DNA from: an uncultured beta proteobacterium
GTDB taxonomy: Bacteria > Pseudomonadota > Gammaproteobacteria > Burkholderiales > Burkholderiaceae_C
Direction of reading: 5' to 3'
NCBI GenBank assembly: GCA_903823025.1
Contig: CAIJRK010000003.1
Location: 80,078 to 144,077 of the forward strand
Length of the DNA stretch: 64,000 nucleotides
Under the pieces are notes generated by a model. That model searched no databases. It was not told where the DNA came from and worked only from the letters and a program-made list of their open reading frames with translations. Below, piece after piece: positions 1-64,000 of the stretch. Position numbers and translations under genes: made by a program. How positions within the stretch are numbered: the stretch's first letter is position 1; each line of letters starts with the position of its first letter.

Positions 1-414
1 GGGCGCCTGCTGCGCCATGGGATGTGCGCGCATACAGTCGGGCACCACGGACGTCGGGTTACCGACGACGTTCAACATGTGCTTGGCAGACTGAACACCT
101 TGTTCGGCGGCGGCCTGAAAAAAGAACGCGGCAGTAGCATCGTTGCGCGGCACGCCTCGTCCGTTGGCATACATCCAGCCCAGGTTGTATTGGGCTTGGG
201 CGTCACCCAGGCGTGCGCTTTTGCAATACAGAGTTGCCGCCATGGCCGGGTCTCGCGTGACCCCTTCGCCGTTCTCCAAGGCGAGCGCTTCGGTACGAAG
301 CAGGACGGCGAGGTTGTTCTGGGTTGTGAGGTCCTGGGCAGACGCGGCCAAGGGTGCCATCGCACTCAAGGCCGCGAGCAACAGGGCGGATAGCGTTGAA
401 AATAGAGGCTGCAT
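1..414 (-). CDS. Sel1-like repeat (SLR) protein with N-terminal signal peptide, truncated by window edge
   Basis: Reverse strand from ATG at 414 reads MQPLFSTLSALLLAALSAMAPLAASAQ...; SLR-like stretch YCKSARLGDAQAQYNLGWMYANGRGVPRNDATAAFFFQAAAEQG. Runs off the left edge, so absent from the ORF track. Confidence 0.75.
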   Translation of the reverse strand, partial: MQPLFSTLSALLLAALSAMAPLAASAQDLTTQNNLAVLLRTEALALENGEGVTRDPAMAATLYCKSARLGDAQAQYNLGWMYANGRGVPRNDATAAFFFQAAAEQGVQSAKHMLNVVGNPTSVVPDCMRAHPMAQQAP

Positions 415-460
415 GGACGCCAAGTGTCCGTGCTGTGGCCCGCGCAGACTTTGCGTATTG

Positions 461-1519
461 TCAGCGCGCGATTAAACGCAAGCGCGCCGCCGCCTCGCGC
501 AAACTCGCCTCGGTGCTGTCCCAACCCATGCAGGCATCGGTGATGGAAACGCCGTAACGCAAGTCTTGTAGCGCGCCTAATTTCTGGTTGCCTTCAAACA
601 AGTTGGACTCCAGCATCACGCCTTTGATCGAGCGGTTGCCCGCGCTGATCTGATTCACCACATCTTTCATCACCAGCGCTTGCAAGGCGTGGTTTTTGCG
701 TGAATTGCCGTGGCTGCAATCGACCACGATGTTCACCGGCAACTTGGCCGCGATCAACTCGGCCTCGGCTTGCGCAATGGCGACTGAATCGTAGTTGGGC
801 ACCGAGCCACCGCGCAAAATCAAATGCCCCAGCGCGTTGCCCCGGGTTTTGGTAATGGCGACTTGACCGGCACCATCAATGCCCAAAAATGAGTGCGGTT
901 GGGCGGCGGACAACATGGCGTTCAACGCCACTTCCAGATTGCCATCGGTGCCGTTTTTAAAGCCGACCGGGCTTGAAAGACCGCTGGCTAATTCGCGGTG
1001 CGTCTGGCTTTCTGTCGTGCGGGCGCCGATGGCGCTCCAGGCAATCAGGTCGCCCAAATACTGCGGCGTGATCGGATCCAGCGCCTCGGTGCCACAGGGC
1101 AAACCCAAGTCGTTGAGGTCAATCAGCAAACGGCGCGCCAGTTGCAGGCCTTCTTCGATGTGAAACGAGTCGTCCATGCGCGGGTCGTTGACCAGACCTT
1201 TCCAGCCCACGGTGGTGCGCGGCTTCTCAAAATACACGCGCATGACGATGAACAACTGGTCTTTCAGTTCATCGGCCAGCGCTTTAAGACGATGCGCGTA
1301 ATCCATCGCCGCTTTGATGTCGTGAATCGAACACGGCCCGACGACGACAAACAAACGCGGGTCGCGCCCGGTCAAAATGTTGGACAACGTGTGGCGCGCC
1401 TGGCTGACCGTTTGGGTGGCTTGGGCGCTGGCGGGCACATCGTCGTGCAGTTGCGTGGGCGACAGCAGGGTGTGCTGCTCCACCACGTTGAGATTTTCAA
1501 GTTCGGAGGGGAAAGGCAT
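461..1519 (-). CDS. aroG: 3-deoxy-7-phosphoheptulonate (DAHP) synthase, AroF/G/H class I
   Basis: 352 aa with LFVVVGPCSIHD, RVYFEKPRTTVGWKGL, VGFKNGTDGN and DCSHGNSRKNH motifs. Confidence 0.95.
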   Translation of the reverse strand: MPFPSELENLNVVEQHTLLSPTQLHDDVPASAQATQTVSQARHTLSNILTGRDPRLFVVVGPCSIHDIKAAMDYAHRLKALADELKDQLFIVMRVYFEKPRTTVGWKGLVNDPRMDDSFHIEEGLQLARRLLIDLNDLGLPCGTEALDPITPQYLGDLIAWSAIGARTTESQTHRELASGLSSPVGFKNGTDGNLEVALNAMLSAAQPHSFLGIDGAGQVAITKTRGNALGHLILRGGSVPNYDSVAIAQAEAELIAAKLPVNIVVDCSHGNSRKNHALQALVMKDVVNQISAGNRSIKGVMLESNLFEGNQKLGALQDLRYGVSITDACMGWDSTEASLREAAARLRLIAR

Positions 1520-1609
1520 GGCAGATTCCTGTTTGCAATAGAGAAAACATTAAACCAGACGCGCCCTGCCTTGCCCTTCGCTGAACTGACAGCGCGATTG
1601 AAGGTGCCG

Positions 1610-2887
1610 CTATTTTTGCAAGGCTTCGTCCAGCACTTCAATCCAGTGCCGCACCGGCGTGGTCGTGCCGCTTTGCAAATGCGTGATGCAACCGATGTTG
1701 GCGGAGACGATCACGTCGGGTTTTTCCGCACCAAAGGTGTCGTTCAAATGGCCGAGTTTGCGGTCGCGCAATTGGTAAGCCAAGTCCGGGTTGATGACTG
1801 AATAAGTGCCCGCCGAGCCACAGCACAAGTGCGCCTCGCAGCCGGTGACTTTGACGTCAAAGCCCAGCGCGCCCAAATGCTGCTCCACGCCCCCGCGCAG
1901 TTGCTGGCCGTGTTGCAACGTGCAGGGCGGGTGGAACGCAATGTGCGGCAACGCCTTTTGGGTCGTGGTTGTGTTGTCGGACAAAGGCAACTTGTCGCGC
2001 AGCGATACCGCCAGCTCGGGTAGCCATTCGCTCACGTCGCGGGTTAGTTCGCTGATGCGTGCCGCCTTTGCCGCATACACCGGGTCGTCGCGCAGAATGT
2101 GGCCGTATTCCTTGACGGTGACGCCACAGCCCGACGCGTTCATCAGAATCGCTTCAACGCCGGAGCTTGCTTTTTGCCCTTCGATAAACGGCCACCACGC
2201 ATCAATGTTGGCGCGCATTTCGGCTTTGCCACCCTCTTGGTCGTTCAAGTGAAACTTGACCGCGCCGCAGCAACCCGCCTTGGGCGCAATCACGGTTTGA
2301 ATGCCCGCTGCATCAAACACGCGGGCAGTGGCGCGGTTGATGTTGGGGGCCATCGCCGGTTGCACGCAGCCCGCCAGCATCAAGATTTTGCGGGCGTGTT
2401 CGCGCGTGGGCCAACGACCGGCGTCTTGTTTGACGGGAACTTTGTTTTGCAATGCGGCTGGCAGCAGCGGACGAGCCAGTTGACCCAACGCCATGGCCGG
2501 GGCAAACAGGGGCGACGGCAGGCCTTCTTTCAGCGCCCAGCGTAGCGCACGTTCGCCCAGCGGACGCGGCACTTTGGCGTCCACCAGTTTGCGGCCAATG
2601 TCGAGCAAATGGCCGTAATCTACGCCGGACGGGCAAGTGGTTTCGCAACTGCGGCAGCTCAGGCAGCGATCCAGATGTTGCTGTGTTTTGCGCGTGGGCG
2701 TCGCGCCTTCCAGCACTTGCTTCATCAGGTAGATGCGTCCGCGCGGGCCGTCTAATTCATCACCCAGTAATTGATAGGTGGGGCAAGTGGCGGTGCAAAA
2801 ACCACAGTGAACGCATTTACGAAGAATGGCTTCGGCGGCGAGACCGTCGGTGGTGCCTTTGTATTCGGGGGCTAGATTGGTTTGCAT
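1610..2887 (-). CDS. glcF: Glycolate oxidase iron-sulfur subunit
   Basis: Two CxxCxxCxxxCP ferredoxin-type motifs (CVHCGFCTATCP, CLSCRSCETTCPSG) and CCG-type motifs. Confidence 0.93.
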   Translation of the reverse strand: MQTNLAPEYKGTTDGLAAEAILRKCVHCGFCTATCPTYQLLGDELDGPRGRIYLMKQVLEGATPTRKTQQHLDRCLSCRSCETTCPSGVDYGHLLDIGRKLVDAKVPRPLGERALRWALKEGLPSPLFAPAMALGQLARPLLPAALQNKVPVKQDAGRWPTREHARKILMLAGCVQPAMAPNINRATARVFDAAGIQTVIAPKAGCCGAVKFHLNDQEGGKAEMRANIDAWWPFIEGQKASSGVEAILMNASGCGVTVKEYGHILRDDPVYAAKAARISELTRDVSEWLPELAVSLRDKLPLSDNTTTTQKALPHIAFHPPCTLQHGQQLRGGVEQHLGALGFDVKVTGCEAHLCCGSAGTYSVINPDLAYQLRDRKLGHLNDTFGAEKPDVIVSANIGCITHLQSGTTTPVRHWIEVLDEALQK

Positions 2888-2920
2888 ATAGGAGGTGTTA
2901 TTTCAGCGCACGCTGTCAAG

Positions 2921-4093
2921 TTAAAACGCCGGGTAAAGACGACCACGGTTAAAAATACCGGCGGGGTCAAACTCGGCTTTCAAGCGTTGGTGAATCAGGG
3001 TCAGTGCAGGTGTCAAGGGGCTAAAGCGGGCTTGGGCTGCCGTGCCAATGTCATGCGCCATGAAGAGGGTCACCGTGGCGCCGACTTTAGCGACAGCTTG
3101 ACGCAGTTGCGTCTGGACCGACAATGGCGCCCACAGCCAACGCTGGCCGCCGTGCCATTCGATCAGTTGCGCATAGGGCAGATCAAGCACGGGCGCGGTT
3201 TGCGGCAAACTCAGACGCCACAGCACCAGCGGGTCGTGTTCTTTTGAGGTCGGCTGGGCTGTTTGCCGTGTTTGTGAGGTTTGCGGTACAAAAAATGGCG
3301 AACGCAAATCACGGCTGTTTTCCCAATAAGGAAAAGCTTGCGCATTGTTCAGACGCGTACCGGGCACGGCTTGCGTCATCTTGCGACACGCTGACTCGAC
3401 GGCTGCAACGGCACCACGCAGGCGTACCCATAATTGTTCGGGTTGACCTGCGGCGGTGTCATCGCGCACCCAGCAACTGGCGTTCAGGGGCAGCGGCTGG
3501 CCGCCCCATTGGTGCAGTCGGGCTAACGCTGCGGCTTGATCTAATTCAAAAACCAGGGTGGCTTCAGCTGGGGCTACCGGCAGCACCTTGAGTGAAATCT
3601 CGGTCAAAACACCGAGCGTTCCCAAGGCGCCCACCATCAGGCGCGAGACGTCATAACCCGCCACGTTTTTCATAACCTGCCCGCCAAACGTGAGTAAGTC
3701 GCCTTTGCCATTGAGGAGCTTGACGCCCAAAACAAAGTCACGCACAGCGCCGACACTGGCACGGGATGGCCCGCTCAAACCCGCCGCGACCATGCCGCCA
3801 ACAGTGGCCTCGGGGCCAAAGCGGGGCGGCTCAAAGGCCAGACATTGCCCTTTTTCAGCCAGCGCGGTTTCCAGCGCTAGCAGCGGTGTGCCCGCGCCCA
3901 CGGTCACAACCAGTTCACTGGGTTCGTAGCTGGTGATGCCGCTGAGGGGGCGCACATCCAACAATTCGCCTTGTAGTGATTCGCCGTAAAAGTCTTTGGT
4001 GGCGCCACCGCGAATGCGTAACGGGGTGCAGTCGGCGGTTGCGGCACGAATGCGGTCAGTGATCTGACGGAGTGAAAAGTCCAGAGTATTCAT
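2921..4093 (-). CDS. glcE: Glycolate oxidase FAD-binding subunit
   Basis: FAD_binding_4-type N terminus (RIRGGATKDFYGE...), adjacent to glcF. Start MNTLDFSLRQ preferred over the upstream ORF-track start. Confidence 0.9.
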   Translation of the reverse strand: MNTLDFSLRQITDRIRAATADCTPLRIRGGATKDFYGESLQGELLDVRPLSGITSYEPSELVVTVGAGTPLLALETALAEKGQCLAFEPPRFGPEATVGGMVAAGLSGPSRASVGAVRDFVLGVKLLNGKGDLLTFGGQVMKNVAGYDVSRLMVGALGTLGVLTEISLKVLPVAPAEATLVFELDQAAALARLHQWGGQPLPLNASCWVRDDTAAGQPEQLWVRLRGAVAAVESACRKMTQAVPGTRLNNAQAFPYWENSRDLRSPFFVPQTSQTRQTAQPTSKEHDPLVLWRLSLPQTAPVLDLPYAQLIEWHGGQRWLWAPLSVQTQLRQAVAKVGATVTLFMAHDIGTAAQARFSPLTPALTLIHQRLKAEFDPAGIFNRGRLYPAF

Positions 4094-4161
4094 GCGCCAA
4101 ATAGTAAGGGGCAATCAGCCCCTTGCGTTTGAATTTTTTGAACCGTTTGGATGCTAAAAAT

Positions 4162-5112
4162 TTAGTCACTAAAGTAGTTGACCGGCAACCCAGGCACTTC
4201 AACCCGCCTTGAAAACACACAACCGGACAACGGGAAGGCCGCCAGTTCTGCGGCGCTGCGGCCATGGCGGGCGCTGGTGAGGAATATAGTTTTTAAATCG
4301 TCGCCGCCAAAACAAGGCATCGTGGGGCACTGCACGGGCGTGGCAAATTCGGCCAGCAGCGTGCCATCCGGTGCAAACTGGCAGACCCGGCGACCCTCAA
4401 ACAGGGCGACAAAGTAGTTGCCCTGTATGTCCACGGCAGCGCCATCCGGGCGACCCCGGTAGCCGCCGTTATCTGGGGTTGGGTCAAACTGCCAACCCGC
4501 CGGTTTGGGGATGAATTGGGCCAGGATACGAGGCCTTGTCAAGGCGTTGGTTTGCACCTCAAAGTCCCAGGCGTGCACGGTGTGGCTGGGCGTGTCGGCC
4601 CAATACAAGGTGCGCCCATCAGGACTCCAGGCCAAGCCATTGGCGGTGGTGACGGGCCAGGTGCGCGGGTCGATCTTGCGTTCTATTTGGGGTGCGCGGC
4701 CACCCCGGCAGTCCAGTGAATAAAGCGCGGCGTTGCGGGCTATTTTGGTTTCGTCAACCGTGCCAATCCAGAAGCGCCCCAGTGCGTCGCACTTGCCATC
4801 GTTGGCGCGCAGATGCGCCGGGTCGGCCTCAAGTGTGGCGATGTGCACCAGCGGCCCGTGCCAGTTGCGGGCACGAAAGACGCCGTGGCGCAACGCGATG
4901 ACCAAGCCGCCGCTGGCCGCCGGGGCGATGCAGCCCGGCTCACTGGGCATGTCCCAGGTTTCCACCGTGCCTTGCGCCGGGGCCATTCTCAAAATTTGTT
5001 TGCCTGAAATATCGACCCAGTACAGGCGCTGCTCCTGCGGATGCCAAAACGGCGATTCGCCGAGTTCACAAGGTTGGGTAGTGGCGGCTTGCCAGGGGTT
5101 GTTCGCGTGCAT
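4162..5112 (-). CDS. SMP-30/gluconolactonase/LRE family protein
   Basis: CELGESPFWHPQEQRLYWVDI, RANDGKCDALGRFWIGTVDE, NGLAWSPDGRTLYWADT. Confidence 0.9.
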   Translation of the reverse strand: MHANNPWQAATTQPCELGESPFWHPQEQRLYWVDISGKQILRMAPAQGTVETWDMPSEPGCIAPAASGGLVIALRHGVFRARNWHGPLVHIATLEADPAHLRANDGKCDALGRFWIGTVDETKIARNAALYSLDCRGGRAPQIERKIDPRTWPVTTANGLAWSPDGRTLYWADTPSHTVHAWDFEVQTNALTRPRILAQFIPKPAGWQFDPTPDNGGYRGRPDGAAVDIQGNYFVALFEGRRVCQFAPDGTLLAEFATPVQCPTMPCFGGDDLKTIFLTSARHGRSAAELAAFPLSGCVFSRRVEVPGLPVNYFSD

Positions 5113-5156
5113 GAGATGTGGTTTTTCGATAATGGCGTTGCGCCTCGGTGGCGGGT

Positions 5157-5762
5157 TTAACGCGCAGTCAATGCAAGATAAGCCGTGCGTGTCTGCGGCG
5201 ACACGGCCGCCAGCAATTGTTCATAAGTCGTTTTGTGGCGCGCCATCAAGCGGGCTGATGCCACTGTTTTGGAACGGCAAAACCAGTGACAGGTGTGTTG
5301 CATTAAAAACAGTTCGGCTGACAGCGTAAAGGCCTTGTCTTTGGGGCTTTTGTTTTGCTCGTTTTGTGCCACTTGCGTGAGGCCTTGCGCGTGCAGGCGC
5401 AGCGCGGCTCGCATATCAAATGTAGCGTCGGGAAAAAGTTGGTTCGCGTAGGGTAAGGCCAGGGCGAGTTTGCTGACCCGCGCATCGGCCTCGCTGACTT
5501 TTGAAAACTCGGTAGCCAAGCGATTGAACTGCCCGCACAGCGCGGTCTCGGACGTGCTCAGGATGTTCCAGATTTGGGTCTGGCGTTGGGGATCCGTTTC
5601 GCCGAGCGCACGCAGGTAACCGTTGGCCAGGTCTTCCATCAATTTTTCAATCTGGTGTTGTCCGAGATGATGGCCCAACAGGGCAATGCGTTTGTTTTGA
5701 TCTCTTGATTTGAGTGCGTAGGCGCTGATAGCAATCAACATCAGCAGCGTAAATAGTTCCAT
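5157..5762 (-). CDS. Hypothetical protein with N-terminal hydrophobic helix
   Basis: Open frame; likely start MELFTLLMLIAISAYALKSRDQNKRIA because the longer ORF start overlaps the amtB terminator. Confidence 0.6.
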   Translation of the reverse strand: MELFTLLMLIAISAYALKSRDQNKRIALLGHHLGQHQIEKLMEDLANGYLRALGETDPQRQTQIWNILSTSETALCGQFNRLATEFSKVSEADARVSKLALALPYANQLFPDATFDMRAALRLHAQGLTQVAQNEQNKSPKDKAFTLSAELFLMQHTCHWFCRSKTVASARLMARHKTTYEQLLAAVSPQTRTAYLALTAR

Positions 5763-5816
5763 GAAGTCGTGTCGGTGTCGTTGAAGTAGGACTTGAGTGT
5801 AGTGGTGGCTGAAACT

Positions 5817-5851
5817 AAAAAGCCCACTGATGCACAAGGGCACCAGTGGGC
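5817..5851 (-). terminator. Rho-independent terminator downstream of amtB
   Basis: Minus strand GCCCACTG-gtgcccttgtgcat-CAGTGGGC followed by TTTTT. Confidence 0.75.
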
Positions 5852-5893
5852 GGGTCGCCTCAGGGCGACGTCAGGCGGCGGTTGCCGACTGGA

Positions 5894-7270
5894 TTAACGG
5901 TTGTAAGCGGTTTCGCCGTGCGACGTGATGTCGAGGCCTTCGCGCTCGTCTTCTTCGCTCACACGCAGACCGATGGTCAGATCCACAATCTTGTAGGCAA
6001 TGAAGGCCACAATCCCTGACCATGCCATTGTGATGAGCACGCCTTCAGCTTGAATAAACACTTGGCTGGCGATAGAAAAATCGGCTTTGCCTGTGCCGCC
6101 CAAACTTGGGGCCGTGAACACGCCGGTGAGCAAAGCGCCCAAAATGCCGCCTACGCCGTGGATCCCAAAGACATCCAGCGAGTCATCGGCGCCGAGCATT
6201 CTCTTGAGACCACCAATGCCCCACAGACAAATAAAGCCAGACAGCAAGCCGATGACAATGGCACCCATTGGGCCGACTGAACCGCACGCCGGTGTAATAG
6301 CAACCAGACCGGCCACCGCACCCGAAGCCGCACCCAGCATGGAGGCTTTGCCTTTGGCCATCGTTTCACCGATACACCAAGCCAAGATGGCAGCAGCCGT
6401 AGCCACCAGCGTGTTGATGAAGGCCAGCGTTGCGCCGCCATTGGCTTCCAGGTTGGAACCAGCGTTAAAGCCGAACCAGCCCACCCACAGCAGCGAAGCG
6501 CCCACCATTGTCAGTGTCAGGCTGTGCGGGGCCATGGCTTCTTTGCCGTAACCGATGCGTTTGCCCACCATGTAGGCACCGACCAAACCCGCCACAGCGG
6601 CATTGATGTGCACCACAGTGCCACCCGCAAAGTCCAGCGCGCCCTTGCTCAACAGATAACCGCCAGCGCCCCACACCATGTGGGCAATCGGCAAGTAGCT
6701 AAACGTGAACCAAATTGCGCAAAACAGCAAGACGGCGGCAAACTTCATGCGCTCGGCAAAGGAGCCGACGATCAGGGCGCAGGTAATGCCTGCAAACGTC
6801 GCCTGGAAGGCGATAAAGATGAATTCAGGAATCTTCGCCGTCGGGGTGAACGTGTCGGCCAGCGAGTCGGGCGTCACGCCTAACAGGAACAACTTGTCAA
6901 AGTTGCCGATGATCAAACCTGAGCCACCGAATGCCAGTGTGTAGCCATAAATGACCCACAGCACGGAGGTCATGGCGAAGACCACCATCACCTGCATCAA
7001 CACCGACAGCATATTTTTGCTGCGCACCAAGCCGCCATAAAACAGGGCCAGGCCGGGAACAATCATCAAAATGACCAACAAAGTGGACATCATCATCCAG
7101 GCCGTGTCGCCTTTGTCAACGGTAGCGACAGGCGCGGCCGGGGCGGCATCCACCACGGCCGCCATAAGGGTTGTCGCGGATGGGGCTGCTTCCGGGGTTT
7201 GTGCCAGTGCAGCGCCACCACAGGCGAGCAGACTTAAACCCAAAGCCAGGGAGGTCAATAGTTTTTTCAT
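5894..7270 (-). CDS. amtB: Ammonium transporter
   Basis: DTAWMMMSTLLVILMIVPGLALFYGGLVRSKNML and DVFGIHGVGGILGALLTGVF; start MKKLLTSLALG with signal peptide at 7270. Confidence 0.95.
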   Translation of the reverse strand: MKKLLTSLALGLSLLACGGAALAQTPEAAPSATTLMAAVVDAAPAAPVATVDKGDTAWMMMSTLLVILMIVPGLALFYGGLVRSKNMLSVLMQVMVVFAMTSVLWVIYGYTLAFGGSGLIIGNFDKLFLLGVTPDSLADTFTPTAKIPEFIFIAFQATFAGITCALIVGSFAERMKFAAVLLFCAIWFTFSYLPIAHMVWGAGGYLLSKGALDFAGGTVVHINAAVAGLVGAYMVGKRIGYGKEAMAPHSLTLTMVGASLLWVGWFGFNAGSNLEANGGATLAFINTLVATAAAILAWCIGETMAKGKASMLGAASGAVAGLVAITPACGSVGPMGAIVIGLLSGFICLWGIGGLKRMLGADDSLDVFGIHGVGGILGALLTGVFTAPSLGGTGKADFSIASQVFIQAEGVLITMAWSGIVAFIAYKIVDLTIGLRVSEEDEREGLDITSHGETAYNR

Positions 7271-7304
7271 AAGAGTGTGTTCTCGTATCGGTTGAGCGAG
7301 GGCG

Positions 7305-7679
<375 letters not shown>

Positions 7680-7850
7680 TTACACGCATGGTTCATGCCA
7701 ATAAATGCTTGAGTTTCAGGCTCATGGGAGACGTTTTTGGTAAATTCTTTGGACTAAGATAAATGAATAAATAAATAGAATGCACCATTTAAGTGCGTTA
7801 AATCCGGGGCCATCACGTCGGGATGCGCACCCTTTTAGAGAGGAATCCAC

Positions 7851-8732
7851 ATGAGTCTTTCTTTGGTGCAAAGCCGCGCCTTGCTGGGTCTGGACGCTGC
7901 CGCTGTTACGGTGGAGGTTCATCTGGCGAATGGATTGCCCAGTTTTACTTTGGTCGGGTTGGCTGACGTGGAGGTCAAAGAGGCGCGTGAGCGGGTGCGT
8001 TGTGCGATTCAAAACTCGGGCCTTGAGTTCCCGTATAACAAACGCATCACCGTTAATTTGGCGCCAGCGGATTTGCCCAAAGATTCGGGACGTTTTGATT
8101 TGCCGATTGCGCTGGGTATTCTGGCCGCCAGCGGGCAGATTGATGCAGCCCGGCTGGCCGGTTATGAATTTGCCGGTGAGTTGTCGTTGTCCGGCGAATT
8201 GCGCCCGGTGCGCGGTGCGCTCGCCATGAGCTTGGCGTTGCACGCCGGACGGGTCGTGACCCAATTGGTGTTGCCCCCGGACAGTGCCGAAGAAGCCGCG
8301 CTGGTGCCTGATGCCCAGGTGTACCGGGCGCGTCATTTGCTGGACGTGGTTCAGCATTTTTTGCCACAAACCTCTGACGCGCCACCGCCGGAGCCGTCGC
8401 CGGGCTGGTCGCGTGTCACGGCCATTGCACACGCGCCAGCCCTTCAGTACCCGGACATGGCGGATGTCAAAGGCCAACTCGGTGCCAAACGGGCGCTGGA
8501 GATTGCAGCGGCGGGCGGTCACAGTTTGTTGCTGATGGGGCCGCCCGGCTCGGGCAAGTCGATGCTGGCGCAACGCTTTGCAGGTCTGCTTCCTGCCATG
8601 ACGACTGACGAGGCGCTGCAAAGTGCGGCGGTTGCCAGTTTGGGCGGGCACTTTTCATTAGACCGTTGGGCGCAGCGTCCTACTTGCAGTCCGCACCATA
8701 CGGCCAGTGCCGTGGCATTGGTCGGCGGCGGT
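7851..8732 (+). pseudogene. comM: comM/yifB (Mg chelatase-like AAA ATPase), 5' portion, interrupted by the Tn7-like insertion
   Basis: MSLSLVQSRALLGLDAAAVTVEVHLANGLPSFTLVGLADVEVKEARERV...HHTASAVALVGGG; the coding match stops after GGG and resumes as [24 protein letters not shown] at 41121. Confidence 0.95.
8728..8732. repeat. 5-bp target-site duplication, left copy (GCGGT)
   Basis: GCGGT at 8728-8732 and 41116-41120; excising 8733-41120 restores ...VGGGSPPRPGE... in comM. Confidence 0.9.
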
Positions 8733-8779
8733 TGTCATTTTCAGAAATTGCTGCGACATTTTTGAATAGGGTGCGACAT
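8733..8779 (+). repeat. Left transposon end with two TnsB-type sites spaced 20 bp
   Basis: TGTCATTTTCAGAAATTGCTGCGACATTTTTGAATAGGGTGCGACATA; 18/26 identical to the inverted right terminus. Confidence 0.8.
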
Positions 8780-8862
8780 AACGTAGTATTAGCGTTGTCA
8801 ATTTCCATTTCTGGTTGGTGCCCACATTTGCCGATGATAGGTGGGCATTCGACTCGTTAACT

Positions 8863-10692
8863 ATGCCTATCCAGTTCAAACAAGACATCCTGAAATCACC
8901 CAAAGTTGTCAGTCTCCCCAAGCTTAAATTCGAAAATATGGCGTTTGTGGCTTGGTCTTACAGTGGAATTTATAAGAATACACAAGATGATTCGCAGCCG
9001 CAGGTTCTCGTTGGCTTTCGACAGCTAATTGCTGACAAACTCCTTTCTGACGAAGTTACTCTTCGAAGAATTCCTCTTACCGCTGTCGGTCAAGTACGGA
9101 TTGGCTCAATTTGGCAAGCGGGGACCAGCAACTCTGCAATTCGCTTTGAAGCACGCTTCTTCGATGTCAGTTTTGAACCCGGTCATTGGCGGTTTGTTTC
9201 GTTTAATAGCTTGTGGGAAGCCAGAAGGCCAGACCTCTATCCCATGGCGATTCACCGTCTGAAGTACGTAAAAGATGAGAATTGGTATCTCGAATTCAAA
9301 TTGCCAAGCGGGGGAAAATTAATTGTTTCCTGCATCGAATTTTTCTCAAGGTGCTACGGCAGATCTGACGAGTTGAATCGAATTCTTGCAACATATAGTT
9401 GGAATGATGCGTACCAGCGTTTCTATGCACCACTAGATGAGCCACCAGAAGCCGACAAGTGGACAGTAAAGCTGAAAATGCGATTGCGTAATGGAGACAC
9501 CACTTTCTTGGCGCACGCGAAATACGATCCGTACACGCTGAACGCAGCCAAAAGCATTCACTCTCAAATTGCAGCTGAGTATTCTCCAGGCAATACACGC
9601 CCATTGTTTATTCAAATCGGCCCTTGGTTTCAGGGACCAGCAGAACTTTTCTGTAGTGGCATTCCGTTTGACGGCGGGCGCTCTTTTCTCGCTCATCAGA
9701 TCAATGGTTGTAGCGATCCTGACGGCATCTTGATTGAACGTAACCGTGAAAACACCAACAAAGTGGTAGAAGCTGAACAAGAGCTAGAGAGTGAGGGCAC
9801 TGCATGGGCAGGCGTGCACAAAAATCGCTTGGTTCGGCCTCCCTCAATACTTGATCTAACAGACATCGATGCACCTGACCATAGAGCAAATGGCGTGGAA
9901 GTTCTTGATGCAGTGTTTTTAACACTTGGAATCCCTCGACACATAGTTGATAAATATGAAGCGCGCATTAGCTCTGGGGCCAAGAATCGCCCCCAAGGAA
10001 ATGATGAGTTGACATACTCATCCGGCGAGCGAAAAGGCAATGACAAAGGAATTGGCTACGCATCACTTCATGCGCCAGTTCAGGTTGAGATTAATGGCGC
10101 TCTTTTAGATATTTGGCATGCAATACAGGCCCTAAAAGTTAAACATAGTGACATCATTAAAGCTGTAGATTGGTTTTGCATTTCAGATGGATTCCACTCA
10201 GAAGGAATTCCAAAGTTGATTGATCTTGAGGCGATGAAAGAAAATTCTGACTACATCATCCCAAACATTACAAGAAAATGGTGTTTTTTTGACTCAGACT
10301 TGAGTCGGATGCGCGGCATCATGGTTCTGCGGCTTATCGCCAGTGGTCTTCCAATTTACATTGTTGAAATTGAACGTCGAATTCGGAAGACTGAAGAAGC
10401 CGATGGTTCTATTAATGAATTAGAGGAACCATATCGTGGGTTCGTTACTGTAATTGGTTCAGAAAAGGATTTTCAAGTATGGCTAATCAGATTTATGTCT
10501 GACGTTCGGTATGTCCGAGGCATTGTGAGCAAACTAGTCCCTTTCTCTCCCGGTAGAGCAGACACATTCAACCACCAAAAATCACGTGGGGGATGTGTAT
10601 CGGGCGAATCAGCTGTTCTGAAAGCATTGGAAAAGATGGGGGTATTCATCGCAGCCAAGGGCATCAAGGCACAAAAAAGGATGATTTGGTAA
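8863..10692 (+). CDS. Putative TnsE-like Tn7 accessory protein (tentative)
   Basis: 609 aa first gene at the left end. C-terminal layout WCFFDSDLSRMRGIMVLRLIASGLPIYIVEIERR...FQVWLIRFMSDVRYVRGIVSKLVPF...NHQ resembles the TnsE C-terminal pattern by eye. Start MPIQFKQDI preferred. Confidence 0.5.
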   Translation: MPIQFKQDILKSPKVVSLPKLKFENMAFVAWSYSGIYKNTQDDSQPQVLVGFRQLIADKLLSDEVTLRRIPLTAVGQVRIGSIWQAGTSNSAIRFEARFFDVSFEPGHWRFVSFNSLWEARRPDLYPMAIHRLKYVKDENWYLEFKLPSGGKLIVSCIEFFSRCYGRSDELNRILATYSWNDAYQRFYAPLDEPPEADKWTVKLKMRLRNGDTTFLAHAKYDPYTLNAAKSIHSQIAAEYSPGNTRPLFIQIGPWFQGPAELFCSGIPFDGGRSFLAHQINGCSDPDGILIERNRENTNKVVEAEQELESEGTAWAGVHKNRLVRPPSILDLTDIDAPDHRANGVEVLDAVFLTLGIPRHIVDKYEARISSGAKNRPQGNDELTYSSGERKGNDKGIGYASLHAPVQVEINGALLDIWHAIQALKVKHSDIIKAVDWFCISDGFHSEGIPKLIDLEAMKENSDYIIPNITRKWCFFDSDLSRMRGIMVLRLIASGLPIYIVEIERRIRKTEEADGSINELEEPYRGFVTVIGSEKDFQVWLIRFMSDVRYVRGIVSKLVPFSPGRADTFNHQKSRGGCVSGESAVLKALEKMGVFIAAKGIKAQKRMIW

Positions 10693-11148
10693 TCTCAGAA
10701 GACTACTCGCCCGATGACGGTTTAAGTCTCCAGTTGCCAATGCACCAATGGATGGGTGCGAAAAGTTCAGACTATACAGGGCGGAATCAATAGGTTAGAT
10801 TAACAATTGGCCCGTGGCTTCGAGTCACAGAGCTAACAAATCAGAGTACAAAGATTCTGAAGCGCTTGAATTATTCAATTCTGACTGGCACGGCGGAGAA
10901 TTCCCGCACAAAGGTGAAACTTGATCGCTTGCGTGGCAAGTGGCAGTTGAACACGAGCTAAGCCTTCAAAGGCTTACTCAAATATGGCCGTTTATGGGGC
11001 GGTTTTCGACTCCTGCTCCTCTCCCGAAATGTTGATTTAGTGGTTAGCGGGGCTAGTGGAGTCGGTCGTATCCGCCGGAAGCCGACGGCCACCAATACCT
11101 GTTTTCGGGTAGACCAGTTTCATGATTTAGGAGGCCGGTCAGCCGCGT

Positions 11149-11927
11149 TCATGGGTTTATGGTACGACTATCTCTGGGGCAATTTAAATACAAGGTTCTG
11201 GCTGCAGACTGTACCGTTTCTGCGCCTGTCGTCCAGTTCACCATCAATAATTGTGAATAGTGCTTCCAAACCGAAGCGGCTACATCAAGAGTGACGTCTT
11301 GCCCGAGTTCACGGAGTGCGAGTTGGACATTGCGCGCGTCTGATACCTCATTTTCATCCAGTTGCAGAGCTACATTTGAGGCGCTGCTTTGGACCCATCG
11401 GGCTAAATCTGACGCAAATTTCTTCGCGTCTTCGTCCATCAGTCTGTCGAAATCAAGGCTTCCAAATTCACGGCCTACTGGTGCCATTGAATCCCAGGCC
11501 AAATCTTCGTCAGAGAATTTATATCGACCGCCAGGCATTGAACTTGCCGAAATTCGATCACTGGGGCCAATCCAGAACTCGTGATATCCGTAAACACGGC
11601 GACTCGATGAATGGCCCCATCAGCGGGTGTCTCTCCTACGTAAAACGCACGCCGAAATGTCAGATCGGTGCCATCCTCAAATTGGACGTGAACACTGTCA
11701 TTTGAAAAATCGGTCGCCAACAGGTTGCCTTCAAAAATGTCTTCAGCAGAGCGACCAAGTCTCTTTGAAAGTGCATGCTGCCAGTTCTCCAGCATACCGA
11801 TCCATGGCATGACTGCTCTTTGTTTGAGATGATTAAGCTCTTCTTGGGCTGCAGCCCGGATATCGTCCTGAGATGGAATGTCGTCCTCACTAAATATGCG
11901 GTCCAGGTATGCTCCGCGCGCGTCCAT
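11149..11927 (-). pseudogene. Frameshifted conserved hypothetical gene(s)
   Basis: The frame of 11475..11927 (..FRRAFYVGETPADGAIHRVAVFT) continues in another frame as GYHEFWIGPSDRISASSMPGGRYKFSDEDLAWDSM, in the frame of 11149..11538. Consistent with a small deletion near 11580. Confidence 0.45.
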
Positions 11928-12490
11928 GGTTGCGATGGCGTAGTCAAGCTAGGACTGGAAATCAGTCGGCGGGGTCGGTGTACTCATATCAGACCTCCAT
12001 CTTTCATTGCGGACTTCAATGACATCCATTAGAAATCCGGAAGTGTTTGGGACGCTTCTAGCGGGCTTACGATAGCAGTTTTGGGTTCAAACGGCCTCTT
12101 CGCGGGTCATTCGCTTAGCGAGGAAGTTCCACAAAGGCGGCCAGCCAGATTGACCGTTTTTGGGTTCATTGTGCAACTGGGTCAATGCTGGCTCGGAAAC
12201 AATCTCTTTATGGAGCCGGTAAATCATGGCAGGTATATTCCCCGCCCCTTGATGCGTGTGACTTCGACAGTGTCCGAAGGGTACTGTACGCACCGCATTG
12301 GTGACGGTGCGTTCCAACGGTGGTGACCGCCTTGAAACACCTCAGCCCGTCGAAGGCCACTTGACAGGGCGGACAAAACCCATCGGCCAGCGCGACGCCA
12401 GCAACGTTGCATGGCACTTCTCGTGTGTGTCGTAGCGATCAACAGTCTTAGTAAGCCTGCTGAGCTTGGGGCTAATCAAGTTAAGTTATT

Positions 12491-12510
12491 TAATGTACGT
12501 TCGTACATTA
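12491..12510. promoter_or_regulatory. Palindromic operator upstream of the LexA-like gene
   Basis: TAATGTACG-TT-CGTACATTA, perfect 9-bp arms, 10 bp before the start codon at 12521. Confidence 0.65.
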
Positions 12511-12520
12511 AAATGGCGGA

Positions 12521-13159
12521 ATGGCACGCCCTAACAATGATGAAACTCATCTCAAGCGACTGAGAGACCATTTCGCTGTTAATCAGTGCATGCCTGCGTA
12601 TGCGGGTATCAGTCGTCTTGTTGGGTTTAAGACCAAGAATGCTGCAGTCTTGCTTGTTCAGAGGTTGAGGGACGCTGGGTACGTGAAAATCGTTGAGGGC
12701 GGTAAAGTCGTTCCACTACGCCGATTTTTTGAATTACCGCTAATGGACATGCATGTACGAGCTGGCGTGCCCGATGCGATTGATCCTCAGACGTGGGCAC
12801 CGGAGACTTTTACCCTTGAAGGGTTCCTGTTTGGCAAACCATCCAATTCTGTAGTTATTCGGGTCAAAGGTGACTCCATGCGTGATGCCGGAATATTTGA
12901 TGGTGATTTCGCTGTAGTAGAGAGGTCGCAGACAGCGAACAGCGGGCAATTTGTGGTTGCTGCTGTGGACGGTGAATTCACTCTTAAAGAGTTGAAGTAT
13001 GAGAATCAGCGTCCTGTACTGATGGCACATAACCCGAAGTACGCACCGATTTACCCTAAAGCTGATTTGATAATTTTCGGCGTCGTCCAAGGTATTGTCC
13101 GAAACTACGTTTCAGAGAAACAAATGCAAGCACCACCCCTAACAGGAGCAAAAACATGA
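12521..13159 (+). CDS. LexA/S24-family repressor-protease
   Basis: N-terminal wHTH-like segment; S24 catalytic Ser in VIRVKGDSMRDAGIFDGD and Lys in GEFTLKEL. Confidence 0.88.
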   Translation: MARPNNDETHLKRLRDHFAVNQCMPAYAGISRLVGFKTKNAAVLLVQRLRDAGYVKIVEGGKVVPLRRFFELPLMDMHVRAGVPDAIDPQTWAPETFTLEGFLFGKPSNSVVIRVKGDSMRDAGIFDGDFAVVERSQTANSGQFVVAAVDGEFTLKELKYENQRPVLMAHNPKYAPIYPKADLIIFGVVQGIVRNYVSEKQMQAPPLTGAKT

Positions 13160-13899
13160 CTTCAACAAGTCGAATTGAATGGACAGAGCAAACTTGGAAT
13201 CCAACGGTTGGATGCACCAAAATTTCCGCAGGATGCAAACATTGTTATGCCGAAGCTATGGCGCATCGATTGCAAGCGATGGGCACGCCAGGTTACGAAA
13301 AAGGTTTTGAGCTAACTATTCTGCCGCAGCGCTTGGACGATCCGCTAAAGCGAAAGAAACCAACAACGTATTTTGTCAACTCGATGTCGGATTTGTTTCA
13401 TGACCTTGTTCCTGATGAACACATTGATGCCGTCTTTCGTGTTATTCAACAAACACCTCACCATACGTATCAAATTTTGACAAAACGTGCTGCACGAATG
13501 GCACGATATTTCAAAACACGTGCAGTCCCCATCAATGCTTGGCTGGGTGTTTCAGTGGAAAACCGCAAGCAAGGTGTTCCACGAATTAAATACTTGCGAA
13601 AAGTACCTGCACATATCCGTTTTCTGTCTGTGGAGCCGCTTCTGGAAGACGTTGGAGAACTTGATTTGACAAACATTCATTGGGTGATTGTTGGCGGAGA
13701 ATCGGGACCAAAGGCCCGGCCCATGAAGCAGGAGTGGGCAGATTCGGTGCATACGCAATGTGACGAGCAAGGGGTTGCCTTTTTCTTCAAGCAATGGGGT
13801 GGTTGGGGTGCTGATGGCAAGAAACGTGCAAAGGCTGCTAATGGTCGGCTACTGAATGGGCGGACCTGGGATGCAATGCCTGAAAATGTGGGTATGTAA
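13156..13899 (+). CDS. Phage Gp37/Gp68-type (DUF5131) three-Cys-motif protein
   Basis: TRIEWTEQTWNPTVGCTKISAGCKHCYAEAMAHRL (C-x6-C-x2-C), FVNSMSDLFH, WLGVSVEN, WVIVGGESGPKARPM; overlaps the S24 gene stop. Confidence 0.9.
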   Translation: MTSTSRIEWTEQTWNPTVGCTKISAGCKHCYAEAMAHRLQAMGTPGYEKGFELTILPQRLDDPLKRKKPTTYFVNSMSDLFHDLVPDEHIDAVFRVIQQTPHHTYQILTKRAARMARYFKTRAVPINAWLGVSVENRKQGVPRIKYLRKVPAHIRFLSVEPLLEDVGELDLTNIHWVIVGGESGPKARPMKQEWADSVHTQCDEQGVAFFFKQWGGWGADGKKRAKAANGRLLNGRTWDAMPENVGM

Positions 13900-13964
13900 T
13901 GCAAGCTTGACTGACAGGGAGGTTGGGCAGTGGCTTGCTAAATTAAATAACTAACAGCACACTC

Positions 13965-15269
13965 ATGGTCAAACACGCAGACAAATACCAATGGACAATC
14001 GGCACTTTACCGCCACCCATCGATCCCCATAGTTTGGTGAAGCACAAAATAGTGCGCGGCTACTTGGAGCGTTACATCCAGGTACTGATGAGCAACTACA
14101 ACATGGAAAAACTCACTCTGTCCATTGTTGATGGATTTGCTGGCGGGGGCGAATATTCATCAGAAGACGGGTCACCGTTTCACGAAGGGTCACCGTTGAT
14201 TGCGTTGACAACCATTGCAGCCAAAGAAACCGAACTTAATGTCGGTCGCTCAAAGCCTCGAAAGGTCGATGCAAAGTATTATTTTGTTGAAAAAGTCAAA
14301 TCCAACTTCAACTACCTTGATAAGTTACTCCGTACTCGGTTTCCATCATCAAGATTTGGCGTTGACATCGAGTTGCTGAACGGTACATTTCAGGATATGG
14401 CGAGCGGGATCATTGCTGACATCCACCGTCGCGCTGGGGGCGAGAGAGCAATTTTCCTTCTTGATCAATATTCGTATGATCAAGTGACAGGGCCAATGTT
14501 GAAATTTATTTTTTCACAGGTGAAGGGTGCTGAGGTCATTTTGACATTCGCCGTTGACTCCCTGATTTCGTTTCTCGCTGACAACAAGGCAAGCCGTGCA
14601 AAGTTGGCACAAATGGGAATGGATGCACACATTGATTGGGTTGCACTTGAAGAGTTGAGGTCAGCGCCACCGGCAACGTGGCGAGCAGCCATTCAACGTA
14701 ACTTGGCGAGAGGCCTTATTGAGTCAAGTGGCGCAAAAAACTTCACTATTTTTTACATCACGCCAATGGGCAACACCTCTTGGACATATTGGTTCATTCA
14801 TCTCTCAAACAGTCCCAAGGCTCGTGATGTCATGATGGAACTTCATTGGCAGTCTGCCAACCACTTTTCGCACTACTTGGAGCCTGATATTTTCACGCTC
14901 GGGTATCAAGCGAACCTTGATCGAAACGCCACCATGCAGGATGCACTTGAATTGGGGGAAAGTCATCAGTTTGATGCATTAGCAGCCAATCGGTGCAGGA
15001 CTGGGTTGACTGAGAAATTGGTGCCAGCCATTTACGACGGAAAACCAACTCAATTTTTTCAATTGCTTGACTCAATGGGAAGTCTGACGCCTGCTACGGT
15101 AGAAATGATTCGTGATGCTATAGACCCAGCGATCCGTTGCGGTGACATTTTGGTGACTTCAACGGACGGGGTTAAAAGAACCAAAGGACATTCCGTGAAA
15201 GCGAACGATGTCTTGCAGCCTTCACCTCAAATGACGCTGATTTCCTTGCCCGGAATGGGCTACCGTTAG
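13965..15269 (+). CDS. Three-Cys-motif partner protein TcmP-like (TcmP-1)
   Basis: LVKHKIVRGYLERYIQVL...LSIVDGFAGGGEYSSEDG..GSPLIAL; downstream of a DUF5131 gene. Confidence 0.75.
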   Translation: MVKHADKYQWTIGTLPPPIDPHSLVKHKIVRGYLERYIQVLMSNYNMEKLTLSIVDGFAGGGEYSSEDGSPFHEGSPLIALTTIAAKETELNVGRSKPRKVDAKYYFVEKVKSNFNYLDKLLRTRFPSSRFGVDIELLNGTFQDMASGIIADIHRRAGGERAIFLLDQYSYDQVTGPMLKFIFSQVKGAEVILTFAVDSLISFLADNKASRAKLAQMGMDAHIDWVALEELRSAPPATWRAAIQRNLARGLIESSGAKNFTIFYITPMGNTSWTYWFIHLSNSPKARDVMMELHWQSANHFSHYLEPDIFTLGYQANLDRNATMQDALELGESHQFDALAANRCRTGLTEKLVPAIYDGKPTQFFQLLDSMGSLTPATVEMIRDAIDPAIRCGDILVTSTDGVKRTKGHSVKANDVLQPSPQMTLISLPGMGYR

Positions 15270-16460
15270 TTGTAACCTTTCTGATTTTTGAAAGTGAAGT
15301 GGACGCTTCGGGCGTTTGGTCGTAGAGTCCAAATTGATGACCTGTCCACTGGCAATTAAACGCGACAAGGATATTTGAAGGGTGTCTGGCAACCAGTCCG
15401 TTTTTTCGAGAATGTCCGCAAATTCGGTTTGACCAATTGCCTGAATACCAGAGGATAAAAAGTCCACCCAGTAAGCATCAACGACTGTTTCATCAACAGT
15501 TGACGGCTCAGTGTTGGTGTCTGGTTCGTCTGAAAACATGTCACGGACACGAGATTGTTTCTCTCGCTTGTCAAGTTTTTTCGTGGCCCGAATTTGTTTT
15601 TGAATCAGGTCAACGCCCTGTGAAATTTCCATGAACTCAATCAATCCTTTTGGATGAGAGGTCAAGTAGATTAAATGGTATTTCGGGCGCTCCTTACTTG
15701 GGTCCATCACTCGAACGTAGCCAGTGCGTGGACGATATTCATTTTTTGTTGGCGATGGCACACGACTTTTGATCCCATCACGATAGCTGTTCAGAAGCAG
15801 CTTTTCTCGCTCGTGTGGCAAATGCCCATCAAGGGTTTGAACTGTATCGTGAGATGTGCCCAAAAAGGCGGCAATGTCTGACTCCCAATCGGTCATCGCA
15901 GCGGTTCGATTGATAAAGTCGTAAATGAAGTTGATCAGAAACTCAGACCGTGGTCTTTGAAGTAAGGGTCGTAATTGATCCACGCCGACATCCTTCCATC
16001 CTTTGGGATCGATGAAGAAAAATACGAAAGCTTGGTCACCACACCAAGTCAATATGTCTTCGCGAAGATCCAAAAAATTCCCTTGAAGGTATTTTGAATT
16101 TACACCTTCAGGTGTGAATGCTTGCAGGTAAGCGGACAACCGTTTAAAAGCGCGTAGATTTTTTTCGATGTACAGCGCACGTATGTTTGCCTTAACCCCC
16201 AGGCTCAATAACTTTTTGCGACACGAATCCATGGTCTGCAACGAAATGGCAATTGAAGTGCCTGCCATTGATTCTGACTCATCACCCCAAGGGCCTGCAA
16301 AGCAGTCAACGTACCCGATTTCCACAATCCGTTCGCGTTTGGCACTCATGCCGATGATCAGGATGAGCTTTTCAAGATACGCTTCGAGCAACTTATGCTT
16401 CACCAGAGCCTGCTCACGGCCAATGTAGGTGTCAGGGATGAACTGTGGGATTTGAGTCAT
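15222..16460 (-). CDS. Second three-Cys-motif partner protein TcmP-like (TcmP-2), convergent
   Basis: ALVKHKLLEAYLEKLILIIG...IGYVDCFAGPWGDESESMAGTSIAI...AFVFFFIDPKGWKDV. Confidence 0.75.
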   Translation of the reverse strand: MTQIPQFIPDTYIGREQALVKHKLLEAYLEKLILIIGMSAKRERIVEIGYVDCFAGPWGDESESMAGTSIAISLQTMDSCRKKLLSLGVKANIRALYIEKNLRAFKRLSAYLQAFTPEGVNSKYLQGNFLDLREDILTWCGDQAFVFFFIDPKGWKDVGVDQLRPLLQRPRSEFLINFIYDFINRTAAMTDWESDIAAFLGTSHDTVQTLDGHLPHEREKLLLNSYRDGIKSRVPSPTKNEYRPRTGYVRVMDPSKERPKYHLIYLTSHPKGLIEFMEISQGVDLIQKQIRATKKLDKREKQSRVRDMFSDEPDTNTEPSTVDETVVDAYWVDFLSSGIQAIGQTEFADILEKTDWLPDTLQISLSRLIASGQVINLDSTTKRPKRPLHFQKSERLQLTVAHSGQGNQRHLR

Positions 16461-16776
16461 ATTGACTGTAGATTCATAGATGGCTATTGCACATCGGTCT
16501 GAGCCGCTGGCGTGGTGGACACAACGAGTTTGAGTTCAGTCAAGAGCTTTCATGTGTGCTACCGATTGGCACACAATTTCAGACGCCAGATTTTTTCAAA
16601 ATCCTCTCGACGGATGTTACTCGGTACTGCGTTTTCTCATTCCCATATTTTCACGGGCTCAGAGATCGCGAACAGTCTCTTTTAGATTGTGTGTGTCGGC
16701 GCAAAGATTTGCCGCAGGGACATCGTGCGGGCTTTGGCTGAGAGAAGCAGGTGCTGGGGCATAAATATCGCACTTA

Positions 16777-16821
16777 TTTGTCATATATCTCATATGGCAA
16801 ATAAGTGCGATAGTATTTGAC
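16777..16821. promoter_or_regulatory. 20-bp inverted repeat upstream of the DUF6471-like/type ISP locus
   Basis: ATCGCACTTATTTGTCATAT-ATCTC-ATATGGCAAATAAGTGCGAT, 19/20 arm match, about 5-bp spacer. Confidence 0.65.
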
Positions 16822-16842
16822 GCATTGATATGGAACGATGCA

Positions 16843-17062
16843 ATGCGTGACGAAGATTGGAAAAAGTGGGCGACCAACACCATCAAGGCAGAACTGGCCA
16901 AAGTTGGTGTCGACTATGAAGAATTAGTGCGCCGTTCCGCTGCTATTGGTGTGCAAAAAAGCTATACCGCGCATTGCGGCCAAGATCAATCGTGGCACGT
17001 TTAGCTTCATGTTTTTCATGCAGTGCATGAAGGCATTAGGAAAAACCGAAATTCGGCTGTGA
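16843..17062 (+). pseudogene. DUF6471-like small regulator, frameshifted
   Basis: MRDEDWKKWATNTIKAELAKVGVDYEELVR... continues after a +1 shift near 16975 as IAAKINRGTFSFMFFMQCMKALGKTEIRL*; length 220 bp is not a multiple of 3. Confidence 0.6.
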
Positions 17063-17123
17063 CCTTTGCTGCTAAAGCTATCCAACACCCGGTGCCCACC
17101 GGCAACAAACAACAAAGTTACTC

Positions 17124-20100
17124 ATGACCACCACTTTTAGCGATCTACTCGACGAGCTGACCGAAGCAACCCAAACAAACCGCGACAAGGGCACACAATT
17201 CGAGTTGCTTATTGCCAATTATTTGAAGACCGATCCCCAATATGCAGACCGTCTCAGCGATGTTTGGCTATGGGGTGAATGGCCTGGTCGCTGGGGCAGT
17301 GATGATGGCATCGACATCGTTGCCCGTGAGCATGGCACTGGCGACTATTGGGCGATTCAATGCAAATTTTTCTTACCAACACATTCACTTCAAAAAGCCG
17401 ACATTGATTCGTTCTTTACAGCATCCGGCAAGCTCTTTACGGACAACGAAGCAACGCACAGTTTCAGTAACCGGCTGTTGGTATGCACTACTGATAAATG
17501 GAGTTCCAAGGCTGAGGAAGCGCTGAATGGCCAGACCATTCCGGTATCGCGCCTATGGTTCAAGGATTTGTCCGATAGCCCTATTGACTGGTCACAGTTC
17601 AGTCTCTCCAACATCAAGGATATACGTCTCAAAAAGAAAAAGGAACTCCGCCCTCATCAAAGTGAAGCCACCAGCCTTGTCATTGAAGGATTTTCTAGCA
17701 ATGATCGAGGCAAGCTCATCATGGCTTGTGGTACCGGCAAAACTTTTACATCACTGCGTCTGGCGGAACAGCTCACGCCGCCCAACGGGCGAATTCTATT
17801 TCTCGCGCCATCAATATCGCTGGTTTCGCAAAGCCTGCGCGAATGGACAGCCGAAGCGCTCACGCCGATTCATGCCTTTGTCGTTTGTTCAGATACCAAG
17901 GTTGGTAAGAATGAAGAAGATATTCGCACCCACGATTTGGCCTACCCGGCCACTACGGACGCAAACAAGTTAGCGTTAGCTGCTCAGGCCATTAGTGCCG
18001 ATCGGCGTACCGTGGTGTTTTCGACTTACCAATCGATTCAGGTGGTTGCAGATGCGCAGAAAAAAGGCTTTGGTGAATTCGACCTCATTATTTGTGATGA
18101 AGCACACCGCACCACGGGTCTGACCTTACCGGGTGAAGACGACTCAGAATTTAACAAGGTTCACCACAATCACATCGTTCGCGCCAAGAAGCGGCTTTAC
18201 ATGACGGCCACCCCCCGTATTTATGCCGATGCTTCAAAAACGAAAGCGGGCAAAAGTAATGCGGTTTTGTATTCGATGGATGACGTATCCACCTACGGTC
18301 CCGAGTTTTACCGTCTGGGTTTTGGTAAGGCTGTTACCAAAGATTTGCTGTCTGAATACAAGGTGCTGATCGTTGCCGTTGAAGAAAGCAAGATGGCAAA
18401 TCTGGCAAACGCATTCAATAACGCCTACAAAATTGACGGCAAGACGGCCATTGATATTCGCTTTGCGACCAAAATTATCGGTAGTTGGAAAGGGCTTTCA
18501 AAGCAGGGGTTAAAGCTGATCGCTGAAGACGGCCAAGAGGAAGCCATGACCGAGGACGTGGCCCCGATGCGCCGCGCAGTCGCATTCTCAAGAACAATCA
18601 AAGATTCGATTCAAACGAAAGATATTTTCGGCAAGCTGGTCACGTTGTATCAGCAGTCGCACACCGATGATGAGGACGGTAATTTGGCTCGGTGTACGCT
18701 TGGCCATGTGGATGGCGGCATGAATGCGCTAAAACGGCAAACCTCTATTGACTGGCTCAAAGGCAATGTAGACGAGGGTGAATGCCGAATCCTCTCAAAC
18801 GCACGCTGCCTGTCCGAAGGCATTGATGTTCCGGCACTCGATGCGGTGGTGTTTTTTGACACACGAGAATCTATTGTGGACATCGTTCAGTCAGTTGGTC
18901 GCGTCATGCGCAAGAGCGATGGAAAGAAATACGGTTACATCATCCTGCCAGTCTGTATTCCATCCGAGAAGGTCAAGGACTACAACACCTACATCGAGAG
19001 CGACCCGCAATTCAAAGGTATCTGGAAGGTCATTAAAGCCTTGCGTGCCCATGATGAATCATTGGTTGATGAGGCAGAATTTCGACGCAAGATCAAGGTG
19101 ATCGGTGAGGGTGCTGGCGGTGGTGACGACGGTGGCCACGGTAAGGGTTGTGGCGGCGGTACTTTGCCGTTGGACTTTCCCATGTTGCCCATTGATGCCA
19201 TTGGCGATGCCGTTTATGCAGCGATTCCCCAGAAGTTGGGCGACCGCGAATACTGGAGTGAATGGGCCAAGAGCGTTGCGACGATTTCCGACCGATTGAG
19301 TGAGCGTATCAGAAGTTTGTTATCCAATCCTACCGCAAGAAGTGCCTTTGACGGTTTTTTGAAGGGTTTGCGCGACAACCTGAATCCAGCCGTCAGTGAA
19401 ACCGATGCCATTGAAATGCTGGCCCAGCACATCATCACCCGTCCGGTGTTTGAAGCGCTGTTCGAGGGCTATTCATTCACGAAAAACAATGCGGTGTCGA
19501 AGGCCTTGCAATCCGTGACCGAGGTCATGGATGATCACGCAGTAAGCAGTGAAACCGAAAGTCTGGAAAAGTTTTACGCCAACATCCGTGAGCGTGTCAG
19601 TCTGGCAAAAAGCGACAAGTCACGTCAGGAAATCATTCGCAACCTGTACGACACTTTTTTCAATAACGCTTTCCCTCGCATGGCCCAGCGCTTGGGCATT
19701 GTTTATACGCCGGTGGAGGTGGTCGATTTCATCATCCACAGCACCGAGGCGGCACTACGCAAGCACTTCAAAACCGGCCTGACTGACAAGGGTGTTCAGA
19801 TCGTTGATCCCTTCACCGGGACGGGCACATTTATCGTCCGCCTGTTGCAGTCGGGTTTGATCAAACCCGAGGACTTGGCGCATAAATACCAGCACGAACT
19901 GCACGCCAATGAACTGGTCTTGTTGGCCTACTACATTGCCGCCATCAATATTGAAAGCAGCTATCACGCCCTGACCAATGAATATCGGTCTTTTGAGGGC
20001 ATCGTCTTGACCGATACCTTCCAAATGGGCGAGAACGATAAACAGCAAGACTTTGAAGGGTTTTCGCCGGAAAACAGCGAGCGAGTCAATCGACAGCGGC

Positions 20101-21926
20101 AGCAGGATATCCGCGTTGTTATTAGCAATCCCCCGTATTCGGCACAACAGGATAGTCAGAACGACAACAATCAGAATATTGGTTACCCGTCACTTGACGG
20201 GCGAATTCGCGATACCTACGCAGCCAAATCTGGTGCTGCAAACAAAAAGAATCTTTACGACTCCTACATTCGCGCTATACGCTGGGCCTCAGACCGCATT
20301 CATGAAAAGGGCATCGTAGCGTTTGTCACCAATGGCTCATTTCTGGATGCGAACAACATGGACGGGTTACGCAAATGTCTGACTGAGGAATACAGTCACC
20401 TGTACGTTTTCAACCTGCGCGGCAATCAGCGAACCTCTGGTGAGGAATCCAGAAGCGAGGGTGGGAAAATTTTCGGGTCAGGCTCACGCACTCCGGTTGC
20501 CATCACGCTGATGGTCAAAGACCCAGTACATTCTGGGCCTTGCGAGTTGCACTACCACGACATTGGTGACTACCTTAGCCGGGAGGAAAAGCTGGCCATC
20601 ATTGACGGCTTTGGCAGTATCGACGGCATGAATTGGCAAAGCCTTGCCCCCAATGCTGAGGGGGATTGGGCAGAGCAACGTGATCCGGCATTTGACAAGT
20701 TTCTACCGCTTGCAAACAAAGATGATGAGTTCGTCGGGTTGTTTGAAATTTGGTCGAATGGTTTACTTGCCGCACGGGATGCATGGGTTTACAATTTTTC
20801 TCGCGATGCATTAAAGCAAAACATGTCTCGAATGACGGATACCTACAACGCTGAAGTCGATAAGTATGCAAAAGTCTGTAGCGACAAACCTAAAGCTCAA
20901 TGGCCTAGTCCTGATAGTGTTGTGGATAGTGACCCGAAGAAAATTAGCTGGTCAAGCAGTCTGTTGCCGAATGTAGCCAGAGGTCGTAAAGCCACTTTTG
21001 ACTCCACTTCAATAGTTACCGGGATGTATCGCCCATTCAGTAAGTGTTATTTTTATTTTGACAGCTTGATGAACCATCGTGTGGCACAGTGGCTCCGACT
21101 TGCCCCAACATCAAGGCATTGGAATATTGTTATATCCGCTACGGGTATCGGTGCCAGCAAAACATTCTCCGCACTGGTTTCGACGTGTATTCCAAATTAC
21201 CACATGCACGACACCGGTCAATGTTTTCCCCTCTACTGGTATGAAAAATCAGAGGATATGCGCAAGTCCGCTGACGATATGTTTGCCACGACTGGCACTC
21301 CAGACGCTGATGGTTACATTCGCCACGATACGATTACCGATTGGGCTCTGGCTACCTTTCAAAAGCACTATGCCGATTCGACCATCATCAAAGAAGACAT
21401 CTTTTGGTACGTCTATGGCATCCTGCATTCACCTGAATACAAGCACCGGTTCGCCACCGACCTCAAGCGGATGTTGCCGCGCATCCCTTTCGCCGAAAAT
21501 TTCCATGCCTTTTGTGAGGCGGGACGGGCGCTGGGAAAATGGCACTTGGCCTATGAGTCGGTTGAACCCTATGCGCTGACCGAGGAAAGCAAGCGCCTGG
21601 TAATGGAACCAGGCGACTACCGGGTGACCAAGATGAGTTTTGGCAAAAAAGACGGTAAGCCTGACAAGACGGTCATTGTCTATAACGAGCATCTGACCCT
21701 GCGCGGCATCCCGATGCAAGCCTATGACTACGTGGTCAATGGCAAACCCGCCATTGAATGGATCATGGAGCGGTACGCCCAAACCACCGACAAGGATAGT
21801 GGCATCAAAAACGATCCCAATACTTGGTCAACCGATCATCGCTATATCGTTGATTTGGTTAAACGTATTGTGCGTGTCAGTGTTGAGAGTGCCGAGCTTG
21901 TAAAGAGTTTGCCAAATTTAAATTAA
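17124..21926 (+). CDS. Type ISP (LlaBIII/LlaGI-like) single-polypeptide restriction-modification enzyme
   Basis: 1600 aa: N-terminal Mrr-like nuclease (GIDIVAREHGTGDYWAIQCKFF), SF2 helicase (MACGTGKTFTSLRLAE, DEAHRT), N6-adenine MTase (FTGTGTFIVRLLQSG, NPPYSA), C-terminal target-recognition-like region. Confidence 0.9.
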   Translation: MTTTFSDLLDELTEATQTNRDKGTQFELLIANYLKTDPQYADRLSDVWLWGEWPGRWGSDDGIDIVAREHGTGDYWAIQCKFFLPTHSLQKADIDSFFTASGKLFTDNEATHSFSNRLLVCTTDKWSSKAEEALNGQTIPVSRLWFKDLSDSPIDWSQFSLSNIKDIRLKKKKELRPHQSEATSLVIEGFSSNDRGKLIMACGTGKTFTSLRLAEQLTPPNGRILFLAPSISLVSQSLREWTAEALTPIHAFVVCSDTKVGKNEEDIRTHDLAYPATTDANKLALAAQAISADRRTVVFSTYQSIQVVADAQKKGFGEFDLIICDEAHRTTGLTLPGEDDSEFNKVHHNHIVRAKKRLYMTATPRIYADASKTKAGKSNAVLYSMDDVSTYGPEFYRLGFGKAVTKDLLSEYKVLIVAVEESKMANLANAFNNAYKIDGKTAIDIRFATKIIGSWKGLSKQGLKLIAEDGQEEAMTEDVAPMRRAVAFSRTIKDSIQTKDIFGKLVTLYQQSHTDDEDGNLARCTLGHVDGGMNALKRQTSIDWLKGNVDEGECRILSNARCLSEGIDVPALDAVVFFDTRESIVDIVQSVGRVMRKSDGKKYGYIILPVCIPSEKVKDYNTYIESDPQFKGIWKVIKALRAHDESLVDEAEFRRKIKVIGEGAGGGDDGGHGKGCGGGTLPLDFPMLPIDAIGDAVYAAIPQKLGDREYWSEWAKSVATISDRLSERIRSLLSNPTARSAFDGFLKGLRDNLNPAVSETDAIEMLAQHIITRPVFEALFEGYSFTKNNAVSKALQSVTEVMDDHAVSSETESLEKFYANIRERVSLAKSDKSRQEIIRNLYDTFFNNAFPRMAQRLGIVYTPVEVVDFIIHSTEAALRKHFKTGLTDKGVQIVDPFTGTGTFIVRLLQSGLIKPEDLAHKYQHELHANELVLLAYYIAAINIESSYHALTNEYRSFEGIVLTDTFQMGENDKQQDFEGFSPENSERVNRQRQQDIRVVISNPPYSAQQDSQNDNNQNIGYPSLDGRIRDTYAAKSGAANKKNLYDSYIRAIRWASDRIHEKGIVAFVTNGSFLDANNMDGLRKCLTEEYSHLYVFNLRGNQRTSGEESRSEGGKIFGSGSRTPVAITLMVKDPVHSGPCELHYHDIGDYLSREEKLAIIDGFGSIDGMNWQSLAPNAEGDWAEQRDPAFDKFLPLANKDDEFVGLFEIWSNGLLAARDAWVYNFSRDALKQNMSRMTDTYNAEVDKYAKVCSDKPKAQWPSPDSVVDSDPKKISWSSSLLPNVARGRKATFDSTSIVTGMYRPFSKCYFYFDSLMNHRVAQWLRLAPTSRHWNIVISATGIGASKTFSALVSTCIPNYHMHDTGQCFPLYWYEKSEDMRKSADDMFATTGTPDADGYIRHDTITDWALATFQKHYADSTIIKEDIFWYVYGILHSPEYKHRFATDLKRMLPRIPFAENFHAFCEAGRALGKWHLAYESVEPYALTEESKRLVMEPGDYRVTKMSFGKKDGKPDKTVIVYNEHLTLRGIPMQAYDYVVNGKPAIEWIMERYAQTTDKDSGIKNDPNTWSTDHRYIVDLVKRIVRVSVESAELVKSLPNLN

Positions 21927-22192
21927 GCAAACGGATTTTTGACTACCTTGACAGGCTTTAGCTTCACCGTATCTGGAAGCTGCTTCTCCGCCTCCAGTGC
22001 CTTGACGATACGGCCAATGAGCGATTGCAGCTCTTTGGCCAGCGTCAGGCCCGCTTGGTCTTTGGTGAGCACCACGTCACCTGTGATTGACACGCGATCG
22101 ACCCGGTTCTCAATCTCCAAGTCACCGATGCGCAGCACATCACTTTCGTTGGCGTAAGGCTTGAATTCTGATGTCATAGCTGAGTTCCTCAA
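21923..22192 (-). CDS. Small conserved-looking hypothetical protein
   Basis: 89 aa; ATGA-type overlap with the upstream endonuclease gene. Confidence 0.6.
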   Translation of the reverse strand: MRNSAMTSEFKPYANESDVLRIGDLEIENRVDRVSITGDVVLTKDQAGLTLAKELQSLIGRIVKALEAEKQLPDTVKLKPVKVVKNPFA

Positions 22193-23064
22193 GGTTGAAG
22201 GGCGCGTTTGATGGCGTCCATGATGCTGCGGGAGAGGTCACGCAGCGTAAATTCATCTTCGGTTGGACTCTTTGGCTTGTTACCCCCGCGCGAAGAGGTC
22301 GGTTTTGGCAGCGCCATGCCACTGTCTCGGATTTTCTGGGACAGCCCCGGCAAGGCACTGACACCAATCATTTTCTCCAGATCGGAGACCGAGATCGAGG
22401 AATAATCACGGGTATCGTCGTTCGTGATCACGTAGGCTCCAGCCCGCTGTTGGGCAGGGCTGTAGAGCACTTTCCAAAGATGTGTCGGCACCAGCACGTT
22501 TCCGATACGCTGAATATCGTTGCCGATAAAAGCAGGCCCCGACACCACATAAACTTCACCTTCGTTGAGCGCCAGTTGTCGCGCCGACTTTTCAATACCA
22601 GCCCAGACCCCCGCATTGTTGGCATGTATTTGCGGAACCATGTTGGCCAGTGAAAACGATTCTGCTTGCGCTGATCGGGTAGCGAAATCGGCATTGGGGG
22701 CCATGTGCCCACGATCGTAGCCCGAGCGGGCGTAGTCGCGCAGTTCAGCCCGATCCTGAGTGGGTAAGGCGCTCTCAGCATGAAATGAATCCTTCCTGGA
22801 TAGCGTCTTTGCCGCCACCAGATTAGCCCGTGTCAGGTGCTCGGCTGAGTAGAGGGGGGTTCGGCTGATACCGGAGTGCAACACAGCGAAAGCCTCAAAG
22901 CAGACCTCCTGTGTACGAGCCTGTAGTTTGGGATTAGTGATGGTGGGCGCAACGCCGCTGGCGAAGTGTGCAGAACATTGAGTAGCAGCAGCCCAAGTCG
23001 GCATCGCAAGGCAGGCAACCAGAGACAAAGTAAGCGGGAGAAATCGTGACATGAGCAAGAGTAC
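22189..23064 (-). CDS. DNA/RNA non-specific (NUC1-type) endonuclease with signal peptide
   Basis: YDRGHMAPNADFATRSAQAESFSLANMVPQIHANNAGVWAGIE; N terminus MSRFLPLTLSLVACLAMPTWAAA looks like a signal peptide. Start approximate. Confidence 0.88.
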   Translation of the reverse strand, partial: VLLLMSRFLPLTLSLVACLAMPTWAAATQCSAHFASGVAPTITNPKLQARTQEVCFEAFAVLHSGISRTPLYSAEHLTRANLVAAKTLSRKDSFHAESALPTQDRAELRDYARSGYDRGHMAPNADFATRSAQAESFSLANMVPQIHANNAGVWAGIEKSARQLALNEGEVYVVSGPAFIGNDIQRIGNVLVPTHLWKVLYSPAQQRAGAYVITNDDTRDYSSISVSDLEKMIGVSALPGLSQKIRDSGMALPKPTSSRGGNKPKSPTEDEFTLRDLSRSIMDAIKRALQP

Positions 23065-23135
23065 GTAGTAAGGCATGGACAGCTTGATGTGAAACACATC
23101 CGTTGCAGCTTAAATTTAAGCGACACTAACAAGCA

Positions 23136-23399
23136 ATGAACAGATATTTAACGATTCTCGCGTATTTCGCACTCATTTCGTTGGTTTCTACGGTCAGTCC
23201 TCCTGCTTCCGCCCACCGAAGTGGGTGTCATCGGTGGCACAGTTGCCCCTCGGACACGGGTAGTTATGTCTGTGGCGACACAGGACACAGTAACGAATGC
23301 GGGCGATCTGACGTAGTCTCAGCTTCCCGAAAAAACGCTCATAGCTCTAAACTGTCGGCCAAACCAGCACGAGCACTGAACAACCACCTACTTAAGTAG
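23136..23399 (+). CDS. Small secreted Cys/His-rich protein
   Basis: Signal peptide then HRSGCHRWHSCPSDTGSYVCGDTGHSNEC. Confidence 0.6.
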   Translation: MNRYLTILAYFALISLVSTVSPPASAHRSGCHRWHSCPSDTGSYVCGDTGHSNECGRSDVVSASRKNAHSSKLSAKPARALNNHLLK

Positions 23400-23550
23400 G
23401 TGGGTTCGCGCGGGTCGCAGAGGACTGGAAGTCCACCCGATTCGCTCCCCGCGCTGGGGATGCAATTGCGAATACTTGTGTGGTTCATCCAACGCCAAAG
23501 AGAAGAAATAGCATGGCTAAAGCTGACCGGCTGGAAGCCGGTGGTTTTAA
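23382..23550. mobile_element. Possible IS200/IS605-type remnant or MITE (two terminal hairpins, no ORF)
   Basis: Perfect palindrome CCACCTACTTAAGTAGGTGG at 23384-23403, and hairpin ACCGGCT-gga-AGCCGGT at 23526-23542 followed by GGTTTTAACC. Confidence 0.35.
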
Positions 23551-24092
23551 CCTTGTGATTGAAAATAAAAAATTCTGGCACCGGTCAACTTTATCCGAAG
23601 CCGACCGTCAAAATTGAAAGTCAGCAATGGAGCGCCACGTACTTCGGTTGGGCAGCGATTGCGGGTATTGACGACTGGCAGCTTGATGGCAGCCCAATTG
23701 CATGATTTTCGATGCCGGTGTGCCGCCGCTCACAGGCTTCGGCATCGTGCCCGAAGCGGTCAGCCGCCGCTGGATGGAGCAGTCATTCGCCGACGCTGTC
23801 GGTTACAGACAGCGGACATTCGCCATGCAGGTATGGGTTTCATCCACTGGGCGGCTCATGTGCAGCGTTAGCGGGTACTGACTAACGGCTGCTTTCTTGA
23901 AGTGCAGCAACAAAACTTTGGGCGCAAGACAGCAGTTATTAATGTCGGCCAGACATGGTGCAACAAACTCCAGCCATTCGCCTGTTGAAATTGCGTTCCT
24001 TCAATTAGTCATTCAGTTTCCAGGCGCTGGTTCATATCAATGAAAAGAGGTGAGAAGAAATACGGTTAGTGCGCATCTTCCCCCTTACTTAT

Positions 24093-26783
24093 TCAAGCTA
24101 CCAACCAAGCCTCAGTTGCACGCAATGCATTTCCGGTTCGGCTTGGATCGAATTTGAACGCGAGTTCAACGCCTGGAGCAAGTAGCCCTCGCTTCTGCCA
24201 ATCTCCATTGTCGAAAACGTCTAAATGAACAAAATAATCTTCTCCTGCATGGTCTTGCACAAAAATATAGCTTGTTTCGCCACGCATGCCATTTTTCACC
24301 CGACCAAACGTAAAGCCGTTCTTTTGAAAATTGCTTCGAGTGGCTTCATCTGGCGCAAGTTCTTGAGCCTGGCCGCCAATTTCAGTGAAAAGTGATATCA
24401 GTATCGATATCTCTTTTGAGTCTATTCCTTTTCGATTTGCATCATTCGAAAGACAAAAACGAAGTAGGTTAAGAATTGCTGTGCGATTTTCCTGTTCGAA
24501 ATCACAAAAATTGACCCCGCGAGTATCGTAATACCGAATTTCATTACTCAGCTTTCGGAGTTCCGGCATGAGCCACTTTTGGAAACCTTCAGCGATAATG
24601 GTTTTCAACATTGGTTTCGAAGCCTTTGCAAGCAGGTTGCCAAGCCGACGTGTATCGCATTCGTGCTTTCTGAATTCCTCGTCTGCTTGCCGCCTATACG
24701 CAGATGCGCGTCCAATTGCCAAGCTTGGCAAGCTATCTAGTTTTGCTTCCCAATCTGCTGTTGAATCAAAGACTTCGCTAAATTTTTCAGCAATATTTGC
24801 ACTGTGCAGGAAAAGCCCCCAAATTCGATTCGCATGATGCTCACCGGCCTTTTCTGTAGAGCCCCAGCCCCCATTTATAAGACTCTTGGTTACTTGGTAG
24901 AGTTCACTAATGTTATGCCGCTGATACGCTAAGGCCAATCCAAACATCGGTGCGGGGTCATCAGGGTTGAGTGCACATGCACGCTTAAATTGATTGACAG
25001 CGGTAGCATGGTCATCAAGTTCGAACGTTGCCCTAGCATAAAGACGGCATAAGAAAGATGAGTCGGATTCCGCAAATAGCTTATGACGAAGTTCCCCTTC
25101 AATTTGAACCAGTGCTGCTCGATCTTCACGTTTAACGGCTGCCTTTATTTTCTTTGATATGGCAATTAGTGATGCAGGTGTGTTTGACGGAATGTAGTTA
25201 AGATCTACCGGAGAAATATTCCGTTCTAACTGAAGTTTTAGCGCTGATTCAGCGGTTGCTTTGCTCTGCATTAGCCACTCTGCCGCTTTCGATCGCATTG
25301 CGAGGTTTCGCGGGTGCGACCTAAGTAGATCACGTATTGAACTTCCGAGAGAATAGACTTCTGAGTTATCAGCTTCAAGCCTGGTAAGAAGGGACGTCTT
25401 TGAGAGTTTGGAAATTGCCTCTGCCGCTTCATCAACGCTACATTCCAAAGCGCCGCAAATTTCTGATCGGTTTGGGGTATCCAGCGCAAACACTGTCTCA
25501 AGTACTTGATTTTCTAATTCGGAAAGCTGGTCCAGCAGGCTCGTAAACGAGAAGGCCAATACGTCTTTTTCAGACTTTTGCAAAGCCTCCGATATTTCAG
25601 CGCCAGAGACATAAAGATCAATAGTAATGCGTATTGCCAGCGGGTTGAAGTTACACCCGATGGCAATTCTTTCCAGCAGGTCATTATCCTTTGTAGGATG
25701 CCCTTTGCTGCTCAGATATGCCCTAGCCAAGGCGATTGCCCCTGACTTGTCTAAGACGCCCAACGGAACATTCTTGGCACTATCAACAGGAATTCGGCTG
25801 GTTACTACAACTTTCCAGTCTTCTGGCAATTCCTCATAGAAGGAATTAAAAGTTGTGGGCGAGTCACGTAAGAGAGTTTCCAAATTGTCCAAGCAAAGAA
25901 GTAGTCTTTTCTTACGTAGCCTATCTTTCAATTGTTCAAAACTATTGAAATCCTCTCCAAATATCTCTGACGCCTCCTTGCAGAGAATGTCTTTCATATC
26001 CTCCAGGCCGGCCGGAGCAGTGAGTATTTGAACCCCCGTCGATGTAAGTCTTTCCTGCTTGAATGAGGTCCACAAAACACCGTCAAAGAATTGTGCTGAT
26101 TCGGTGGAAAGACAAAAATCAGATACCACTTGCTGCATAAGACTTGTCTTTCCAACCCCTCCCTTTGCAACCAGTGCTATTAGTGGAGCGCGTCGGTTTT
26201 TCAGTTCCTTTTGAAGAACTGCAATGTCCCTAGCACGGCCAACCAAACCAGTTATTGAATGTTCGAAATCTGCTGGCAGAACAGCTGGGACTGACCAACG
26301 CTTTTTGTACATCCAGTCTTCTGGTGGCTCCTGTAGAGTTCCCTGGTCTGCATTCTGGAATGCAAGAGAGACTTCAAAAAATCCTAGCGCGTCAATAGTC
26401 GGGTCGACAGCAATAGTCGCGCAGCGATACCAAAAACAATCAGGAAACGGTCGATTTGGATGACTGATTGCATTCCGAATATCAAATATTTCGAGCGCCG
26501 TACTTAATTTTTCAAGAGACGCTAAAAAAGCCGCATCAGAAGTTCCAACTGCACAAATTTGGGCTAATGAAAACACTTCGCCAAGATATGAGTTTTCAAC
26601 GATTAAACGAGATTTATGCGTTGAGTCAACATCGTTCGCTATGCTTGAACGAGTAAGGATCATTTTCCCCGTCTCAGTGTGGGAGGCTTGCGAGCCTTTT
26701 TCCCTAACATACCGGCCCAATGCGCGCTCCAATTCGTAGACAATCATCGCGCATTTGATTCTTGCTATTGAGTGCTGTTCCAA
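24093..26783 (-). CDS. STAND (NB-ARC-like) NTPase with N-terminal HEPN-like motif, TPR region and C-terminal cold-shock-like domain
   Basis: 896 aa: RNAISH (R-x4-H, residues 103-108); Walker A ALVAKGGVGKTSL, Walker B RLLLCLDNLE; TPR-like FLCRLYARATFELDDHATAVNQFKRACALNPDDPAPMFGLALAYQ; C-terminal FGRVKNG..SYIFVQDHAGEDYFVHLDVF..LAPGVELAFKFDPSRTGNALRATEAW. Confidence 0.8.
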   Translation of the reverse strand: MEQHSIARIKCAMIVYELERALGRYVREKGSQASHTETGKMILTRSSIANDVDSTHKSRLIVENSYLGEVFSLAQICAVGTSDAAFLASLEKLSTALEIFDIRNAISHPNRPFPDCFWYRCATIAVDPTIDALGFFEVSLAFQNADQGTLQEPPEDWMYKKRWSVPAVLPADFEHSITGLVGRARDIAVLQKELKNRRAPLIALVAKGGVGKTSLMQQVVSDFCLSTESAQFFDGVLWTSFKQERLTSTGVQILTAPAGLEDMKDILCKEASEIFGEDFNSFEQLKDRLRKKRLLLCLDNLETLLRDSPTTFNSFYEELPEDWKVVVTSRIPVDSAKNVPLGVLDKSGAIALARAYLSSKGHPTKDNDLLERIAIGCNFNPLAIRITIDLYVSGAEISEALQKSEKDVLAFSFTSLLDQLSELENQVLETVFALDTPNRSEICGALECSVDEAAEAISKLSKTSLLTRLEADNSEVYSLGSSIRDLLRSHPRNLAMRSKAAEWLMQSKATAESALKLQLERNISPVDLNYIPSNTPASLIAISKKIKAAVKREDRAALVQIEGELRHKLFAESDSSFLCRLYARATFELDDHATAVNQFKRACALNPDDPAPMFGLALAYQRHNISELYQVTKSLINGGWGSTEKAGEHHANRIWGLFLHSANIAEKFSEVFDSTADWEAKLDSLPSLAIGRASAYRRQADEEFRKHECDTRRLGNLLAKASKPMLKTIIAEGFQKWLMPELRKLSNEIRYYDTRGVNFCDFEQENRTAILNLLRFCLSNDANRKGIDSKEISILISLFTEIGGQAQELAPDEATRSNFQKNGFTFGRVKNGMRGETSYIFVQDHAGEDYFVHLDVFDNGDWQKRGLLAPGVELAFKFDPSRTGNALRATEAWLVA

Positions 26784-27244
26784 AGCGTTCCCCCTAAATT
26801 GTTATTCTGGATCGAAAATTCAACCGCTTCACCGCAAGTATCGCCGTTTTCGTCGTAGTAGACACCCCCAACAAAATTCAGAAATCAATGTCAGGTATCG
26901 GGCAAGCAGTTTCGGAAGTTGTATAGCCGCTTCGGGTCTGTTGAAGTCAGTGGCCGTGAAAATCGACATTTTCTTGCTCGGTGTCTGCAAGAGACCCATA
27001 CCCGACGCTCACCGGAACCGCATGAATCCCGCCGAAAAGTGGAAAGCTGACTTTCAATTTCGCCGGAAGCAGTCGCTCATCCTCGAGGCCAAACAATTGA
27101 AAGCGGGCGGCCAAACGGAGATGCGAATTTACTTGACTGTGCGGCTCCTGGGCAGCGGTTGCGATCCTTTACAAATGACTGTTTTCACGACAAGTATATA
27201 GATTGATCTCCGTGGTGCCATGCTGACGCCACGGAGTTGGCAAA

Positions 27245-27380
27245 TCAATCCTTTGTCCGCTCAGTCATTTCAAGGTCATCCTCTACTTCAATGCCCAAGT
27301 AGCGTACCGTGCCCACTAGCTTGGTGTGCCCCAAGAGCAATTGCACAGCCCGAAGGTTCCTGGTTCGTCTGTAAATGACC
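27245..27380 (-). pseudogene. Tyrosine recombinase (integrase) C-terminal fragment
   Basis: Minus strand reads RRTRNLRAVQLLLGHTKLVGTVRYLGIEVEDDLEMTERTKD*, the conserved C-terminal region of phage-type integrases. Confidence 0.65.
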
Positions 27381-27392
27381 TACGCTGGCGAT

Positions 27393-27605
27393 TTAGGGGG
27401 TCTTGCCGTGTCCGGGTATGCCAGGTGCGGGTGATCGGCCGCCGCCGGACACTCCGCCGGTCGTGCTGGGTCGCCCGCCCCAGCCAGTTCCTGTTCCTGT
27501 TCCTGTTCCTGTACCATTGGACCCGCCACCCCACCCACCGTTTCCGCCTTTGCCGCTTCCCTGTGCACTCCCTGCCTTACTACCGCCTACGCTACCTTTT
27601 GCCAT
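27393..27605 (-). CDS. Small glycine-rich protein with (GT)n repeat
   Basis: MAKGSVGGSKAGSAQGSGKGGNGGWGGGSNGTGTGTGTGTGWGG...; hexanucleotide tandem repeat (gttcct on + strand) near 27487-27511. Confidence 0.45.
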   Translation of the reverse strand: MAKGSVGGSKAGSAQGSGKGGNGGWGGGSNGTGTGTGTGTGWGGRPSTTGGVSGGGRSPAPGIPGHGKTP

Positions 27606-27713
27606 GAAAATCACCTCTTGCAACGCCCCGAGCCGACCGAATGGCGGCGTTCTTGTCGGGCGTCGGGATTGATCTTGCAACGAATTAAGTTGACCGACAG
27701 AGGAAACGTGGAA

Positions 27714-28745
27714 ATGCATATACCAACCGTTGGTCAGATACTTCAAAACGGGCTGAGCCAGCCATTTCAGCCGCTCACCCTGCGTCGTTCGATGGAGCTG
27801 TTCCCAACCGCCCTGGGACTTGAGCCGCTCAAATCCGACCTTCCGTGCGACGACTTTCTTGCCAACTTCCTGAGCGGGCACCGGACGTACCTGGCCATCA
27901 TCCGCAATGGTTTCGGGAAGGATTTCAAGAACTTCAAAAACTACGCGTTGCAGAGGGTGGAGACGACGTCGGCGGTTCGCCAGCGGCTACTGAAAGCCGT
28001 GGATGAAAGCGAAGAACTGCTGGCAATTCTGGCGAACGGAATGCTTGAGGGTGACTTGATCGCGCAACTTGCGCAGCTGACCCGGGCCGCGGAAGGCACG
28101 CTATACCAAGTGATGCGAACACTCTCATCTGGGTCGCTGAAGTGCCCACACTGCCAAGCCGAATTGATTTCCAGACCAAAGCAGTGGTGGCGTGAGCAGG
28201 CCTGCGAATTGGGTGAGGCGGAATATTGCTTCGTCGACCGGATCCTGTACGACGCACTGGCCATGACATTGCTTCCCTTGGTCTTCGGGTCCAATTGTGT
28301 CCAGAAGAAACAAGCCGTGGAGCAGCTAGCCGGCCTGTGCGATGCCGGTGCCAACTTGTTCGGGAATTGGTTAGTCCTCGTACGGCACGCTTACCGGGCA
28401 AAAGACTTAGCAGCGCTGGCCACCCGGGCGGGTCTGTACGGTCCTTCCCCAGACAGCCACCTGCAGCGATGCGCCCGTGGTGAAATGCTTACGGCCGATA
28501 CGATCCAAGCGGTCACGGCGCGGCTGAAAAACCCAGTGCCACTGCGAAACCTCGGCATGCGCATACGTGTCCTGGCATTTGCCATTGACTTCATTGTCGC
28601 TGCGGACAGTGGCGCATCTCCCTTGGACTGGTCTGCCGCACAGGCTATCGTGAGGGTTCGAATCCTTCGGTTGTTTCAAGACCTACAACTCAGCTTCACG
28701 ACGGGCGTTCGACGTGAAACGACATCGGCCGAGATGACCGCCTGA
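27714..28745 (+). CDS. Hypothetical protein with zinc-ribbon-like CPHC
   Basis: Likely start MHIPTVGQILQNGLSQPF; LKCPHCQAELISRPKQWWREQ; long open frame with no convincing alternative. Confidence 0.6.
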   Translation: MHIPTVGQILQNGLSQPFQPLTLRRSMELFPTALGLEPLKSDLPCDDFLANFLSGHRTYLAIIRNGFGKDFKNFKNYALQRVETTSAVRQRLLKAVDESEELLAILANGMLEGDLIAQLAQLTRAAEGTLYQVMRTLSSGSLKCPHCQAELISRPKQWWREQACELGEAEYCFVDRILYDALAMTLLPLVFGSNCVQKKQAVEQLAGLCDAGANLFGNWLVLVRHAYRAKDLAALATRAGLYGPSPDSHLQRCARGEMLTADTIQAVTARLKNPVPLRNLGMRIRVLAFAIDFIVAADSGASPLDWSAAQAIVRVRILRLFQDLQLSFTTGVRRETTSAEMTA

Positions 28746-28929
28746 TTCCCGTCCGCAAATGATTGCCTCTGGCCGTCACAAGCCGCCAGGCTTAGCTGCC
28801 GGCAGCTGAAGCTGGATGTCGCCTATCGGACGCCACAGTGTTCGACGCCTGTGGGCCATATCCAGCCATTCGCCAACGGCAGCTTTGTGGGAAGTTCAAT
28901 TCCCACGTATTTCCTGTTTGTTACCTGTC

Positions 28930-29023
28930 ATTCAACGCCCTCGGTAAGCTGGGCCGGAGCGCGAAGCGCGGAGGGCACCAACGACTGCAAGCCGTTGGCG
29001 TCCGCTTGACCAACCAGTTAGGC
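28930..29023. repeat. attC-like integron recombination site
   Basis: R''-like ATTCAAC at 28930, R'-like GTTAGGC at 29017, imperfectly complementary inner arms (GTAAGCTGGGC / GTCCGCTTGAC). Confidence 0.5.
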
Positions 29024-29037
29024 CGGTTTTTATGATG

Positions 29038-29631
29038 CTATTGCGCATGTGTGTGCCGTTTTGCGCGCTCTCTTCGCCAGGCCTCAAGGAGCGCGGTGTT
29101 GCCACCTGCGACTTCCAGGAGCATTTGAAGGGAAAGGATTGCTCCCGGAATAATGCCCTCTTCATCGACCTCTGCATTCGCGTAGTCTGGATTGGTTGGA
29201 ATTTCAACGTTGACTACCCACCATACTTCAATCTTTCGCAGAAGCTCAATTAAAACGTGGAACTGGTCTGTGTGGTTGGACTCCGCTAGGCCCGTAACTA
29301 CCGCGAAGATTTGGTGAGCGAGAAGATTTCTGCTCTTCTTGAGTATCTCGAAAGTTTTTAAGACTCCGTCGTTTATTTCTTGTTGCTCAAGAAGCCAGTT
29401 GAGAGATGCGTAGACCGCGCTTTTGTTGCGCGCAAGAACCTTTGCTTCGTACTCGGGACAAACAGTCCAACCTTCTTCCGAGCAACCAAGTGAGTAAAAG
29501 TCTCGGATGCGATCAACTATTGAGTTCTTGAGAATCTCAAAGGTGGTGATGAACATCGTGGTCATGAAGAGCGACGGCCTGACCACGTCCGGATCGAGGA
29601 AGCGTTCCCAGCGTTCTTCGTGTGCGCTCAT
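29038..29631 (-). CDS. Hypothetical cassette-like protein with HEPN-like R-x4-H
   Basis: 197 aa; KKSRNLLAHQIF motif in a helical context. Confidence 0.5.
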   Translation of the reverse strand: MSAHEERWERFLDPDVVRPSLFMTTMFITTFEILKNSIVDRIRDFYSLGCSEEGWTVCPEYEAKVLARNKSAVYASLNWLLEQQEINDGVLKTFEILKKSRNLLAHQIFAVVTGLAESNHTDQFHVLIELLRKIEVWWVVNVEIPTNPDYANAEVDEEGIIPGAILSLQMLLEVAGGNTALLEAWRRERAKRHTHAQ

Positions 29632-29763
29632 AAAAGGCCTAATGAATGAAAGGGACTTCCCCGTCCCAAGCTATCCGCGCCCCGTCAGGGTTGCGGTTTA
29701 TGGCAAATAATGGACAGGATGGAGAGGGGAATCTTTTCATCAACTCAATTGAGATGGGAAATC

Positions 29764-29850
29764 ATGGCTATCGTAACCGTTGGAATCAACCTCGCAAGAA
29801 CGTCTTTGCCGTCCACGGTGTGGACGAGTCTGGCAAGCCGTACCGGAACA
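29764..29850 (+). pseudogene. IS110-family transposase 5' fragment
   Basis: Reads MAIVTVGINLA(shift)KNVFAVHGVDESGKP, matching the IS110 N-terminal ITVGIDLAKNVFAVHGVD pattern. Confidence 0.6.
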
Positions 29851-29911
29851 TAGCGGAGGCCACCAACGACGAAACTGTTAACGTCAGCTTGACCAACCAG
29901 TTAGACAACGA

Positions 29912-30511
29912 TTATGTGGCCCGAATGTGAGCTATGAGAGAGGACGCAAGCTCGATATAGGTTCGTGCTTCGGCTTCGCTAAGGTTCAGATTAATCGCAT
30001 GTGCTGCTTTGTTGCGCAGTTCGTGCAACTTGTTAAAGATGGCCAATTGCTTCTCGTCGATTACCTTACATTTCAACAGATAGTTGCCAAGCCGGAGGTC
30101 GTTCTTGAATACGTCGCTTGGTGGCTGATTCCAGAATGAGCTGGCTACTGCCATAGATACCGACTCTAGCTCTGACCAGGCTTCAAGTATTGCCGCGCTC
30201 GCTGAGATAGACGCGATATTGAGTAGGCGATTGCTGGACGTACTCAATGCTGGCGGCTGCGATTTCTGGCTGATCGTGGATTCGGTCGCTGCAAACTCTG
30301 ACTTGAGCTGTGCAAGTTCTTTTGAGAATTCCAACTCAATTTCTTTGTACTTGAGTTTGCGTAGAAATGGGAGTAGCTCGATCACAGGCTTGCGAACCAT
30401 TAAGGCGACGAGCACCACGGCTACTGGCCAAGCTAGCGCCTTGATCGTTTCTGCTGCGAACGTAAGTGCATCCATGGTGTAATTTTTGAGTTGCCTAACG
30501 AGGCTGTGCAA
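29912..30511 (-). CDS. Membrane-anchored hypothetical protein with HEPN-like R-x4-H
   Basis: 199 aa; N-terminal TM helix (IKALAWPVAVVLVALMV), C-terminal ELRNKAAHAINLNLSEAEARTYIELASSLIAHI. Confidence 0.5.
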   Translation of the reverse strand: MHSLVRQLKNYTMDALTFAAETIKALAWPVAVVLVALMVRKPVIELLPFLRKLKYKEIELEFSKELAQLKSEFAATESTISQKSQPPALSTSSNRLLNIASISASAAILEAWSELESVSMAVASSFWNQPPSDVFKNDLRLGNYLLKCKVIDEKQLAIFNKLHELRNKAAHAINLNLSEAEARTYIELASSLIAHIRAT

Positions 30512-30639
30512 AAGCCCTGATTGCGCGTGGCGCCAACAGGTTGATCGGATACGGATTTGATTTCATCGCCTGGCGCCCCCTTTTATTGCTTCTCAGTTTT
30601 TTTTGCACCCATTCTCGCATCGATGCGGTCTGGTCAAGC

Positions 30640-30790
30640 TCTTTTGGAACTTGCATGGCTCATCTTATCGCCCTCTTCGGTAGCCATGGTGCGCCAAATT
30701 TTCAATGTTGTGCACCAGGCAGTACAGATTCCACAGGGTGTGCACCTTACCCAGAAGCCGAGCCCACTTCGAGCCATGATCGCGTGCGAC
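30640..30790 (-). pseudogene. Transposase C-terminal fragment (IS5/IS1182-like)
   Basis: Minus strand reads SKWARLLGKVHTLWNLYCLVHNIENLAHHGYRRGR*. Confidence 0.5.
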
Positions 30791-30860
30791 GAGTATTTGA
30801 TGGAGCGAGGAGAGGAGGCCAGACTTCGGTCTCGGTTAAAGTAACGCAACGGGAGAAACT

Positions 30861-31499
30861 TTGGCTTCAAATCATGAATATGCGGTAATCGGCCATAGCC
30901 GCGCAATGGTCGGCCGATTCCTCGGAATCGTGGCGGGACTGGTCAGTTCAGGTCTAGCCGTTCTAATCGCCACCGCAATAACTTATGCTGAAAGTTGGGG
31001 ATTTTTGCACGCCCGCACGTATTGGACATTGCCTCTGACAGCGGCAATTTTCTACACCGTGGGTCACTTGGCCTTTGACAAGTGGGCCTGGAGAACGTGG
31101 TTGGTCCATTTCATTCTGGATATTCCTGACTTGCGTGGCAAGTGGGACTGCGTCGGCGAAACCCTTGATCCCAATACCGGTGCGGTAACGTACACTTGGA
31201 CTGCGGAAGTCACGATTTCGCAGGGCTGGGAAAAGATCAGGATCTACTCCCAAACGAAGCAGTCGCGTTCGCGTAGTGTTGCCGCTTCCATCTTGGTGGA
31301 AGAAGACGTTGGCTATATCCTGATGTACAGCTACCGCAACGAGCCGGGCCCCGGTGAACCTGAACTGAAGGCGCACCACGGCTATGCAGAATGGCACATC
31401 ACTTCTGATGGAACCTCCGCCGATGCGACCTACTTTAACGGTGGAGGCCGCTATACAGGCGGCCGCATGAAACTTACGAGGAAGACACGTGGCAACTGA
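30861..31499 (+). CDS. cap15: CBASS effector Cap15-like (two-TM, beta-barrel)
   Basis: Two N-terminal TM helices then IPDLRGKWDCVGETLDPNTG..TAEVTISQGWEKIRIYSQTKQSRSRSVAASI..LMYSYRNEPGPGE..HHGYAEWHI..ADATYFNGGGRYTGGRMKL; overlaps a CD-NTase gene. Start could be ATG 30906. Confidence 0.8.
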   Translation: MASNHEYAVIGHSRAMVGRFLGIVAGLVSSGLAVLIATAITYAESWGFLHARTYWTLPLTAAIFYTVGHLAFDKWAWRTWLVHFILDIPDLRGKWDCVGETLDPNTGAVTYTWTAEVTISQGWEKIRIYSQTKQSRSRSVAASILVEEDVGYILMYSYRNEPGPGEPELKAHHGYAEWHITSDGTSADATYFNGGGRYTGGRMKLTRKTRGN

Positions 31500-32595
31500 C
31501 TACTCAACCCGCCTTGGCAGAGTAAACGAACGACGTAACAACACCGCTGTTGCTAGTCTTAGTAAGAGCGCCTCGTTCGCCGAGAACAGCGCTTTTCTTG
31601 ATTCCGTGACAGAAGGCTATCGGAACAAGACAAAGTCCAAGAGCTTTCAGTATGCTCTGGTGTCCATGCAGGAGGTGGATGCGCAATACACCGCCATCAG
31701 CTATCGTGAGGCCGAAAGGGTCGCAAAGCAGATTGATTCAGGACTTATAAGACGCGGCAAGTATGTGACGATCGAACTCCAAGGTTCACTACCATTGAAT
31801 GTGCATTTGAGACGTGTGAGCGACGTCGATATGCTCGTATGGCCGTTGACCTTCTTCATCTTTGATAACTATGGGGTTGCTGCTTCCAGCTACACCGTCA
31901 GCACGAACAACACTGTTTCCGAAATATCCTCCTTGCGTTCTGAATGCTGCTCGGTGATCCGATCTTCATTTCCTGCGGCGAAGGTCGATGACTCTGGGGC
32001 GAAGTGCATCACGGCGTCAGAGGGCTCTCTTCTCCGTGAGATTGATATTGTTCCATCCGTTTTGTACAAGACTGCGGCCTATCAAAGAACGAATAATGAC
32101 GAGGACAGAGGGGTTCAAATCTGCGACAAGAAGACGAATGAGCTGATCACGAACAACCCATTCAAAGTGCGTTCCTTGATCAATGCGAAGGAAGGCCGCA
32201 CAAGCGGCGGGTGCAAGAAAGCCATTCGCTTGCTCAAAAACATGAAGGAGGACTCCGATACTTCGATTGTTCTGTCCAGCTTCAACATCATGTCGCTCGT
32301 CTATGCGATGCAAGACTCCGACCTCGTGCACGTGTCCTACTACGAGGGCAAAATCGTCGCCTCGCTGCAAAACTGGTTTTATTCTCTTGCGCATGACGAA
32401 AGTTATTTGAGACGGCTCGACACCGTGGATGGAAGCCGGAAGGTCGTGCAGTCGGCGGCTGATGTCACTGCGGTTTCGCAAATGTCTGATGAGCTGAACA
32501 CGCTTGTGTTGCGAATGGCGCAGGAGTTGCAGCCCGACATTCCCACCAGCTTCCCTGCGTGGCGAGCCAAGGTTGAAAGCGAGTTTTTGATCTAG
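31489..32595 (+). CDS. CBASS cGAS/DncV-like nucleotidyltransferase (CD-NTase)
   Basis: ELQGSLPLNVHLRRVSDVDMLVWP (GS...DVD nucleotidyltransferase motif); GTG start overlaps the cap15 end. Confidence 0.8.
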   Translation: MATDYSTRLGRVNERRNNTAVASLSKSASFAENSAFLDSVTEGYRNKTKSKSFQYALVSMQEVDAQYTAISYREAERVAKQIDSGLIRRGKYVTIELQGSLPLNVHLRRVSDVDMLVWPLTFFIFDNYGVAASSYTVSTNNTVSEISSLRSECCSVIRSSFPAAKVDDSGAKCITASEGSLLREIDIVPSVLYKTAAYQRTNNDEDRGVQICDKKTNELITNNPFKVRSLINAKEGRTSGGCKKAIRLLKNMKEDSDTSIVLSSFNIMSLVYAMQDSDLVHVSYYEGKIVASLQNWFYSLAHDESYLRRLDTVDGSRKVVQSAADVTAVSQMSDELNTLVLRMAQELQPDIPTSFPAWRAKVESEFLI

Positions 32596-33202
32596 CGGTG
32601 GAGTGCCTCCTCGGGCTGGACCAGATCTGATACGCTGGCAGGGTCTTCACGAGGGGGATACTCCAAATACTGGTGGTTAGTGGGTCACTTCTGGATGGGA
32701 TTCAACAGCCAGCCAATGACTGCTGATGTTGACGTCTAGCTAACGCATCTGGCCGAGTCCGGCCCGACACATCTCAGAATCCAGGGACAGCAAACGTTGC
32801 ACAAGCGAAGTTCACTCAACCAGAGTGTTTTTACTGATTGAATGACTGCAATCGGCACATTAAGTTTTCACGGTGGATGACAGCTTTGGGTCGGTAAGAG
32901 TCAGTTGCCGGAAAACTGCGCACTTTTCAGCTTGAAGGATGGGTCCAGACCCTTATGTACAGTTCCCAGTTATGAACAGTTTGATTCGGTAGTTCGCGTG
33001 GAAGCCGCGTGGATTTGGCATCGAAAGAATCCCTTCTGCCGCCCAGACTCCTAGATACTGAATTCACCGATTTCGTTAGACCCGGCCTAATCAGCATTGC
33101 ACTGGTGGCCGAAAATGGCCGCGAGTTTTACGCCGAACGGACGGACTATCACAGGGATGCCTTGCGGTGCCTTTGTACAGGAAACTGTGCAGCCCTTGCT
33201 GG

Positions 33203-33639
33203 TGTTGACTCAAAATAAAGTTCTATCCCAACGAATAAACTTCTATCCTGAGTAATAAAGTCCTGTCCTGATGACTAAATTTGCTACCCAAGTGGTGTAC
33301 TTTTCATGAGATTTTCGATTCTCCTGACTGCGTAATTTTTGGCCTTCTCAAGTGTTTCAATGTCTTTTTCTGAATCATCACCAAGATCGTCAAAAAGGGA
33401 CTGAAGATCAGCGTCTCTAACCATCGCTGCCGCCATTTCTAGCGCTTTTCGGTTGGCTTCACGTTGTTTTAATGCCATTATTTTTCCTTTTGGGATAGAA
33501 CTTTATTTTGTGCGTTCTGTGTTTTGAGCAGTTGTGATGCAATTCAGGATAGAACTCTTTAATTTCACCGTTGAGTGTTGTTCTATGTAAATCAACGACT
33601 TACAACAGCTTCAAGATAGAACTTTATTTGTCGCTAACA
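33203..33639. mobile_element. 437-bp non-autonomous mini-Tn7-like element nested in the island
   Basis: TGTT...AACA termini, perfect 5-bp TSD GCTGG (33198-33202 / 33640-33644), TnsB-type sites AATAAAGTTCTATCC at 33214, 33234, 33254 (exact 20-bp period) and inverted at 33493, 33547, 33614; excision rejoins the exonuclease reading frame. Confidence 0.88.
33284..33478 (-). CDS. Small hypothetical protein, sole ORF of the mini-element
   Basis: 64 aa MALKQREANRKALEMAAAMVRDADLQSLFDDLGDDSEKDIETLEKAKNYAVRRIENLMKSTPLG between the two sets of TnsB-type sites. Confidence 0.5.
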   Translation of the reverse strand: MALKQREANRKALEMAAAMVRDADLQSLFDDLGDDSEKDIETLEKAKNYAVRRIENLMKSTPLG

Positions 33640-33999
33640 GCTGGGGCGTGTACCTGGTGCGGCTTGTAGCCGATCTGAGTTAACGAAACGTCTGCATGTG
33701 TGGTTTGAACAGTTGCCAGAGTCCGCCACCATCATTTACGACTTTAAAAGTGATTGGCTGTTGCTGGCGGATGCCTTCCTTGGCTGTGCTTACAGAAATC
33801 CCCCCGCCAATTTTGGCGAACCGCTGCACTTGAGGAACTCCAGTATTACTCACCCGGTCTTTGAGCGGGCATAGAACCGCATCTACACCCAAGATTGGCC
33901 CCCACACCATGCTCTGGCTGATAGCGGGCTATCGTGCCTGGCACCAGTTCATGGAGAAGATTTGGAGGATCGAATAAAAGTTAGTGATATTCCGATGAC

Positions 34000-34197
34000 T
34001 TGGCGAAACGGCATGACGTTGTGTATGTCAAGACCGGAAGCAACGCTTTGGCGCAAGTGATTACACGTCTGGCAGGCTACGATGGAAATCCAGATGAAAC
34101 TGAAAAGCTCGTTATCGCTCTGCGCCGCGCCAATATCATCAATGGGCCGACTGCGGTAACGCTTCTCGGACGCTACTTTGATGAGCTGCGCAATTGA
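34000..34197 (+). CDS. Small hypothetical protein
   Basis: 65 aa open frame directly after the exonuclease remnant; weak evidence. Confidence 0.3.
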   Translation: MAKRHDVVYVKTGSNALAQVITRLAGYDGNPDETEKLVIALRRANIINGPTAVTLLGRYFDELRN

Positions 34198-34288
34198 AAA
34201 TCATACTTACCGAAATCGACAGCACACCATCGAGCGCAGCAACCAATAGACACGGCACCGCACGGCGATGCAGATTGTGGTGGAGACG

Positions 34289-34657
34289 TTACGCGCTCAT
34301 AGCGATGGCCGATGCCTTGGCGATATTCTCACTGGTCAACAAATGGAGTTGGTCACGATTGGTTGCAGTGGCCCGAATAATCTCTAATCGCCGCTCGGTA
34401 GATAGCACGCAGGACACTGGCGAGGCTTGCCGCAACTGGTTGCCGCGCTCATCCGTACCCAACGCAGTGACCCAATCCCGTTCTCTGAGAATTCGCACCC
34501 ATTCGTCTCGCAAGGGCTTGGAGCAAACGCTGACATGGGTATCCCACCGTGCCAATCTATCTAGCACCTGCTTAATCAGCGTTTCGTCCCCTCGCATCAA
34601 CTCAATGGCAGCAGTGTGCAGCGCGAGGCTTCTGGTGTCTTGTTCCTGATGGTGCAT
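34289..34657 (-). CDS. Hypothetical protein
   Basis: 122 aa MHHQEQDTRSLALHTAAIELMRGDETLIKQVLDRLARWDTHVS... Confidence 0.45.
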   Translation of the reverse strand: MHHQEQDTRSLALHTAAIELMRGDETLIKQVLDRLARWDTHVSVCSKPLRDEWVRILRERDWVTALGTDERGNQLRQASPVSCVLSTERRLEIIRATATNRDQLHLLTSENIAKASAIAMSA

Positions 34658-34941
34658 AGTGATGAAGATTTTGCGCCAAATGTCCTCTGGTTACCGGTGA
34701 CGGTGCCAGGGCAGAATGATTGGTTGCTAAATGGTTGCACTCACAACAAACTGCAACCTTTTCGCAACCTTTCTAAGGTAAACATCACTTACCGCAATCA
34801 TTTGGCAACATTGTTCGCATTGCTCCAGATATTTTATTGTCAACAAACTGTCAACGGCATAGCTGGATAAAGCACGGGTAATGCTGTTTTAGACTGTGTT
34901 CTGAGTTCTTTGTGCCTGACAAAGCAGGGTCTAATGCTGTT

Positions 34942-36402
34942 TTATTGGATGGACTCATAAGCCATACGGATATCTAAATTGCTTGGGAGCCAGTATTTCT
35001 TTTTGGCAATCGTCACAACGACTCCAACTCCATCAGTCGCCGCAACCACACTCTCCAAAACCTTTTCCGTGATGTCCTTCTGCACCACCTCGTGAAAATA
35101 GGCCATCGCCACCGCAAGTAACTTCAACCGCCCGTTCTTGCTCTGATCATTTCCCGTCAACAGCCTTAGTAAATCGTTTTCCAGTTGATTTTTCTTTAAC
35201 TTCGTGGCCTTGTTGTTGGCAGGTGTGAGAGTGATGTTTACTTTATGGCTATCACGCAAATACCCAACAAAGCCTGAAACGGCAGCACGTTGCCCCGGAG
35301 TTTTGCCAAGGTATGCATCCAGCATTTTTTGATCAGGTGGACAGATATCTTTTGTTGCAGCATGAAGCAACAACGCAGCCGCTGGCGTCATGGCTAACCG
35401 AATCGAACGCCAGGTTGTTTTGCCTTCTTTTTGCCCGGTGAGAAGTTGATCATGGTAGCCATCAAGGATCGATCTTTGCGCCGTTCCTGTTTCAAACTTT
35501 TTCAGAGTGGCAGCAATTCGCCGCTGGTCAGAGTCTTCAACTTTCGCTCCTGCGTCTGGCACCACAAAACCTGCTTCCTGCATCCACTTCATTGGAAGCA
35601 ATACCTTTCGTAACCCAGGTGTTCCAAAATGCTTCAACAAGATGGCGTATTCAGGAATCGATTTCCACTGTTTTTCAATATCCAGAAAGAACGGCAAGTA
35701 CCGATGGAGCGTAATCGCCGCCTTATGTGTACCAACTTTCCCACCAAGCCACTCTCCAAAATTGGAAAAGTGCAACGCTATAACGGGTACTGAAAATCCA
35801 GCACAGTCTATCGTTATGCGTTTTTTTAAGAGTTCTTTCCAGTAGCATGACTCGCACTGTTTATTGCGGCCAGCAGGCATAGGTTGATTGCATTCAGGGC
35901 AAGGTATTTCGCCAATAGTTAGACATGCATGGCACAGCAGTCGTCCATCGGGTGAGGTTTCCAGTAATCGGTGTCGATGACACGCACCACAATTTCCATG
36001 GTCAGAACGGGCGCATTTTTGACAGACACGCTTATCGTGATCAAAGCGTGAAACACGAGTCAGCCTACTGGAAAGAACTCCACAAATTTCGCATGGTTCT
36101 TGTTGCCGGAAATAGGGTGAGCAACTGTTGCACACGGGACCATATTCAGTAATTTTTCCAATTGAATACTCAACTACCCCACACCTTGCGCATGGCTTGT
36201 CAACCTGGCAGTTCAAACAAACAGCACTGGCATCATTTTTTGGAAGCCGTGCAAAGTTGCCACACTTCGGACACATACGCCGTTTAAAAACTCGTGCGTA
36301 ACACGTCGAGCAGAATTTATGGCCTTTGTGAACGCGCCAAATCTTTGCAACATTTTTTCCGCATTCGTCACACATTTTGGAATCATGAACAGGCTGAGTC
36401 AT
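34942..36402 (-). CDS. Multi-zinc-ribbon protein in the tns operon (TniE-position accessory protein)
   Basis: At least seven CxxC/CxxxC pairs in the N-terminal half (CDECGKN, CSTCYAR, CPKCGNF, CARCGVV, CEICGVL, CGACHRH, CPECNQP); 4-bp overlap with the tniQ gene. Confidence 0.6.
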   Translation of the reverse strand: MTQPVHDSKMCDECGKNVAKIWRVHKGHKFCSTCYARVFKRRMCPKCGNFARLPKNDASAVCLNCQVDKPCARCGVVEYSIGKITEYGPVCNSCSPYFRQQEPCEICGVLSSRLTRVSRFDHDKRVCQKCARSDHGNCGACHRHRLLETSPDGRLLCHACLTIGEIPCPECNQPMPAGRNKQCESCYWKELLKKRITIDCAGFSVPVIALHFSNFGEWLGGKVGTHKAAITLHRYLPFFLDIEKQWKSIPEYAILLKHFGTPGLRKVLLPMKWMQEAGFVVPDAGAKVEDSDQRRIAATLKKFETGTAQRSILDGYHDQLLTGQKEGKTTWRSIRLAMTPAAALLLHAATKDICPPDQKMLDAYLGKTPGQRAAVSGFVGYLRDSHKVNITLTPANNKATKLKKNQLENDLLRLLTGNDQSKNGRLKLLAVAMAYFHEVVQKDITEKVLESVVAATDGVGVVVTIAKKKYWLPSNLDIRMAYESIQ

Positions 36403-37490
36403 CGCTGTGCCATGTCAAGCTTTCGCTGCAATCTCGCCATCATGCGTTTCACCTGATACCTTGGCCGTGGGCCATTAAGTCGTGCGGTTGACCGCGTTGA
36501 TTTTTCACGCAGAGCGCTTGGTAAAGATGCCGAAGTCGTTCTAATCCAAGCTGGCGAAACAAGCCCGTGACCAGCGAGACCTTGTTTGGTGATGTTTGAT
36601 TTTTGCAAGGCTTCATCGAACTGAATCTTACTGGCCGACATCATTGGAAAAAGTGCTGCCAGTAATCTTTCACGGTCATGTGTTTGAAGAATTTCCAGAT
36701 GGTTTCCTGGCTGCATCGGTATGCTGACGGGCAATTGAACGCCAGTCAGTCTCAAGAATTCACTCAAAGGCTCGTTCTCGCCTCTCTGCGCCACCCGAAT
36801 AAGCGACACAAAATAATTGGACAACTCAAACCATGGCGTGATGCTCATGGTGCTTCCCTGAAACGGCCCAACGCCATTGCGCAAAACATCGTCAGCCATC
36901 AGTTGAAATTTCAAGGCATCTGGCAAGCAACTGCGAACAGTTGCTGCACGCAGGTCAGACTTGCACGTCGCACAAACCGTTATCAGCACATCTTCTGCCT
37001 GCAAACGGTGATATTCAACTGGTGCATTGCAAATGTGGCATCGATCAAGCAAAGCATGACCATGTACTTGGCATCCCGTGTGCCATGCAAAACGCCACGG
37101 GAGGCGGAAATACGGTCTCACATCGGTTTTCAAACAGGTCGGACAGTATTGAATGCCGCTATGACGTTTGGTGTTTCTGGCCCCAGGAGCAACAAACCAT
37201 GTCCAGATTGCTTTTTCTGGTGGTTTTTTGCCATAGATTTGCTTGGCAATCGGAAGCAGACTGGCCGAGTTCAGCACGGTTTTTTTGATCCCGGACGCAG
37301 CACAAATCTGATCAAACCTGTCCTCATTAAAGAACCTGTCAGCATCTTGCGTCCAAATTCTCCACTTCGGCCAAACCGTCAACGTCAGAGTCATTGGGTC
37401 GCACCCTTGTATCAGCGCAGCGCGAACCAGCCATGAGGAAATGATTTCGTCAGGCATCAGTGGCGCTACAACCGACCATCGGGAATTCAC
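36399..37490 (-). CDS. tniQ: TniQ/TnsD-family target-selection protein
   Basis: PDEIISSWLVRAALIQGCDP...YCPTCLKTDVRPYFRLPWRFAWHTGCQVHGHALLDRCHICNAPVEYHR. Confidence 0.9.
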   Translation of the reverse strand: MNSRWSVVAPLMPDEIISSWLVRAALIQGCDPMTLTLTVWPKWRIWTQDADRFFNEDRFDQICAASGIKKTVLNSASLLPIAKQIYGKKPPEKAIWTWFVAPGARNTKRHSGIQYCPTCLKTDVRPYFRLPWRFAWHTGCQVHGHALLDRCHICNAPVEYHRLQAEDVLITVCATCKSDLRAATVRSCLPDALKFQLMADDVLRNGVGPFQGSTMSITPWFELSNYFVSLIRVAQRGENEPLSEFLRLTGVQLPVSIPMQPGNHLEILQTHDRERLLAALFPMMSASKIQFDEALQKSNITKQGLAGHGLVSPAWIRTTSASLPSALREKSTRSTARLNGPRPRYQVKRMMARLQRKLDMAQR

Positions 37491-38386
37491 AACACGAGTT
37501 CCCTAATGCCCCGAGTTGGACGAACCCAAGCTTTGCTTTCAATGATCGCTTTGTCGATCTGTTCCTTCCCACTGGTAATGGCTTCAGTGGCACACTTGAT
37601 CAGTAATTGATGCAAATTACCTGTGTTTCCTTCGGAAAGGGTATGCAGCAAGCTGGCCAGCTCGGGTGTGTGGAGCTTGGACGGTTTTTTCAGAGGCAGC
37701 ACCTTCTCAAAGCCCGCCAGTAGCTGCTGAAAGTCTTTGTTCAACTCCCACAAGGGAAGGCTCATAACTTCAAAGCGGCTTGCGTGCTGTGGATCAGTGT
37801 GAAGCACCTGAACCGCTTCTCTTGTGCCAACACCGACGATAGGGATCGCCAGTTCATTGCACAAAAGCTTGATCGCATTCATGACCTCACGCTGTTTAAC
37901 AGGCGTGCCTGTCAGTAACGAGTGAAATTCATCAATGATCAGCAATTTGACATGACATAGGCGGAAAAGATGAATGACCTGATACCTCAATTTTGAAGCA
38001 GGATCGGTCGCCCGGTATGGCGTGAAAAAGCATTCCAAAATTGAGATGTAAAGCCCTTTTTCGTCTGCGCTTGGTGGTGCTTCGGCAATGATGATCGGTT
38101 TGACTGGATCGGCATTGTCATCAACATAGCCTTTGCCGCACAAATCCTTAAATCTGCGCACCAGAGTTGTCTTGCCGTTGTTGGATTCGCCCACGATCAA
38201 CAAATTTTGCATTCGAGGTTTCGATGGCTTGTGCATCAACCCTTGGAGGTTATCAAGGATTTGTTGGCCTAGCCGGTAACTGATCCATCTAGGCTGATCC
38301 ATGAATTCAATTCGCTCCTTGTCAGTCATCCCCATGATGTGTCTGAAATCAGGATGTATGTGCTCGTAATCGGTTGTAGTGGTCAT
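37487..38386 (-). CDS. tnsC: TnsC/TniB-like AAA+ ATPase
   Basis: Walker A VGESNNGKTTLVRRF, Walker B LLIIDEFHSLLTG. Confidence 0.93.
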   Translation of the reverse strand: MTTTTDYEHIHPDFRHIMGMTDKERIEFMDQPRWISYRLGQQILDNLQGLMHKPSKPRMQNLLIVGESNNGKTTLVRRFKDLCGKGYVDDNADPVKPIIIAEAPPSADEKGLYISILECFFTPYRATDPASKLRYQVIHLFRLCHVKLLIIDEFHSLLTGTPVKQREVMNAIKLLCNELAIPIVGVGTREAVQVLHTDPQHASRFEVMSLPLWELNKDFQQLLAGFEKVLPLKKPSKLHTPELASLLHTLSEGNTGNLHQLLIKCATEAITSGKEQIDKAIIESKAWVRPTRGIRELVL

Positions 38387-40308
38387 GCGATGTCTCCAAA
38401 GGAATCCAAGTCACCATCAACCAGACCGGAACTTGTCGCAAGCGAAATAATTGGGGTTTGAACAGGCGGCGGCAATGGTGCAGCAGGAGACACATTTTTT
38501 TCGTGTTCCTTGCGGCGTTGACTTTGGCGACGAGCCGTTTTAGTGCGTTCTTTCGATTCGTCAACTTGAGTGCGCAACTCAGTAATGGCGTGCAAAATTT
38601 GGTGTTCATTGACGCTTTTTTTGCCTTCACGTCGCAATGCATCACGCGCTTGCTGATATTCCCAAATACTCATTGGCGGGAGTGCTTGATCTGCAAATGG
38701 GACTTTGAAATATTGTTTTATTTCAGGATCAAAGAACCAGATCGTGCTGATGTCACGCGGGTCGCGTCTGAAAATGAAATCTCTTTTTTTTGTTTTATCA
38801 ACCGGGTCGCCCGCATTGATCCACTGTCTCAAAATGTCCGCGTAATAGGTCATGCCGTCAATGGTCACACCAAAGGCTTGAATTGTGCGACGAAAGTGCG
38901 GCAGGAAGTCGAGTAAGACTGTTTGCCGATTGGCTGGTATGGGTGGAATGCCAATGCCCTGAACACCGGCATTGCCAAATATGCCGATTTCCCACTTGCG
39001 CATCGGAGTCATCCCGATGCCACTGTGCATTTTTTGGTGATACACCTTGCAAATCAGTGTCACCAGCCAAGTTTCAAACTCAGATTTGGTCATCACCGCC
39101 TGCTTTTCTGAGTCGTACCCTTCTTTAGCCTTGATGTTGGAAAACGTTGTGCCTGGAAGTTCATGAACCTCACGCATGAAGGTTCCCAATACGCGTTCGA
39201 TATGTCCACCATAACGAGGTGTTTTGACCGGTCGGAATTCCAGGTTGATGCCGTACATCGTGCATGATTGCTGGAAATTGTCCGAGCGAAAGTCAGTACC
39301 GTTGTCAACATAGATTTTTTTGGGAACGCCCCAAACCGGCCACGTTGCACCAACCTTGTGCAATATTAGCCATTCGTCTTTGGGTAGGATTGAATGCGCC
39401 ACACACATAGCAACCGATGTCTCCGACGGGGCATCAAAAGACAAGTAGTACCCTGTAACCATCCGACTATCGATGTCCATTGCCAATGAAATCCAAGGCC
39501 GTCCAATCGGCTTTCTGTAAAGGTCATCAACCAGAATGATGTCCGCAGGGGTATGGTCAATCTGAATGACAGCAAGTGGAAAATCAGCATTCGGGAAATG
39601 CCCTGGAACGGGTAGAAACCTGTTTTTTGCTTTTTCTTTGAAACCACGCCCTCGAAGCCTCTCTTTTTCTGAAACATCAGCAACCCTTGATCTAATCGTC
39701 GATGGGTGGGGTGGCTCCACGCCGCGTAATTGGCACTGACGAAGAACTTCAATCACGGTTTTTGTGGGAGTCGGTCTTTGCTGGGTTAGGTAGTAGTTTT
39801 TGATGACCTCAGTAATAACGCCCTCGGCCTGGCTGTGTATCCGGCCTCTACCTTGAGTCCAGCCGCTTTTCTTGGGGATAAGAGCCGCTACATTTTTCAT
39901 CCCTTTGTACTTTTGCAGCCAACGGTAAATGGTGGCAGTATCAACACCAACTTCCTTGGCTCGCAACCCAACCTCGCGGCGACCTGGTGAAAACGCACTT
40001 ATCAAAGGTTGGATGGCTGCAAATCGTTCTTCGGCCACTTTCCAATCTGAGTCACCAATTCCTGCAATGTCCAAGTGCGGATCATGTTTTATCTCAGAAT
40101 CATCATTGGTGACTGATTGGAGTTCAAGAATTCGCAAGGGTTTGCTTCGGCCTGTTTCAACCGCAGTACCAACGACCGATTCAAAGTCAATGATCTGCTC
40201 AATGCGGTAGATCAAGTTTTCACTTTTGACCAAAGAGCCAACTTGAACATCCAGACGCTGCCTAGAGGCTTCAAACTCTGGATTTGGCATATCGTCTTTA
40301 TCACGCAT
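38383..40308 (-). CDS. tnsB: TnsB/TniA-like DDE transposase
   Basis: rve/DDE segments IQIDHTPADIILVDD, YVDNGTDFRS, RYGGHIERVLGTFM; start MRDKDDMPN overlaps the tnsA end. Confidence 0.94.
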   Translation of the reverse strand: MRDKDDMPNPEFEASRQRLDVQVGSLVKSENLIYRIEQIIDFESVVGTAVETGRSKPLRILELQSVTNDDSEIKHDPHLDIAGIGDSDWKVAEERFAAIQPLISAFSPGRREVGLRAKEVGVDTATIYRWLQKYKGMKNVAALIPKKSGWTQGRGRIHSQAEGVITEVIKNYYLTQQRPTPTKTVIEVLRQCQLRGVEPPHPSTIRSRVADVSEKERLRGRGFKEKAKNRFLPVPGHFPNADFPLAVIQIDHTPADIILVDDLYRKPIGRPWISLAMDIDSRMVTGYYLSFDAPSETSVAMCVAHSILPKDEWLILHKVGATWPVWGVPKKIYVDNGTDFRSDNFQQSCTMYGINLEFRPVKTPRYGGHIERVLGTFMREVHELPGTTFSNIKAKEGYDSEKQAVMTKSEFETWLVTLICKVYHQKMHSGIGMTPMRKWEIGIFGNAGVQGIGIPPIPANRQTVLLDFLPHFRRTIQAFGVTIDGMTYYADILRQWINAGDPVDKTKKRDFIFRRDPRDISTIWFFDPEIKQYFKVPFADQALPPMSIWEYQQARDALRREGKKSVNEHQILHAITELRTQVDESKERTKTARRQSQRRKEHEKNVSPAAPLPPPVQTPIISLATSSGLVDGDLDSFGDIA

Positions 40309-40999
40309 GAGTTGGTATCCATAATTCAGTGAAATCATCCAGCGGACGTGAGATGTCGCAATCCAACTGCCTTGTCGCCAGTAAGTGCCAGATATGTGCT
40401 CTACCTTGACGCTCAAACATACTGCCCATGAAGTGCCTAGCCAAGATGTAGTGATAGGGCGCAACGCCCATTGCCCGGACGTTCTCAAGAACCCACCGTG
40501 TTTCCTCAATGGCAAAGTTCATGCGCTGGTAAATTGCTAGAAAACTGATGTTGTCGAAGACAACATCTCTGATTCTGGATTCGTCATGGACATGGAACTC
40601 CCATCCCTGCTCTTTGGCATAGCGATAGGCCGCTTTCCACTTTGGCATCCATTCGCGCCAATGTTTTCGCCACTCTGATTCTGGCTTTACTTCGATCAGC
40701 ATTGGTTTCTGGCAAGCTAAAAGCGAAGCGTCCTGATGGATGCGGTAATAAACGAGAAAATCAGGTGTGTAGGTGTAAATCCGCCCATTGTTGTGCGTGA
40801 ACGGAATCTGGACAGGTTGGGGAATGATGTCAAGAACGCAGAGGCTGAATTCTTTGCGGATCAGGAAGTCGCGTTCAAGCGTGGATTCGTAAGGAATTGC
40901 AGTCTCACCACGGAAGGCGTAAACGCCAGACACGCTCCTGCGGGTCGGTTTTATTTTGCGAGTTTGCTTGGGTTTAACGGAGTCGCATTGATTTTGCAT
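40301..40999 (-). CDS. tnsA: TnsA endonuclease
   Basis: YESTLERDFLIRKEF, YTPDFLVYYR, LIEVKPESEWRKHW. Confidence 0.93.
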   Translation of the reverse strand: MQNQCDSVKPKQTRKIKPTRRSVSGVYAFRGETAIPYESTLERDFLIRKEFSLCVLDIIPQPVQIPFTHNNGRIYTYTPDFLVYYRIHQDASLLACQKPMLIEVKPESEWRKHWREWMPKWKAAYRYAKEQGWEFHVHDESRIRDVVFDNISFLAIYQRMNFAIEETRWVLENVRAMGVAPYHYILARHFMGSMFERQGRAHIWHLLATRQLDCDISRPLDDFTELWIPTHA

Positions 41000-41115
41000 A
41001 AATTTGAACGAAGTCGCATCGAATGTTAGTAAAAAAGTCGCATTGAATTCAAAAAATACCGATCTAAGTCATTGATCTACATAATTCATTGTCGCATTGA
41101 TTTTGAAAAGTCACA
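40981..41115. repeat. Right transposon end with four GTCGCA-type TnsB sites
   Basis: GTCGCAT(T/C)GA at 40982, 41013, 41037, 41091; terminus ...TTGATTTTGAAAAGTCACA. Confidence 0.8.
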
Positions 41116-41120
41116 GCGGT
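41116..41120. repeat. 5-bp target-site duplication, right copy (GCGGT)
   Basis: Identical to 8728-8732. Confidence 0.9.
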
Positions 41121-41777
41121 TCGCCACCCCGGCCCGGAGAAATCTCACTGGCGCATCATGGCGTGCTTTTTCTCGATGAGTTGCCTGAATTTCCAAGGGC
41201 TGCGTTAGAGGCACTGCGTGAGCCGCTGGAGTCGGGCACTATTACGATTTCACGGGCGGCGCGGCGGGCGGAGTTTCCGGCGCGCTTTCAACTCATTGGG
41301 GCCATGAATCCTTGTCCCTGTGGCTATCTTGGGTCGGCACAAAAAGCCTGTCGTTGCACGCCTGACCAGGTGTTGCGCTACCAGGGCAAGTTGAGCGGCC
41401 CGCTGATTGACCGCATTGATCTGCACGTTGAAGTGCCCGCGTTGCTACCGACTGATTTGATGCAAGCCAGGGCCGGCGAGTCAACCGCCTTGATTCGCAC
41501 GCGCTGCACCGCAGCCCGGGCGCTGGCAATAGCGCGCCAAGGCAAGTCGAATCAGGCGCTGCAAGGGCAAGAAATTGATACGTTTTTGCTGCTGGACGAG
41601 GCTGCTGTCAAGTTCCTCAACATGGCTGCTACGCGTTTGGGTTGGTCGGCGCGCAGCACGCATCGAGCGCTAAAAGTGGCCCGCACCATCGCCGATCTGG
41701 CCGGGACACGCACCACCACGGTGGCGCATGTGGCCGAAGCGATGCAATACCGGCGCGCTTTACGCACCAGCGCTTAA
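41116..41777 (+). pseudogene. comM: comM/yifB 3' portion
   Basis: SPPRPGEISLAHHGVLFLDELPEFPRAALEALREPLESGTITISRAARRAEFPARFQLIGAMNPCPCGYLG...; continuation of the 7851-8732 coding sequence. Confidence 0.95.
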
Positions 41778-41798
41778 TGAACCCTCGCGTCTCCTCTT

Positions 41799-44390
41799 TT
41801 AGGAGAGGTCGGGTTTATTTAAGAGCGAGGTCATCGCTTCCAAATTCGTCCCTTTGAAGGGTTGTGGATTGACCATCAGAGTTGCAAAAAGACGACTCAC
41901 ATCAACCGATTGAATCAGCAATTGACCGCCGTTGGCCTTGATGAAATCTTTGATCAACGGGCCATCGCCGGGTCTTGCAAAAGGATTGGGCATGAGTTGG
42001 CTGTCATGGAACTCGGGCACGCCATGCAGCGCATCAACCAGCAGTCCCATCATTTGCCCGCCGTGACGCACGATGATCACCTGGCTGCTTTTGTCGATGA
42101 CGGAGGAGATGCTGTGCAAGAGATAGCTGAGGTCAAAGACCCAAACCGAGCTATTGGTTTCACCCTCTCGCTCCATCCCCAGGAGGCCGATGCACACTTT
42201 GCGGTCAGCCCGGGGTACCGCCGACATTTTTGAAGCCGGGAGCGCCTCTTGTACTGATTCGGCGGGCAGGGCAAACAAACTGGCGTTGATAAAGAAGGTG
42301 GCAAATTCACGCCCGCCCATCTCTATTAAGTCAGATTTCAGCACCGTTTTACCCTTGTGCCCCGTGCTCAAACGGTCACGGACTTCGCCAAAAGAGTGAA
42401 ATACGACGGCCAGCACCTCATCGCGGTAACCGTCCGAGACCTTGAATTCACGGTAACCGCTGGAGGCGGTGCATCCCAGAATGGCGTAATGCCCATCATG
42501 AACGACGATGCGTGAGGCACTGTGACCATTGGGTAGCGCCAGCAAAGAGGGCTCCATTTCCAGGATCGATCCCACCGGACGTTGGGCGTCTGCGCTGGCG
42601 ATAACGTGGCCTTGGCGATTGATAAATAAGGCCTTTGTTTGGGCTTGGTTGCCCAGTCCAGCGTGCAGCATGGCTAACAACTCGGGCGTGGAATCAAACA
42701 CGATGCCAATACCGCCTATCACCCGGGCATCGTCTTCGGGATGTCGAATGGCGGCATGGTAAATGTAGGTGGGCTGACCGTCGTAAAGGGGCGTGGCTGC
42801 AAAGGGCGTGACGTAGTAATCCTGTTCGGTGCGCAGCGCCAGCACATGCGCCAGCGTGACTGCATCAATGGCGGGACTTGGCGCTGTTTCGCTATTTTTA
42901 TGGGCGTGCGTGCTGGCGATGATGTTGCCGTCCACGTCATAAACCACAAGCCGGGTATAGACGGTGTACAGGCGGTTGATGTACGCCAGAATGCGGGTCA
43001 GGCGCTCAACAACTTCGTGGTCTCGTTCGGGCGCGGCCAGCGCGACCCGCAACTCGGGTGTCAAGGCCCACCAGCGGCTATCGTTGGCGCGTTCATATAA
43101 GTTGCGGTCCAGCAGGTCAACCAGCAAATGCGACATAAATTCTGAATCACGCAGGCTCGACGCCAGCACGGTTTCATAAAGATCACCAATGGATTTTGAA
43201 AACAGTTCGTTGCTGCGCGCTCCGGTCTCGCTGATTTGGGTCAGGATGGTCTTGAGTTTGACCAGTTCGCCGCGCTGGCCCGCTGTCATCACCTGACCAT
43301 TCCAGACCACGCGCTGAATAGTTTCGGCAGCGGCCATGATCTCATACAGCGGCGGCGAAAAAGACTGGGCGTGTGACAGCAAACCTTCGGCCACACGGGC
43401 ATCCAGCGAGGCCAGTGCTGTGCTGCTTCGCCCGGTAAAGGCCACGTCCACCGGCACCATCACCTGGCCCAGCCAGCCGGGCGGCCCTTTGTAGCCTTGA
43501 TAGCCCTCGGCGGCAAAGGTTCGCACCAGATATTCGCGCCCTGAAAACATCATCAATCGGGGTGCCTTGTCCGGGTTGACCGGCACCACGGAGCCGCGTG
43601 GAATCCACAGGGCATCGGCACTTTCAATGACGTGATGGCTGGCGTCGAGCAGCATCATGTTCGTGCGCCCCGCCGGGTCGCGGTGCGACTGGAAAATGCC
43701 TGCCATCTCTTGTTCAAAGTTAAAGCACAGGCACAACACGCCCACGACGGTCCCGCTGTCGGGATGCAGCATCCGGTGCGAGTAAATCAGAGCCTGCTTT
43801 TTGGATGGACGCAAATCGCTGGCCCGAAAAGTTTCAATATATGTGGCGCTGCCCAGTGCTTGTGCCAGCAACGGGTCGGTGCTGCCTTCCAGCGGCGTGG
43901 ATTCATCAATTTGCACCAGCACGTTGCCTGCTTTATCAAGCAAAATAATTTCGTCATAAACCGTGTATTTGCTACGGTAGGCGCGCAGCCGTTGGCGAAT
44001 GGCGGGCGCGTTGTCACGCAGGCCCGCGACAAAGGCACACAACTCATGGTCGGTGGCTAAAAAGCCCACATCAGCGGTGCGCTCGTAGAGATTGCGCACG
44101 ACGATGTTGATCACATATTGCGCCTTGGTGCCAAGCTCATCGAGCACCGTCGTCACCTTCTCATTGACCAGACTGGCGACCAATTCCTGCTCCAGCCGAT
44201 TGAAGCCTTCGCGCGTGGCCGCCATCGTTGGCAAAATAGTTTTGGCCTCGACCGGGCAATTCATCTTGGCCGATGACTCGATCATTCGCCACATCAGGTT
44301 CAGTTCGCGCAACGATTGTTCGCAGCGAATGACGTCGCGCATGTAGGGTAGAAAAGTGTCTATTTGAAGCGGAGTGACGTGGTCCATCAT
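41799..44390 (-). CDS. Double Cache (PDC)-like sensor protein with C-terminal CheW-like domain
   Basis: Repeated extracellular-sensor-like segments (VYDEIILLDKAGNVLVQIDESTPLEGS; TRLVVYDVDGNIIASTH) and CheW-like C terminus (KVCIGLLGMEREGETNSSVWVFDLSYLL). Confidence 0.75.
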   Translation of the reverse strand: MMDHVTPLQIDTFLPYMRDVIRCEQSLRELNLMWRMIESSAKMNCPVEAKTILPTMAATREGFNRLEQELVASLVNEKVTTVLDELGTKAQYVINIVVRNLYERTADVGFLATDHELCAFVAGLRDNAPAIRQRLRAYRSKYTVYDEIILLDKAGNVLVQIDESTPLEGSTDPLLAQALGSATYIETFRASDLRPSKKQALIYSHRMLHPDSGTVVGVLCLCFNFEQEMAGIFQSHRDPAGRTNMMLLDASHHVIESADALWIPRGSVVPVNPDKAPRLMMFSGREYLVRTFAAEGYQGYKGPPGWLGQVMVPVDVAFTGRSSTALASLDARVAEGLLSHAQSFSPPLYEIMAAAETIQRVVWNGQVMTAGQRGELVKLKTILTQISETGARSNELFSKSIGDLYETVLASSLRDSEFMSHLLVDLLDRNLYERANDSRWWALTPELRVALAAPERDHEVVERLTRILAYINRLYTVYTRLVVYDVDGNIIASTHAHKNSETAPSPAIDAVTLAHVLALRTEQDYYVTPFAATPLYDGQPTYIYHAAIRHPEDDARVIGGIGIVFDSTPELLAMLHAGLGNQAQTKALFINRQGHVIASADAQRPVGSILEMEPSLLALPNGHSASRIVVHDGHYAILGCTASSGYREFKVSDGYRDEVLAVVFHSFGEVRDRLSTGHKGKTVLKSDLIEMGGREFATFFINASLFALPAESVQEALPASKMSAVPRADRKVCIGLLGMEREGETNSSVWVFDLSYLLHSISSVIDKSSQVIIVRHGGQMMGLLVDALHGVPEFHDSQLMPNPFARPGDGPLIKDFIKANGGQLLIQSVDVSRLFATLMVNPQPFKGTNLEAMTSLLNKPDLS

Positions 44391-44568
44391 GTTTCTTCGT
44401 GTTGTTGACGGGCGATGGATGCTTGACGTGCCGCCGGTCTGTTTCAGGGGCGATCAATTTACGCAAAATTGGTGCCATAGCGCCTATTATTTCATTGTCG
44501 CCAGATGCGCTGGTATGCCGTTTGCGCCAGCCGGTTTGCCTTGGTTTACTTTCGCTACCATCGTCGGC

Positions 44569-44973
44569 ATGAAGAAATCTTTGCGCCCCACCCTGGTTCC
44601 TTGTCCTTGCCAAAGCGGGCAGTCTTACGCCACTTGTTGCCGCGTTTGGCACACGGGTTTGAGCGAAGGTCAACACGCCCCCACGCCCGAGGCGCTGATG
44701 CGCTCGCGTTACAGCGCCTACGTGCTGGGGCGGCTTGATTACCTGCAAGCCACTTGGCATCCGACCACGTTGCCGCTTGATTTGACGTTGCCGTGCGTCA
44801 AATGGCTGGGATTGGAAGTGCGCCACATGCAAACAACGGGCGACGCGGGCGTGGTCGAATTTGTGGCCCGCAGCCGCGAGGCGGGTCGGGCGCAACGGCT
44901 GCACGAAACCAGCCGCTTTGTGCGCGAACGTGGCCGTTGGTATTACCTGGACGGCGACCTCAAAACGACTTGA
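44569..44973 (+). CDS. YchJ/UPF0225-family SEC-C protein
   Basis: CPCQSGQSYATCCRVWH...PTPEALMRSRYSAYVLGRLDYLQATWHP. Confidence 0.88.
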   Translation: MKKSLRPTLVPCPCQSGQSYATCCRVWHTGLSEGQHAPTPEALMRSRYSAYVLGRLDYLQATWHPTTLPLDLTLPCVKWLGLEVRHMQTTGDAGVVEFVARSREAGRAQRLHETSRFVRERGRWYYLDGDLKTT

Positions 44974-44988
44974 TTGAAGCGGTGAGCC

Positions 44989-47949
44989 TCAAGCCAAATG
45001 TTTGCCCACAATCCCTGCCAGCTCAAACATCGTGACTTGCGGTTTGCCAAACACGGCGAGTAACTTGGCGTCGGCGTTGATGGCGCGTTTGTTGGCTGCG
45101 TCTTGCAGGTTGTTGGCTTTGATGTAGTCCCACAGCTTTTTGATGACTTGGGGTCGCGCCACCGGTTCGCTGCCAATGACCGCCGCCAAGGCTTCGCTGG
45201 GTTTCAAGCCTGAGCCGGGTTTGGGCACCGCTGTTTTGCGTGGCGTTTTAACAGCGGATTTGGCGGCTGCTTTCGAGCTTGCGACTTTCTTGGCCGCTAC
45301 TTTTTTAGTCGCCGCACTGCTTGTTTTAGCGCCCACCGTTTTGGTCGCTGCTGCAGTTTTGGTGGTGGTTGTGCGCGGGGGGAACTTGGACGGTGCAAAT
45401 TCAAAATTGACCTTGCCCGCCTCAGCGTCCCACGCCAACATCGCTTTAAAACCCCGGCGCGTGCGCATCGACACAAACTTGTCCAGTAAATCTGTTTTGC
45501 CGGTGGTCAACAACTTGCTCATTTGCTCGCGCACGATGGGTTGTTGCAGAATGATTTGCCCGCTTTTGAAGTCGCAACTTGGCGTGGGTTGTGCCAAGGT
45601 CGGAACCGATTTCTGACACACATAGCTCTTGCCGTGTTCAAACACTGCGCTGGCGCATTTGGGGCAAGCGCCCAGCGATTCTTGTCCACTGAAGTCGATC
45701 AACTCACCGGATTCTTCACCTTTTTTGTCGTCGCCAAAATCAAATTCCAGCTTGTAGTTTTTGGTTTCTTCGTCGAATTTGATGACCATTTCAGCGGTGA
45801 AAGGCCAACCCGCTTTGGAGCGGAAACCTTCCAACGGGCCAATCTTTTTGTCGCGCAAAAACTGTTCGACTTCGGCCACTTCAAAGGTGCGTCCTGCCGG
45901 TGTTTTTCCGAATGAGAAGCCGCAGCCGTCTTCCTTGCCGGTCAGGCCGGTGCAGTTGTAGCGCCGGTAGTTTTCTTTCACAATGCCGCCGCAGTTGGGG
46001 CAAGGGCTGTTGAGCGTGGCGAAGTCGCCGGGAATGGTGTCGCGGTCGTATTCTTTGGCTTTTTTCACCAAGCGTTCAGTCATGGCGACGATCTCGGCCA
46101 TGAAGGATTCGCGGCTCAATTTGCCGTGTTCCATCTGCGTCAGCTTGTATTCCCATTCGCCGGTGAGTTCGGCTTTGGACAACTCTTTCACGCCCAAACC
46201 GCGCAGCAGCGTCATGAGCTGGAACGCTTTGGCCGTGGGCATCATTTCGCGGCCTTCGCGCAGCATGTATTTTTCGGCAATCAGCCCTTCGATGATGCTG
46301 GCGCGGGTGGCCGGCGTGCCCAAGCCTTTTTCTTGCATCGCCTGGCGCAGTTCGTCGTCTTCCACGGTTTTGCCTGCGCCTTCCATCGCACCCAGCAGCG
46401 TGGCTTCCGAGTAGCGGGCGGGTGGACGGGTTTTCAGGGCTTTGGGTTCCACGGATTGGGTGTTGACCAATTCGCCCGGCTTGACCGGCACTAGGTTGCC
46501 CGCGCTCTTGTCGCCGCTGTCAACGACTTCGTCAGCGGCTTCCTTGCCGTAAATCGCCAACCAGCCGGACTTGACCAGCACCTTGCCTTCGGTCTTGAAA
46601 TTGTGGTCTGCTGCCGTTGAAATACGCGTGGTGATCTGGTATTCAGCCACCGGGAAGAACACCGCCATAAAGCGACGCACCACCAAGTCATAAATCTTTT
46701 GCTCTGTTTCTGAAAGACCGCTAGGCGCTTGCAGCGTCGGGATGATGGCAAAGTGATCGCTGACCTTGGCGTTGTCAAAAATGCGTTTGCTGGGGCGGAT
46801 GTAGTTGCCGTTCAGGGCGGTGAGCGCGTGCGGTGCCAGATGCCGCATATCGCTGCCCGCCAGCATTTCAAAGGTTTGTTTGACCACCGGCACGTAGTCT
46901 TCGGGCAGGGCGCGTGAGTCGGTTCGCGGGTAGGTCAAGGCCTTGTGGCGTTCGTACAGACTTTGCGCAATCGACAGCGTGGTTTTGGCGGAAAAGCCAA
47001 ATTTACCGTTAGCCTCGCGCTGCAGACTGGTCAAGTCAAACAACAAGGGCGACGCTTGCGTGGTGGGTTTGCTTTCTTCTGTGACACTGGCTTTTTGACC
47101 GCGCACGGCATCGGCTACGGCCTGTGCTTCACGCTGGCTCCAGACGCGATCTGCCCGGAGTTCGGCATCCATCTCGTCGGTGTTGCCAGCCGCTGCGTTG
47201 GCTGCCGCACGCTTCCATTTCGGGTCAAACCACTTGGCGGTGTAGTCACCGGCTTGGGCGGCAAAGGTGGCGATCACTTCCCAATAATCGCGGCTGATGA
47301 ATTTGCGAATTTTCTCTTCGCGCTCCACCACCACGCTCAGAGTCGGCGTTTGCACCCGGCCTACGGTGGTCAAAAAGAAGCCGCCTTCGCGGGAGTTGAA
47401 CGCGGTCATGGCGCGGGTGCCGTTGATGCCGACCAGCCAGTCAGCCTCGCTGCGACAACGCGCTGCATCGGCCAACGGCAACATCTGCTCGTCGCTGCGC
47501 AAGGCGTTAAAGCCATCACGAATGGCTTGCGGCGTCATCGACTGCAACCACAGCCGCTGGACCGGGAGTTTGACCTTGCTGTATTGCTGGATCAGCCGAA
47601 AGATCAGTTCGCCTTCGCGCCCGGCATCGCAGGCGTTGATGAAGGCGTCTACGTCTTTGCGCTTGGCTTGTTTGACGATGGCGTTAAGCCGTGTCTTGGT
47701 TTTGTCCATCGGCTTCAAGTCGAAGTACGGCGGAATCACGGGCAGGTTGGCAAAACTCCACTTGCCCCGCTTGACGTCAAATTCCTCGGGCGCCTGAATC
47801 TCCAGCAGGTGACCCACGGCGCTGGTGACGACGTATTTTTCGTTCTCGAAATGCTCATCGTGCTTGTCGAACTTGCCCGCCACTGGCGTGAGGGCCTTCA
47901 CAATATCTTGGGCCACAGAGGGCTTTTCGGCAATTATTAATGTTTTCAT
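44989..47949 (-). CDS. topB: DNA topoisomerase III with Lys/Ala-rich linker and C-terminal SWIB-like domain
   Basis: MKTLIIAEKPSVAQDIVKAL, YPRTDSRALPEDY; C-terminal ATKKVAAKKVASSKAAAKS... then KPSEALAAVIGSEPVARPQVIKKLWDYIKANNLQDAANKRAINADAKLLAVFGKPQVTMFELAGIVGKHL. Confidence 0.93.
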   Translation of the reverse strand: MKTLIIAEKPSVAQDIVKALTPVAGKFDKHDEHFENEKYVVTSAVGHLLEIQAPEEFDVKRGKWSFANLPVIPPYFDLKPMDKTKTRLNAIVKQAKRKDVDAFINACDAGREGELIFRLIQQYSKVKLPVQRLWLQSMTPQAIRDGFNALRSDEQMLPLADAARCRSEADWLVGINGTRAMTAFNSREGGFFLTTVGRVQTPTLSVVVEREEKIRKFISRDYWEVIATFAAQAGDYTAKWFDPKWKRAAANAAAGNTDEMDAELRADRVWSQREAQAVADAVRGQKASVTEESKPTTQASPLLFDLTSLQREANGKFGFSAKTTLSIAQSLYERHKALTYPRTDSRALPEDYVPVVKQTFEMLAGSDMRHLAPHALTALNGNYIRPSKRIFDNAKVSDHFAIIPTLQAPSGLSETEQKIYDLVVRRFMAVFFPVAEYQITTRISTAADHNFKTEGKVLVKSGWLAIYGKEAADEVVDSGDKSAGNLVPVKPGELVNTQSVEPKALKTRPPARYSEATLLGAMEGAGKTVEDDELRQAMQEKGLGTPATRASIIEGLIAEKYMLREGREMMPTAKAFQLMTLLRGLGVKELSKAELTGEWEYKLTQMEHGKLSRESFMAEIVAMTERLVKKAKEYDRDTIPGDFATLNSPCPNCGGIVKENYRRYNCTGLTGKEDGCGFSFGKTPAGRTFEVAEVEQFLRDKKIGPLEGFRSKAGWPFTAEMVIKFDEETKNYKLEFDFGDDKKGEESGELIDFSGQESLGACPKCASAVFEHGKSYVCQKSVPTLAQPTPSCDFKSGQIILQQPIVREQMSKLLTTGKTDLLDKFVSMRTRRGFKAMLAWDAEAGKVNFEFAPSKFPPRTTTTKTAAATKTVGAKTSSAATKKVAAKKVASSKAAAKSAVKTPRKTAVPKPGSGLKPSEALAAVIGSEPVARPQVIKKLWDYIKANNLQDAANKRAINADAKLLAVFGKPQVTMFELAGIVGKHLA

Positions 47950-48048
47950 TTCACTACAATCCAAATTCTCGCGGGCGCACAGGCGCACGCACACAGGTGA
48001 GCGCGCACACGCACGCCCATACGAGTTCACGATACCAAATTTTCAGCC

Positions 48049-48537
48049 GTGCCAAAAAAAGCAATTCCCAGCGTTCGTCGCCGCATTCAAACCCGCCGCT
48101 CGGGCGTGCATGGCAAAGGCGTGTTTGCCGTACAAGACCTGGCCGAGGGCGAGACGCTGATTGAATATGTGGGCGAAGTCATCAGTTGGTCGCAAGCGCA
48201 AGCGCGTCATCCGCATGACTCCAACGACCCCAATCACACGTTTTACTTTCACATCGATGAGGATCACGTCATTGACGCCTTGTTTGGCGGCAACTCGTCA
48301 CGCTGGATCAACCACGCTTGCGACCCCAACTGTGAAGCCGACGAACAAAACGGGCGCATTTTCATCAAGGCACTGCGTAATATCCCGGCGGGTGAAGAAC
48401 TCAACTACGACTATGGCCTGATCATCGACGCTCGTTACACGGCCAAACTCAAGGCGGAATATCCCTGCTGGTGTGGCGCTGAAAATTGTCGCGGCACGTT
48501 ATTGGCACCAAAGGCTGGGCGCCTGAAAAAATCATGA
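48049..48537 (+). CDS. SET domain-containing protein (putative lysine methyltransferase)
   Basis: GVHGKGVFAVQDLAEGETLIEYVGEVIS...GGNSSRWINHACDPNCEADEQ...PAGEELNYDYG...YPCWCGAENCRGTLL. Confidence 0.92.
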   Translation: MPKKAIPSVRRRIQTRRSGVHGKGVFAVQDLAEGETLIEYVGEVISWSQAQARHPHDSNDPNHTFYFHIDEDHVIDALFGGNSSRWINHACDPNCEADEQNGRIFIKALRNIPAGEELNYDYGLIIDARYTAKLKAEYPCWCGAENCRGTLLAPKAGRLKKS

Positions 48538-49349
48538 GCACCCCAATTAACGCTATTCACCCGATTCGCTGGCCCGCCGAAGCTATTTGGGAAGCCGTGG
48601 AACCTGATCTGCCTGGCTTTACGGTTGAAATCGTGGGGCAGCTGGATTCGACCAACTCTGAGTTGATGCGCCGCGCCCGTGCCGGACAAATGGCGCCGGT
48701 GTTGCTGGTGGCCGAGCGGCAAACCGCAGGACGAGGTCGCTTGGGGCGCGATTGGCACAGCGAGGCCGGGGCCAGGGCCGCAGGCGGATCTTTAACGTTT
48801 TCCATCGGTTTACCTTTGTCACCGCTGGACTGGTCGGGCTTGTCGTTGGCCGTGGGCGTGAGTGTGGTGCAAAGCCTGCATCCTGATTTGCGTTTGAAGT
48901 GGCCCAACGACGTGTGGCTGCATGACTACAAGCTGGCGGGCATTTTGATTGAAACCGCCAGTTTGGGTGAACGGCGTTACGCCGTGGTAGGCATCGGTCT
49001 CAATATCAAACCGCGTGATGGCATTGGACTGGCCACGCCGCCCGCTTGGCTGGGCGAAGTTTTGCCGGGTGTGGACGCGCCGCAAGCGTTGCTGCGAATA
49101 GTCGCCCCGCTCATTCAGGCGATCAAGGCATTTGAGGCGCACGGGTTTGCGCCATGCCAGACCTCTTTCAACCGCCTTGATGCGCTGGACGGCTTGACCA
49201 TCCGGTTGAGTGATGGCACGACGGGCGTGGCGCAAGGCGTCGATGCGGTGGGAGCTTTGCAGGTATTGACCGCGCACGGCCTACAAAAAATCACCAGTTC
49301 CGAGGTGAGCGTGCGCCCTTTAAGCCCCTTTGGCTACGAAAATTTTTAG
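48534..49349 (+). CDS. birA: Biotin--[acetyl-CoA-carboxylase] ligase
   Basis: LDSTNSELMRRA, AERQTAGRGRLGRDW, LKWPNDVWLHDYKLAGILIE. Confidence 0.92.
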   Translation: MSTPINAIHPIRWPAEAIWEAVEPDLPGFTVEIVGQLDSTNSELMRRARAGQMAPVLLVAERQTAGRGRLGRDWHSEAGARAAGGSLTFSIGLPLSPLDWSGLSLAVGVSVVQSLHPDLRLKWPNDVWLHDYKLAGILIETASLGERRYAVVGIGLNIKPRDGIGLATPPAWLGEVLPGVDAPQALLRIVAPLIQAIKAFEAHGFAPCQTSFNRLDALDGLTIRLSDGTTGVAQGVDAVGALQVLTAHGLQKITSSEVSVRPLSPFGYENF

Positions 49350-49351
49350 CC

Positions 49352-49612
49352 ATGTTACGTTTGATTTTTCTGTTGCTGATTTTGGTGAATGGCCTTTATT
49401 TCGCATGGTCACAAGGCCTGTTGTCCGGGCTGGGTTGGGCGCCGGTTCAGCAGTCCGAGCCACAGCGTCTGGGTCAGCAAATTCGCCCGGAGGCGTTGCG
49501 CGTGCTCACCGCGCAAGAGCTGAGTCAGCCTGAAGTTGTGCCGGTTCCGGTGCCCGTTGGCCCGGTTGCGCCAGCTTCTGCCCCACTGGTTAACGCCCCG
49601 CCAGCCGAATAA
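49352..49612 (+). CDS. Small membrane-anchored hypothetical protein
   Basis: MLRLIFLLLILVNGLYFAWSQGLL then Pro/Val-rich tail. Confidence 0.6.
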   Translation: MLRLIFLLLILVNGLYFAWSQGLLSGLGWAPVQQSEPQRLGQQIRPEALRVLTAQELSQPEVVPVPVPVGPVAPASAPLVNAPPAE

Positions 49613-49656
49613 AGGTTGGTGTTGCTTTACATGACGTGATGTCACCTCATGTTGCG

Positions 49657-51105
49657 TTAAGCGAGCTTGGTGCTGTCATCGGCGACAAAGCGCACGCTAA
49701 AGCACGCACCCGGCGGCATCCGTCCCGGTTGGGTATCTTCCAGCGTAACCGTGGCATTGTGTTGATGGGCAATTTTCATGACGATGGGCAAACCTAGCCC
49801 GGAGCCATCGGCTTCTGTCCCCAAAGCACGGTAGAACGGCTGAAAAATCAGTTCCCGCTCGGCCTCGGGCACGCCCGGCCCGGAGTCTTCAACCTGCAAT
49901 ACCAGCGTTTTCCCAAAGCGGTCAATCAGCACCCGCGCTGTGATGACGCCAGGAATTTTCGAGCTGGAGGGGGTGTAGTTGATGGCGTTGTCCACCAAAT
50001 TTCTGATGAGTTCTTTGAGGAGCGTGGGGTTGCCTGCCAACTGACCGCCTGGCGCACCAGGCTGCTCCCCTTCATAACCCAGATCAATTTGTTTTTCGAG
50101 GGCGCGCGGCACACAATCGCGCACCACGGCCATCGTTAACTCGGCCAAATCACAGGTTGTACTCGGCATGGCGACCCCGTTGCTTTCAGCCCGAGCCAGG
50201 GCTAGCAACTGGTTGACGGTGTGGGTTGCCCGGATGCTGGCGCGGCCAATTTGGCGCAACGAATGTTTAAGTTCTTCGGCGCTGGCGCCTTCACGCCGTG
50301 CGAGTTCGGCCTGCATTCGCAAGCCCGCCAGCGGCGTTTTAAGTTGATGAGCGGCATCCGCCAAAAAGCGTTTTTGAGCGGCAATCGAGTCTTTGAGTCG
50401 CATCAACAAGTCATTCACTGAATCGACCAGCGGGGCCACCTCCAGCGGCACGGTTTGTGAATCAATGGGACTCATGTCGTCAGATCTGCGTGCTCGAATG
50501 CGTTCTTCGAGCTGGTGCAGGGGTTTAATGGCCTGCACCAACGCCAGCCAGACCAACAGCACGGCCATGGGCAAAATCACAAATTGCGGCAGCATCACCC
50601 CTTTAACAATTTCTGTCGCCAGCACCGAGCGTTTTTCCATTGTTTCGGCCACTTGTATTAACGTGGGCTTGGCGCCGGGCAAGGGCTGTAGCCAGGTGTA
50701 GGCGACCTTGACTGCGATGCCCCGGACTTCCGCCTCACGCAGGTAAACCTGTCCAAAAACAACGTTTTTCTCTTCGGGAGGAGTCGGAATTTTTTGTTCG
50801 CCGCTTAAATGCTCGCCGTGTGCACCTTGCACCTGGTAATAAACCGTATCGGACTCGTCTGCGCGCAAGAGTTCGCGCGCGGGACGCGGCAAATTAAATT
50901 GAACCCGGTTGTTGTGGGTCGTGACCAACTGCGCCAACGCCCGAACATCAAACTCAAGCGAGCGGTCAAAGGGTTTGCCTGCAATGTTTTGGGCGACCAG
51001 CCAGGTCAGCATCAAGCTCACGGGCCACAGCAGTAGCAGTGGCGTGAGCATCCAGTCCAGAATTTCACCGAACAGGGAGCGCTGCTCGCGGTGGAAGATA
51101 TTCAC
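49657..51105 (-). CDS. Sensor histidine kinase (TctE-like)
   Basis: FLADAAHQLKTPLAGLRMQAELARREGAS H-box, NLVDNAINYTP N-box, DSGPGVPEAERELIFQPFYRA, GSGLGLPIV. Confidence 0.92.
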   Translation of the reverse strand: MNIFHREQRSLFGEILDWMLTPLLLLWPVSLMLTWLVAQNIAGKPFDRSLEFDVRALAQLVTTHNNRVQFNLPRPARELLRADESDTVYYQVQGAHGEHLSGEQKIPTPPEEKNVVFGQVYLREAEVRGIAVKVAYTWLQPLPGAKPTLIQVAETMEKRSVLATEIVKGVMLPQFVILPMAVLLVWLALVQAIKPLHQLEERIRARRSDDMSPIDSQTVPLEVAPLVDSVNDLLMRLKDSIAAQKRFLADAAHQLKTPLAGLRMQAELARREGASAEELKHSLRQIGRASIRATHTVNQLLALARAESNGVAMPSTTCDLAELTMAVVRDCVPRALEKQIDLGYEGEQPGAPGGQLAGNPTLLKELIRNLVDNAINYTPSSSKIPGVITARVLIDRFGKTLVLQVEDSGPGVPEAERELIFQPFYRALGTEADGSGLGLPIVMKIAHQHNATVTLEDTQPGRMPPGACFSVRFVADDSTKLA

Positions 51106-51149
51106 GGTGTCAAGAATGCAGCAGACGCCGTGGCAAGCGGAGAGTCATA

Positions 51150-51824
51150 TTAGTTAGGAATTTTTTCCAGACAGTAACCCAAGCCGCGTACCGTGGCGAT
51201 GCGAATCGGGCCTTTTTCGATTTTCTTGCGCAAGCGGTGGATGTAAACCTCAATCGCGTTATTGCTGACCTCTTCGCCCCATTCGCACAAGCGCTCAACC
51301 AATTGGTCTTTGCTGACCAGGCGACCCGCGCGTTGCAGCAGCACTTCAAGTAAACCCAACTCGCGGGCGGACAATTCCACCATCACGCCATCAATGGTGG
51401 CCACGCGGCCTGACTGGTCATAAATCAGCGGACCGTGTTTGATGGTGCTGCTGGCTGACCCCATGCCGCGCCGACTCAAGGCCCGCACGCGGGCTTCAAG
51501 TTCACTCAGGCTGAAGGGTTTGGCCATGTAATCGTCGGCGCCATAGTCCAGACCTTTCACGCGCTCCTCAACGCTGTCGGCGGCGGTCAAAATCAGCACG
51601 GGCAAGGTAGAACCCCTTGCCCGCAATTTTTTAAGAACCTCCAGCCCATGCATTTTTGGCAGACCCAAATCCAGAATCAGCAAGTCAAATTCGGTGTTGG
51701 TCATGAGGGCAGCATCAGCCTCAGAGCCGCTGGCCACATGGTCCACGGCGGCTCCCGAACTGCGGAGGGTTCGCAGTAAACCGTCCGCCAAGACCTGGTC
51801 GTCTTCTGCAATCAAAATTCGCAT
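51150..51824 (-). CDS. OmpR-family response regulator (TctD/QseB-like)
   Basis: MRILIAEDDQVLADGLLRTLRS...LILDLGLPKMHGLEVLKKLRARGSTLPVLILTA...GADDYMAKPFSLSELEAR. Confidence 0.93.
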   Translation of the reverse strand: MRILIAEDDQVLADGLLRTLRSSGAAVDHVASGSEADAALMTNTEFDLLILDLGLPKMHGLEVLKKLRARGSTLPVLILTAADSVEERVKGLDYGADDYMAKPFSLSELEARVRALSRRGMGSASSTIKHGPLIYDQSGRVATIDGVMVELSARELGLLEVLLQRAGRLVSKDQLVERLCEWGEEVSNNAIEVYIHRLRKKIEKGPIRIATVRGLGYCLEKIPN

Positions 51825-51930
51825 AGTTATCTCTTTTTATAAGTGAAGAAAGTGTGGGGGGTGGCCGGTATCTGCTTGCGCGTGATTCTAGGCGCACGGC
51901 ACGCGCCCCACGCTTTTTTGCCGGGCGCTT

Positions 51931-52404
51931 TCAGGCCGCATAGGCCTCCAGCCCAATCGCCACGACGGCGGCAACGTCGCGGCCAACGGCGGCGCGAAGT
52001 TCTTCTTCGGCTTGCGCCACGGCTTGTTGAAAGGCCTGCAGCCAAGCCAGGCCTGCTGGCGTGAATTGAATGCGGCGCGCACGCGCGTCACGCACATCGA
52101 CTTGGCGCGTCACCAAGCCCCAGGCTTCACTTTGTTCCACCAGTTTTCCCATGGCCTGTTTGCTCATGTGGGCGCGTTGGGCGAGATCGGTCAGGCGCGA
52201 GCCTTCCAGCGCCAAATGGCGCGTGATGTGAAGGTGTGACGCGCTCAAATGACCGCGTGCCGCTAGGTTGGATAGGGCCAGCGGTACGTCTTCATTACGG
52301 GCCATCAAGGTCAGCACGCGCGCGTCAAACCGCTGCAAGGCCGAGGCCATCCAGTAGCCCAAATGGGTTTGCCGCCAGCCATCATTTAAGGAAGGATAAA
52401 TCAT
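51931..52404 (-). CDS. MarR-family transcriptional regulator
   Basis: GSRLTDLAQRAHMSKQAMGKLVEQSEAWGLVTRQVDVRDARARRIQFT. Confidence 0.85.
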   Translation of the reverse strand: MIYPSLNDGWRQTHLGYWMASALQRFDARVLTLMARNEDVPLALSNLAARGHLSASHLHITRHLALEGSRLTDLAQRAHMSKQAMGKLVEQSEAWGLVTRQVDVRDARARRIQFTPAGLAWLQAFQQAVAQAEEELRAAVGRDVAAVVAIGLEAYAA

Positions 52405-52545
52405 TTGTAAATAGTAAACCAAATTGACTAAAAAAACTGTTTACAGATTTAAACAACACAAGATAAACTACCTTTCAAGCATCCAGTCTGACGCAGAGGC
52501 TAGGGATGTATTCGGTTTAAGCCATTGATATTCAAGGAGATTTTT

Positions 52546-53649
52546 ATGAACCTGCCCGTTAAAACCCCAACTCCCATTAACGCTGAAAAAGCCAAAGCTT
52601 TGCAGGTTGCTTTGGCTCAAATTGAAAAACAATTTGGCAAAGGCACCATCATGCGTCTGGGCGAAGGCGAGGTCATTGAAGACATTCAAGTGGTGTCCAC
52701 CGGCTCGCTGGGACTCGATATTGCGCTAGGCGTTGGCGGCTTGCCACGCGGTCGTGTGGTTGAAATTTATGGCCCGGAATCGTCCGGCAAAACCACGTTG
52801 ACGTTGCAAGTGATTGCCGAGATGCAAAAAATTGGCGGTCAGTGCGCGTTTATCGACGCCGAGCACGCGCTGGACATTCAATATGCGCAAAATCTGGGCG
52901 TCAACCTGCAGGATTTGCTGATCAGCCAGCCCGATACCGGCGAGCAGGCGCTGGAAATTGTGGACAGTCTGGTGCGCTCCGGTGCCGTTGATTTGATCGT
53001 GGTGGACTCGGTCGCCGCCTTGACCCCCAAAGCTGAACTGGAAGGCGAAATGGGCGACTCGTTGCCTGGTTTGCAAGCCCGCTTGATGAGTCAAGCCCTG
53101 CGCAAGCTCACCGCGCACATCAAAAAGACCAATTGTATGGTGGTTTTCATCAACCAGATTCGCATGAAGATTGGTGTCATGTTTGGCTCCCCCGAGACGA
53201 CGACCGGCGGTAATGCGCTGAAGTTTTATGCCTCGGTGCGACTCGATATTCGCCGCATTGGCACCATCAAAAAAGGCGACGAGGCGATTGGCAATGAAAC
53301 CCGCGTCAAGGTGGTTAAAAACAAAGTGGCGCCGCCCTTTAAAACGGCTGAGTTCGATATTTTGTTTGGCGAAGGCATCAGCCGCCACGGTGAAATCATT
53401 GACATGGGCGTGACGGCCAACATCATCGACAAATCGGGCGCCTGGTATGCCTACAACGGCGAAAAAATCGGGCAGGGCCGCGATAACGCGCGGGAGTTTT
53501 TGCGTGAAAATGCCACCTTGTCGCTGGAGATTGAAAACAAAGTGCGTTTGTCGTTGGGCATTCCGTTGCTAGCCGGTGCGCCAGAGCCGGAAGTCAAGCC
53601 CAAAGCGTCCGGCAAAAAAGCGGCTGCTGTCCCGATTCTGGCCGCTTAA
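52546..53649 (+). CDS. recA: Recombinase RecA
   Basis: [57 protein letters not shown]. Confidence 0.98.
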
Positions 53650-53674
53650 CGCGCGCGCCCGCCATTCGCCGCTT

Positions 53675-54133
53675 ATGTCGTTTGTCAAACCTTCACTGAA
53701 AGGCCGGGCCTTGCGCTTGCTCAGTGGGCGCGAGTATTCGCGGGCTGAACTGGTGCGCAAGCTTCACAGCTTTGAAGAAGAGTCCGGCGCGCTCGCTTTG
53801 GTGCTGGACGAGCTGCAAGCCAAAGACTTCATCAACGAACAGCGGGTGATTGAATCGGTGGTGCACCGCCGGGCGGCCAAGTTGGGCACGGCGCGTATCA
53901 AGCAAGAACTGCAAGCTAAAGGCCTGAACCCCGAGGCCGTAACCGAGGCCTTGACCGATTTAAAAGCCACTGAGCGTGAGCGCGCACAGGAGGTCTGGCG
54001 CAAAAAGTTTGGTGCGCCACCCGTGGACGCCCAAACCGCCGCCAAACAGATGCGGTTTCTGGCATCGCGCGGGTTTGGCGCTGACGTGATCCGACGCGTG
54101 GTTTCAGGCAAACTTGATGATTATTCGTGTTGA
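53675..54133 (+). CDS. recX: Regulatory protein RecX
   Basis: SLKGRALRLLSGREYSRAELVRKL...FINEQRVIESVVHRRAAKLGTARIKQELQAKG; directly after recA. Confidence 0.93.
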   Translation: MSFVKPSLKGRALRLLSGREYSRAELVRKLHSFEEESGALALVLDELQAKDFINEQRVIESVVHRRAAKLGTARIKQELQAKGLNPEAVTEALTDLKATERERAQEVWRKKFGAPPVDAQTAAKQMRFLASRGFGADVIRRVVSGKLDDYSC

Positions 54134-54273
54134 TCTGCGATTTAGAATCGCTTTTCGCGCGTCCGTTTCGTGCGTCGTCAGCGGTTCGCACTGTCCGCAT
54201 CCGCCGCGTTTGCCAATCAGCTTAACTGCGTTCGAGCTTTCCCTTCTCAACCACATGAAAGATGGCGTTTTCT

Positions 54274-55603
54274 CATGGTTATGACTTACGAACTTTGGAT
54301 CAAAGACACCGCCTCATTTGGCAGACCACGGAGCAAAGAACTTAAAGCAGTCGATAACGCGTTGAATGCCTACAAAAAGGCGGAGCTAGAGTCAACAGGC
54401 TCAATTTTGAATGAGAAAAAGGCATTGCAGCAAGCAATGGCGACCTGGAAAATTGCCCAGCAAACCAAGGGGCAGGATTGGAAAAAGAGCATACGAAACA
54501 AGAACCGGGCGGTCGAAAAGCTGGATGGTGAACTCGGACATGTGATGGTCGGCGCCGGTGGGCTTAACCATCGCGGTGAGTCAATGATCGACGCCCGGGA
54601 ACTCCTGGCACTCAAAATCGTCTCGGAGGCGATCAAGCAGAACACGCGGTTGATGTTCTCGGGTCAGACTCTCAGCGTGAGAAATTCCAAAGGTCTGGCC
54701 GATTTGAATGGCGTGCGCACCGCGCTGGATACGTTCAAGGTGGCCGCCAAAGACATCAAGAACGCGGCGACAGGGATGGGGGTCGCATCGCCAAACCTCA
54801 ACTTGGAGCTTCAAAAGTTGCTGGCGAGTTTGTTTGGAGAAGCGAGCGCGAATGAAGCGCGGGCTGCACTGGGTCCCGTTTTTTCCGAGTTTTTGACAAG
54901 TGTCACGCCGTTTGTGGGCGCGCTCAGCTCGGGCGCGAAAGCCATCAGTAATTGGGGCCGTGCAGCCAAGACGCTCTACGATAAAAGTGGCATGAAAGAC
55001 GCTGCCGGGTCATTTGCGCCAGGGGACCCGGCTGCCGCATTTGACGCCGTGCTCCAGATCATGACGCGCGAAATGAACATGTACGCCACCACGGCTTCAG
55101 TTCACACGGTGGGCGCCACCGCGAAGGCGGCGTTCACGGTGGTCGATTTTGGTACGTTGAGCACAACGTTAATAGGCGCGGCGGAGAGTCTGGCGTTAGT
55201 TGTGCAAAAAATCTACTTGTTCGCTCGCGACTGGAATGAAATGAAGGCCGTGAATACGCTGCTAACTGCGTCAGCAATTGACTTGACCTTGTTCAAGACT
55301 TGTCCGTTGCTGGGTTGCTATCTGATCGCCAATTCAGACACCAGCGCAGTTATCAACATGGCAGTCGCGGATTACGGCAAGACGAACTGGCAACTGGACG
55401 TTGAAACAATGGTCAAGAAGGCAAAGCCCGTGTTTGAAAAAGCGCGTAGCGTCATTCAGGCGTCCCGCTATGAAATCGTGGGGATGCGCGGGATGAAAGG
55501 ATCGGCTATTAACCGCACAGCAAAAACGCTGGGTCTTCCAACAGGAAAACTCAGCGGCTTTGTGGCTGACATAGCGAAGAAAGTTGATGCGATAGCGCGC
55601 TGA
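54274..55603 (+). CDS. Hypothetical protein
   Basis: About 440 aa, MVMTYELWIKDTASFGRPRSKELKAVDNALNAYKKAELES...; no family recognised. Confidence 0.6.
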
Positions 55604-55605
55604 AG

Positions 55606-56541
55606 TTAAAGCCCCAACATGAGTTTCATGTTTTGCACGGCGGCCCCGCTGGCGCCTTTACCCAAGTTATCAAGCCGGGCCACCAGCACTGCATGGCGAA
55701 AGCCATCGTCGGCGTCTTGATTGGCAAACACGCGCAGTTCCATTTGGTTGGTGTCCACCAGCGCCAGTGCATCCAATTTGTTGTCAGGGGTGGCGGGCAT
55801 CACGCTGACGTAGTTGCAGCCCGCGTAGTGTTTTGCCAGCGCTTCATGTAAGTCTTGCGCGCTGGGCTGCCCCGGCAAAAGATCAAGATGCAGCGGCAAT
55901 TGCACCAACATGCCTTGTTTGAAGTTACCCACCGAAGGCGTGAACACGGGGCGACGCAGCAAGCCTGAATAACGGATGATTTCAGACAGATGTTTGTGCT
56001 TCAGTCCTAAAGCGTACAACTCAAAAGCGGGTGCTTCGCCTTTTTCGTAGGCCTCAATCATGGGCCGTCCGCCCCCCGAATAACCGCTGACGCCGAACAA
56101 GGTCAACGGCGAATCTTTGGGAATCAAGCCTGCATCCACCAAGGGCCGAATCAGCGCAATCGCGCCTGTGGCATAGCAGCCCGGATTGGCCACACGCCGG
56201 GCTTGCGCGACCTGGGTGGCGTGACCGGCTACCAGTTCCGGAAAACCAAACACCCAGCCGGGCGCGGTGCGGTGAGCGGTGGAGGCATCAATAATTTTGG
56301 GGCCGGGCTGGCCGGTTAATCGCGCCGTCTCGTCGATCATGGCGACGGATTCAATCGCTGCTTCGTCGTGCAGGCAAAGCACGACCAAATCTACTTGGGC
56401 CATCAAGGCCTGCTTGGCGCTCGCGTCTTTGCGCAACTCGGGCGTAATGCTAACCAGTTCGATGTCAGGCATCGCTTGCAGGCGATCCCGAATTTGGAGG
56501 CCGGTGGTGCCGGCTTCGCCGTCAATAAAAATCTTGTGCAT
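55606..56541 (-). CDS. argC: N-acetyl-gamma-glutamyl-phosphate reductase (ArgC type 2)
   Basis: [21 protein letters not shown]...[23 protein letters not shown]...[17 protein letters not shown]. Confidence 0.95.
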
Positions 56542-56702
56542 GGTGAATCTCGGTCGGATTGTCGGAAGGCACCTTGTAAGGCTGGGTAAAGTTTGGTGCG
56601 TTGGCGCATGATACATTCGACAGCTGCATAGTCCAGTGCCTGCCGCCCGGCTTACAAGCAGGCGGTTGGATCAAAAACTACCCACTCCCGAGAGAGTCCC
56701 CC

Positions 56703-57872
<1,170 letters not shown>

Positions 57873-57881
57873 GGAATAAAA

Positions 57882-58775
57882 ATGTCCATTCTCATCAATA
57901 AAGACACCAAGGTCATCACCCAAGGTATTACCGGCAAGACCGGTCAATTCCACACTGAAAAGTGCCAAGAATATGCCAACGGTAAAGAATGTTTTGTCGC
58001 GGGTGTGAACCCTAAAAAAGCGGGCGAATCCATTTTTGGTATCCCGATTTTTGCCTCCGTCAAGGAAGCTGCCAAAGACACCGGCGCCACCGTGTCCGTC
58101 ATTTACGTGCCACCAGCTGGCGCCGCCGCCGCGATCTGGGAAGCCGTTGAGGCCGATCTGGATCTGGCGATTTGCATCACCGAAGGCATCCCGGTTCGTG
58201 ACATGCTCGAACTGCGCAACAGAATGCGCGCCAAGGAAGCCGCTGGCGGCAAGAAAACCCTGCTGTTAGGCCCTAACTGCCCCGGTTTGATCACGCCTGA
58301 CGAAATCAAAATCGGCATCATGCCTGCGCACATTCACCGCAAAGGTCGCATTGGTGTGGTGAGCCGTTCCGGCACGCTGACCTATGAAGCTGTGGCGCAA
58401 TTGACCGAAATCGGTCTGGGCCAGTCCAGCGCGGTCGGCATTGGTGGCGACCCCATCAATGGCTTGAAGCACATCGACATCATGCGCGCCTTCAATGACG
58501 ATCCTGATACCGACGCCGTCATCATGATTGGCGAAATCGGCGGTCCGGACGAAGCCGAAGCCGCACGCTGGTGCAAGCTCAACATGAAAAAACCTATCGT
58601 TGGCTTCATCGCTGGCGTGACTGCACCTGCAGGCAAACGCATGGGTCATGCCGGTGCCTTGATCTCGGGTGGCGCGGACACTGCGGATGCCAAGTTGGCG
58701 GTGATGGAAGAGTGTGGTTTCACCATCACGCGCAATCCGTCTGAAATGGCGAAACTGCTCAAAGCCTTGTTGTAA
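57882..58775 (+). CDS. sucD: Succinyl-CoA ligase subunit alpha
   Basis: [31 protein letters not shown]...[23 protein letters not shown]...GHAGALI. Confidence 0.98.
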
Positions 58776-58813
58776 ATTGTTTGGCCTGCAAAGGCCAAAA
58801 CAAAGACTTCATT

Positions 58814-58855
58814 AAAGCCGGATTGTCTTGAGGGACAATCCGGCTTTGGTGTTTT
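58814..58855 (+). terminator. Rho-independent terminator after sucCD
   Basis: AAAGCCGGATTGTC-ttgagg-GACAATCCGGCTTT (14-bp perfect arms) then ggtgTTTTT. Confidence 0.85.
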
Positions 58856-58887
58856 TAGTGCCAAGTGTTTCTTACAGAAAGAAGACC

Positions 58888-59586
58888 GTGGAAGAATTTC
58901 TCACCGCTCATTTTTGGCTTGCCGTAGGTCAAATCATCATGATTGATGTTTTGTTAGGAGGCGACAACGCTGTGGTTATTGCGTTGGCTTGCCGCCAGTT
59001 GCCAGCGCATTTGCGTCTCAAAGGCATTTTATGGGGTACAGCGGGCGCCATTGTGTTGCGCGTCATCCTGATCGCCTTTGCTTTGACTCTGCTGCAAGTG
59101 CCGTTCTTAAAGCTGGTCGGTGCCGCCTTGTTGCTGTGGATAGGCATCAAATTGCTGGTGCCCGAGGAAGAGGGACACAGCAACATTCAGGGCAGCGACA
59201 AGCTGTGGGCAGCGGTCAAAACGGTGATCATTGCCGACTTGGTGATGAGCATTGACAACGTGATTGCCATTGCAGGCGCCGCCACTGGTGCAGGTTCCCA
59301 GCATCAATTGCCGCTGGTGATTTTTGGTCTTCTGGTGAGCGTGCCCATCATCATTTGGGGCAGTCAATTGGTACTCAAATTGATGGACCGATTTCCGGTC
59401 ATCATCACAGTGGGTGGCATGTTATTGGGCTGGATTGCCGGTACGATGGCTCAAACCGACCCGGCTGTGAAGAACTGGTTGCCGCAGGGGCCGCTGTGGG
59501 GTTACGCCATGGGAGCCACCGGTGCGTTGGGCGTCTTTTTAGTAGGTTCTGTGCTTAAAAAACGTGCAAAACTCTCAGGCGCTTGA
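58888..59586 (+). CDS. TerC-family integral membrane protein
   Basis: FWLAVGQIIMIDVLLGGDNAVVIALACRQLPAHLRLKGILWGTAGAIVLR...ADLVMSIDNVIAIAGA. Start (GTG) approximate. Confidence 0.9.
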   Translation: MEEFLTAHFWLAVGQIIMIDVLLGGDNAVVIALACRQLPAHLRLKGILWGTAGAIVLRVILIAFALTLLQVPFLKLVGAALLLWIGIKLLVPEEEGHSNIQGSDKLWAAVKTVIIADLVMSIDNVIAIAGAATGAGSQHQLPLVIFGLLVSVPIIIWGSQLVLKLMDRFPVIITVGGMLLGWIAGTMAQTDPAVKNWLPQGPLWGYAMGATGALGVFLVGSVLKKRAKLSGA

Positions 59587-59623
59587 GATGTTCATCAACC
59601 AGTTTCAAAAATAGGAGGCGGGT

Positions 59624-60226
59624 ATGCCGAAAGTGATTATGTCGATTGACGGTGCTGTAGTTCAGGAGGTCGCCTTAACCAAGGCGCGCATCACTTTGGG
59701 TCGGCGTCCCTACAACGACATCGTGATTGACAACCTGGCGGTTAGTGGGGAACACGCGGTGTTGCATACGGTCGGTGGCGAGGTCTTTCTGGAAGACCTC
59801 AACAGTACCAATGGCTCTTACGTTAACGGCCAGGCGGTCAAGAAACAGTTGCTCCACAACGGGGACAGTATTGATGTGGGCAAAAGCAAAATCACGTTTG
59901 TCGATACGGGAGGTGCGACGGCCCGACTTGCCGAAAAATCAGGAAACTCAGGAGGTTTAGACATTTTTTCGGGGAGTGTCAAGGTTTTGTCAGGCGCTGC
60001 GACAGGCCGCGAGGTCGCCTTGACCAAAGTGGTGACGACACTCGGAAAACCCGGTGTGGCCGTGGTGGCCATCACCCGACGGCACCACGGTTTTTTCATC
60101 CAGCATGTTGAAGGCAAAGGTGACCCAGCGCTCAACGGCGTCGTTATTGGGTCTGATCCGGTGGCTTTGAAAAATGGTGACCTGATTGAATTGGCAGGTA
60201 CTCACATGCAATTTATTCAAACTTAA
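59624..60226 (+). CDS. FHA-domain protein
   Basis: ITLGRRPYNDIVIDNLAVSGEHAVLHTVGGEVFLEDLNSTNGSYVNGQAV. Confidence 0.9.
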   Translation: MPKVIMSIDGAVVQEVALTKARITLGRRPYNDIVIDNLAVSGEHAVLHTVGGEVFLEDLNSTNGSYVNGQAVKKQLLHNGDSIDVGKSKITFVDTGGATARLAEKSGNSGGLDIFSGSVKVLSGAATGREVALTKVVTTLGKPGVAVVAITRRHHGFFIQHVEGKGDPALNGVVIGSDPVALKNGDLIELAGTHMQFIQT

Positions 60227-60240
60227 CCGCATCCGATTTA

Positions 60241-62616
60241 ATGAGTGAAACCCTGCAACCTCCCATTGTCAAACGGGGCATGACCTTTGAAGCGTTTTTT
60301 TATAAAAAGCTGCAACAAGTCACTGCCCGCATTCATGCGACTGAAAACATTGAGCAAATCATGGAGGAGGCCAGTCAGGATATTTGCAAACTGTTCAATG
60401 CAGATCGCCTCACCCTTTATCTTGTCAATGAGGATCAGACTTCGATTATTTCCAAAGTCAAGACCGGGCTTAACAGCAGTCGCGACCTCAAGCTACCCAT
60501 TACGCCTCAAAGTCTGGCGGGTTACAGCGCTTTCAGCCGGCAACTGCTCAACCTGTCCGACGTTTATGACGAAGAGGCGCTCAAGCAGATTCATCCGGCC
60601 CTGACTTTTTTGAAAGAGGTGGATAAACGCTCGGGTTATCGCACCCGTCAAATGCTGGTCGCCCCTTTGCTTGACGGTGAGAAAATTTTTGGCGTGCTGC
60701 AGGTGATTAATAACAAGAGCGACCAGCCTTTTGGTGAGCTGGAAGTTGAGGGTGTGGCGCAGTTGTGTAAAACCCTGGTTACCGCCATTCGGCAACGGGG
60801 GCAAAAAGCCGAGAGTGCTGAGGTTGGTTTACGGCGTAAGCCTACCAAATATGATGGTTTGGTCGCCGATGGCGTGATCACGGAGGCCGCGCTTGAGCAA
60901 TGCTGGCAGAGTGCCCGCATTGAAGCCAAGCCCATGGAACACATTTTGCTTGTGAACCATCAAGTACAGACTGTTCAAATGGGAGCCTCGCTGGCGCAGT
61001 TTTTTAATGTGCCCTATGAGCCGTTTAGCCCTGGGCGAATTCGCTCTGAAATGCTGCATGGCGCGCTCAAGCGGGAGTTTGTCATTGAGCAGGGCTGGCT
61101 GCCGCTGGAGGAGTCGCCCGACGGTTTGATCATCATGTGTCTGGACCCGGAGGCGGTGCGTGGCTCGCGCGTAGTGCCACAGATTTTCCCTCGAATTCCC
61201 CACTTTTCTTATCGGGTGACGACGCAGGCTGAATTCACCCATACCCTCAAGCAAATTTTTGGGGTTGAGGTGGAAGGCGGCTCGATTGACGAGTTGTTGG
61301 CCGACATGGACGGCGTGCCTTTTGATGACGGCAGCGACGAGTTGTTGGTGTCGGCGGCGGCGGACAACGAGCTGGTCAAGTTCGTCAACAAAGTCATCAT
61401 TGACGCCTACTACCAAAAGGCCTCTGACATTCATATTGAGCCGATGCCGGGCAAGCTGAAAACCGGCATCCGGTTTCGTGTTGATGGTTCTTTGCAGCCT
61501 TATGTCGAGGTGCCATCGCATTTTCGTCAAGCCATGGTGACGCGCTTGAAAATCATGTGTGACCTTGATATTTCAGAGCGTCGTCGCCCGCAGGATGGCA
61601 AGATCAGTTTCAAAAAATACGGCCCGCTGGACATCGAATTGCGCGTTGCCACCATTCCATCAGCAGGCGGGGTGGAAGACGTGGTGATGCGAATTCTGGC
61701 CGGTGGTGAGCCGATTCCGCTGGACAAGTTGGGCCTGACGCCGCACAACATTGCACGCGTCATCAAAACCATAGAAAAGCCCTATGGCCTGTTCTATGTC
61801 TGCGGACCTACCGGCTCCGGCAAGACCACCACGTTGCACTCCATTCTCAAGCACCTCAATACGCCCGATACCAAAATATGGACCGCTGAAGACCCGGTAG
61901 AAATTACCCAAAAAGGTCTGCGCCAGGTGCAGGTCAACCGCAAAGCCGGTATTGATTTCGCGCTCATCATGCGCGCTTTTTTGCGGGCCGATCCTGACAT
62001 TATCATGGTCGGGGAATCGCGTGACAAAGAAACGGTGGCCATGGGTGTGGAGGCTTCGCTCACGGGTCATTTGGTGTTCTCGACTCTGCACACCAATTCG
62101 GCACCCGAGTCCATCACGCGCTTGCTCGATATGGGCATGGATCCCTTTAATTTTGCCGATGCGCTGTTGGGAATTCTGGCGCAACGACTGGCTAAAAAAC
62201 TGTGCGACTGCAAAGAATCGTATGTACCAGATGCGCAAGAGCTGCGCCGATTTGCCGTCGAATATGCCGATGAACTGAGGCACTCTGCCGTCTGGCTGGC
62301 CGACTATGAAGGGGAAATCCAAAAGCTGATTGAAAGCTGGCACCAGCTTTACGACGTGGAGGGTCAGCTCCATTTTTATCAGCACGCAGGGTGTGACAAG
62401 TGCCAACAAACCGGCTACAAAGGCCGCGTGGGTTTGCACGAGTTGCTGATCGCCACAGAGGACATCAAGAAGCTGATTCAGGAACGCGCCCGCGTCGCCG
62501 AGATATTTTCGGCGTCGGTGGAGGGCGGAATGCGCACCCTGAAGATGGACGGCATGGAGAAAGTCATGATGGGCTTGACGGACATCAAAATGGTTAGACA
62601 AGTTTGCATTAAATAA
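60241..62616 (+). CDS. GspE/PilB-family ATPase with N-terminal GAF-like domain
   Basis: YGLFYVCGPTGSGKTTTLHSIL, WTAEDPVEITQKGLRQVQVN, AFLRADPDIIMVGESRDKETV, CDKCQQTGYKGRVGLHELL; GAF-like N terminus. Confidence 0.93.
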   Translation: MSETLQPPIVKRGMTFEAFFYKKLQQVTARIHATENIEQIMEEASQDICKLFNADRLTLYLVNEDQTSIISKVKTGLNSSRDLKLPITPQSLAGYSAFSRQLLNLSDVYDEEALKQIHPALTFLKEVDKRSGYRTRQMLVAPLLDGEKIFGVLQVINNKSDQPFGELEVEGVAQLCKTLVTAIRQRGQKAESAEVGLRRKPTKYDGLVADGVITEAALEQCWQSARIEAKPMEHILLVNHQVQTVQMGASLAQFFNVPYEPFSPGRIRSEMLHGALKREFVIEQGWLPLEESPDGLIIMCLDPEAVRGSRVVPQIFPRIPHFSYRVTTQAEFTHTLKQIFGVEVEGGSIDELLADMDGVPFDDGSDELLVSAAADNELVKFVNKVIIDAYYQKASDIHIEPMPGKLKTGIRFRVDGSLQPYVEVPSHFRQAMVTRLKIMCDLDISERRRPQDGKISFKKYGPLDIELRVATIPSAGGVEDVVMRILAGGEPIPLDKLGLTPHNIARVIKTIEKPYGLFYVCGPTGSGKTTTLHSILKHLNTPDTKIWTAEDPVEITQKGLRQVQVNRKAGIDFALIMRAFLRADPDIIMVGESRDKETVAMGVEASLTGHLVFSTLHTNSAPESITRLLDMGMDPFNFADALLGILAQRLAKKLCDCKESYVPDAQELRRFAVEYADELRHSAVWLADYEGEIQKLIESWHQLYDVEGQLHFYQHAGCDKCQQTGYKGRVGLHELLIATEDIKKLIQERARVAEIFSASVEGGMRTLKMDGMEKVMMGLTDIKMVRQVCIK

Positions 62617-62799
62617 AAAACAGAGGCGCTGGCAAGGTGTCGGTCAGGCGCACTCTTGAGAAAAATCAACGGCTTGAATTTTGGGAAAACGTAAACTTTT
62701 TCTCCGAACAGGACGTTTCTAACGTGTTGAGAGTCAGCTTTAGAAACAGTAAAGCTGACTCGCCCTGTGTTTGATTTTTTCTTAATTGAGGAGCTTCAC

Positions 62800-63288
62800 A
62801 TGATGCGTTCTATGCAAAAGGGTTTTACCCTGATTGAGTTGATGATCGTGGTGGCGATTATTGGCATTTTGGCGGCAGTGGCCTTGCCTGCCTATCAAGA
62901 CTACACGGTGCGCGCCAAGGTTTCCGAGATAATTCTGGCCGCCTCGGGGTGCCGCACCAGCATCACGGAAGCCCTTCAAGTGTCGGTCACCGATGCCTCG
63001 ACAGCCCTGCCCGCTGCGTGTACCACCCAGTCCTCCAAATACGTGACCTCCGTGAGTGCTGATGCCAATGGCGTGATCACCGTCACCGCTGACGAGGCCA
63101 ATCTTTCCCAGTTGACGGCGGCGACCAATGTGTTGACCTTGGTGCCGATTCAAACGGGCACAACGGCTGTGGTCGGCACGACCGACGGTGGCAAGTCGAT
63201 TGCTGGATGGCGTTGCGGCTTGCCCGCCGATGGCACCACCATTCCGGCTAAATATTTGCCTGCTTCATGCCGTGGCACTTATCCATAA
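62800..63288 (+). CDS. Type IV pilin (PilA/PilE-like)
   Basis: [40 protein letters not shown]-terminal disulfide-loop-like C...C pair. Confidence 0.93.
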
Positions 63289-63315
63289 GTCAGGTTTAGT
63301 CAGGTTTTAGACATT

Positions 63316-63340
63316 AAAAAAGCACCGGGTTTGCCGGTGC
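63316..63340. terminator. Hairpin downstream of the pilin gene
   Basis: AAAAAA-GCACCGG-gttt-GCCGGTGC. Confidence 0.5.
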
Positions 63341-63753
63341 CTTCTTAAAACGCCTCTCAATGTGGGGGCGCTGTTTTTTATATACCCGTCAGGGTTTGTC
63401 TCCTGGGTCTCTCACCTTCAGCTGGCCTGAGGCCCGTTGATGATTGGCATGAATATACGCTGAGGTCAGCAGTTTAAACATCAGGGCTTACCCTTTGTTG
63501 ACTCGCTGTGTTTGGGTGTCATTTAAAAGCGTTGGCGCTTGGTCGCTTTGTGATGGTGAATTCCAGCGGATTGAAGGACTTCGGTAACGACGCGTAGTGC
63601 CGGGAAAAATATGGCGTACCCGCTCGCAAAACGTGGCTCAAACCTCATCAGGTAGTTGACGAAAACTGCCGTCGAATTGACGACATATGAAGCATCACGT
63701 TATACACAAGTCCCCCATGCGTTATGCTACATATTTAATAGCGGGTGATAAAA

Positions 63754-64000
63754 ATGAGTTGGGCTGTCACTGAATTTGAAAGTCTCGATCTGGGCGACCC
63801 CAGACGTAATCGGCGCGCCATTCGCCTGATGGAGAAGTTGAGCGCCAAACCCACAGCCAGCATCCCCGGTGCCTGTGGCGACTGGGCCGACACCCTGGGC
63901 GCCTACCGCTTCTTTAACAATGAAGACGTCGAGTGGCCCGCCATACTGGCCCCTCACATCCAGAACTCGGTTGCCCGCATGGCTGCCCATGACGTTGTCC
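63754..64000 (+). CDS. IS4-family (Tn5-like) transposase, truncated by window edge
   Basis: MSWAVTEFESLDLGDPRRNRRAIRLMEKLSAKPTASIPGACGDWADTLGAYRFFNNEDVEWPAILAPHIQ. Confidence 0.88.
   Translation, partial: MSWAVTEFESLDLGDPRRNRRAIRLMEKLSAKPTASIPGACGDWADTLGAYRFFNNEDVEWPAILAPHIQNSVARMAAHDVV

Follow-up and report, generated by a model that had tools for sequence, protein, structure and literature searches.

What is the function of an 896-residue protein that joins an apparent RNase motif, an NTPase of the STAND class, a TPR-like segment and a cold-shock-like tail in a single chain, and why does its gene sit where it does? The gene lies in a 64,000-nucleotide stretch of a contig from an uncultured beta proteobacterium, referred to here as the window. 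Our analysis suggests that its product is probably an antiphage sensor and effector in one NLR-like (STAND) protein, which would bring about abortive infection through a predicted HEPN RNase.

Domain order, NTPase switch and family distribution

From the N to the C terminus, the protein comprises a HEPN-like domain with the motif R103-N-A-I-S-H108, an NB-ARC/STAND NTPase, a TPR region and a cold-shock domain (CSD) with an OB fold (Table 1). An AGGGGG Shine-Dalgarno-like stretch directly precedes the TTG start codon. A reading made from the sequence alone had listed the R-x4-H motif, a P-loop, a Walker B motif and a CSD-like tail, and all of these are present, the P-loop as GGVGKT (residues 208-213) and Walker B as DNLE; its NB-ARC-like and TPR-like assignments are matched by Pfam hits to NB-ARC at residues 190-385 and to TPR_11 at residues 585-622. 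The Pfam scan of the 896-residue protein recognized neither a HEPN domain nor a CSD, NCBIfam and PADLOC gave no family assignment, and the sole match among the PADLOC models of known systems was to PDC-S27, over 43 P-loop residues (E 0.0012). Because the features recur in relatives of approximately 30-45% identity from several phyla, they exceed what chance would produce, and the multidomain open reading frame is confirmed as a real feature.

Table 1. Positions, in window coordinates, of the gene, its predicted domains and motifs, and the transposon that carries it.
Feature	Position	Strand	Basis
Tn7-like (Tn6022-like) transposon carrying the gene, in comM	8733..41115		GCGGT target-site duplications at 8728-8732 and 41116-41120
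Whole open reading frame	24093..26783	-	896 aa plus stop, TTG start; 28 loci with same-length homologs
N-terminal all-helical HEPN-like effector domain (predicted), residues 1-160	26304..26783	-	AlphaFold2 pLDDT 83.5, core >90; HEPN-like motif context
R103-N-A-I-S-H108, predicted RNase motif Rx4H	26460..26477	-	R, N and H shared by all 29 aligned sequences
NB-ARC/STAND NTPase and following helical region, residues 180-500	25284..26246	-	Pfam NB-ARC, E 5.5e-8
Walker A, residues 206-213 (AKGGVGKT)	26145..26168	-	G208, G209, G211, K212 and T213 invariant
Walker B-type DNLE, residues 299-302	25878..25889	-	Invariant in 29/29
TPR-type superhelical region, candidate sensor, residues 501-820	24324..25283	-	Pfam TPR_11, E 3.5e-6
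C-terminal cold-shock-type OB fold (predicted), residues 821-896	24096..24323	-	pLDDT 90.8; Foldseek top match CspA

The NB-ARC match of the central switch exceeds the Pfam cut-off and is found in 27 of the 29 family members, the Walker A, Walker B, TSR and NPL motifs expected of STAND/NB-ARC proteins are invariant or nearly so, and the family profile matched the plant NLR 8yl6 over residues 188-387 (E 6.3e-6).

Homologs were collected in several ways. Searching plasmids by tblastn returned a full-length homolog of approximately 30% identity, present in six Acinetobacter baumannii plasmid records and carrying both RNAISHPNR and a matching C-terminus, and a profile of the two N-terminal domains led to two Vibrio members. 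When a four-row alignment was run against 85,462 species genomes, at least 33 loci were obtained, including these two Vibrio members, a count that is a floor because each match needed one of two 8-residue seeds. The loci belong to Pseudomonadota, Bacteroidota, Cyanobacteriota and Myxococcota, and an Acidobacteriota MAG contributes an N-terminal fragment. The family is nevertheless sparse: profile and protein searches of several hundred genomes from the same class, family and phylum found secure members elsewhere only in Vibrio. When genomes were searched with the entire protein or a full-length profile, matches outside the window were confined to generic STAND or TPR stretches, and neither single-protein scans of viral and genome contigs nor one alignment scan of viral contigs gave matches. 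Apparent matches in two further genomes (G1184 and G951) were rejected, as they are located among unrelated genes.

Proteins from 28 of the loci align end to end with the window protein (n = 29 in all). The tree of the family is largely congruent with phylum, with Bacteroidota in one group and Pseudomonadota in two; the window protein falls with Sideroxydans, Burkholderia and a Burkholderiaceae MAG in a separate, fully supported Pseudomonadota group. Three other members are incomplete: that of Wohlfahrtiimonas (L071, 8995-11908) is broken by an early stop, an N-containing stretch and later frames, that of V. anguillarum (L067, 9001-10653) is truncated near a contig end, and that of Microbulbifer (L079, 9010-11295) ends before the CSD and adjoins a transposase-like open reading frame.

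Across the 29 sequences, invariant columns number 23 of 188 in the N-terminal part, 34 of 312 in the NTPase, none of 320 in the TPR region and one of 76 in the CSD, while R-N-x3-H, Walker A and DNLE are kept in every full-length protein. A conserved effector and switch combined with a fast-diverging C-terminal half is the pattern of NLRs and thus supports an NLR-like sensor. In STAND immune proteins, a ligand bound at the C-terminal half causes nucleotide-dependent oligomerization, which turns on the N-terminal effector, and an antiphage function has been validated for STAND proteins whose N-terminal effectors differ from this one (PMC9122126). Since HEPN RNases usually act as dimers (PMC13092281), oligomerization would be a natural route of activation. 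In the mechanism that we propose, the resting protein would be nucleotide-bound and inactive, restrained by its C-terminal TPR-CSD half. That half would bind a cue from the phage, be it a protein, a nucleic acid or a nucleoprotein; nucleotide exchange would drive oligomerization through NB-ARC, and this would pair the N-terminal HEPN-like domains; the R103/N104/H108 site would then cut RNA, stopping translation and aborting the infection. We infer a true HEPN RNase, a phage trigger, activation by oligomerization and the identity of the sensing part.

The TPR region and cold-shock-type domain as candidate sensors

The OB fold that the sequence-only reading had placed at the C-terminus is borne out by structure prediction. 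AlphaFold2, run on the 29 sequences, modeled the last 76 residues as a five-strand OB fold, and Foldseek against the PDB ranked CspA (1mjc) first (E 2.8e-4, prob 1.00, TM 0.74/0.81), followed by many other CSDs. The family HMM matched a CSD-family protein in the PDB (2kcm, E 9.6e-4), and hhalign aligned the family with a CspA sequence over 46 columns (probability 52%, E 1.4e-4), a result of supportive weight only. The Pfam CSD profile (PF00313) found no match in the window protein or the family. At the aromatic positions of RNP1/RNP2, F841 is present in 29/29 members, F or Y851 in 28/29 and H853 in 16/29. Homologs that were found without a motif seed likewise keep the C-terminal motif where they are full length. 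The models thus give good support to a CSD-like C-terminal domain, and binding of nucleic acid by the predicted CSD is plausible. Separately, a PF00313 scan of the 3.47-Mb host genome, with positive controls, detected no cold-shock protein, which would be unusual if real.

Which part of the C-terminal half would read the phage? The TPR region is the fastest-diverging part of the protein, and as judged from sequence it is at least as likely a sensor as the CSD; the conservation pattern as a whole points to the entire C-terminal half reading the cue. A distinct possibility, which we hold tentatively, is that the same HEPN-STAND immune protein divides these tasks, with the TPR region reading a phage protein and the CSD docking the activated RNase on the ribosome, mRNA or tRNA. 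An arms race would be expected to leave a sensor devoid of invariant columns, as the TPR region is, and the CSD fold is retained in all full-length members. There are precedents in the DnaJ/phage-protein sensing of bNACHT25 (PMC12169576) and in the TPR sensing proposed for TIR-STAND-TPR proteins (PMC9122126). On the other hand, the CSD residues vary too, with a single invariant column, so that the CSD may itself be part of the sensor.

Taken further, the CSD would be a direct ssRNA or ssDNA receptor for phage nucleic acid that switches on an NLR-like oligomer with HEPN output, close to what the sequence-only reading had suggested. We regard direct reception by the CSD as doubtful but conceivable. 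If true, it would constitute a one-gene bacterial nucleic-acid-sensing NLR with RNase output, in formal parallel to eukaryotic RNA sensing coupled to RNase L. The bacterial NLR-like proteins characterized to date mostly sense phage proteins. A widespread, coherent family in which an NB-ARC switch links a predicted RNase effector to a terminal nucleic-acid-binding fold is well suited to asking whether sensing of nucleic acids occurs among bacterial STAND proteins.

The N-terminal HEPN-like domain

The AlphaFold2 model of the N-terminal domain is all helical (pTM 0.78). R103 lies within a helix (residues 99-106) and H108 in the loop preceding the next (residues 116-125), and the motif of HEPN domains has been described in just such a setting, where a helix gives way to a loop (PMC3710099). 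R103-N104...H108 fits the HEPN pattern Rx4-6H with a polar residue after the arginine, and an acidic residue is found upstream of R-N-x3-H. Each of R103, N104, H108, P109 and N110 is present in 29/29 aligned full-length proteins. One of the search seeds was [IV]RNA[IV][SAC]HPN, so that selection by the search explains part of the motif's invariance in the 33 loci; the homologs found without a motif seed (the A. baumannii plasmid protein and the two Vibrio proteins) also carry R-N-x3-H, as does one locus whose RNTIAHPN (L066) falls outside the seed pattern.

Foldseek of the N-terminal model against the PDB and a viral library (BFVD) returned no significant match and none to a HEPN, and hmmsearch of PDB sequences with the family HMM found no HEPN. 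Against nine Pfam HEPN_Swt1 domains, Swt1 being the HEPN type compared in this way, hhalign gave a probability of 1%, although its register puts RN...H on RN...H. The sequence-only claim of a HEPN-like N terminus is therefore upheld by the motif and the helix layout but not by Foldseek, hmmsearch or hhalign, and we use the label "HEPN-like" because it rests on motif and layout in place of a fold match.

These negative searches are what would be expected if the domain were some other helical effector or an adaptor, perhaps of death-fold-like type, and its R-x4-H a coincidence. Placing the invariant residues at random would produce Rx4-6H approximately 3% of the time. Foldseek, however, performs poorly on small helical bundles, and the arginine, the asparagine after it and the histidine are conserved jointly, at a helix-end/loop position typical of HEPN and with the acidic residue upstream. 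Moreover, a 2013 survey assigned proteins with this architecture to HEPN (PMC3710099). We therefore consider a coincidental motif improbable; on the motif and the model, the most likely identity of the N-terminal domain, very probably the correct one, is HEPN.

Transposon carriage and relation to known systems

The gene is cargo of a complete-looking element of 32,383 bp (32.4 kb). Its termini read TGT...ACA and bear GTCGCA repeats, and the 5-bp sequence GCGGT is duplicated on either side. Removal of the element restores comM to a continuous frame of 512 codons, and comM is an established target of Tn6022-type Tn7 elements (PMC10293859). The right end encodes TnsA, a Mu-transposase-type (TnsB-like) gene product, TniB and TniQ; a gene adjoining tniQ (34942-36402, 486 aa), without a Pfam match, may be a targeting gene of the TnsF or TnsE type. 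The cargo of Tn7-like elements includes many defense genes, HEPN proteins among them (PMC8649781). Here the other cargo comprises a type IIG restriction enzyme-methyltransferase, CBASS and PDC-M30/M41-like proteins. This defense-island location accords with the sequence-only reading, and carriage by a transposon and by plasmids, beside CBASS, type IIG R-M and PDC-M30/M41-like genes, supports a role in defense.

Several further features of the element were recorded. In the CBASS operon (30861-32595, plus strand), the gene for a 2TM Cap15-type effector precedes that for an oligonucleotide cyclase (CD-NTase). Two genes on the minus strand encode small R-x4-H proteins, one with RNLLAH (29038-29631) and one with RNKAAH and a weak HEPN_RiboL-PSP match (29912-30511; E 2.5e-4); as judged from their motifs, these may bring the number of HEPN-like proteins on the element to three. 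An S24 peptidase-like regulator, a DUF5131 protein and two PDC-M30A-like proteins (12521-16460) form a candidate defense module. A DNA/RNA non-specific endonuclease gene (22189-23097, minus strand; PF01223, E 1.5e-47) adjoins the type IIG R-M gene and has a small open reading frame (21923-22192) just downstream. Between the CBASS and transposition genes lies a perfect 21-nt inverted repeat (33211-33231 and 33490-33510, 258 nt apart), possibly a small non-autonomous element.

In raw tallies made with no control set, the flanks of the homologs contain integrases, IS elements and matches to GajB, PDC-M12, PDC-M29, type IIG R-M and CBASS-type phospholipase, together with many housekeeping genes. 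A conserved neighbor was sought across the family loci, and none occurs in more than three, the commonest being of transposase type. Given that no neighbor recurs, the gene appears to work alone, and a multi-gene system was rejected. Near the Vibrio renipiscarius homolog (L043) lies what looks like a Gabija-type pair (13260-16035, minus strand), made up of one gene for a UvrD-like helicase and one for an OLD-type ATPase/Toprim-like protein, with integrase and recombinase genes on the opposite side of the homolog. A non-defense role, in the maintenance of a plasmid or transposon, as a toxin-like stabilizer or as a MalT-like STAND regulator, would suit carriers that are plasmids and a transposon and has a parallel in the STAND protein MalT, a transcription regulator (PMC10427625), but it is highly improbable for a protein that lacks a DNA-binding output domain, has neither an antitoxin-like nor a regulated neighbor, carries a conserved nuclease-like motif and is encoded on the same element as CBASS and R-M genes.

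A single-protein antiphage sensor-effector has close relatives among known systems. Like Avs and other STAND/NLR-like antiphage proteins, among them the TIR-STAND-TPR proteins of P4 satellites (PMC9122126) and bNACHT25 (PMC12169576), the window protein has an N-terminal effector, a central STAND NTPase and C-terminal repeats, and it is likewise encoded by a single gene in a mobile defense locus. Their known effectors are TIR, SIR2 or DNA nucleases, whereas the window protein has a HEPN-like domain and an additional C-terminal CSD. CoCoNuT type IV restriction systems, with predicted RNA targeting, also combine CSD-like OB folds, an NTPase and, in some types, HEPN nucleases, but they have a McrB-type AAA+ GTPase, coiled coils, multi-gene operons and a CSD at the N terminus of CnuB (PMC11090510). 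Both CoCoNuT and the MoxR-vWA ternary systems were rejected on architecture. DS-11 (CBS-HEPN) is a one-protein defense system as well, and its HEPN nuclease has been proposed to be under the control of a ligand-binding domain, which is CBS in place of STAND-TPR-CSD; the likeness is drawn from architecture (PMC13092281).

The closest precedent was described in silico by Anantharaman et al. (2013; PMC3710099), who listed, with no system name, bacterial proteins with an N-terminal HEPN, a STAND-ATPase, TPR and an S1/CSP-like OB domain, among them Npun_F6454, MED222_16016, Desac_1927 and a Bacillus cereus protein (gi 229028907). These have the same domain order as the window protein, and Vibrio and Nostocaceae are hosts in both sets; compared by architecture and host, the window protein likely belongs to the same family. 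The earlier statement that the architecture matches no named defense system thus stands, although the architecture itself has a precedent. In the open-licence literature, we found no paper that names or tests a HEPN-STAND-TPR-OB protein as a defense system. The window protein therefore adds a member of a kind already predicted. As a single gene, it makes the 2013 sequence-based prediction testable, and because the family occurs in at least four phyla, the result would generalize.
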